From a virus, in IMG/VR virus record IMGVR_UViG_3300000553_003300, positions 2,392 to 34,442 of that record: a stretch of 32,051 bases of DNA; one strand, 5' to 3'. The notes under the pieces were generated by a model. That model was not told the DNA's origin. It saw only the letters and a program-made list of their open reading frames with translations, and made no database searches. How positions within the stretch are numbered: the stretch's first letter is position 1; each line of letters begins with the position of its first letter. Positions 1 through 32,051 of this stretch are shown one piece after another. The translations under genes were made by a program, and so were the position numbers.

Positions 1-260
1 GCAACACATTCATTACCGTTTAAAGGTTTATTTTGAAAACCAGTAACAATATTAGCTAAAGCAGTTACGTCATCAGATGTGGGCTTATATCCATTATTAC
101 CTGTGATCGGCCCAACAGTAATATATATTCCACCACCTGTAATTGCCCGAGTAAACCCTACATAAAACGTGTTACCGTTATATTGTAACGAATCATAATG
201 ATATTTGCAATCACCATCATTGTAATAAGATTGTAATAAATTATGTGAGTTATCGTCCAT
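1..260 (-). CDS. Unknown protein, C-terminus cut off by window edge
   Basis: From an ATG at 260 the minus-strand frame stays open to base 1, so 86 codons are visible and the 3' end lies outside the window. The protein starts MDDNSHNLLQSYYN, contains a Tyr-rich patch and then a Gly/Thr beta-type stretch (RAITGGGIYITVGPITG). I do not recognise a family. The stop codon of the upstream glycosyltransferase gene (269-271) lies eight bases before this ATG, so it is the next gene in the same leftward operon. The Gly/Thr/Tyr composition loosely recalls the small protein at 2351-2680, which is only an impression. Confidence 0.7.
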   Translation of the reverse strand, partial: MDDNSHNLLQSYYNDGDCKYHYDSLQYNGNTFYVGFTRAITGGGIYITVGPITGNNGYKPTSDDVTALANIVTGFQNKPLNGNECV

Positions 261-268
261 ATTATTAC

Positions 269-1396
269 TTACTGTTGGTAGTAGTTATTCAATATAGAAG
301 AATAATCCGTTTTGGATATAGCTACATGCGTGTTTTCTGTAGTTTTAGTAAAGTATCCATATACTGTGTTGTTTACTATATGTACACCATTTGATATAAA
401 ACAGGCACAAGCGTTGGTCTTATACGCTTGATCCCAGTATGATATTTGTTTAGAATGCGGACTAGATATAATGGTTTCTGCTTCTATAGAGTTAGTTAAT
501 AATAAAATACCTCCAGGTATTAATATGTTATATGCTAACATCATGTATACATCTAGGTTACGTATGTTACGTATATCTTCAAACACTATAAGTCCGGCGT
601 TAGTAGACTGTAGTGTAATAGTATTAGTATTGTATATGTTATAATTATTAGCTTTACACCAAGCAACTGTCATAGGTACTGTATATGCTTTGTGCATATA
701 GTCGGTGTAATTTTCAATCCATAACTTTAAATCACTTTGAGAATGAGAGTTATCTAAATGTAGATAATATATGTAGAGTACTTCATTTATATGATGTATT
801 TTACCGTACATCATACTACGACACATTAATTCCCCATCATCACAAGCCTTTAAACTAGAGTTATGCCCACCTATTTTATTATAAAAGTCTTTACGCCACA
901 CTCTAATATGATTAGGTGCCCAAAATTGCCAACTAAAATTAGCTGGTAAAGGTGGAAACGCTACATTAATTAAACACTCTTCTTCTTTATAGTTATAGGT
1001 ACTATATTTCCACCCAAAATCTGGTCCCCAAGTATAAGGTTTATTATTAGAATCTAATACTAAATTGTTAGAATAGATAAAATCGCCTTTATCTTTATTA
1101 TTAATAAGCGTCTCTATACAAGTAGGTACAAGTTCATCATCGTGATCTACTTCTGCTAACAACTCACCAACGCCTTGCATAAAGCCGAATTTTTTAATTT
1201 CCCCAATATTAGTTCCGCCGTTATAGGGTACTATTTTTATCCACGGTTCAACTGGTAGTATAGTTACATCAGCCCCGTTGTTAGGTATTACTACCCATTC
1301 AAACCTTTTATCAGTTTGTTTAGCTATGGAATCATATAACCGTAAAAGCTTATCAGGACGGTGAGTAGGTGTTATTAATGAGACTATCGGGTCCAT
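269..1396 (-). CDS. Family 2-like glycosyltransferase (GT-A fold)
   Basis: This 375-residue protein has the hallmarks of a GT2-type glycosyltransferase, which transfers a sugar from a nucleotide-sugar to an acceptor. Residues 3-11 (PIVSLITPT) are the first beta-strand of the nucleotide-binding fold. The FEWVVIPNNG segment near 32-41 is the second. DHDDEL at 84-89 supplies the acidic DxD-type motif that binds the metal and nucleotide-sugar. The C-terminal part (about 270-375) contains YNILIPGGILLLTNS, which resembles the end of a class I methyltransferase fold, so it may be a degenerate second domain. The ATG at 1394-1396 overlaps the end of the upstream zinc-ribbon gene by 13 bases, implying translational coupling. 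The acceptor cannot be read from sequence: host envelope glycan or phage virion protein are both possible. Confidence 0.82.
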   Translation of the reverse strand: MDPIVSLITPTHRPDKLLRLYDSIAKQTDKRFEWVVIPNNGADVTILPVEPWIKIVPYNGGTNIGEIKKFGFMQGVGELLAEVDHDDELVPTCIETLINNKDKGDFIYSNNLVLDSNNKPYTWGPDFGWKYSTYNYKEEECLINVAFPPLPANFSWQFWAPNHIRVWRKDFYNKIGGHNSSLKACDDGELMCRSMMYGKIHHINEVLYIYYLHLDNSHSQSDLKLWIENYTDYMHKAYTVPMTVAWCKANNYNIYNTNTITLQSTNAGLIVFEDIRNIRNLDVYMMLAYNILIPGGILLLTNSIEAETIISSPHSKQISYWDQAYKTNACACFISNGVHIVNNTVYGYFTKTTENTHVAISKTDYSSILNNYYQQ

Positions 1397-1647
1397 TTAC
1401 TTAAAGGACACTTAGACTTTTCTAAGCGAGTTTTTATATTCATACCACACCCACAAGCCATACACCTTGATATAATACCGTCTTTTTTAAGTTTGTCGCA
1501 TGATAGACACATTGACTGTCTTTCTGTGACTACGTCCTCTGTAGCTAATATGACTCCAGATTTTATAGCTCCTGCTAAAACGTCTTTTCCGGTTTCAGAA
1601 AGACTAAAAGCCATTTGCAATAAACTAGGTCCTTGCTGTTCACTCAT
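1384..1647 (-). CDS. Small Cys-rich putative zinc-binding protein
   Basis: The C-terminal half carries CLSC, then about 12 residues later CMACGC, then a final CPLSKW, giving a Cx2C...Cx2CxC...CP pattern consistent with a zinc ribbon or similar treble-Cys site. The N-terminal half is a plain helical segment. I chose the ATG at 1645-1647 (MSEQQGP) over the upstream ATG at 1683. The longer form would overlap the sulfotransferase gene by 27 bases, and the chosen ATG has an AGTAAATA element five bases upstream. Small proteins ending in CP-x-x-KW are, to my recollection, common beside glycosyltransferase genes in marine phages, but no function is known to me. It lies between the sulfotransferase and the GT2 gene, so a role with those enzymes is possible. 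Confidence 0.68.
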   Translation of the reverse strand: MSEQQGPSLLQMAFSLSETGKDVLAGAIKSGVILATEDVVTERQSMCLSCDKLKKDGIISRCMACGCGMNIKTRLEKSKCPLSKWTR

Positions 1648-1655
1648 ATTACTAT

Positions 1656-2315
1656 TTACTTGTATCCTGCTTTTTTCAAACACTCTTCATACATTTCAAC
1701 ATCTTTTTTATTGTGATATCTTATTAGTTCACGTATCTCTTCACTTACAGAATAGTTTTCGTTTATATTTTGTTTTTTACTATTTACATTATAATCTACA
1801 GTTGGCTGATTTAAATTAAACCCCATAACTCTGTTAAACCTTTTTAATTCTTCTTTAAAGTGCTCCTTTATACCTATAAACTTAAATCTATCTAACGGAA
1901 CATCTAATAAAGAAGTAGCAATGTTTTGATGAGAAGAGTATTTAATAAAATCTTCTAACGTTACTAAATCGTATGTTCTATGTTCTGTTCTAACACCGTA
2001 TGTGTAACTAGCTCCTAGATAATAATAATACTGGGATACAACTCTTTCTACTGGGTTTCTTAACCAAGTTATTAATGTTGCATCTGGATACATGTTTAAA
2101 GCTTTAGTCGCTTTAAAATGTCCGCACATAAACTTTATATTACTGTTTGGTTTTTGCGTAACACTACCCGGTAAATTAGATCTATTAACTATTAATTCCT
2201 CGCTAATCCAGCTAGGAGAATCTATAACTAAAATATCTTTAGAATTAAACTCTTTTGATATAAGAGATTTAAACGTAGAGCCTGCTGTTTTAGGTACATG
2301 AACAAATATCAACAT
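1656..2315 (-). CDS. PAPS-dependent sulfotransferase
   Basis: The protein begins MLIFVHVPKTAGSTFKSLI, a textbook 5'-phosphosulfate-binding loop (PKTAGST, residues 8-14) of the carbohydrate sulfotransferase superfamily (Sulfotransfer_2 type). The second cofactor motif is LRNPVERVVSQY at about 85-96, with Arg86 and Ser94 placed to bind the 3'-phosphate of PAPS. Such enzymes move a sulfuryl group from PAPS to a sugar hydroxyl. At about 219 residues it is close to a minimal catalytic domain and has no membrane anchor, so it should act in the host cytosol. I prefer the ATG at 2315; a GTG two codons upstream (2321) is the alternative. An APS kinase at 6611-7375 could supply PAPS, and glycosyltransferases lie on both sides. 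The substrate is unknown. Confidence 0.85.
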   Translation of the reverse strand: MLIFVHVPKTAGSTFKSLISKEFNSKDILVIDSPSWISEELIVNRSNLPGSVTQKPNSNIKFMCGHFKATKALNMYPDATLITWLRNPVERVVSQYYYYLGASYTYGVRTEHRTYDLVTLEDFIKYSSHQNIATSLLDVPLDRFKFIGIKEHFKEELKRFNRVMGFNLNQPTVDYNVNSKKQNINENYSVSEEIRELIRYHNKKDVEMYEECLKKAGYK

Positions 2316-2350
2316 ACCCACACTTACTTTAAATAAGCTAAACTACAACT

Positions 2351-2680
2351 TTAAGTAGTAGGATATGGTAGACCGTGCGCTGATAAAGCACTTACGGAAT
2401 TTGTAGTAACATACGTTGCATAAGGCACAACTGGAATATTATATACAAACCCACCAACCGGTGCACCACCTGCTGAAGCATATCCTGTTGTACAAGTTAA
2501 AGAAGGTACATCATAATCTGTGCTTGCAATTACTACACCATAAAATGCCCCAGATGTACCACCAGTAACTGTAAGGTTAGTTGGTGTACGGTCACCACAG
2601 TTACGATAGGTAACAGCTAATACACCATTACCTGCACCAGCTGTACCACCATAATATAAAGCGTATCTTGAGCAAGACAT
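2351..2680 (-). CDS. Small Gly/Thr/Tyr-rich protein, unknown
   Basis: The 109-residue product is rich in Gly, Thr, Val and Tyr, with a predicted beta-only character and four scattered cysteines (Cys3, one in RNCGD, one in LTCTTGYA). There is no signal peptide or membrane segment. I do not recognise a family. The composition resembles small virion decoration or fibre-tip domains, which is an inference. It lies between the sulfotransferase and a 91-residue unknown protein in the leftward operon. The start is supported by an AGTAAATA element seven bases before the ATG, which is not part of any stop codon here. Confidence 0.6.
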   Translation of the reverse strand: MSCSRYALYYGGTAGAGNGVLAVTYRNCGDRTPTNLTVTGGTSGAFYGVVIASTDYDVPSLTCTTGYASAGGAPVGGFVYNIPVVPYATYVTTNSVSALSAHGLPYPTT

Positions 2681-2687
2681 ATATAAT

Positions 2688-2695
2688 TATTTACT
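2688..2695 (-). promoter_or_regulatory. AGTAAATA element before start codon
   Basis: The minus strand reads AGTAAATA here, seven bases before the ATG at 2680. The same octamer, or a one-base variant, occurs five to nine bases before several other starts in the window (1647, 2992, 9022, 10730, 16940, 23720). At this site it lies in a true intergenic gap, so it is not dictated by a stop codon. It could be a translation-initiation signal or a late-type promoter element resembling TATAAATA. Confidence 0.4.
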
Positions 2696-2716
2696 AATTG
2701 TATATGTGTTTTAATG

Positions 2717-2992
2717 TTAATTTTGATTAGAAGTAATACGATAAACTACTGTGTGACTACCGTTTTGAGAAGATAGCTCAGCATTTGGATAGTATTTGCG
2801 TACAGAACTTGCAACTTTTTCGAAAACCTCTTGACTATTACCTAATAAATCAAGACCAGCAGCAGGCTTCTTAGCTTGTACAGTGTAGTCTATCATTAGG
2901 TACATTGCGTCTTTACCGGCACTTTTAAAGGCAACCTTACATTTATTCTTAATTAAATGCTGTACTAGCTTCGGATTTGGTAATAGTTTCAT
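2717..2992 (-). CDS. Unknown 91-residue protein
   Basis: A small mixed alpha/beta protein starting MKLLPNPKLVQHLIKN. It has Lys-rich segments, a central AMYLMIDYTVQ strand, a helix around FEKVASSVRKYYPNA and a C-terminal strand (HTVVYRIT). No catalytic motif or membrane segment is visible and I do not recognise a family. The strand-helix-strand order could fit a small ferredoxin-like fold, but that is only a guess. It is spaced 36 bases from the next gene and preceded by an AGTAAATC element (2999-3006) six bases upstream of the ATG. Confidence 0.6.
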   Translation of the reverse strand: MKLLPNPKLVQHLIKNKCKVAFKSAGKDAMYLMIDYTVQAKKPAAGLDLLGNSQEVFEKVASSVRKYYPNAELSSQNGSHTVVYRITSNQN

Positions 2993-2998
2993 TATAAT

Positions 2999-3006
2999 GA
3001 TTTACT
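2999..3006 (-). promoter_or_regulatory. AGTAAATC variant before start codon
   Basis: Minus-strand AGTAAATC lies six bases before the ATG at 2992 and downstream of the HAD gene's stop region (3026), so it is intergenic. It differs from the window's recurring AGTAAATA in the last base only. Confidence 0.3.
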
Positions 3007-3025
3007 TGTATTATTTAAATATCCA

Positions 3026-3556
3026 CTAATTAGTTTTAACATCCTCTACAATATTATCTATACTTTCAACTGTAAATCCTTCTTCTTTATTGCCCCAAAA
3101 TGCAGATACATTAATGTATTTGGCGATACCGAATTTCTTAATAAAAGCTACCTTTTCAAAATTATCAAAAACTCTTAAATCATCAATAAGAACGTTTTTA
3201 CCAGTATCTATCTTTATTTTAGGGTTTTTGTGTTTCCAATCCTTAACATACTCTCTATCAAATATCCTGTCTTCGTCAAACCCGAAATTAAAAGCTTTGT
3301 TCATTGCTTGAGCATAATCTTTAGCGGCTCTAGTAAGCATATAAACATGCCCTATTTCTCTTAAACGAAACAAGAGATAATTTGCACCAGGCCTTAATAC
3401 TGCTACATAATGCTCTTTCTTACCTAACGATACAGTTACAGGCTTATCACAAAGATTGTCAACCTTTTCTACATCTCCTGCAACGGTTTTCATACCGAGA
3501 GTATGTATTAAGGTTTCGTCTAGATCGACAAATATGTTTATTGTTTCAGAGGGCAT
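3026..3556 (-). CDS. FCP1/SCP-like HAD phosphatase
   Basis: Residues 9-19 (FVDLDETLIHT) are the DxDET catalytic motif I of the FCP1/SCP branch of HAD phosphatases, with Asp11 the expected nucleophile and Asp13 the acid/base. RPGANYLLFRL (55-65) matches the RP-containing segment of this branch, Thr75 in YMLTRA fits motif II, and LIDDL (123-127) is motif III/IV with the metal-binding Asp pair. The family dephosphorylates phosphoproteins or small substrates. The start codon lies inside the upstream gene (19-base overlap), so the two are probably co-translated. No membrane segment is seen. The real substrate in a phage is unknown; 5' or 3' nucleic acid ends, or a phosphoprotein, are possibilities. 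Confidence 0.8.
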   Translation of the reverse strand: MPSETINIFVDLDETLIHTLGMKTVAGDVEKVDNLCDKPVTVSLGKKEHYVAVLRPGANYLLFRLREIGHVYMLTRAAKDYAQAMNKAFNFGFDEDRIFDREYVKDWKHKNPKIKIDTGKNVLIDDLRVFDNFEKVAFIKKFGIAKYINVSAFWGNKEEGFTVESIDNIVEDVKTN

Positions 3557-4083
3557 AAGCAGACATCGTAGTACTTACAACCATGACATTCATCATCGAG
3601 ATTAATGTGTGGCATTAAACAAGCTTCTTTTGTAACTTCAGCAATATTTGTATAAGCTGGTTCACTTCTAAAGTAATCAGGATTACCAGTCCAAGGATAG
3701 GTTCTTACTTTCTCTTCTTTACCTTCTTCGTTAATTACTACAGTGGTAGACTCTGCATGAGAAGCTAAACGTTTACGCCTTTCCTTTTTAGGCATATTAG
3801 GATGCTTCTTGAGCTTTACGTTTATCTTCGGTAACTTATTACCTTTACATTTAGAAGCTAAATCTTTAATTTGTTCTGGAGTATATCCAGCAGCCAAGTA
3901 CTTTTTAGTCTCTCTCGTGACGTACTCTTTAACAAACAACTTTAAATCGTTATTGTATTTTTCTGCTAGGGTCTTTTTAAAATACTCAATAGGTGCAAAG
4001 GTTTTTGCACCGGAAATAGAATCAACCGGGTAAACGTACTTACCACATTTAGATATAGCTATAAGGTTAGTATCAAGGTTCAT
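3538..4083 (-). CDS. Unknown Lys-rich protein with C-terminal Cys cluster
   Basis: The 181-residue product has a helical, Lys-rich N-terminal two thirds, including a very basic stretch near 90-107 (KLKKHPNMPKKERRKR). Its tail contains CHGCKYYDVCLCPLKQ, four cysteines in 11 residues plus a histidine, with one more Cys about 13 residues earlier. The tail looks like a small metal site (zinc or Fe-S). The basic middle suggests nucleic-acid contact. I do not recognise the family. Its end overlaps the start of the HAD phosphatase gene by 19 bases, so the two proteins are likely made together and may cooperate. Confidence 0.6.
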   Translation of the reverse strand: MNLDTNLIAISKCGKYVYPVDSISGAKTFAPIEYFKKTLAEKYNNDLKLFVKEYVTRETKKYLAAGYTPEQIKDLASKCKGNKLPKINVKLKKHPNMPKKERRKRLASHAESTTVVINEEGKEEKVRTYPWTGNPDYFRSEPAYTNIAEVTKEACLMPHINLDDECHGCKYYDVCLCPLKQ

Positions 4084-4119
4084 AGATACAGTATGGTGCC
4101 TTATAGGAATAGTGCAAGC

Positions 4120-4410
4120 TTATTTTTTATCAGCTGATTTTGTATTTTTACGATCTTGAGCTGTATTAATAAATTGACAAAAATAATGTGCTGTGTTAAC
4201 GTCAGGCTTGTTAGTATATAGCTTTACATGAGCAGTTTTTTGTTTCTCAGTGGCTTGTAAACTAAGCTTTGGAAAGCCTCTTTTAAGCTTGTTCTTTATG
4301 TTATGTAACTCTTTAATTTTAGTAATTGCCTGTTTTACCTTTTTACGGTAACCTGGGGAGTTATACATTTTTAAAAGTTCTGGATGGATTTTTAATTTAT
4401 CTGTCGACAT
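4120..4410 (-). CDS. Unknown small basic helical protein
   Basis: A 96-residue, strongly Lys-rich protein with long helical stretches (for example KKVKQAITKIKELHNIKNKL) and one Cys. The charge suggests binding to nucleic acid or to an acidic partner. No family is recognised. It is followed by the 181-residue Cys-tail protein upstream in coordinate terms and lies one base from the gene at 4412-4801, so it is translated from the same leftward message. Confidence 0.6.
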   Translation of the reverse strand: MSTDKLKIHPELLKMYNSPGYRKKVKQAITKIKELHNIKNKLKRGFPKLSLQATEKQKTAHVKLYTNKPDVNTAHYFCQFINTAQDRKNTKSADKK

Positions 4411-4411
4411 G

Positions 4412-4801
4412 TTAGTTTGTTTTCGATTTTAAGTTTAATTTATGTGTTAAATAATAGCCGAACATTTCAGCATTCTTTTGAGTCTTTTTTAGTAATGCTC
4501 CGTAAACGTGACCCTTTTCTTCTATAAAGTCATCACTAAAGCCTTCTTTCTGTAAACGATTTAACTCTCCCATATCAAATATTGTAGCGCGGGCAGAAGA
4601 TTTAGTAAAATCAGGAAACACTACTACAACGCCTAATTCTGATGTAATTAAAATTTGATTAGCTTTCTCTGTACCTGTAGTGTTACTTGTTTCGTTAGTA
4701 ACTACATCAATATCAACATCACACTTATAGTCTTTAGCTGCTTTTATAATGGAATCCGCGTAATCCTGTACGGCAGCATCTACTTTAATGTTGAGTCTCA
4801 T
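4412..4801 (-). CDS. Unknown 129-residue protein
   Basis: A soluble mixed alpha/beta protein beginning MRLNIKVDAAVQDYADSIIKAA. It has a hydrophobic strand around QILITSELGVVVVFPDF and a helical C-terminus. There is no recognisable catalytic motif, signal peptide or membrane span, and I cannot assign a family. The stop codon is one base from the ATG of the next gene (4410), indicating an operon. The ATG at 4799-4801 sits in a very AT-rich leader (GTAATATAATATATC) without a Shine-Dalgarno sequence. Confidence 0.6.
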   Translation of the reverse strand: MRLNIKVDAAVQDYADSIIKAAKDYKCDVDIDVVTNETSNTTGTEKANQILITSELGVVVVFPDFTKSSARATIFDMGELNRLQKEGFSDDFIEEKGHVYGALLKKTQKNAEMFGYYLTHKLNLKSKTN

Positions 4802-4840
4802 ATGATATATTATATTACATATGAAACGTTTTTCAAGTAC

Positions 4841-5041
4841 TTAAGCGTACGAATCTGTATTTTCTGGCGGAACATCTCCGGCAGAATGCACTAACGTATT
4901 CTCTTCATTATAGATCTTTATGCCGTGACCATTATTGTGTCTAGCAAAATTAAGTGCATCATGTATGCTTTCAAACGTACGTTCTACAACTTTAAGTTTG
5001 CCAAATCTCCAACTATGCAATTTTACGGTGTGCTTAGACAT
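4841..5041 (-). CDS. Small conserved-type phage protein, unknown
   Basis: A 66-residue protein with the pattern VKLHSWRFGKLKVVERTFESIHDALNFA, then a Gly-His-Gly strand (GHGIKIYNEENTLVHS). This order (strand, helix, strand with a final LVHS) is one I recall from small uncharacterised proteins of T4-like aquatic phages, but no function is known to me. It is soluble and has no catalytic signature. The gene lies one base from the stop of the GT-B glycosyltransferase gene, so the two are probably co-translated. Confidence 0.6.
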   Translation of the reverse strand: MSKHTVKLHSWRFGKLKVVERTFESIHDALNFARHNNGHGIKIYNEENTLVHSAGDVPPENTDSYA

Positions 5042-5042
5042 A

Positions 5043-6113
5043 TTAATTAAAATACTTAGTCCAAACAGACTCTGTTTCTTTACAATATTTTTTTAAAGAT
5101 CTTTGACACTGATTTACATTTCTAGCTGGGTGGTAATAAGCATCTATTAATTTTGCTGTAATATCTTGACTATCAGTAGGATCTGCACAGTAATTAGTTT
5201 CGTAAAACCACTCATTCTTTAACCAAGGTATTTCTGAACTTCCTACTATTGGTGTTCCTTCTGATATATAATCAGCTCCTACAATATTAAATGTTTCTGA
5301 AAAACTTACTTGTAAACCTATATCCATACGACCGCAAAGATTGACAAAATTTTCTCTAGGTGTCCATTCATGATTAATTAATTCATGCCCTTTATCGTGT
5401 AATTGTAAAAATAGCCCTTTCAAATTATGTAATACAGGTTCACCTTTCATTTCTATACGCCCTGCATTAATATGAAAATGTAGTTTTTTGCCTATTTTGT
5501 TTGCAAAATCAATTGCAGCAAATGCTTGTACTAAATGGTTTTTTAATAGCCTTATTGCTCCAAAACAACCTACATTTACTATTTCTTTATTATAGTCTAT
5601 AGGTTTAGGCGCCCTATAAAAGCCTGGGTAATGGTTTGGCAAATATATAACTTTGCTGTTCGATGTTTCTTTTAACCAATTATTTTTTATACGTAAATAA
5701 TTCTGTATTTCCTTATACATTCTAGGAGCATTACAAGCTATTATTACATTTTTATAAGTCGAGTAATCTCCTATCCAGTCCATTGCCATACCTTCTCCTG
5801 CCATAAACGGTAACTCACTATGCAAACGTACAATCCATTTTACATTTGGATGTAATTTTTGTAGTACATCAAACTTAGTAGGCACTACCCACAAAGCTTC
5901 AATAACAACATGTGTAGGGCGATACTTAGTAACTTCTCTATCTATATCATTATTATCTACTACTACAACTAAATTAGACTCTATATTATATGCTTTAAGC
6001 ATATTGTTTACAAAGCATGCAGAATTGTAGAGTCCTGTGCTTAAACCAATTTGAGAGTGTGCTACACCATTGTAATCTTCTCTACGTTTGAGTATAAACA
6101 AAACTTTAGCCAT
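5043..6113 (-). CDS. GT-B fold glycosyltransferase (GT4-like)
   Basis: The 356-residue size and two-lobe layout fit a GT-B glycosyltransferase. The N-lobe starts with a hydrophobic strand (AKVLFILKRR) and contains VVIEALWVVP (69-78) and VKWIVRLHSE (91-100). The inter-lobe strand VNVGCFGAIRLLKNH (179-193) is typical of the C-lobe entry. The donor-site motif is SFSETFNIVGADYISEGTPIVGSSE (270-294), equivalent to the E-x7-E motif of GT4 enzymes, with Glu273 and Glu285 as the likely pair. No membrane segment is seen. Related GT-B genes occur in many marine phages. The acceptor is unknown: host surface glycan, DNA base or virion protein are all possible. It sits 60 bases from the gene at 6174-6584 and one base before the 66-residue gene. 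Confidence 0.8.
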   Translation of the reverse strand: MAKVLFILKRREDYNGVAHSQIGLSTGLYNSACFVNNMLKAYNIESNLVVVVDNNDIDREVTKYRPTHVVIEALWVVPTKFDVLQKLHPNVKWIVRLHSELPFMAGEGMAMDWIGDYSTYKNVIIACNAPRMYKEIQNYLRIKNNWLKETSNSKVIYLPNHYPGFYRAPKPIDYNKEIVNVGCFGAIRLLKNHLVQAFAAIDFANKIGKKLHFHINAGRIEMKGEPVLHNLKGLFLQLHDKGHELINHEWTPRENFVNLCGRMDIGLQVSFSETFNIVGADYISEGTPIVGSSEIPWLKNEWFYETNYCADPTDSQDITAKLIDAYYHPARNVNQCQRSLKKYCKETESVWTKYFN

Positions 6114-6121
6114 AATATATG

Positions 6122-6138
6122 TGGGTACAATATTTACC
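6122..6138 (-). promoter_or_regulatory. Short dyad before glycosyltransferase start
   Basis: GGGTA and TACCC form a five-base-pair dyad with a seven-base loop, ending nine bases from the glycosyltransferase ATG (6113). It could be a weak hairpin affecting initiation or a protein-binding site. The stem is short, so chance is a real alternative. Confidence 0.2.
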
Positions 6139-6173
6139 CGCGCACGGCTTTTTTAAACTGTTGCACTTTATTA

Positions 6174-6584
6174 TTATGATTGACTTTGGTGACTAGGACC
6201 ACCTTGTGTAACACCAGCAGGCAAATCAGGACCTTCTATGGATTGTTCTTTATCTGCATCTCTATTGGCTTTATATATTTGACGCAAGTACTTTGTAAGA
6301 TCGTAAAAGTGATTATACTCATGCTTAACAATACCACGCCCTTCATCAAGCATTAAAACATACGTATTATCAGAATACTTTAATACCGTTTCAACCTCTC
6401 CTGGTGCATAAATTCTCATTAGCTCATTAGAGTTAGATTTTTTTCTACGAAAGTCAAAAAGCTTACTTAATACTCTGTACTCATCATCTGTAAATGGCAC
6501 TTGACGTACAGTTCTCTCTGGTTCATAAGGTTTTCCTTGTAAACCATTGTATAATTCAGCTAAAATCTTATACGTATTACGCAT
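6174..6584 (-). CDS. Unknown 136-residue protein
   Basis: A soluble protein with a charged, helical N-terminus (MRNTYKILAELYNGLQGKPYEP), a central strand-rich part (VETVLKYSDNTYVLMLDEGRG) and a helix (YDLTKYLRQIYKANRDAD). The Gly/Pro/Gln/Ser tail (GPDLPAGVTQGGPSHQSQS) looks disordered. HEYNHFYD contains closely spaced histidines but not a protease HExxH. I do not recognise a family. It lies between the APS kinase fusion and the GT-B gene in the leftward operon, with 26- and 60-base gaps. Confidence 0.6.
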   Translation of the reverse strand: MRNTYKILAELYNGLQGKPYEPERTVRQVPFTDDEYRVLSKLFDFRRKKSNSNELMRIYAPGEVETVLKYSDNTYVLMLDEGRGIVKHEYNHFYDLTKYLRQIYKANRDADKEQSIEGPDLPAGVTQGGPSHQSQS

Positions 6585-6610
6585 TACGTATACTTATGAT
6601 ATAAATCCAC

Positions 6611-7375
6611 TTATACCTTAAGTTCGTTACGTATTTTAGTAGCTGATATCTCTTGTAAGGTTTTATCTAAATCAATTTGTTCTATTTTATATCCGACATC
6701 TCTACCATAAAATATATTAGTAATGTTTGGTACTCTAACAATAGTGAACTTACTCTCATAGCCTTTCATACCAGTACGAATATTACCTTCTACTTCATCT
6801 AAATCAAACGGATTTTTTTCATCTGTACCTTTAGTATCTCTAATAGCAATACATACTTGACCTACCCTATTGAGAGCTTCTAAAATAAGAGCTTTGTGAC
6901 CGTTATGAAAAGGTTGATAACGACCGAGCATAAACGCTGTTGGTAATTTAGGATCAAATGCAGGCTGTATAATGTTCTTAATTTTGTTAGCCCAAAACAA
7001 AGGTGTACCTTCAGCTGTAACTCTTACATCATACTCAGCAGGGGGTACAAACATTTTGTTTGTATCTTCAAATCTGCCTTCTGTAATTCTGTCTACCCAG
7101 ATTACGAATGCTTTTCCGAATGCCTGTCTAGTTTCCGGTGTAGGGCATACGAAATCGGCAATCGCAAAGCTATTAGAGCGAGAAACAATATCGCACAACA
7201 CGCCCATTCTTCTAGCCTGTTCAAGACGGTCTGCAACACTGAACTTAAGGTCTTTATTAATTTCATTGCGTATTTCATCGGCATTAAAATGTGTAGCTCC
7301 TAATAGCTTAGCTAACTCTAAAGATAGAGTTGTTTTGCCTGCACCAGGCAGTCCCATTACGAGTATTTTCTTCAT
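6611..7375 (-). CDS. APS kinase fused to a nucleotidyltransferase domain
   Basis: Residues 1-125 match adenylylsulfate kinase, which phosphorylates APS to PAPS. They contain the P-loop GLPGAGKTT (8-16), a substrate helix NADEIRNEINKDLKFS (31-46), and DRLEQARRMG (49-58), equivalent to the DR-x-x-x-IRR-x-G motif of the family. Residues about 145-254 are a separate nucleotidyltransferase of the HxGH superfamily: GRYQPFHNGH (151-160) is the nucleotide-binding motif, and GRDVGY (224-229) with ISATKIR (243-249) resemble archaeal-type NMN adenylyltransferases. A full ATP sulfurylase domain is absent, so APS must come from the host unless the small domain has that activity. The fused partner's substrate is uncertain (NMN or another nucleotide precursor). 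The likely role is to provide PAPS for the sulfotransferase at 1656-2315. The protein is soluble, and the gap to the next gene upstream is 27 bases. Confidence 0.82.
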   Translation of the reverse strand: MKKILVMGLPGAGKTTLSLELAKLLGATHFNADEIRNEINKDLKFSVADRLEQARRMGVLCDIVSRSNSFAIADFVCPTPETRQAFGKAFVIWVDRITEGRFEDTNKMFVPPAEYDVRVTAEGTPLFWANKIKNIIQPAFDPKLPTAFMLGRYQPFHNGHKALILEALNRVGQVCIAIRDTKGTDEKNPFDLDEVEGNIRTGMKGYESKFTIVRVPNITNIFYGRDVGYKIEQIDLDKTLQEISATKIRNELKV

Positions 7376-7402
7376 AATAGTATTTTACACTATTATAACA
7401 AA

Positions 7403-8209
7403 TTATCTACGTTTTGCTTTGCCTCTACGCATATTAGCTTGCCAATGAGCTAATTGCTTTTTACGAGGGCTTGCTGTTTTACTATGTACTATTTTATCTA
7501 AAGAGCTTAAACTTGCATGCTTTTTAATACCGTGGCGCTTACTGTCTCCAGGGCGTCCTGGTCCTTTATGATTTATAAAATTTTCTTGAGATAACGAATC
7601 ACCCATACTAGTAGTACCCATAGGTAGGTCTGCAGCTGGATTACTTTCTTCTTCATCTACCGGTTGTGGTTCATTACCAGCTAAAATGGATTTTAAATCA
7701 TTCAAAGCTCCATTACCACCTTTCCAAGAACTTGGGCCTGTAATAAGGTATTGTTCTTGTTTGTCTGGAGAGGCATTCATAGCAGCATCAAAATCAGTAG
7801 GCTCTATACCTACTTCTCTTAAAGAATCAGCCATTGCTTTAATTAAATCAGAATCTAAAGGCTTTGACCAATCATGAGTTTTAAGATCTTCTAAGTCATC
7901 AATAATGTCATTTACTATTTGATCTTTACTAGCACTATCATTTAAAGATATTTCATCCCCGGTGTCTTGTGAATACTCTCCTTCTTCTACCCCTGTTTGA
8001 TCCCCATTCATTGTAGGCATGTTAGAAGCATAACCACCCATAGGTAAGTTTTCTCCAAAAAACTGTTTAAAGGGTTTTATTCCTGTTTTTGATTCATGTG
8101 CGTTTATGTGTAATGCAGCAAGGTACTTTTTTACAGAACCTTTCGTACAACCGACTTTTTTACCGGTGTCTTTTTTATAAACGCATTTTCCACGTACTTT
8201 CCAGGGCAT
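7403..8209 (-). CDS. Unknown protein with basic ends and acidic middle
   Basis: The 268-residue protein has three zones. Residues 1-40 (MPWKVRGKCVYKKDTGKKVG onward, ending in KKYLAALHINAHE) form a short basic module I recall from phage internal or capsid-associated proteins. Residues about 55-190 are acidic and low in complexity (DDLEDLKTHDW, PVDEEESNPAADLPMG). The last 60 residues are very basic (KHGIKKHA-like, RKKQLAHWQANMRRGKAKRR). Such charge blocks suit a scaffold, prohead-core or DNA-compacting protein, but this is an inference. The TAA of the upstream gene at 8218 lies eight bases before the ATG at 8209. Confidence 0.55.
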   Translation of the reverse strand: MPWKVRGKCVYKKDTGKKVGCTKGSVKKYLAALHINAHESKTGIKPFKQFFGENLPMGGYASNMPTMNGDQTGVEEGEYSQDTGDEISLNDSASKDQIVNDIIDDLEDLKTHDWSKPLDSDLIKAMADSLREVGIEPTDFDAAMNASPDKQEQYLITGPSSWKGGNGALNDLKSILAGNEPQPVDEEESNPAADLPMGTTSMGDSLSQENFINHKGPGRPGDSKRHGIKKHASLSSLDKIVHSKTASPRKKQLAHWQANMRRGKAKRR

Positions 8210-8217
8210 AGTATTAT

Positions 8218-8529
8218 TTAGTCGTCTTTATACGGAAGTCGTATTATTGGTTCTACTTTAGGTACAACTTTAATAATTGGATTATTATTTCTTGCATACC
8301 ATATTAATAGGCCTATTTCATTTTCAGGTATACCTGCTTTACGTGCCTTTTGGGCAATAAAAGATCTTAAAGCTGTATCTGCACTAGTACCAGGAAAGTT
8401 AGTATCTTCAAGCCAATCTCTTACTTGTAGACGAGATTTAAATTGTACAGGTACTTTTACTTTTATGTTATATCTTTCCTCTTCAAGAAGGCCTGTATTT
8501 ATTTTATTGGCGTATGAATTAAAAGACAT
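8218..8529 (-). CDS. Unknown 103-residue protein
   Basis: A small soluble protein with an N-terminal LLEEERYNIKVKVPVQFKS stretch, a central helix (ADTALRSFIAQKARKAGIP) and a C-terminal beta-type end (NPIIKVVPKVEPIIRLPYKDD). No motif identifies a family. It is followed by the charge-block protein and preceded, two bases away, by the metallopeptidase gene, so the three may form a functional group. If the group is an assembly set, this could be an accessory factor; that is a guess from position. Confidence 0.6.
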   Translation of the reverse strand: MSFNSYANKINTGLLEEERYNIKVKVPVQFKSRLQVRDWLEDTNFPGTSADTALRSFIAQKARKAGIPENEIGLLIWYARNNNPIIKVVPKVEPIIRLPYKDD

Positions 8530-8530
8530 A

Positions 8531-9022
8531 TTAGTTGTATATTTCAGGGTGCTCTTTACCGTATTCTCTTAACATTACCCCCGCTAATGAATTTGCTTCA
8601 TTTTCATCTGCTGAACCGGTTTTACCATCAATAGCTCTGTCTTTAACGGTTTCATTTTGTCTTGCATGTACTAATTCATGTCCTAAAGAACGTAAGATAT
8701 CAGCTGTATTTCTTTTACCTATATATACCCAAATATTATTTTCTCCTGGGCTATAACAAGCCATTGCTCTTAACTCTTCTACTTTATTTTTATCATTATT
8801 AAGAACAATTTTAACTTTATTTTTATAACCTAGCTTGTGTTTTGCATATTTTAAAAAATCTGTTGTTATTTCTTTTAAAGATTTTGTATCAGTTGTTTCT
8901 TCCTTTATCTTTACACAATTGTTAACGCGCTTACCACCTTTCATTTTGGTGCCCATTTTACGGTAACCTTTCCAGCAATGTATTTCTTGTAGAGTAGATA
9001 TGCGTGAGTTAAAGCTTGACAC
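8531..9022 (-). CDS. Zinc metallopeptidase-like protein (HExxH)
   Basis: GHELVHARQNE contains the HExxH zinc motif, with both histidines and the catalytic Glu, and a downstream DENEAN segment 20-odd residues later offers the third ligand. The short N-terminal module HCWKGYRKMGTKMKGGKRVNNCV, with two Cys and many Lys/Gly, recurs in phage internal proteins as I remember them. I prefer a GTG start at 9022: an AGTAAATA element lies five bases upstream, and the region just before it contains a terminator-like hairpin. A GTG at 9103 would add 27 residues. Possible jobs are proteolytic processing of virion proteins or cleavage of a host target. No signal peptide or membrane segment is visible. Confidence 0.7.
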   Translation of the reverse strand: MSSFNSRISTLQEIHCWKGYRKMGTKMKGGKRVNNCVKIKEETTDTKSLKEITTDFLKYAKHKLGYKNKVKIVLNNDKNKVEELRAMACYSPGENNIWVYIGKRNTADILRSLGHELVHARQNETVKDRAIDGKTGSADENEANSLAGVMLREYGKEHPEIYN

Positions 9023-9027
9023 GTTTA

Positions 9028-9035
9028 TATTTACT
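9028..9035 (-). promoter_or_regulatory. AGTAAATA element supporting GTG start at 9022
   Basis: Minus-strand AGTAAATA lies five bases before GTG at 9020-9022, with the same spacing seen at other starts in the window. This argues that the metallopeptidase begins at 9022 rather than at the GTG at 9103. Confidence 0.35.
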
Positions 9036-9067
9036 ATCTCTCCCGCATTTATTCTTTTGGATATAAT

Positions 9068-9123
9068 AAAATTGGCGTACTTGGAAACACCCTGAACACC
9101 CACTAACCACCCAAGTACGCCAA
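9068..9123 (-). terminator. 13-bp perfect inverted repeat followed by T-run
   Basis: TTGGCGTACTTGG (9072-9084 on the plus strand) is repeated exactly as its reverse complement at 9111-9123, with a 26-base loop between. On the minus strand the stem is followed by TTTTATTATAT, as in an intrinsic terminator. It lies four bases after the stop of the membrane-peptide gene at 9127-9327, so it probably ends or attenuates that transcript. The loop is unusually long for a terminator, so a regulatory hairpin or protein-binding site is the alternative. Confidence 0.5.
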
Positions 9124-9126
9124 AGA

Positions 9127-9327
9127 TTATTGTTGTTTAGTATTTAACTTAAGAGCTGACGCGCTAAACAGAGACACTATAAAAAAAGATGCACACCATG
9201 TCTTAAAGGTGTATTGTATTGCTAAAGTAGGAAACAACGTGTTAAGCGACCATATTAAAGATATAGGAGCAAACACAAATGCTAAAGCTAAAATGGTTAT
9301 TAAAAAGAATAACACAATACTATTCAT
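9127..9327 (-). CDS. Small two-span membrane protein
   Basis: The 66-residue product has two hydrophobic segments (about 3-27 and 43-59) separated by a short polar loop, with a Lys/Gln tail. It should insert in the host inner membrane. Nothing identifies a function. Phage peptides of this type can be holins, antiholins, superinfection-exclusion or spanin-like proteins, and no choice can be made from sequence. It is the first gene of a leftward unit, divergent from the plus-strand gene at 9388, and is followed by the hairpin at 9072-9123. Confidence 0.6.
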   Translation of the reverse strand: MNSIVLFFLITILALAFVFAPISLIWSLNTLFPTLAIQYTFKTWCASFFIVSLFSASALKLNTKQQ

Positions 9328-9387
9328 TGTTATTATATTTTATACAGGATTATTGAATAATCAACTAGTGTTGTAAGTAATGTTATT
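9328..9387. promoter_or_regulatory. Divergent intergenic region with 15-bp palindrome
   Basis: This 60-base gap separates divergently oriented genes, so it should hold promoters for both. GATTATTGAATAATC at 9348-9362 is a perfect palindrome around a central G, the form expected of a dimeric repressor operator. Minus-strand TATAAAATA (about 9336-9344) could be a -10-like or T4-late-like element for the membrane-peptide gene. I could not place a convincing -35 for either direction. Confidence 0.4.
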
Positions 9388-9537
9388 ATGCCAAACACAT
9401 CAAGCAGCGTTTTCGGATTCGGTCGTAACGTGGTTAAAACAGCTCCAAAACCAACTGAAGCTGAAATCCAAAAAAAATTACAAGAAGAGCAACAAGCTCA
9501 AGAAGCTGCTAAGCAAGCTCAAGAAAAAAAGCCTTAA
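9388..9537 (+). CDS. Plus-strand 49-residue protein with Gln/Lys/Ala coiled tail
   Basis: An ATG at 9388 opens a 49-codon frame ending in TAA at 9535-9537, one base before the convergent endonuclease stop. The N-terminus is MPNTSSSVFGFGRNVVKTAP. The last half is a charged Gln/Glu/Lys/Ala helix (EIQKKLQEEQQAQEAAKQ) that looks like a short coiled coil. No gene covers this region on the other strand, and the composition is protein-like, so I consider it real. It has the opposite orientation to its neighbours and may be separately controlled by the palindrome at 9348-9362. Function unknown. Confidence 0.6.
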   Translation: MPNTSSSVFGFGRNVVKTAPKPTEAEIQKKLQEEQQAQEAAKQAQEKKP

Positions 9538-9538
9538 T

Positions 9539-10120
9539 TTAAGGTAATCTACCTTTTATTAAGTTAGGTGCAGGTACAACCCCTGCAGGTATTTTAACGT
9601 TTTTAAAACCATCGTTATACCAACGTGTACCGTACTGACTATTCTTTTCTCCTTTTTGATGACCTCTTTCCTGAAGAGTTTTCTTTTGTTTAGCTCTAGC
9701 TTCAGGTGTTTTAGATAGCTTTGCACCAAGTAGTGCGTTTTTTCTATTTTTCTCTAAAAGTTCTGGGAAACGCTTATAGCTTTTTTGCAGTGTTTTAAGT
9801 CTTTTGGCTATAGTTTCTTCTGAAATATAAACATTGCCGTTACCACCTTTAACTAAATTATAGGTATCTACTCTACCTATATAGTTTTCATCTACGAGTT
9901 CTCTTTCCTTCTTTAAAAGAGTTTCTCTATCATCGAAAAATGCTATAATCTCCCGTAAAAAATATTCTTTGCCATACTTTTTAATGTCTTCTGTTAATAG
10001 GTAACCAGATCCCAAATACCCGTCCTCAATTGTGTCTGTACTATGTACGCCTATATATTCTTTTTTAGTTACTGTACAAATTGTCTTATAAAGATAGTGA
10101 TACTTATACTCTTTTTCCAT
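9539..10120 (-). CDS. GIY-YIG family endonuclease, probably free-standing homing type
   Basis: The N-terminal domain shows the GIY-YIG order: YLYKT (9-13), then YIG (22-24) followed by VHSTD, then DGYLGSG (33-39) and a helix ending KKYGKEYFLREII. This HSTD-DGYLGSG variant is common in phage homing endonucleases. The middle part is basic and helical (RLKTLQKSYKRFPEL, KLSKTPEARAKQKK), as in DNA-binding NUMOD-type regions. The end, NSQYGTRWYNDGFKNVKIP, is the small C-terminal module often found in this group. No flanking intron or split gene is obvious, so it is probably a free-standing homing gene. It lies beside the structured intergenic stretch at 10351-10592. Confidence 0.8.
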   Translation of the reverse strand: MEKEYKYHYLYKTICTVTKKEYIGVHSTDTIEDGYLGSGYLLTEDIKKYGKEYFLREIIAFFDDRETLLKKERELVDENYIGRVDTYNLVKGGNGNVYISEETIAKRLKTLQKSYKRFPELLEKNRKNALLGAKLSKTPEARAKQKKTLQERGHQKGEKNSQYGTRWYNDGFKNVKIPAGVVPAPNLIKGRLP

Positions 10121-10128
10121 ACGTTTAA

Positions 10129-10350
10129 TTAACCTCTAAAACCGTACTTACGTATACCAGAGCGATGTCCAGGCAGTGCCATATACTGCTTTGCTTCGTT
10201 AAAACTATCTCCTGAAAGTACTTGACATGAACCACCTGTTTTGTGGTCCCATACCATTATACCAAAACGATTACGCTGAGTTTCTTTTTTTACTGTGTTA
10301 GGGTCTGTAAAAATACCTAATTCAATAAGTTTTTGTATTTTAGGATCCAT
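10129..10350 (-). CDS. Unknown 73-residue protein
   Basis: A small basic protein with an N-terminal helix (PKIQKLIELGIFTDPN), a strand pair (RFGIMVWDHKTGGSCQVLSG) and a short Gly/Arg tail (GHRSGIRKYGFRG). It is soluble and has one Cys. No family is recognised. Its ATG at 10350 is directly preceded by TATAAT on the minus strand, suggesting either a very short leader or that this AT-rich sequence is not the promoter. The endonuclease gene follows eight bases after its stop. Confidence 0.55.
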   Translation of the reverse strand: MDPKIQKLIELGIFTDPNTVKKETQRNRFGIMVWDHKTGGSCQVLSGDSFNEAKQYMALPGHRSGIRKYGFRG

Positions 10351-10391
10351 ATTATAGTTGTTAATAAATTTTTAATAAAAAAAGTGCCTTT

Positions 10392-10514
10392 ATGAAAACT
10401 CTACAGCCCTGTACTTTTACTATAGATACACCGCGAAGGTATACGTTAATGCACGGGAGCATTAACAACGCGCAGGGTTCAGGCTCATTTAAAGAAGAGT
10501 CTTTGTTAATGTAA
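10392..10514 (+). CDS. Possible plus-strand 40-residue ORF
   Basis: An ATG at 10392 opens a 40-codon frame (MKTLQPCTFTIDTPRRY to the end ESLLM) closed by TAA at 10512-10514. It lies in an otherwise empty 242-base gap and is followed by a plus-strand terminator-like hairpin at 10557-10590. The peptide is unremarkable, with no membrane segment and no motif. The same bases fold into nested stems, so the coding reading and the structured-RNA reading compete, or a short ORF is regulated by its own structure. There is no clear Shine-Dalgarno. Confidence 0.35.
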   Translation: MKTLQPCTFTIDTPRRYTLMHGSINNAQGSGSFKEESLLM

Positions 10515-10590
10515 GCGATTAAACTTACAAAGTATTTAAAGAACGAAAAGAATTATAGTGCTTAATCAATTAAGATCAAGCACTATTTTT
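10405..10590 (+). ncRNA. Candidate structured RNA with terminator
   Basis: Paired elements seen by eye: AGCCCTG (10405-10411) with CAGGGTT (10473-10479). CGCG (10432-10435) pairs with CGCG (10469-10472), directly stacked on it. A perfect eight-base hairpin, GTTAATGC/GCATTAAC (10445-10466), has loop ACGGGA. A six-base hairpin, TGTAAG/CTTACA, spans 10510-10529. ACTCT/AGAGT (about 10398-10402 and 10496-10500) could close the whole. A terminator follows. The layout is that of a compact noncoding RNA or cis-regulator. I do not recognise a known class. Folding was done by eye only, and the minus-strand complement can form similar stems. Confidence 0.4.
10557..10590 (+). terminator. Intrinsic terminator hairpin
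   Basis: AGTGCTT (10557-10563) pairs with AAGCACT (10578-10584). After one mismatch, ATC/GAT extends the stem, and the hairpin is followed by ATTTTT on the plus strand. This fits termination of a plus-strand transcript from the 10392 region. It also sits just after the minus-strand stop at 10593, where it may act in both directions, although the minus-side T-run is weak. Confidence 0.6.
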
Positions 10591-10592
10591 AA

Positions 10593-10730
10593 TTATTGCT
10601 GTTGCTGATTTGAATTAGTAGCTGCTGGAGTTGCAGGAGCTGCTGATGTAGCGGATTTCTTAGCGAAGAATTTCTTATAAGCTAAGAAGCCTGCTGCTGC
10701 GAGAACGAGAATAATAATGAGTGTTTTCAT
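10593..10730 (-). CDS. 45-residue single-span membrane peptide
   Basis: An ATG at 10730 opens a 45-codon frame ending in TAA at 10593-10595. The protein is MKTLIIILVLAAAGFLAYKK followed by a basic then Ala/Pro/Thr and poly-Gln tail (TNSNQQQQ). The N-terminal 18 residues form one membrane span or an uncleaved signal anchor, with the KK/KK cluster staying cytoplasmic or, if exported, giving a small tail. Its AGTAAATAA leader overlaps the stop of the PF03013-family gene (10737), and its own stop is followed by the hairpin at 10557-10584. Function unknown; small anchors of this kind occur among phage lysis and membrane proteins. Confidence 0.65.
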   Translation of the reverse strand: MKTLIIILVLAAAGFLAYKKFFAKKSATSAAPATPAATNSNQQQQ

Positions 10731-10736
10731 ACGTTA

Positions 10737-11189
10737 TTATTTACTGTTTAATGTACGGAAGGTATCGGGATTACTGGAAGGCCAAATATACTCTAAATTA
10801 TCTGGAGCATCAGGGAATTGCTGCCTATAATGCTCCGGATATTTCTGTATTAGCATTGATTGATGTGATAAATGTATATCTTTATTACCTAACCACCAAG
10901 GAAGCGTAGTAGGTTTGGATTTATCGTAGTAAACACCTATCTTTTCATAGCATGTATCTTTATAGCCACGTTCTTTCCAAACCTCACAAACTACCATACC
11001 ATATAATGCTAATGCATTTTCATAATTACGCCACATTTCTCTACAAGGGTGGTTTTTCCAACCTTTGTAGTTAGGTCTGTGAAAAGAGTTGAGAAGTTGT
11101 AATACTTCAACGCGCTGCTTGCCAAGACGTTTAACATCTAAGCATTCAGCTGATTTTTTAAAATCTGAATATGGTAAAAATGTTTGCAC
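10737..11189 (-). CDS. PF03013-type (pyrimidine dimer glycosylase family) protein
   Basis: The opening MQTFLPYSDFKKSAECLD, then VKRLGKQRVEVLQLLNSF, and the NHPCREMWRNYENALALYG block match the bacterial branch of the pyrimidine-dimer DNA glycosylase family (PF03013, distantly related to T4 endonuclease V), known to me from actinobacterial proteins of about 150 residues. In T4 endonuclease V the N-terminal Thr after Met removal is the nucleophile; here the second residue is Gln. Either the mechanism differs or the protein is not a dimer-cleaving enzyme. The RLGKQR and NHP motifs are strongly conserved in the branch as I recall it. If active, it would repair UV damage in phage DNA. It lies one base from the membrane-protein gene at 11191. 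Confidence 0.7.
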   Translation of the reverse strand: MQTFLPYSDFKKSAECLDVKRLGKQRVEVLQLLNSFHRPNYKGWKNHPCREMWRNYENALALYGMVVCEVWKERGYKDTCYEKIGVYYDKSKPTTLPWWLGNKDIHLSHQSMLIQKYPEHYRQQFPDAPDNLEYIWPSSNPDTFRTLNSK

Positions 11190-11190
11190 T

Positions 11191-11544
11191 TTAGTGTATT
11201 AAATGTTGAGCTAGTACCATCATACTGAGCCATAACCACATAGTATTGAAACCAACTAATGTAGGCAACGCTTTTTTACGGCTTGCCCATATTAAAGTTG
11301 CGCTTGTAATAAGTGTTAAATAATAAAATTGCCAAATATTAATACCAAATATTAAACCTGGTATAATAATAATTGCTTTAGCAGCCCAGGATACACATTC
11401 AATAGTGTTATAATTGGTCCAATACTCTCTTGTGAACCACATTGCATAACACTCTTTTACGTGTTTCCAGCTAATGAAAGTATAGAGAAAAATAATCACT
11501 ATTGCCCAAACTAATGTAGCATATAGTATTTGATGAGTTGTCAT
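11191..11544 (-). CDS. Four-span membrane protein, unknown
   Basis: The 117-residue product has hydrophobic segments at about 6-25, 51-69, 70-87 and 96-114, with short Trp/Tyr-rich loops, so it should be a polytopic inner-membrane protein. No family is recognised. The Trp-rich loops and even span number would fit a small channel or a membrane-remodelling protein, but nothing in sequence decides. It is spaced one base from the PF03013-type gene and 18 bases from the 97-residue gene, so all are likely transcribed together. Confidence 0.6.
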   Translation of the reverse strand: MTTHQILYATLVWAIVIIFLYTFISWKHVKECYAMWFTREYWTNYNTIECVSWAAKAIIIIPGLIFGINIWQFYYLTLITSATLIWASRKKALPTLVGFNTMWLWLSMMVLAQHLIH

Positions 11545-11562
11545 AATGTCGTTTGTAATTAA

Positions 11563-11856
11563 CTATGCTTTTTTAGCTATAATTTCTTTATCCCATACTT
11601 CACGAATATAGGCAACATATTTGTGTAAAAATTCTTTTGCTTCTTCTAAAGTACTAAGTTGATGATAACCTTCTGGTGGTAAATCTGCCCCAGGCATGCT
11701 TAAATCTCCCATAGCCCCGATCATAGGTTTAAATTTACCGTTATCGAGCTGACGAATAACAAGGTAACAGCAACGATAATCCCATCGTTCCCAAATACCA
11801 CATTGTAAGTCTTTCCATTGAGAAGCTGCCTGTCTACGTAAAAATGCTTTATTCAT
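11563..11856 (-). CDS. Unknown 97-residue protein
   Basis: A soluble protein with several aromatic residues (QWKDLQCGIWERWDYRCCYLV), a Gly/Pro loop (GDLSMPGADLPPEGYHQ) and a C-terminal helix (EEAKEFLHKYVAYIREVWDKEI). The middle looks like a small beta domain; the end is an amphipathic helix. No catalytic motif was seen and no family is recognised. A perfect dyad immediately upstream of the ATG (11857-11874) may control its expression. Confidence 0.6.
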   Translation of the reverse strand: MNKAFLRRQAASQWKDLQCGIWERWDYRCCYLVIRQLDNGKFKPMIGAMGDLSMPGADLPPEGYHQLSTLEEAKEFLHKYVAYIREVWDKEIIAKKA

Positions 11857-11874
11857 AGTACCTAGTATGGTACT
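11857..11874 (-). promoter_or_regulatory. Dyad abutting start codon
   Basis: AGTACC and GGTACT, six perfect base pairs around TAGTAT, directly abut the ATG at 11856. On the mRNA this would be a hairpin touching the start codon; as DNA it could be an operator. The gene has no other obvious ribosome-binding signal. Confidence 0.35.
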
Positions 11875-11893
11875 TAATTAAACAAGTGCAACT

Positions 11894-12148
11894 TTAATTT
11901 GCTGTAGAAGACCCAAAAGCTACTCTTTTTCCACGAAAGTTTGTAACTACCCATTTTACATTTGCACTACTTGAAAGTGCCCGTAATGCTGGAGAATTAG
12001 GTATTACCTCTTTACCACTCTGAGTAAAATACTCAATATCTGCAACTAGATAATACACTCCCATGTATATATCTGCACCATCTGTATATAGTGCTTTTTG
12101 CTCAACAGCCGTTAGCTCGTTAACATTGCCAATCAATGTCAAATTCAT
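11894..12148 (-). CDS. Unknown 84-residue protein
   Basis: A small soluble alpha/beta protein: MNLTLIGNVNELTAVEQKAL, then Tyr-rich strands (IYMGVYYLVADIEYF) and a C-terminal strand-turn (VKWVVTNFRGKRVAFGSS). No motif identifies it. Its gene is spaced three bases from the gene at 12152 and 37 bases from the gene at 11563, in the leftward operon. Confidence 0.55.
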   Translation of the reverse strand: MNLTLIGNVNELTAVEQKALYTDGADIYMGVYYLVADIEYFTQSGKEVIPNSPALRALSSSANVKWVVTNFRGKRVAFGSSTAN

Positions 12149-12151
12149 AGT

Positions 12152-12415
12152 TTAATATTGCAACAGTTCCCAATCATTAAAATTTTCATTTACAGGTATA
12201 AAATGCTTATCAAATACAATTATTAATTTTTTATCTGCTTTTTGTATCCATTCAGTAAAACTAGGGAGAAACGTGTTGTTATTATATTTATTAAGATCAG
12301 CTACAGAAATCTTAAATTTTAAACTATTTAACATACCTAATCCAGCATAAATAGCATCTATTTGCATACTACTATATGACAATTCAAACGCTATATCTTT
12401 AAAATTTACTTCCAT
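12152..12415 (-). CDS. Unknown 87-residue protein
   Basis: A small soluble protein, MEVNFKDIAFELSYSS at the N-terminus, with a hydrophobic helix (IDAIYAGLGMLNSLKFKI) and a C-terminal strand segment (KKLIIVFDKHFIPVNE). No catalytic or metal-binding pattern and no family recognised. It lies directly after the strong terminator at 12423-12457, so it should be the first gene of its own transcript or depend on read-through. Confidence 0.55.
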   Translation of the reverse strand: MEVNFKDIAFELSYSSMQIDAIYAGLGMLNSLKFKISVADLNKYNNNTFLPSFTEWIQKADKKLIIVFDKHFIPVNENFNDWELLQY

Positions 12416-12422
12416 CTACGAT

Positions 12423-12457
12423 AAAAAAGGGGTCTTATGCAATAACATAAGACCCCT
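12423..12457 (-). terminator. Strong intrinsic terminator
   Basis: AGGGGTCTTATG (12428-12439) pairs perfectly with CATAAGACCCCT (12446-12457) over 12 base pairs with a six-base loop. On the minus strand the stem is followed by TTTTTTAT. It lies 11 bases after the stop of the basic 79-residue protein, so it should end that transcript cleanly. Confidence 0.85.
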
Positions 12458-12468
12458 AGGGTTATAAC

Positions 12469-12708
12469 TTAGCGGCGTGATTTCGATGGCTTAGCAAAGC
12501 GTCCCTTTGAATCGCGAACGTTATAAAAACGTGGCTTTAGGTATACTTGGCTATATTGGGAATTAAAACCTACAACACTAAACCTTGAAAGGTTAATTTG
12601 ACGTTCAGCTGATGCAAATGCAGCTGCTAAACGCTGTGAAGCTGGCTTCTTACCAATAGTGCGATTATTGAACTCACGTACGATAGTATTTTTTGATGTA
12701 GTACTCAT
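12469..12708 (-). CDS. Small basic protein, unknown
   Basis: The 79-residue product is strongly basic with an Arg/Lys-rich start (KNTIVREFNNRTIGKKP), a central helix (RLAAAFASAERQINLSRF) and a tail RFYNVRDSKGRFAKPSKSRR. A DSKGRFAKPSK-type tail is one I associate with small DNA-binding or virion-packaged proteins. It has its own strong terminator (12423-12457) and a dedicated upstream gap, so it is probably an independently and highly transcribed gene. No family is recognised. Confidence 0.6.
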   Translation of the reverse strand: MSTTSKNTIVREFNNRTIGKKPASQRLAAAFASAERQINLSRFSVVGFNSQYSQVYLKPRFYNVRDSKGRFAKPSKSRR

Positions 12709-12709
12709 A

Positions 12710-12739
12710 TTGACTGGTATAGTATAACCTATTTAAAAT
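12710..12739 (+). promoter_or_regulatory. Sigma70-like promoter for plus-strand gene
   Basis: TTGACT (12710-12715) and TAAAAT (12734-12739) are spaced by 18 bases, near consensus, and point to the plus-strand gene starting at 12757 or 12790. On the other strand TATACT (complement of 12721-12726) could be a -10 for the basic-protein gene, but its -35 is poor. Confidence 0.4.
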
Positions 12740-12756
12740 AATTTTCCACTTGCTTT

Positions 12757-13008
12757 ATGTACGGATTAAATAAATATTTTGCAACATACATGAACAAACT
12801 TTATATTGCTATTATAGGCATTTATGACGAAAATACAACTGAACAAATTGTATTAAAAGAAACAGGCGTGAATGCAATAAACGTGTATGAAGCTCACAAA
12901 CAAGCATTTTGGAAATGCAATGTGAAAGAAAATCAAACAGTACTACGTATACTGGAAGCTGATACACGTAAGTTGCAATTTGACTTTCAAAAAGGTTTTA
13001 CCCCTTAA
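12757..13008 (+). CDS. Plus-strand unknown protein
   Basis: A frame from 12757 to TAA at 13006-13008 encodes 83 residues. The sequence is protein-like: NKLYIAIIGIYDENTTEQIV, then helix NVYEAHKQAFWKCN, then strand QTVLRILEADTRKLQFDF. The fold could be a small alpha/beta domain. The first ATG is 12757; an in-frame ATG at 12790 (MNKLYIAIIG) is at least as likely because it begins at the first secondary-structure element. It ends with a four-base convergent overlap with the big fibre gene. No gene on the other strand covers it, and a near-consensus promoter precedes it. Function unknown. Confidence 0.6.
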   Translation: MYGLNKYFATYMNKLYIAIIGIYDENTTEQIVLKETGVNAINVYEAHKQAFWKCNVKENQTVLRILEADTRKLQFDFQKGFTP

Positions 13009-16000
13009 AGGTTGTTGCTAGTATAGCTCGGTAAAGCTTTTACTTTTTTCGGTGTAACCAAATTAAGTATATCGTTTTGTAAAATATATATGTTTGTTAA
13101 CGTACGGTTAATTACATCACTAGTAACTAATTCGTTACTGTGTACAAAATAACTATCGTTTATAGAGAACACTTCAGATATATCTGAAGGCACAAATGAA
13201 GTTAAACATATACTTGTTGTACTTGTATTAGGTATAATAAGATTGCCGTTACTATCAAGATTAATGTAATACTTTCCTTCAATTGCTTTATAAAGTATTT
13301 CATGGTTTTGAATAATGCGCAACAAGCTCTTATTATAAACCCAGTCTTGTATAAATTCATTACTATCAATTAAACAAGCAGATAAAGGCGTAAACAAAGC
13401 ATTAACTCCTATTGTATCGTACAGATTAAGAGTTGTAGGTAAATCAACAAATTTGAATATTCTAGTATTAGTAGCTAAGAAAAAGTTTAACCGGTCATCA
13501 ATAAACCCAGTTTTTAGATATTCAAAACCACCTAAAGTATCAAAGTCTGGGAATACTATTTTGTTAAGCGCTTTACCTGTTGTAAGATATTTGTATATGT
13601 AATAAGGGGTAATTAAATAAAGAAACGCACCGGTTGGATCAATTACCATTTTGTTAATAACATCATTTGATTGTATGTTACCTGAAGGTAAAATATAAGC
13701 AGTGTTGTTTGGTACAGGGAAAGCATTAATTAGATTACTCTTTTGATCTAACTCAAATATAGCATACGGAGATTTAAAAGCATATATGTTTGGTGTAGGA
13801 GTACCGTTAGAAAGCGCTGAATTAAACCCACTTAAACCTATAGCTTGTACAGCAAAGTTTGTATAATTTAAACCAGATGCTGCGGCATACTTAACTGTTT
13901 GTGTATCTGGTATAGAACCATATTGCTGATACGGTAAACTTGCATTAGACCAAATGGCGCCTGTTAATGGGGAATAATATGTACCACCAGAAATTAAGCC
14001 ATATAAAGTAAACGAATTACTGATACCAGATGATGTACTATCATTTAGTCTTAAACCGTCATGTACAAAGTTAATTTGATACATGTTACCTGTTGCAGAA
14101 GAAGCAGATATGGTTGTAGAATACGTTACAATAGGTGGCACCGGAGCAAATGTTTGCGCCAATACAAATACGTGTTCGTTGGCTCTATTTACTTCAATAC
14201 GTTGTACACTATATGCACTTAATAGACTTGTGTAAAGAGTACTTAACCAACCTAGTGCGGTGTTGTAAACTTTAACACAGCTGTTATTGCTATCCGCTAC
14301 ATAAATTTTAGCGTTCCAAGCTTTAATTTCTACAGGGTTATTGAAACCTATATTATTACTTCTTGTACCATACTCTCCACCTACTTGGGCAATAGGGGTT
14401 AATATGCCGTCGTTTATGTTAAGATCGACCTTGTATACTGTATCTGTGTCAAGTATGAAAAGTTCATCATTATAAGAATCAATAGCGCTTAAGCTATTAA
14501 AGTTAGGCATGTTAAAACTACCAATATTTGCTGCACTCAATACTAAAGTGTTGTAATAGTCATTAGTACGTACCTGTATGTAGTCAGGGTTACTACCTAA
14601 CCCAGCAAACGCAATATAATTATAGTAATCCGGAGCTGAATTGTTTGTAAATCTATAAGATTTAAAGTCTTTTACAGTACCGTCTGCAAAACCTATTGCG
14701 CTTACACTATTATATGTATTAAATAGGCCGTCATTTAATCCAGGTATAGTTGTTCTCCATGCATACCCTGTTAGAGGGGTTGTATTGCTTTGATTTAAAA
14801 TACCAGTCCACTCTACTAAATTAAAATTAATATTAAGAGAAAGAATTTGAGATACACTTTGTAAATAGTCAAAATTATCTTGTATTTTTTGTAAACTATT
14901 GTTTATGGTACCTGCTACTGCCCATTCGTTTGAACCTATTTTAATATCGTTTAATTTCCACGGTAATACAGGCGTATCTATTGTTGGGTCATAAAAATTA
15001 ACTGTTGAGTAAGTAGGTAAAGTAGCATCAATGTAAAACCTGTTAGTTAATACACGAGGCACACCACCAATACCTGCTAAAGCTGCAACAGTTACTGTGT
15101 AGCCTATATTTGCTGATATAGGTAATGTATAATTGTATAAAAAGAAATTGCTACTACTTGGTAAAGAAGTATATGATGTATAACCTGAAAGTGTGCCGTA
15201 GTAGGAATTACCTGAACCATCTCCCCAATTAATACCATAAGTTGTAACGTTTTTACTGATTGGATACACTGACTGTACCCATACTGGAGAATTTGTTGTA
15301 GCTACTGTCCAAGGCGTATAAGCTGCCAGCACACCTGTAGAAGGTGTAACAGAAGGCGTTATACTAATTGTAGGAGTTACTGTTGGTCCAGGAGTAGAAG
15401 CCGGAGTTACTGTTGGGGTAGGCGTAACTGCCGGTGTTCCTGTAGGGGTAGGTGTTGGAGTAAGAGATGCACCAGGTGTACCACTAACACTAGGTGGTGG
15501 GGTTACAGTAGGGGTAGGTGTTACAGTACTAGTCGGAGTACTTGTAGGAGTAGGAGTGATACCAGGTGTAAGAGTAACACTAGGGGTAACAGTATAAGAC
15601 GGTGTATTTGTGGGGGTTACTGTGGCTGCAGGGGTAACAGTAGGAGCCGGCGTATTAGACGGCAGCGGTGTTACCGAAGGAGTCGGAGTAGCAGGTGGTG
15701 TAGAAGCCGGAGTAGAAGTAGGTGTAGCTGCCGGTGTTGCAGGAGGCGTACCACGCGGGGTACTAGTAGGGGTAGGGGACGGTGTTGATGCCGGCGTGCT
15801 AGTGGGTGTAGGCGTTACAGATGGTGTTGTAGTAGCTGTCGGTGTAGGTGTTGGGCCTACTACTGTAACGGTATAATAAATGTACGAACTGGTTGCCCCA
15901 TTATTATCGGTTGAACTTGCCCTAAATACGTAATTACCTGTACCATGATCCCAAGTAGAACTGTAACTTGCTGTACTGCCTGGGTCGTTTGCTAAATCTG

Positions 16001-16940
16001 TATAACTACCGAATCCTGGAAATAATACCTGTATGTCAGTACTAGCTATACTACCCCAAGAAGCTGTATCAATATCGCTACCATTAGCTGTAATACTATA
16101 ACTAGTGCCTACTACTGGAGAACTACTCGGTAATGTACCCCAAGAAACTGTTGGGTAAGCATTAACGTTTATAGTCTGATATATGGTAGTTACTTGACCA
16201 TAAGAGTCTTGCGCTTGAGCACGCCATAATACAGTAGTGTTACCAGAACCGGTATCAGTAGAATTATTACCAGTATTATCAGCCGAAGAAACATAGCTAT
16301 ATGGGACTTCTGCCCACGGTACCCATGTACTACCACCATCGTAAGACTTGTCAATTAATATAGCAATTAATGCATTAGCACCCGAATATGCATTGGCTCC
16401 TGGACGATATGTTTGACCAGAATTGACTGTGTAGTTGGAAGGAAAACTACCACCATCCCATGCAATTGTTGGTGCAGCTGGTGTTGACCAGCTTACAGTA
16501 GCAGATATGTTAGAACTACCTGAATCAAAACCATATATACCACCTTCAGGGGTTGCATTACCTGAAACCGTCACACCCCCACCGAAATTGACACCGTAAT
16601 ACGTTCCACCAGGAGCTACTACAACACTATCTGCTACCCAGTCTCCGCTAGGCTGTCTTCTTAAATTATTAATCGTTACTTGAGCAGTAGCTTCAACGCT
16701 ATAACTATAAATACTTTCATTATCCGTTGCTGTATAACCACCGAAAGATGCTACAGCTTGTGCGTTATTAGGAAACTCTGAAGAATCTGTTACATAACTA
16801 GTAGTAGTACTTGTAACTACTATATTATTAAGAATGGTAGCACCGTAAGATCCTACATAATCATCAAAGTGAATAGATACAGAGTTACTAAGTGTACCCC
16901 CTGAAGTAGAACTATTATTATATAAGCTTACAGAACCCAT
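13005..16940 (-). CDS. Large adhesin with Pro/Thr stalk and propeller-like end
   Basis: The 1311-residue protein has three zones. Residues 1-359 are Ser/Thr/Tyr/Gly-rich beta domains with Ig-like segments such as IDKSYDGGSTWVPWAEVPYS and WRAQAQDSYGQVTT. Residues about 360-537 are a Pro/Thr/Ser stalk built from short TPT, TPS and TPA repeats, the mucin-like kind that often forms an extended rod and can be O-glycosylated. The rest has repeat units such as NDELFILDTDTVYKVDLN and AKIYVADSNNSCVKVYNT, which look like NHL or beta-propeller blades, near 820-930 and again near 1115-1170. It is probably a tail fibre or virion surface protein. The AGTAAATAA leader overlaps the stop of the frame-shifted LamG segment. 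An identical 76-bp block is shared with the 720-residue protein gene. Confidence 0.65.
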   Translation of the reverse strand: MGSVSLYNNSSTSGGTLSNSVSIHFDDYVGSYGATILNNIVVTSTTTSYVTDSSEFPNNAQAVASFGGYTATDNESIYSYSVEATAQVTINNLRRQPSGDWVADSVVVAPGGTYYGVNFGGGVTVSGNATPEGGIYGFDSGSSNISATVSWSTPAAPTIAWDGGSFPSNYTVNSGQTYRPGANAYSGANALIAILIDKSYDGGSTWVPWAEVPYSYVSSADNTGNNSTDTGSGNTTVLWRAQAQDSYGQVTTIYQTINVNAYPTVSWGTLPSSSPVVGTSYSITANGSDIDTASWGSIASTDIQVLFPGFGSYTDLANDPGSTASYSSTWDHGTGNYVFRASSTDNNGATSSYIYYTVTVVGPTPTPTATTTPSVTPTPTSTPASTPSPTPTSTPRGTPPATPAATPTSTPASTPPATPTPSVTPLPSNTPAPTVTPAATVTPTNTPSYTVTPSVTLTPGITPTPTSTPTSTVTPTPTVTPPPSVSGTPGASLTPTPTPTGTPAVTPTPTVTPASTPGPTVTPTISITPSVTPSTGVLAAYTPWTVATTNSPVWVQSVYPISKNVTTYGINWGDGSGNSYYGTLSGYTSYTSLPSSSNFFLYNYTLPISANIGYTVTVAALAGIGGVPRVLTNRFYIDATLPTYSTVNFYDPTIDTPVLPWKLNDIKIGSNEWAVAGTINNSLQKIQDNFDYLQSVSQILSLNINFNLVEWTGILNQSNTTPLTGYAWRTTIPGLNDGLFNTYNSVSAIGFADGTVKDFKSYRFTNNSAPDYYNYIAFAGLGSNPDYIQVRTNDYYNTLVLSAANIGSFNMPNFNSLSAIDSYNDELFILDTDTVYKVDLNINDGILTPIAQVGGEYGTRSNNIGFNNPVEIKAWNAKIYVADSNNSCVKVYNTALGWLSTLYTSLLSAYSVQRIEVNRANEHVFVLAQTFAPVPPIVTYSTTISASSATGNMYQINFVHDGLRLNDSTSSGISNSFTLYGLISGGTYYSPLTGAIWSNASLPYQQYGSIPDTQTVKYAAASGLNYTNFAVQAIGLSGFNSALSNGTPTPNIYAFKSPYAIFELDQKSNLINAFPVPNNTAYILPSGNIQSNDVINKMVIDPTGAFLYLITPYYIYKYLTTGKALNKIVFPDFDTLGGFEYLKTGFIDDRLNFFLATNTRIFKFVDLPTTLNLYDTIGVNALFTPLSACLIDSNEFIQDWVYNKSLLRIIQNHEILYKAIEGKYYINLDSNGNLIIPNTSTTSICLTSFVPSDISEVFSINDSYFVHSNELVTSDVINRTLTNIYILQNDILNLVTPKKVKALPSYTSNNL
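15440..15515 (-). repeat. 76-bp direct repeat, copy 1 (stalk gene)
   Basis: These 76 bases are identical to 22713-22788 and lie in the Pro/Thr stalk of the 1311-residue protein. The coded peptide includes [17 protein letters not shown]. Identity at every base, including third codon positions, is not expected from convergence of simple Pro/Thr codons, since neighbouring stalk units use varied codons. It points to recent recombination or duplication. Confidence 0.9.
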
Positions 16941-16952
16941 GTGTTATGTTAT

Positions 16953-17420
16953 TTACTCCCAAATTATGTTACGCAATTGAGCATATGCTGGAGCTATATT
17001 AGCAACAGCGGTTTGTATATTATTCTCTACTATAGCTTGCACAGAAGGTGCAAGTATACCAGAGTTTTTAATCTTTATATCAAAAAATTGAGATTTAGCA
17101 CCGGGTAATCTATGTAAGAAGAATCTTTCAATTTCTTCAATATAACCACGTAACCCTGTTGGTATTAACCAGTCAAAATTATTAAATTGATTATACTGAT
17201 AATGATTAGATAATGCTAATATATCAGAACGAGTAAGTGTTATGTTATAAAAACGTATATCTGCAATTCTACCGTTGTACAGATATCTATCAGGTAAACC
17301 TATCCATTCGTTTAATGTAGAGTTTTTGAAGTTACTAGCTCCAATAGTTATTTGCGGGTTATTTTTGTAGTTGTATATAGTACGTAAATTAGCTTTTTCA
17401 CTTGGAAGGACGTGATTTCC
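16953..17420 (-). CDS. Frame-shifted C-terminal part of the LamG protein
   Basis: From GGA at 17420 to TAA at 16953-16955 the minus strand encodes 155 residues without a stop and without any Met (GNHVLPSEKANLRTIYN to the end AQLRNIIWE). It continues the LamG (concanavalin-type) fold that the upstream 984-residue gene breaks off. NPQITIGASNF and YNGRIADIRFYNITLT are the closing strands typical of LamG domains in phage proteins, and the last part is a helical tail. The two frames differ by one base at 17420-17424 (GTTTGG), equivalent to a +1 shift. Explanations are a natural mutation, a sequence or assembly error in the T-run, or programmed frameshifting. Positions 16941-16952 are only the leader of the next gene. 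Confidence 0.75.
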   Translation of the reverse strand, partial: GNHVLPSEKANLRTIYNYKNNPQITIGASNFKNSTLNEWIGLPDRYLYNGRIADIRFYNITLTRSDILALSNHYQYNQFNNFDWLIPTGLRGYIEEIERFFLHRLPGAKSQFFDIKIKNSGILAPSVQAIVENNIQTAVANIAPAYAQLRNIIWE

Positions 17421-20352
17421 AAACAGATCTATTAACTATATTACCATCTACATATAAAGATGCTACATTGTTATTACTGACGGTGACTGCAAAGTGATGC
17501 CAACCAGGGGCTAACAAGTTTGTGTTGTAGCTAAGGGTAAAGTAGGTAGGTACCGGTGTAGTTAAAGTAGGATCTTGAGTAACAATGTTTGCTCTTATAC
17601 CTTGGGAATTAACATAAGGTGCAACAAACTTTCTTTGATAATCAAACCCTGTAACATCTCCATTTGGTATTAAGTTTGGTACAGCTACTTTGCTTATTAA
17701 TACGCCGTTTGCATCAACTTTATATACAGTTTGAGACTTACCATCTAATACTAAGCCGTAGTACTGTAACACATTATTACTATTAAGTTCGGCTATAAAA
17801 TTAATTACCCTATTGTTTGTAGGTTGATCATATACTAAGGAATCACTAGTATTAATTTGCTTTGACCAGAGTATAGTTCCATTACTATTAATCTTAGCTA
17901 AATGAGTTTTGTTGTAAGTAATCCAAACATTGTCGTTTTTATCACAATTAATGTGTTCCGGGTATGCAACAGTTAATATACCTGTATTGTTTTTATACAG
18001 TATTCCACCACTGAGAGTGTACACATTATTATTACTATCTACACAGCCATTAACAGCGACTAGACTTTTTGAAGATAACCAATCTGAATTATAAAACGAG
18101 GGTTTGCCGTCAAAGTCAAGAACAAAGTTATTAAAGTTAGCAGCAGAAACTGAACTTACTAAAATACCATTTGTTAAAAATTGTCTATAACAACAAGAAG
18201 TGGCATTGTTTCTTGTTTTTAATATAATATAATTTGTCGAATTTTTAGTTATAAGTTCAGCATTTACAATAACTTCGCTTGTAATAGTGGAATCAAAAGC
18301 GGTTAAAGCTACTTTATTTGTTAATAAGCCATCCGGGTCAAATGTGGAGACGAATTTGTTAGAAGAATAATTGTCAATAACATAATAACTGTTATCGTAA
18401 AGACCTTTTAATATAAAACTACTACTACTTAACGGGTCGGTTGCAGAAGTTTCAAATGTACCGTACAGCTCGTAATTTAATTCTTGTAATTCTGTGTTGT
18501 ATGTATAAAGAATATTAGGAGCTGCTGCTACAGTGAAGTAAGGTGTTAATATAGGGTTGTTAACAAATACACCAATACCGCCATTAAAATAATTACCGAT
18601 AATTTGATCTCCGGCTAAATCAGCCCAATTGTCTTGATATAAGAAGAAAGAAAGAGTATTACCTTCATTGTTATTGAAATCGTTAATACTTGTATTAATA
18701 GTACCATATGTACCATTAGTAATATAATATGGTGTTTTTACTGTACTATCAATACCGGAATTACTTGGTGTAAACGAGTTTATAATGCCTGCACTTAAGC
18801 CTGTTACTTGATTATATAGTATATCGCCGAAATTATCAATATAATACGTTAAACCGGAAAATGAATTAACTAATGTTTCATTATCATTGTCTCCAAATCT
18901 ATGATAATAGTATAACACCCCTGGTTCAAAAGTATTAGTTGAAGGTACATCCCATATTAAATTAGGATAATTATTTGTACTGTTTACTAATATACCAGAT
19001 AAGGCAGATATAGCACTATAAGCAATACCATACTGATTAACCTGTTTAGGGTCATAATACCTATCTACCCAAACCGGTAACACGTTTACATTAGCACCAG
19101 CTGATAGCCACGAACAAAAATATACCCCTTTGCGGTTGTATGTATTAGTACCTGGATAGTACGCACCAGAAGCACTGTTGCCCCAGCTACTGTAATAAGC
19201 ATAGTCAGCTACTTTTTTGACCAACCTATCAGAACGAAACGGTGTAACGTCTGCGCGAGCACCATAGCTAATTAATGTAGAAGAACTTAAAGGTAGCACC
19301 ACTGAACCATAAGGATAGTGAAAGTAATTATCTTGATCTTTTACAAAGTTAATTTTTGCTACATTAGAGTTATAACTTAAATAAATTTTATCAAACCCCT
19401 CAGTTTGATTTAGCCCAGTAAACAGTTTAGTGTAGTAACGAGTCGGAACATTAAAAACTGTTGATTGTACGTGCTGTGGGGAATAATAATTTTTTAGTGT
19501 GTTTATATTAGTATCTATCCAGCCACCTGAAAGGGTTTTAAAAGGAGCTGATACTAAATAATTAAATTTTGCATTACCAGAACTTCTTGCTACACTTAAA
19601 TTGTTATCTAATCTAGAATATTGTACTAAATCAGACTGTCCATATGTTTGAGTATTACCATAAGCATTATCTAAATGTAGTCTAGTTATATTTAAAATAC
19701 ACTCTGAAGGTATTGTTAAATTGTTAGAACCTACACTATAATTAGTAAAGGTTTGAGGTACCAAACTATTGGCAGAAAGAGCAACGATTTGGGCTGTCTT
19801 GGAATTAAATAAGCTTACATAACTACCACTTGCAAGAGTGACAAAAGTATAATAAGATTGATCAGGTACCCAGTTTATAGGGCCTGCAGAAAGAGGATTA
19901 TAAAAACCATTACTAATTAAGTAGTTTGTTACAGAGTTGTTGTACGAGTCTGTACTAACATAAGAAATTTGTATTGTATTGGTTTCAGAAGGAAAATTAA
20001 TATTGAAAATAGTTGCTGCACTTAATTCTGTAGTAAACGATAAAGTACTACCAGACGTAGAATTAAAGTTAGTAGCGTAAAGATATAAGGTACCTGTTTG
20101 ATCTGTAATTAAAGAGTTAACAACATAATCTCCTGGAGATATTAATGGCTGAGTTGTTATACTATCAGTTAAACGAGAAAAATTTGTTAATGCTAATAAT
20201 TCGTTTTTGTTTAGCGTAATATCTAATGTATTACCTAATAGCGTGGTATTGTAAAAGTTTAAATCATCAAATGTGTACACTATGCCACCACGCAACGTTA
20301 AGTTGTTATCATATCCATACGTTAAAGCTACTGGAGCAGCACTAAGAATCAT
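17398..20352 (-). CDS. LamG-type virion protein with inserted propeller, N-terminal part
   Basis: The 984-residue frame ends at a TGA (17398-17400) in the middle of a LamG domain, and the rest continues in another frame (see 16953-17420), so the intact protein would be about 1130 residues. The N-terminal half is Ser/Asn/Tyr-rich beta sequence. Near residues 560-620, NTLSFFLYQDNWADLAGDQI and NYFNGGIGVFVNNP are the first half of a LamG jelly roll. Residues about 640-930 have propeller-like units (NNVYTLSGGILYKN, VWITYNKTHLAKINSNG, QTVYKVDANGVL). Near 945-980, WHHFAVTV and ASLYVDG are LamG closing strands. The fold thus seems to be a jelly roll interrupted by a propeller. It is a likely carbohydrate-binding tail or baseplate protein. 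Confidence 0.65.
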   Translation of the reverse strand: MILSAAPVALTYGYDNNLTLRGGIVYTFDDLNFYNTTLLGNTLDITLNKNELLALTNFSRLTDSITTQPLISPGDYVVNSLITDQTGTLYLYATNFNSTSGSTLSFTTELSAATIFNINFPSETNTIQISYVSTDSYNNSVTNYLISNGFYNPLSAGPINWVPDQSYYTFVTLASGSYVSLFNSKTAQIVALSANSLVPQTFTNYSVGSNNLTIPSECILNITRLHLDNAYGNTQTYGQSDLVQYSRLDNNLSVARSSGNAKFNYLVSAPFKTLSGGWIDTNINTLKNYYSPQHVQSTVFNVPTRYYTKLFTGLNQTEGFDKIYLSYNSNVAKINFVKDQDNYFHYPYGSVVLPLSSSTLISYGARADVTPFRSDRLVKKVADYAYYSSWGNSASGAYYPGTNTYNRKGVYFCSWLSAGANVNVLPVWVDRYYDPKQVNQYGIAYSAISALSGILVNSTNNYPNLIWDVPSTNTFEPGVLYYYHRFGDNDNETLVNSFSGLTYYIDNFGDILYNQVTGLSAGIINSFTPSNSGIDSTVKTPYYITNGTYGTINTSINDFNNNEGNTLSFFLYQDNWADLAGDQIIGNYFNGGIGVFVNNPILTPYFTVAAAPNILYTYNTELQELNYELYGTFETSATDPLSSSSFILKGLYDNSYYVIDNYSSNKFVSTFDPDGLLTNKVALTAFDSTITSEVIVNAELITKNSTNYIILKTRNNATSCCYRQFLTNGILVSSVSAANFNNFVLDFDGKPSFYNSDWLSSKSLVAVNGCVDSNNNVYTLSGGILYKNNTGILTVAYPEHINCDKNDNVWITYNKTHLAKINSNGTILWSKQINTSDSLVYDQPTNNRVINFIAELNSNNVLQYYGLVLDGKSQTVYKVDANGVLISKVAVPNLIPNGDVTGFDYQRKFVAPYVNSQGIRANIVTQDPTLTTPVPTYFTLSYNTNLLAPGWHHFAVTVSNNNVASLYVDGNIVNRSVWKSRPSK

Positions 20353-20404
20353 ACGGTAATACTTACTACAGGAAACAGGACTTTTATACTTCTAAACCGG
20401 TATG

Positions 20405-20974
20405 TTAATTGCATTTTTCGGATATAAAATCTTTAATACTCATATATTTAAGGTTACCGTCTAAGTTCAATCTTTGATGCAGTTTTTTACTTACGTATCT
20501 ATTATTGCCAAATTCGCTTTGCACTAAATATCTAGTGATTAAAGTGTATTTTGGATTGTTTTTATAGTCATTGTTGAAGTCTTTTTTTGTTCCGGTTAAA
20601 ATAGTGGGAGTTAAATGTATTTGTTTAAAAGAAGTCAATTTCCATGTACTATCTTCCAAACAAACAGTGTTTTGTACGTTACAACTAACCCACTTTAAGT
20701 CAATTTTAAGTCTGCATTCATTTAAAGCAAAATTATACAATTCATGAAATGTATCTTCTAATAACTGCAGGTTTAAATATTCTCCGGTAAACCATATATC
20801 TAAATCCCAGGTGCTACTCATATCATATACACAAGATCCACACACCCAGGGTGTTAAATTATTGCAGTGTAATTGTTCTTGTCTGGTTTCTATAAATTTC
20901 TTTACACTTGAAAGAGTAGGTTTATCCCAACATTTATCAGTTGTAATCTTACCAGCTTGGTAAAAAAATGACAT
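20405..20974 (-). CDS. Nucleotidyltransferase-like protein
   Basis: VCGSCVYDMSSTWDLDIWF places Gly46-Ser47 and Asp57/Asp59 in the GS...DxD arrangement of the DNA polymerase beta-type nucleotidyltransferase superfamily. KIDLKWVS, with Asp92, fits the third acidic residue. The rest is helical and has several Cys residues. Superfamily members transfer nucleotides to proteins, RNA or small molecules. Its place between two fibre genes is unusual, as flanking genes are structural. It could act on a virion protein or host target, or be an independently acquired gene. The catalytic spacing was judged by eye. No membrane segment. Confidence 0.5.
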   Translation of the reverse strand: MSFFYQAGKITTDKCWDKPTLSSVKKFIETRQEQLHCNNLTPWVCGSCVYDMSSTWDLDIWFTGEYLNLQLLEDTFHELYNFALNECRLKIDLKWVSCNVQNTVCLEDSTWKLTSFKQIHLTPTILTGTKKDFNNDYKNNPKYTLITRYLVQSEFGNNRYVSKKLHQRLNLDGNLKYMSIKDFISEKCN

Positions 20975-20985
20975 GATGTAAAAAA

Positions 20986-23148
20986 TTAACCGAAAACGTC
21001 ACTATTACCACTATCGTCTCCACCAAGAAAGCCTCCACCGTCTAACCCTCCACCATCTCCATTACCCATGATACCATCAGAACCCCCTGCATCAGCTCCT
21101 GCATTGGTACTATCGTTTGTAGTTTGTGGATATATAAGGCCCGTATCAGGAGAAATATAAGCCCCATTAGCATCTACTTCCCCTTGCGGTACGGCGGTAG
21201 AATTTGCAATAGAATCGGTAATTGCTTGACTTTGTGCATCTACATTTGCATCTAAAGAAGCAAATATTGAATCAGTAGCAGATTGAGTAGAAGCATCTAA
21301 AGATTGCTGAGCAGCTGTGGTTTGATCTACTATTGAATTTGCAATACTCTGTACTATAGGGTTAGAATATGTTTGATTAATATTAATACCGGAATTATTA
21401 GTTAAATCAGTAAGAGTGTCTGTTAAACCTTGCACAAAACCACCAATTTGAGCATCTATATTTGTTTGTACATTGCTATTTAATTCTTCAAGAGTGCCTT
21501 GCAAAGTTAACGGGCTACCTGCTAAAACTGGGTTTTCTATATCGCTAGCTTCTGGTACGGTTGAGTTTTCAGGTAAAGAGTAATCCACTGGAGGGGAATT
21601 ACTAAATGTTGGGTCTCCTGTTCCTATATAAAATCCAGGGTCTATAATTATTACCGGCCCATAACCTCCACCACCTCCACCAGAACCACCCCCACCAGAA
21701 CCACCACCCGGACCAACTACTACTGTAATTATATCAAATAATGAAGTTATAACCACATCTTGAGAAATAGTTATAGTAGAATTATCAAGACTACCTTGCG
21801 TGGTATTAACACTTATTTGATTGCCTGCTGTAACAAGACTACCGTTAATAACGCAAGCCCCGCTATTTACTTGATAGCCTACTACATAGTAACCACCAAG
21901 AGGTTGAGCATTAAGACTATATGTGCCTGCAGGTAAATTTACCGGGTTACCAGTACCGTCTCCATTTATAGAAGTAAATAAACCATTGTTACCGTTAATA
22001 GGGGTAGCTGCATAGCTTTGTACCGCTCCCACCGTGGCCATAGATGAATATACTGTATCGTTGGTAGTGTTTGATGTGTATGCTCTATAATAATATGTAT
22101 TTGCACCTAAACCACCATCTGTAAGAGTTAAAGTGTTATTAACTGTATTAGGGTAAATTGGAGAACCGGTAACGTCAGTCCAAGTAGCTTGATCAGTAGA
22201 ACGCTGTATACCATGTATGTTAAGTACAACATTACCCCAATTAGAATTAGCATTAGATGTTAAATTAACTGTAAATGGGCCGCCCCCAGAAAAAGAAGCA
22301 GGGCTAGTGCTTATATCTACAGTTACTTGATTGTTAATAACCTGTATAACACTAGAATCACTTGAGTAATAGGTTGTACCGTTAACTACAGCATATGCAA
22401 TAAATTGATAATAACCTGGCCCTGAATCTGGAGACCATGTAGTGGTTATTACAGGGTTAGTAGCATTAGGGGATATACTTGCTATAGTAACGTAACCACC
22501 GCCTGTTGGCGGGTTAGTACTACCACTACGGGCCTGTATTGCAAAGCTTGAAACTTGTAAGTTTGAAAAAGCTTCACTCGATATAGTTAAAGACGTACCA
22601 TTTGTTATAATTGACGGAAAAAGATTTATACCGTCAAATACCCCTGGGGTGGTTACAGAAACACTAGCTACAGTACCATGAGTAGGGGTAGGGGTAGGAG
22701 AAGGATATGGGGCTGTAGGGGTAGGTGTTGGAGTAAGAGATGCACCAGGTGTACCACTAACACTAGGTGGTGGGGTTACAGTAGGGGTGTTTGTCGGTGT
22801 AAATGTTGGAGTAGGACTATGAGTAGGTGGCGGTGTTGGGGTAGGTGTTGGGGTAGAATATAAATTCCTAAATATATTCTTTAAATCGTTACCACCAATA
22901 CCAACGTTCGGTGTTGTGTTAACAGCAAAATCTGTAGGGTTTGCTATTTGATCGCTAATTACATTAGAACGATCAAACAAATCATTTAAATCATGTTGTA
23001 TACCACCAGAAAGTACTTTATAACCTGTTACAGGGGCTTGATTTACCCCTGAATACGGAGCAAATGCAGAAACTAAATCTACATAAGTAGCCGAAGCGCC
23101 TTGCACGCCTAGGTTTACATTATAAAGATAGCCTGTAGCAGATAACAT
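20986..23148 (-). CDS. Virion protein with Pro/Thr stalk, Gly linker and helical end
   Basis: The 720-residue protein starts with about 95 residues of mixed sequence ([20 protein letters not shown]), followed by a short Pro/Thr stalk (about 97-157). Next come Ig-like beta domains (for example [16 protein letters not shown]) to about 470, and then a Gly/Ser linker of about 20 residues (478-497). The C-terminal part near 558-650 is Gln/Asn/Asp/Ser helical with a coiled-coil look ([11 protein letters not shown]), and the end is a Gly/Asp-rich tail ([14 protein letters not shown]). It is likely a multi-domain fibre or neck appendage. It shares the 76-bp block with the 1311-residue gene. Its ATG overlaps the stop of the S74 gene by one base (TAATG), so translation is coupled. 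Confidence 0.6.
22713..22788 (-). repeat. 76-bp direct repeat, copy 2 (stalk gene)
   Basis: Identical base for base to 15440-15515, lying in the short stalk of the 720-residue protein. The flanks diverge at once on both sides. The two copies are about 7.3 kb apart in the same orientation, so homologous recombination between them would delete the LamG and nucleotidyltransferase genes and fuse the two stalk genes. Confidence 0.9.
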
Positions 23149-23720
23149 TAGGATTTAGCTTCAAGAGCTTGTACTCTTAGAGTTAGTTCTTTAATTGCGT
23201 TGATTAAAACTGGTACTAACTTACTATAATCTATAGATTCACATTCCCCTACAGGTCCTTTACCTACAGCTTCAGGTATAATTAAATTAACTTGTTCTGC
23301 TATTAAACCAATATCATTAGTAATAGGTTTTTCAATCCAATCAAACCTTACAGATTGTAACTGTTGTACACATGCTAAAGAGTATTCTAAAGGTCTAATA
23401 TTTGTTTTATATCTTTCAGAAGACTGAGATTGAAAGCCTGTAGCATATATAATAGCATTACCATCAATTTGTGTACCAGGATTATCTTGGAATCCGGAAC
23501 CACCAGTTGTAAATGTAACTATATCCCGCGCATTACCAGAAAAATTGGAAACTACTGGATAAAAATAGTTAGAGCCGACATTGTTAAAGAAGTCGTTAAC
23601 AGATATTCTACGACCACCAGCATTACTGCTTTCAATCGGCAAATAGTCTATGTTCGTACCTTGAATAACAGCTGTATTCGTTAAAGGTAACTGGATAATT
23701 CTAATTTGTGGATTTGCCAT
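23148..23720 (-). CDS. Short virion protein with Peptidase_S74 chaperone domain
   Basis: Residues about 98-190 are a Peptidase_S74 (intramolecular chaperone of endosialidase) domain. SSERYKTNI (100-108) carries the Ser/Lys pair that performs self-cleavage, FDWIEK is its core strand, and DIGLIAEQV (136-144) is the family's hallmark. [26 protein letters not shown] forms the C-terminal coiled coil that trimerises fibre subunits. The N-terminal 97 residues are a short beta segment, unlike the long fibres that usually carry S74. It may be a short trimeric spike or tip protein whose chaperone is cleaved off after folding. It precedes the 720-residue gene with a one-base overlap. Confidence 0.85.
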
Positions 23721-23726
23721 ATATAT

Positions 23727-23734
23727 TATTTACT
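23727..23734 (-). promoter_or_regulatory. AGTAAATA element before S74 gene
   Basis: Minus-strand AGTAAATA lies six bases before the ATG at 23720, in a 26-base intergenic gap, away from the previous stop codon (23747-23749). This is a clean instance of the recurring start-proximal octamer. Confidence 0.4.
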
Positions 23735-23746
23735 AGGTTAGCGTTA

Positions 23747-25519
23747 TTATAAACATGTACAACTACCATATGTACGAGTGTTTTCTAGGTTCACTGAACA
23801 TGTAGCACTTCCAGTTACACCATAGACTGTATCGTAAACGTCGCATCTAGCAGTGCCATACTGTACTGTATCACCGCATTCCCAACAGAATACTGCTGCA
23901 GTAAAGCTTGTAGAACTACTTGAAGGAGAAACTATATTAATATTGCCGTTGTCTATAGACCAACTATAAGTGTAAGAACCTGAACCACCTCCTACGCTTA
24001 CAGAGTTAGATGTACTTGCGGTACATTCATTAGTGTTAGTACAAGAACCAATAGCATCCCCGGTACTCATTGTAACTGTTAAGGATACAGGGGACGGAGT
24101 AGGTGTTGTTGTAGAAGCTGGGGTTGGGGTAGGATCAGGAGTGCTAGGTGGTGTGTTAGGTGGTGTAGAAGCTGGGGTATTAGAAGGTACCGGTGTTGGA
24201 GTTGGGGTTGAAGTTGGAGTACTTGCTGGGGTAGAAGTAGGTGTAGATGTCGGTGTTGAAGCTGGGGTACTTGGAGGTGTTCTTGTAGGTGTAGATGTCG
24301 GTGTTGAAGCAGGAGTGTTAGGCGGCGTACTTGGTGGTGTATGAGAAGGCGTTACAGAAGAACCAGGGGTTTGAGTAGGTGTTTGCGAAGGTGTTGATGG
24401 AGGAGTGCTTGGCGGTGTTGAAGTCGGAGTAGAAGTAGGAGTAGAGGCCGGTGTACCGGTTGGTGTTACTGTTAAAGTAGGGGTAGGTGTAGCAGTAGCT
24501 GTTTGAGAAGGCGGTGGTGTAGGTGTTGGAGTAGATGTCGGAGAAGCAGGCGGTGTAGAAACCGGTGTTACGCTGTTCGTAGGGGTTAATGTAGGAGTAT
24601 ATGTTACTGAAGGTGTTAACGATATAGTAGGTGTTACTGTAGGTGTATATGTAGGTGTTACCGTTGGAGTAGAAGTGAAAGTAACGGTCGGGGTAACTGT
24701 AGGTGTTGCACCTGGTGTTAAACTTATAGTAGGCGTTACTGCTGGGGTGTTCGTAACTGAAGGTGTTACAGTAACTGAAGGGGTATGAGTAGAAGTAGGT
24801 GTTACCGTTGGAGTAGACGTAAATGTAGGTGTTACTGTTGGGGTATGAGTCGGGGTAGCAGTTGGCGTTAAAGTCGGTGTAGTTGTAGGTGTTAAAGAAG
24901 GGGTAAGAGTAGGGGTGATGGACGGAGTTGGAGTAAGAGATATATTTGGAGATAACGGAATATAATTTACTACACCAGCTTGATCTTGAGTGTTAAAGAA
25001 AAATGCTTGATTTGTATAGTTAGATAACCCTTCAGCAACAATAATTTGCTTATTGTTAGTACCCCATGCTCTATTTTTTAATAAATGAACAGAATCAAAA
25101 GAAGCAGGAGCCTGAGGTGTTGTAGCGATAGGGTTATATGTTAACCATGTAGAATCTGCTTCTACTAATAGATTATATGTATAAGCTGTAAGACTTGGAA
25201 ACATTGTAGCCGATACAACTACAGATGTTACAGAAGTACCACTTGCTGTATTATAAAATGTCCAAACGAAATTACTTCTACTATCAATACCAGCAGTTGC
25301 ACCTGTAAGAGCGTCTTGTAAACTACTATACGTGTAGTTACGCGTTATAACCTTTTGAAAGTTAAAAGCTGATAATATATATGTAATTCTTCCAACAGTG
25401 TCATTACCAAAATTAATCGCGCTTGGTTGAAACACAACAGTAAGTGGAGAGTAACCTGTTAAAGTTACCAATGGAGAGGCCTGATCTGGCTGCGGAAAAT
25501 TATATGCTAATACAGACAT
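23747..25519 (-). CDS. Virion stalk protein with long Pro/Thr rod and Cys-rich tip
   Basis: The 590-residue protein has a beta-rich head (about 1-190), including [19 protein letters not shown]. Next comes a Pro/Thr/Ser rod of about 285 residues (194-478) made of VTPT, STPT and PTPT units. The PKD/Ig-like tip (about 480-590) contains six or more cysteines ([37 protein letters not shown]). Repeated Cys suggests disulfides, so the tip is probably exposed. The rod is mucin-like and could be an acceptor for the window's glycosyltransferases and sulfotransferase, which is an inference. The start overlaps the stop of the 499-residue gene (TAATG). Confidence 0.65.
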
Positions 25520-27018
25520 TAATATTGTACTTTATAGGTAATAAGGTTTAATTTTTGAGTTTGATATGGAAAACTAATAAATGTAATAACGTAAGTTTGA
25601 GTATCCTCGTTATAACAAAATACAGGGGCTTCCATATAACTTACCGTACCTAGTGGGTAAACATACTCTTTAAATACGTTAGGGTCGGTAGTGTTTGTTG
25701 GATAAATTCTAGTTCTATCTTTCGGATTGTTAAGATCAAGTCGATACAATACAGGTACAACTACACTAGAAAGGCCGTTGTTACCTATAATAGATGTAGA
25801 GCCTCCTGTTATAGTGCTTGAAACCAACGTACAAATGGTGATATTATTGTTTATATCATCATACCAATTACCACCATAATAAGTTACAGCATTAGGAGAA
25901 AGATTACCTATACTACTATTAAAATAATTAGTTAATATGGCATTACTTGCTGTAGACCCGGCAGATAATGGTAAATAGTTTTGTAGGGATTTTTGTATTG
26001 TGTAGGTATTATAATCAAATGTAACCTTTTCGTACAATATAGTACTAGAAAGCTGTATAACTAACGTATCATAAAACACTTCAAAGTTTACAATATTGTT
26101 TGCAGTTAATTGACTATAAATTGTACTATCATATATGTAGTTATTATATATTAAATTTAAAGCAGATGGCCCTATGTTAATAGTACCATCAACTGTTTTT
26201 GTCCACAAAGCTCCAGTAGCAGTAACCATGGAATACATACTGTATGGTCTTGTAAACGGTTTATATAAACCGTATTGATTACCAAACACATCTGTACACC
26301 AAGAGTAAAGCTCTCTTCCTGGGGTAAACACCAAATTGGTTATTCTTTGATTTAAATTAAAGTAATTAAACTCATCTAAACTGTTAGCACCATTATTTTG
26401 GTTCCATATATTTTTATAAGGGCCTTCCCAAAATTCAAAATCATATTCTGCAGTAACTATACCGTTGTTACTAGATTTTGTGGTTTCATAAAAAGACTGA
26501 TACGGAACAAATTTTTGATATGTGTCTGTATTAACAACTGTACCGTCATATAGGTTTGATATACCTATAGCTTTCATCCAGTTGGTATTGGTGTTATGAG
26601 TTACTACTTTAGAATCAAGATTGCTACTACCTATCGTAAAGCCTTTATTAAAACGTGTTGGATCAATATATCTGTAACCTGTACCTATAGCTACTTGAGT
26701 GGAGTCAATACTATATATTATATTTTTAGTTAAATAGATTGACGCACCAAGATTACTCGGTACAAAATAACCACCAAGTTGATCGCTCGTAACAATGTTC
26801 TCGTTTAATTGGGGTGCAAGTGCAACTGTAGGGTAATACCTGTTTGTTAAATTAGCAAAAGGAGCAATAGGTATAACGCTAGAAGAAATCAGTCCAGTAC
26901 TTGTACTAGAAAGTAGATACTCGCTATTACCTAAATACTTCTGAGATAAAGTATTTAAATCAGAATTTATTTGGTCTTGTGTAGCAAAACTATCTACAAC
27001 TGTATTACCGGTATCCAT
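25519..27018 (-). CDS. Unknown 499-residue structural-type protein
   Basis: A long Asn/Ser/Thr/Tyr-rich beta protein. It starts [20 protein letters not shown] with a helical segment, then a repetitive strand architecture (for example [40 protein letters not shown]). The late part, with [19 protein letters not shown] and [11 protein letters not shown], could be part of a propeller. I do not recognise a family. The composition, length and place between collagen-like and stalk genes indicate a virion surface protein. Its stop codon shares a base with the ATG of the stalk gene at 25519. Confidence 0.55.
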
Positions 27019-27044
27019 TAATGATAATATTTATAACCGGTGCA

Positions 27045-28925
27045 TTAACTACCAACCATTAATTTATAAGTACTTCCAGAAGAATCTTGTATTGTAATAT
27101 ATCCGTTATTGGTAACTGGAGTGTTTACAAATGAACTGTTTAATAGTATATTAGAAGCACTCAATGTTACCCCAGTTATTGCCCCGCCGGTAATATTAAC
27201 ATTGTTTGCATTTTGTAACGACATACTACCATAAGAAGAAGCTATTGTTATACCTCTCATGTTTACAACCACCCCGGTAGTTGTACTTGTAGCTACTAAC
27301 ATTGGTTTGGAAACTTGCCCCACTGTTACAGGTGCTGTAGATGTTAGAGTACCTGTACTTGTGGGCGATAAGAAGTAGACTGCACCATCTGTTAAACCGG
27401 ATAAACCTGAAATATAACCATGATATACTATAGTAAATGTGCTACCTGTAGAAGACTGTACAATGCCAAGTGCTTCAGCATCGGAAGAAGTATCTGCTTC
27501 TGCTAATACATAACTACCACCACCAGAAGCTCTTGCAACTACTTGACCGGCAGAAAAGGAATTTGAGAAAGTAATGGTTTGTATTGTATTACCACCAAAC
27601 CCGCTATACCCCGATATACCAGAGTAACCAGAAGTTCCTTGACCTGAATACCCTGAAATACCACTATAACCGGAATACCCAGAAATACCACTAGCAGCAT
27701 AAGCACCAGGGAGTCCACTATAACCTGAAAAACCTGAAATACCGCTATAGCCAGAAATGCCACTATAACCGGAATACCCAGAAATACCGCTATAACCAGA
27801 GATACCGCTATAACCGGAGTAACCACTAAATCCTGAAATGCCGCTCCATCCAGAATAACCACTAATACCACTATACCCAGATGTACCTATACCTGAATAC
27901 CCAGATTTACCAGAGTAACCAGAAACACCTGAACCACTAAATCCTGAAATACCACTATACCCGGATGTACCTATACCTGAATAACCGGACGCCCCAGAAA
28001 CACCTTGCCCTATAGGTGTACGTACCACTGTAAACACTGAACTACCATTATACTGATAGGCAGCTGTAATTGGTGAAACGCTTGACGTATAAGCAGAAAC
28101 CTGTAATAGTATTCTGTCAGTAGAAGATAGAGTAGTAATACTTGATGTGGCGTAAGAAACTTTTTGATACGTAGAAGTAGTATCATTCACTGCTCCACTA
28201 TCGGCACTTAAAATAAAAGTACCAGTAGAACTAGTGGTCATTGAATATGTATATATGCTAAATACAAAATTTGCTGAACCACCCAGCACATAACGATAAA
28301 ATTCAACATCCCACAAACCAGCGGGTATCTCTGTCACTCCCGGTTCTCCAATTGGTGTTAGGTACCAACCAAATGCAGTCACCCCGGCGCTAGAAGTAAT
28401 TATAGCATAATCATCATTAATTGTCGAGCCACCACCGCCTGGCTGTAAAGCCATTACTTCATATAAAGCAGGGTTTTGATCGCTGTTAACCTCTTGTAAA
28501 AAATATGTTCTACCATAAACAGATGCTCCAACTTGTCCGCTAAAGCCTGAATAACCGCTAGGGCCACTATAACCGGAGTAACTAGAGTAACCACTATATC
28601 CAGAATAGCTTGAATAACCACTATATCCAGAATAGCTTGAATAACCGCTGTAACCGGAATAGCTAGAGTAACCACTATATCCAGACCAACCTGACGTACC
28701 AGAATAACCAGAAGTACCCGAGCCAGAATAACCAGACCAACCCGATATACCTGATCTACCAGAATAACCAGACCAACCTGAGTTTCCATTACTACCATTT
28801 GCTCCTGCCGGGCCAGAATAACCACTGTAACCGGAGTAGGTACCACTAAAACCACTCTTACCAGAGTAACCACTGGTACCAGCGCTATTAACTAACATTG
28901 ATGTATCTACTTTTACTAATGCCAT
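27045..28925 (-). CDS. Collagen-like fibre protein with G-X-S repeats
   Basis: The 626-residue protein has two blocks of Gly-X-Ser triplets, X mostly Tyr, Ile, Trp or Phe: about 16-131 and about 306-443. Between them is a globular beta domain (about 135-300, including YGRTYFLQEVNSD and AGLWDVEFYRYVLGG). After block 2 a beta domain (ASGGGSYVLAEAD, EALGIVQSST) and a C-terminal strand segment (GSTYKLMVGS) follow. The strict period of three fits a collagen-like rod, though it lacks Pro and has Ser at every third position, so its real fold may differ. Similar SGYSG-rich proteins are known to me from aquatic phages and cyanobacteria. It is likely a trimeric tail fibre. A 27-bp tandem repeat lies in block 1. 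Confidence 0.75.
   Translation of the reverse strand: MALVKVDTSMLVNSAGTSGYSGKSGFSGTYSGYSGYSGPAGANGSNGNSGWSGYSGRSGISGWSGYSGSGTSGYSGTSGWSGYSGYSSYSGYSGYSSYSGYSGYSSYSGYSGYSSYSGYSGPSGYSGFSGQVGASVYGRTYFLQEVNSDQNPALYEVMALQPGGGGSTINDDYAIITSSAGVTAFGWYLTPIGEPGVTEIPAGLWDVEFYRYVLGGSANFVFSIYTYSMTTSSTGTFILSADSGAVNDTTSTYQKVSYATSSITTLSSTDRILLQVSAYTSSVSPITAAYQYNGSSVFTVVRTPIGQGVSGASGYSGIGTSGYSGISGFSGSGVSGYSGKSGYSGIGTSGYSGISGYSGWSGISGFSGYSGYSGISGYSGISGYSGYSGISGYSGISGFSGYSGLPGAYAASGISGYSGYSGISGYSGQGTSGYSGISGYSGFGGNTIQTITFSNSFSAGQVVARASGGGSYVLAEADTSSDAEALGIVQSSTGSTFTIVYHGYISGLSGLTDGAVYFLSPTSTGTLTSTAPVTVGQVSKPMLVATSTTTGVVVNMRGITIASSYGSMSLQNANNVNITGGAITGVTLSASNILLNSSFVNTPVTNNGYITIQDSSGSTYKLMVGS
28561..28684 (-). 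repeat. 27-bp tandem repeat in collagen-like gene
   Basis: Two identical 27-base units lie at 28588-28614 and 28615-28641, with diverged units before (28561-28587) and after (28642-28668, then a partial unit). Each codes for nine residues with the YSSYSGYSG pattern. Such in-frame identical repeats can expand or contract by slippage, changing fibre length by nine residues without a frameshift. Confidence 0.75.
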
Positions 28926-28929
28926 ATTA

Positions 28930-29931
28930 TTAACGTATTACTATCACTATAATTGTATTAACAGGTGGTGGCCCGCTAAAGGTTATGGTTTGATTTTGAG
29001 AGCTAATTGTATAGCTACTGTCTGGAGTCTGTACAATACCATCAATAGTAACTTGATAAGCACTTGAAGTACTTGAAGTTATATTATTTAAGGCAAAGGT
29101 GGTTGTATTACCGTCGCCTATAAAAGTAAAATATGTTGGTAAAGTAGATGCCATCGTAAGAGAGGTTGATGTTGCTACGGATGCTATAACATTAGAAAAT
29201 AGATAATCTGTTGGTATATCATATTGACCAGCGTTATAAACATCTGCAGGAACTGTTAAATTTGTACCAATATTTACTGTTGCGCTAACGCTAGTGGCAT
29301 CTGTTAATTGTAAATCGTAATATTCATTAGTATCGTATAACTCTTGTATTTGTACGTTAAATTTAGGGGCTACTGTAACCAAATATGGCAAGTATTGTAA
29401 AATATTAGGATCTGTAACAACTAAGCTGGTAATTAATCCGTCCGGGGTTGTTTTACGAGTAAATGATGTTAATAGGAAATTATAAAACAAACGCTCTAAA
29501 GATAGAGCAGTACCTGTTAAATTATATTTTAATTTAGTGTAAGTTAAATGATTACGAGTATTAGCTAGATAAATTGCTATATCTTTAAGTCTACGTGCAT
29601 AGCCAGTAATAACAGATTGTACACTTAAAGGATCATCAAAGTTTACGTTATTAAACAATTGCTTTTCGTCGTTATTACGAGCCGTAACCCCTAAAGACTG
29701 TAAAAATGCTTTATAATAATTTTGTACAGCATTAATAGCTGTTGAATTGGCTAAAGCATGATTAATATACCAGCTCTGTACATACGCATTGTATTGAGCA
29801 TATGGATCTACAGGAGAAACGCTACTATTACGAATAATCCAATCTTGATAAGAATAAGGTTGAGTCAAATCTTGATTCGTTGACGTATTTGACGACGTTG
29901 TTAAAGCGTTAATTGTGTTAAAGACTGGCAT
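28930..29931 (-). CDS. Structural protein with phage beta-sandwich C-terminus
   Basis: The 333-residue protein has an N-terminal helical part (about 1-190, including YKAFLQSLGVTARNNDEKQL and YARRLKDIAIYLANTRN). Residues about 265-333 (FTFIGDGNTTTFALNN, then VTIDGIVQTPDSSYTIS and ITFSGPPPVNTIIVI) form the GDG-TTTF beta-sandwich that often sits in phage tail-fibre and baseplate proteins. It may attach the fibre proteins that follow. It lies four bases from the collagen-like gene and four bases from the 698-residue gene, so all three form one translation unit. The family was recognised only for the C-terminal domain. Confidence 0.6.
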   Translation of the reverse strand: MPVFNTINALTTSSNTSTNQDLTQPYSYQDWIIRNSSVSPVDPYAQYNAYVQSWYINHALANSTAINAVQNYYKAFLQSLGVTARNNDEKQLFNNVNFDDPLSVQSVITGYARRLKDIAIYLANTRNHLTYTKLKYNLTGTALSLERLFYNFLLTSFTRKTTPDGLITSLVVTDPNILQYLPYLVTVAPKFNVQIQELYDTNEYYDLQLTDATSVSATVNIGTNLTVPADVYNAGQYDIPTDYLFSNVIASVATSTSLTMASTLPTYFTFIGDGNTTTFALNNITSSTSSAYQVTIDGIVQTPDSSYTISSQNQTITFSGPPPVNTIIVIVIR

Positions 29932-29935
29932 ATTA

Positions 29936-32051
29936 TTAATTTATTAAACCCAATCCTTTATGTATATAGTAACTAAAGATTTTTTCTAAAGTACCACCAT
30001 CGTTAACCCAAGCAGCATGGGAAGAAGCCTGTTCAGATAAAGTCGTCAGCGGGTCATCCCAGTTAACTAACCCAGCTACCTGTTGTTGATTAGTAACAGG
30101 ACTATATACAAAGAAACGATAATTGTATTGTACTGGCGTCTTTAATCCCCAACCATAAAACGCACTTAACGGATATGTTGTTAAAGGATAAGAAGATAAA
30201 GGATAAGCGGTTGTTGGTAAAAAGTTTTGCAGATTGCGGGCTGTTATAGATGCATACGATGTAATTGCAGGTACTTCTAATAACTCGTAATATTGAGAGT
30301 TAAACATATCATTAACCACTATCTTTTGTCCTGCAGATACCATTGTCGTGCTTATATTGTATTCGGTTAATATTCCTCCTAAATTAGGAAAACCAGCACT
30401 TAAAGTAAAGTTACGGGCATCTTGAGAACGTGCACCCCACACTCTACTTTGTTGTACTGAATACAAATCATAAATTTTACCTAACCCTGGCGGTATGTTA
30501 GTATAATTAAAGTCATTAAGATTTAAATCTAACATTTCTGACAAAGAGTAAAATTGATTTACGTTTGATGTGAGCGGGTCTGAAGTGTTTTCTACAAAGT
30601 TAGTTATTTTTTCGTATAGCACCCCACCAAACGTATCTTCATTAGTTGCACTAGTACCTGCAATAGCAGATAAATAATCATTAAAAAATACTGTATTTTG
30701 AGCAATTGTTGGTTGTAATGCGTAGGATTTTAATTGAGCACCGAAATCAAAACCAGCTCCAAATTTACGTGCAAAATAAGTACTATTAAAATCTACAATG
30801 TCAAATTGCGGACTATAACCTGAAAAATGCTGACTGTATTTTACACTAGTTATTGTATTTGTAAGGGTGTAAGGGTAGAACCCTGATACAGGGTTTGCAG
30901 TCAAATCGTTTACATAATACAAGCCCGATATTGCTGTACTGTAGAGATAGGATTCAGCAGTACCAGCAGTTACATATGGTGTAAAAGCTGCTATATAAAA
31001 CCCGCTGTTAAAGGCTACACTATTAAGGGTGTATGCAAATGTTTGTAAATCGTAAGAAGTATTGTATGTGTTTATTACACCACTAACAGGGGTTTCAAAA
31101 TATATTTGTACGTTGCCTTGACCGCTTGGAGAAAATGTAATCGTAAATAAAGGAGCCCCACTTAAAATGTTTAATGGATAATTTAATAAAGGAGTATCTG
31201 AAAGGTAAGAATTTGTACCTGTTAAAACAGGGCTGTTAATTGTCATTACAAACCTACTAGATACCCCGGACCAATATGTACTTTCAAAAGGTACTTTACC
31301 GTTTAATGTAAAATCTATATGGTCTGGAATTAAACTCTGTACGTAATAATAAGCAGATAAGCTTACTGCTGTATTAGCATAGGCTGGAGTGTCTATGTAA
31401 TCGTAATCTCTAGCAGGCGGGTTAGGTATATTTAAAGTGTCTAAATTTACCCATAATGTAGTAGGGTTTACGTAAGAACTAGAAACACTATTTACAACCA
31501 TTGAAGGTAAGTCGTCTACATAGTAAAAATTAAATGAGCCAGATAAACCTACTTGTGTTCCTGAAGATGAAGGACGTCCATTATTATCAATTAATACCGG
31601 AGTACTGCTTATTGGTTGGTAGTTTAATAAAACAACTTCATTATCTAAAGAGGTTGCAGAAGCCGATGTAAATCTCCACCTTGGTCGTAAATTAATTAAT
31701 TGACCATCAGGTACTTCTGTCCAAGGCTGAGATAAAGAATTATCAGCATAAAAAGTGAAATTAATGTTATTATTGTCCTGTAAACTAGTAAAATAATTTA
31801 TTGTTAAAGGTACTGGTCCAGCTGAATTACCTGAATAATTAGATTGATAACCGTAAAACGTATAAATGTCGGTTGAAGGTATAGAAGTAGGAGTACCTGA
31901 AGATAACCACCCACTGGTAGACCAGTATAATTTATCTACAATAAAATTACTAGCTGTTACTGTTGTAGAAAACGTAAAAGGGTTAACACCAGCACGAGTG
32001 GTGAGTATCCAGTTAGCGTTATCTACGTTCACATCAAGAGAAGATGTTGGG
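29936..32051 (-). CDS. Large structural protein, N-terminus beyond window
   Basis: The frame is open from the stop at 29936 to the right edge. A GTG at 32032 gives 698 residues, but in-frame codons continue through 32050 without a stop, so the real start is probably outside the window. The protein is Ser/Thr/Tyr/Asn-rich beta sequence with many short strands (QPISSTPVLID, WVNLDTLNIPNPPARDYDY, DFGAQLKSYALQPT). The last part has a motif-free helical end (GTLEKIFSYYIHKGLGLIN). I do not recognise a family. Place and composition fit a baseplate or tail surface protein. Confidence 0.55.
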   Translation of the reverse strand, partial: PTSSLDVNVDNANWILTTRAGVNPFTFSTTVTASNFIVDKLYWSTSGWLSSGTPTSIPSTDIYTFYGYQSNYSGNSAGPVPLTINYFTSLQDNNNINFTFYADNSLSQPWTEVPDGQLINLRPRWRFTSASATSLDNEVVLLNYQPISSTPVLIDNNGRPSSSGTQVGLSGSFNFYYVDDLPSMVVNSVSSSYVNPTTLWVNLDTLNIPNPPARDYDYIDTPAYANTAVSLSAYYYVQSLIPDHIDFTLNGKVPFESTYWSGVSSRFVMTINSPVLTGTNSYLSDTPLLNYPLNILSGAPLFTITFSPSGQGNVQIYFETPVSGVINTYNTSYDLQTFAYTLNSVAFNSGFYIAAFTPYVTAGTAESYLYSTAISGLYYVNDLTANPVSGFYPYTLTNTITSVKYSQHFSGYSPQFDIVDFNSTYFARKFGAGFDFGAQLKSYALQPTIAQNTVFFNDYLSAIAGTSATNEDTFGGVLYEKITNFVENTSDPLTSNVNQFYSLSEMLDLNLNDFNYTNIPPGLGKIYDLYSVQQSRVWGARSQDARNFTLSAGFPNLGGILTEYNISTTMVSAGQKIVVNDMFNSQYYELLEVPAITSYASITARNLQNFLPTTAYPLSSYPLTTYPLSAFYGWGLKTPVQYNYRFFVYSPVTNQQQVAGLVNWDDPLTTLSEQASSHAAWVNDGGTLEKIFSYYIHKGLGLIN

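Follow-up and report, generated by a model that had tools for sequence, protein, structure and literature searches.

The fusion of an APS kinase to an ATP sulfurylase is well known from PAPS synthases such as human PAPSS1, and a kinase linked to a nucleotidyltransferase also occurs in NadR, where the order of the two domains is the opposite of that in the phage protein described below. Phage genes named 'cysC' are already in the literature, where the parts consulted report them from freshwater phages, together with transcripts (PMC10914622), and from viruses of the Challenger Deep (PMC9529941). Sulfotransferases and glycosyltransferases are also reported to co-occur in viral contigs, in a study that cites earlier accounts of nucleotide glycosylation and sulfation (PMC10829341). 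Both kinds of enzyme are likewise encoded by the phage considered here, but the consulted portion of that study names no PAPS-making enzyme, and the terms PAPS and cysC are absent from its text.

The window, by which we mean the whole 32,051-nucleotide stretch of DNA analyzed here, from an uncultivated phage, encodes a candidate for such an enzyme, a 254-residue protein designated KNT, along with a sulfotransferase and glycosyltransferases (Table 1). On balance, we favor the explanation that KNT is a compact sulfate-activating enzyme whose PAPS is used by the sulfotransferase on an acceptor, most likely a sugar. The C-terminal nucleotidyltransferase domain of KNT would convert ATP and sulfate to APS, the N-terminal APS-kinase domain would phosphorylate APS to PAPS, and the sulfotransferase would then sulfate the acceptor, most probably a sugar that GT2, GT-B or both, encoded nearby, have put in place. 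In the literature searched, no proposal of a PAPS-synthase role for this fusion was found. The open reading frames on which the initial annotation of this DNA was built are all open.

Table 1. Features of the window discussed in the text.
Feature	Coordinates	Strand	Basis
KNT (254 aa), APS-kinase-like + NMNAT/PPAT-like nucleotidyltransferase fusion; proposed compact PAPS synthase	6611..7375	-	Pfam, phrog_10255, AF2 model, context of relatives
KNT kinase domain, residues 1-138	6962..7375	-	fold comparison
KNT nucleotidyltransferase domain, residues 139-254; candidate ATP sulfurylase	6614..6961	-	AF2 model, fold comparison, bacterial operon homologue
PAPS-type sulfotransferase, 221 aa	1656..2321	-	Sulfotransfer_2 above cut-off, PAPS motifs conserved
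Small Cys-rich (zinc-ribbon-like) protein, between sulfotransferase and GT2	1384..1647	-	phrog_13558
GT2 glycosyltransferase	269..1396	-	Pfam Glycos_transf_2 above cut-off
Probable GT-B glycosyltransferase	5043..6113	-	phrog_2170, E 0.0018
Structural-operon protein with 190-residue Pro/Thr/Ser rod; module membership unsupported	13005..16940	-	composition
Protein with 80-residue Pro/Thr/Ser rod; module membership unsupported	20986..23148	-	composition
Protein with ~310-residue Pro/Thr/Ser rod; module membership unsupported	23747..25519	-	composition

KNT had initially been taken for an APS kinase, and the APS_kinase domain is real (residues 4-86, 47.7 bits versus a Pfam cut-off of 21.1), but a second, nucleotidyltransferase domain had been missed. 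Because residues 149-192 match CTP_transf_like (26.9 bits, cut-off 21) and residues 1-253 match phrog_10255, a 'kinase' family, with an E-value of 1.2e-53, KNT is a two-domain fusion; its AF2 model has a pLDDT of 88.5. Among solved folds, APS kinases rank first for the kinase domain, with Arabidopsis APS kinase at VIA Z 19.2 (rmsd 1.7, 139 aligned) and the best non-APS kinase, gluconate kinase, at Z 16.2. Residues D33, R36, F45 and R50, which we take to act in APS binding, are invariant in all 35 aligned relatives. The score of KNT is far from the cut-off of the NCBIfam apsK equivalog (40.7 versus 138.7 bits), and its kinase has no lid segment (GEI..FTG..PYE), which by eye is present in the classical APS kinases of loci L342, L349 and L357. 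KNT thus resembles PAPS synthases in pairing an N-terminal APS-kinase fold with a C-terminal nucleotidyltransferase, and its relatives in occurring in a sulfate-related context, but it differs in its small size, in the lid-less kinase, and in a second domain of only ~110 residues that is NMNAT/PPAT-like and has no match to the ATP sulfurylase family PF01747 to an E-value of 0.1.

This second domain was modeled with a pLDDT of 90.5, and the fold matches listed for it are filled by PPAT (Z 11.4) and NMNAT (Z 10.8), which are tied; ATP sulfurylases may rank below these. It carries the signatures GRYQPFHxGH and ISATxIR, which we assume to be typical of the nucleotidyltransferase superfamily, and its first half resembles NMNAT by sequence. 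These features, together with the kinase plus nucleotidyltransferase architecture and the GRxQPxHxGH motif shared with NadR and NMNAT-Nudix proteins, would also fit a NadR-like NAD salvage enzyme, composed of a riboside kinase and an NMN adenylyltransferase, near which sulfotransferases would be coincidental accessory genes. A NADAR gene that overlaps KNT in two Casjensviridae isolates, Bhz60 and Clavibacter phage 33, is a hint in the direction of NAD metabolism. However, the kinase is of the APS-kinase type, and the best NMNAT matches reach at most profile positions 9-73 of 115, leaving the second half unmatched; the part that appears to be lost is presumably where the nicotinamide-stacking loop lies in NMNATs. 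The NMN adenylyltransferase cut-offs of NCBIfam are missed by far (TIGR01527, 29.3 versus 181.2; PRK01153, 33.2 versus 127). NAD partner genes were not found in the viral contigs, with NADAR in 0 of 125 KNT loci by a two-sequence model and nicotinamide phosphoribosyltransferase (PF04095) in 0 of 25 KNT records. Given also the DUF2061 and CysH/CysI context described below, we regard a role in NAD salvage as distinctly unlikely.

Relatives of KNT number in the hundreds in viral contigs, and we compared the surroundings of 125 distinct KNTs with those of 79 clamp-loader loci as controls. A DUF2061-type gene lies within 400 bp of 84 of the 125, always on the same strand and in 82 cases downstream, and near none of the 79 controls; Pfam PF09834 confirmed this identity in both phage examples checked. 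In the parts searched of the record to which the window belongs, no DUF2061 gene was found. Sulfotransferases were detected by a Sulfotransfer_2-type model in 25 of the 125 loci, and in 40 when a second family was added, leaving 85 with none within the DNA available per locus; at the same E-value the controls gave 0 of 79. Two of the scans behind the 125 KNTs used queries chosen from sulfotransferase-bearing loci, and the frequency of sulfotransferases in this set is therefore inflated. The first, unbiased scan gave a PF03567 match at an E-value of 0.001 in 14 of 79 records (11 above cut-off), the 14 including four fragments of this same phage. In 14 of 24 representative loci a sulfotransferase is no more than 800 bp from KNT; shuffling the gene slots predicts 7.4 such loci (p 0.004). 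Among isolated phages, Bhz60 and Clavibacter phage 33 each have a Sulfotransfer_4 gene at a distance of two genes from KNT, and relatives of this gene occur in four of the five isolates with a full-length KNT. Sulfotransferases are thus enriched near KNT, including in one group of isolated phages, which supports the earlier suggestion that a probable PAPS maker and a PAPS-type sulfotransferase belong together.

The published 'cysC' genes and KNT are both phage genes scored as APS kinase. The former are assigned, in the consulted parts of the reports, to assimilatory sulfate reduction, whereas our own model found a CysH-like gene in 0 of 125 KNT loci, where sulfotransferases are enriched (PMC10914622, PMC9529941). 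Those same parts mention no nucleotidyltransferase domain, and the genes may or may not be KNTs. If our explanation is correct, some phage 'cysC' genes filed under assimilatory sulfate reduction are in fact sulfation genes.

Evidence for a role in sulfate activation also comes from bacteria. Among 103 immediate neighbors of bacterial DUF2061 genes, drawn from 71 of 80 retained loci, are 18 PAPS_reduct, 7 APS_kinase, 7 sulfite reductase, 4 GTP_EFTU (CysN-type) and 3 Sulfotransfer_3 proteins, and in three bacterial loci DUF2061 is fused to a classical APS kinase. In one alphaproteobacterial order, homologues of the two halves of KNT are separate kinase and nucleotidyltransferase genes at the end of an operon, CysG-CysI-CysH-DUF2061-kinase-nucleotidyltransferase, which is present in all five genomes read; in locus L322 the CysG, CysI and CysH proteins exceed their NCBIfam cut-offs. 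Four of these five genomes, which may be incomplete, gave no PF01747, no CysN, and for CysD only weak matches on CysH; the fifth, G105, has a classical Sat elsewhere in the genome. CysN and a partial CysD match were found in G290, and a sixth genome of the order, G106, yielded neither the nucleotidyltransferase nor a classical ATP sulfurylase. Across the class, a classical ATP sulfurylase was found in 2 of 12 genomes bearing the nucleotidyltransferase and in 13 of 21 others (Fisher p 0.027).

From the DUF2061 and sulfotransferase context of the relatives and the bacterial sulfate-assimilation operon, we infer that KNT is probably a PAPS-making enzyme, with a second domain that would be an unrecognized ATP sulfurylase. 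Alternatively, KNT may be only an APS (or APS-like) kinase that raises host PAPS, with APS supplied by the host and the nucleotidyltransferase acting on some other phosphate ester. The kinase fold, the Pfam APS_kinase match and the repeated reports of 'cysC' from phages, in the parts consulted, agree with this (PMC10914622, PMC9529941). Nevertheless, it leaves unexplained both the lasting fusion of the two domains in phages and the operon-terminal nucleotidyltransferase gene in an order where four of five genomes showed no classical ATP sulfurylase, and we consider it unlikely. There is perhaps an even chance that the broader form of our proposal holds, in which the ~110-residue domain is an undescribed minimal ATP sulfurylase that, fused to a lid-less APS kinase, forms a 254-residue PAPS synthase that is widespread among uncultivated phages and feeds phage sulfotransferases, and that, as two genes, serves sulfate activation in at least one alphaproteobacterial order. 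Sat and CysDN would then be joined by another way of forming APS, and sulfate activation would be accounted for in some small-genome bacteria that have CysH and CysI and no recognized ATP sulfurylase.

The sulfotransferase itself, called PAPS-type in the initial annotation, matches Sulfotransfer_2 (PF03567; 36.5 bits versus a cut-off of 22) and contains both PAPS-binding motifs; its start is a GTG ending at 2321, the ATG chosen earlier (2315) being two codons inside. The motifs HVPKTAGST and RNPVERVVS, which we take to be the 5'-PSB loop and the 3'-PB segment with its Arg and Ser, are conserved among 25 aligned phage sulfotransferases, a set that includes two copies of this phage's own: Lys/Arg in 23, R88 in 24 and S96 in 24, the remainder being gaps. 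In family score and motifs the protein resembles Sulfotransfer_2 and carbohydrate O-sulfotransferases, but it has only 221 residues and is phage-encoded, just 8 of the 25 phage sequences have the GHF motif's His, and the local match to heparan sulfate 2-O-sulfotransferase is insignificant (E 0.56). It probably carries out PAPS-dependent sulfate transfer. Since a sulfotransferase and a probable sulfate-donor enzyme are both present, this phage may sulfate some acceptor, perhaps a sugar, and the modified molecule may belong to the virion, to the host surface or to another site. If so, phages would make their own activated sulfate and use it.

One acceptor that was proposed at the outset is the virion itself, with sulfated O-glycans built on its Pro/Thr/Ser stalks. 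The three rods are borne out by composition (26-29% Pro, 29-36% Thr, 10-14% Ser; in the third, 282 residues pass the composition window test), and one genome does hold rods, glycosyltransferases and a sulfotransferase. However, a sister phage (records G004 and G005) retains the gene order, KNT, the GT-B protein and the rods, which in G005 are 196 and 153 residues long. Neither of its records matches PF03567, two models of our own detect no sulfotransferase at its loci, and a search for this GT2 at an E-value of 1e-5 gave nothing. Overlap of rods and enzymes at chance frequency had been named beforehand as an outcome that would refute the stalk proposal. Among 22 mostly fragmentary records (26 searched minus four fragments of the same phage), six have the rod pattern, two of these (G004 and G005) being nearly the same phage, and seven have a Sulfotransfer_2 match, two of these under the family cut-off; one has both, against 1.9 expected. 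Adding a sulfotransferase found by our own model in G066 gives eight positive records, two with rods (2.2 expected). Moreover, the rod pattern was not found in G012, G013 and G015, which have 3 to 10 sulfotransferase matches. With the overlap at chance level, the stalks are a very improbable acceptor.

Within our preferred explanation, the host envelope, named at the outset as the alternative to the stalks, is a better candidate. Modification of its polysaccharide or LPS by the sulfotransferase, driven by phage PAPS and directed, for example, against superinfection, seems to us a real possibility, if somewhat short of an even chance. Glycosyltransferase genes adjoin KNT in some loci, although not as the commonest neighbors, and carbamoyltransferase, FkbM methyltransferase and 2OG-Fe(II) oxygenase families also occur near some KNTs; the same tailoring genes could instead act on virion proteins or nucleotides. 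In the best 25 of 69 families listed, from 145 near neighbors of 50 KNT clusters, SNase (8), 2OG-Fe(II) oxygenase (7) and HSP20 (6) rank ahead of Sulfotransfer_3 (3) and Glycos_transf_2 (3). There is a slimmer chance that nucleotides or DNA are modified by the sulfotransferase and glycosyltransferases, since glycosyltransferase- and sulfotransferase-based systems that glycosylate and sulfate nucleotides are, in the part consulted, described as reported from phages, and such genes as co-occurring with nucleotide-synthesis genes (PMC10829341); no pointer to modified bases was found within the window.

The GT2 assignment made initially agrees with Pfam (Glycos_transf_2, 30.7 bits versus a cut-off of 23.3), and homologues 37-40% identical lie about 700 bp from KNT in loci L009 and L013. 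The GT-B claim is backed by a glycosyltransferase match (phrog_2170), which is weak; no Pfam match to an E-value of 0.1 and no PDB sequence match to an E-value of 1 were found, and the call derives mainly from visual recognition of a GT-B-like motif. The protein is 74% identical to its sister-phage counterpart. The small Cys-rich protein has a 40% homologue in the sister phage, which is without the sulfotransferase and GT2. It matches phrog_13558 at an E-value of 3.5e-13 and is DUF6171-like at 25.4 bits, just under the cut-off of 27.

The reading frames given in the initial annotation are open at its coordinates, and its sulfotransferase (a Sulfotransfer_2 match) and GT2 glycosyltransferase both score above the curated Pfam cut-offs. 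The three Pro/Thr/Ser rods that it described are present as well, and its GT-B glycosyltransferase is weakly supported, by a PHROG match with none in Pfam or PDB searches. The gene it named an APS kinase does match APS_kinase above the cut-off, but the kinase does not stand alone, being fused to a second, nucleotidyltransferase-like domain; this fusion is termed KNT here. Beyond the window, the record (45,228 bases, of which the window covers G000:C1:2392-34442) has genes that by eye resemble those for clamp loader, ribonucleotide reductase, PhoH and baseplate, a content suggestive of a T4-like myophage.

Coordinates of features in the window, in the rest of its record and in related loci
Feature	Position	Remarks
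GT2 glycosyltransferase	269-1396	
Sulfotransferase	1656-2321	
NIF/FCP1-type phosphatase	3026-3556	71% in sister phage
GT-B glycosyltransferase	5043-6113	
KNT	6611-7375 (-)	254 aa
Rod-bearing protein	13005-16940	rod of 190 residues
Rod-bearing protein	20986-23148	rod of 80 residues
Rod-bearing protein	23747-25519	rod of ~310 residues
Collagen-like SGYSGYSG repeat protein	27045-28925	PHROG tail-fibre matches
Tryptophan-halogenase-like gene (name by eye)	G000:C1:705-2210 (L002)	just outside window
Its counterpart in sister phage	L008:18011-19522	same place
CbiX-CysG-CysI-CysH-DUF2061-kinase-nucleotidyltransferase operon	L322:856-5991	also L403-L406, same alphaproteobacterial order
PF01747 gene of G105	L423:1796-2872	
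Nucleotidyltransferase match in G400	L421, ~5944-6284	split over two frames; relative in G311 in one frame
NADAR gene (Casjensviridae)	L427:3559-4002, L428:3559-4002	overlaps KNT; between KNT and Sulfotransfer_4 gene

Pfam assigns residues 4-86 of KNT to APS_kinase and residues 149-192 to CTP_transf_like, and residues 1-253 match phrog_10255. In an AlphaFold2 model (mean pLDDT 88.5), the folds nearest to residues 1-138 are those of APS kinases (Z 19.2, rmsd 1.7, 139 aligned), compared with Z 16.2 for gluconate kinases (rmsd 2.3, 133 aligned) and about 13 for shikimate kinases. Five residues of this half (D33, R36, F45, R50 and R56) are invariant in a 35-sequence alignment, and KNT is without the lid segment carried by the classical APS kinases of loci L342, L349 and L357. 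A separate model of the second domain (pLDDT 90.5) gives a tie between phosphopantetheine adenylyltransferase (Z 11.4) and NMN adenylyltransferase (Z 10.8), and in sequence the resemblance to the latter is confined to the first half of the domain (positions 9-73 at most of a 115-position profile). ATP sulfurylase is not among the 50 structural matches listed for this domain, which is no evidence either way; PF01747 was not found in 22 KNT virus records. Human PAPS synthetase 1 aligns with KNT over the full length of the model (Z 17.5), but with an rmsd of 19.5 it is not informative on the second domain.

A first scan of viral contigs yielded at least 599 KNT relatives, from which 79 loci were kept, and with two further scans the sample grew to 225 loci and 125 distinct proteins; 79 clamp-loader loci served as controls (mean length 10.7 kb, versus 12.3 kb for the KNT representatives). 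Neighbour frequencies in this sample are biased upward, since known sulfotransferase-bearing loci were the starting point of two of the three scans. For 84 of the 125 KNTs a DUF2061-type gene lies within 400 bp, in every case on the same strand and in 82 downstream, versus 0/79 controls by profile search, and a Sulfotransfer_2-type profile has matches in 25/125 KNT loci versus 0/79 controls. Both phage DUF2061 examples tested match Pfam PF09834. Some of the sampled first-family sulfotransferases fall short of Pfam's cut-off, with three of six tested lacking any Pfam match. Adding a second family (Sulfotransfer_1 by Pfam in one of two members tested) raises the count to 40/125 loci (41 if E = 1e-5 itself is counted), and the same two-family search finds none of the 79 controls at 1e-5 and two at 1e-4. 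Clustering of KNTs at 90% identity leaves 50 clusters, with a sulfotransferase-like gene in 21 and DUF2061 in 30. Among the 24 representatives whose locus includes a first-family sulfotransferase, that gene lies within 800 bp of KNT in 14, versus 7.4 (sd 2.2) for random gene slots (p 0.004). The first scan, free of that upward bias, has PF03567 matches at E 0.001 in 14 of its 79 records, 11 of them above the cut-off; four of the 14 are fragments of this phage. One 222 kb phage record (G012, locus L015) carries a sulfotransferase array, with ten PF03567 (Sulfotransfer_2) matches in all, of which four lie immediately upstream of KNT.

When all neighbours within 3.5 kb were clustered, nuclease-, endolysin-, thioredoxin- and HSP20-like genes (named by eye) were present in more loci than any sulfotransferase, and thus much of the shared neighbourhood of KNT is ordinary phage gene order. 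Pfam searches of 145 near neighbours from the 50 KNT clusters gave most often, among the 25 families listed of 69, SNase (8), 2OG-FeII_Oxy_3 (7) and HSP20 (6), with several families, including Sulfotransfer_3 and Glycos_transf_2, at 3.

The small membrane protein DUF2061 often adjoins, or is fused to, sulfate-assimilation genes in bacteria (L318-L397). Species genomes were scanned with the phage DUF2061 alignment and the best 80 loci kept; 71 of them supplied 103 immediate neighbours, which include 18 PAPS_reduct, 7 APS_kinase, 7 sulfite reductase, 4 GTP_EFTU (CysN-type), 3 Inositol_P and 3 Sulfotransfer_3 matches, the remaining families among the 25 listed of 56 being unrelated to sulfur. Three loci have DUF2061 fused to a classical APS kinase. 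From these counts and fusions, DUF2061 is often, though not always, a neighbour of sulfate metabolism, and KNT travels with DUF2061.

In L322, a locus of an alphaproteobacterial MAG, KNT exists as two separate genes, a kinase of 168 aa and a nucleotidyltransferase of 117 aa, at the end of an operon whose CysG, CysI and phosphoadenylyl-sulfate reductase score above their NCBIfam cut-offs. The nucleotidyltransferase is present in five of six genomes of this order, and all five have the run from CysI to the nucleotidyltransferase (names by eye in the four besides L322), with CysG in all five (one cut by a contig end) and CbiX in four. In four of these genomes we found neither PF01747 nor CysN, and no CysD beyond weak matches that fall on CysH itself (G103, G104). 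G105, the fifth, encodes a PF01747 protein on a different contig, apart from its own cys operon and among neighbours that by eye resemble a surface-polysaccharide cluster, and the sixth genome of the order, G106, lacks both the nucleotidyltransferase and a classical ATP sulfurylase. Across a class-wide sample, 12 of 385 genomes carry the nucleotidyltransferase at E <= 1e-15; classical ATP sulfurylase occurs in two of these 12 (G105 and G290) versus 13 of 21 others (G106 plus the first 20 listed of the 373 without a match; Fisher p 0.027), each single absence being weak evidence in genomes of uncertain completeness. For the seven genomes outside the order that carry the nucleotidyltransferase, we could not recognise a cys operon in the surroundings of the gene. 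It is possible that the operon of L322 and L403-L406 represents a new route of sulfate activation in bacteria.

We consider it probable that KNT works in sulfate activation, and give its second domain an even chance of being an ATP sulfurylase. As a sulfate-activating enzyme, KNT would feed the sulfotransferase, which is very probably a PAPS enzyme. Relatives of the latter were absent from 50,697 phage records at E 0.001, and a single-sequence scan returned four viral contigs at 99%, all from the same phage. Assimilatory sulfate reduction was rejected as the purpose in phages, with a CysH-like gene in 0/125 KNT loci.

Full-length KNT also occurs in five INPHARED isolates. Two of them, Bhz60 and Clavibacter phage 33, carry a Sulfotransfer_4 gene (above the cut-off) two genes upstream of KNT, with a NADAR gene between the two, and on account of such isolates, where NADAR adjoins KNT, we retain the rival reading of KNT as an NAD salvage enzyme. 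However, a two-sequence NADAR model matches in none of the 125 KNT loci, PF04095 is found in 0/25 KNT records, and no NAD family appears among the 25 families listed of 69 for KNT neighbours. Relatives of the Sulfotransfer_4 gene occur in six of 50,697 records, four of them KNT-bearing; these four isolates appear to form one clade and so count as one event. Near KNT of the fifth, DLP6, lies a 2OG-Fe(II) oxygenase gene, and no sulfotransferase was seen in the stretch inspected.

The initial annotation proposed sulfated O-glycans on the rods or, alternatively, modification of the host envelope. The closest relatives with shared gene order, two records of a sister phage (G004/G005; loci L007/L008), share KNT at 80%, GT-B at 74% and the Cys-rich gene at 40%, and retain rods (196 and 153 residues in G005), but are without the sulfotransferase and the GT2 of the window. 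These two genes, which flank the Cys-rich gene, look to have been inserted at those places or else lost in the sister phage, where another GT2 follows KNT. A Pro-[Thr/Ser] pattern was sought in 26 records, reduced to 22 by dropping four fragments of this phage; the pattern occurs in six, Sulfotransfer_2 in seven and both in one, versus 1.9 expected. Given this overlap and the sister phage, the presence of rods does not follow that of the sulfotransferase, as far as fragmentary records can tell, and stalk glycosylation is supported by neither comparison. Our guess at the acceptor is a glycan, with the virion, the host envelope and nucleic acid all candidates for its place. The guess is based on the GT2 of the sister phage, on L009 and L013, where a homologue of the window GT2 lies some 700 bp away from KNT, and on a GT8-like gene beside KNT (median distance 0 bp) in 14 loci (Pfam E 0.021 only, on one example).

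Phage cysC genes have been published as auxiliary metabolic genes (PMC10914622, PMC9529941, PMC12713726), and co-occurrence of phage sulfotransferases and glycosyltransferases has been reported (PMC10829341). Among papers open without subscription, our search found none joining phage, APS kinase, ATP sulfurylase and nucleotidyltransferase, and only four naming DUF2061. What appears to be new is the fused second domain, its context of DUF2061 and sulfotransferases, and its separate-gene form in a bacterial sulfate operon. Genes similar to the tryptophan-halogenase-like gene of this phage are also found near KNT in two other loci, L284 and L308.
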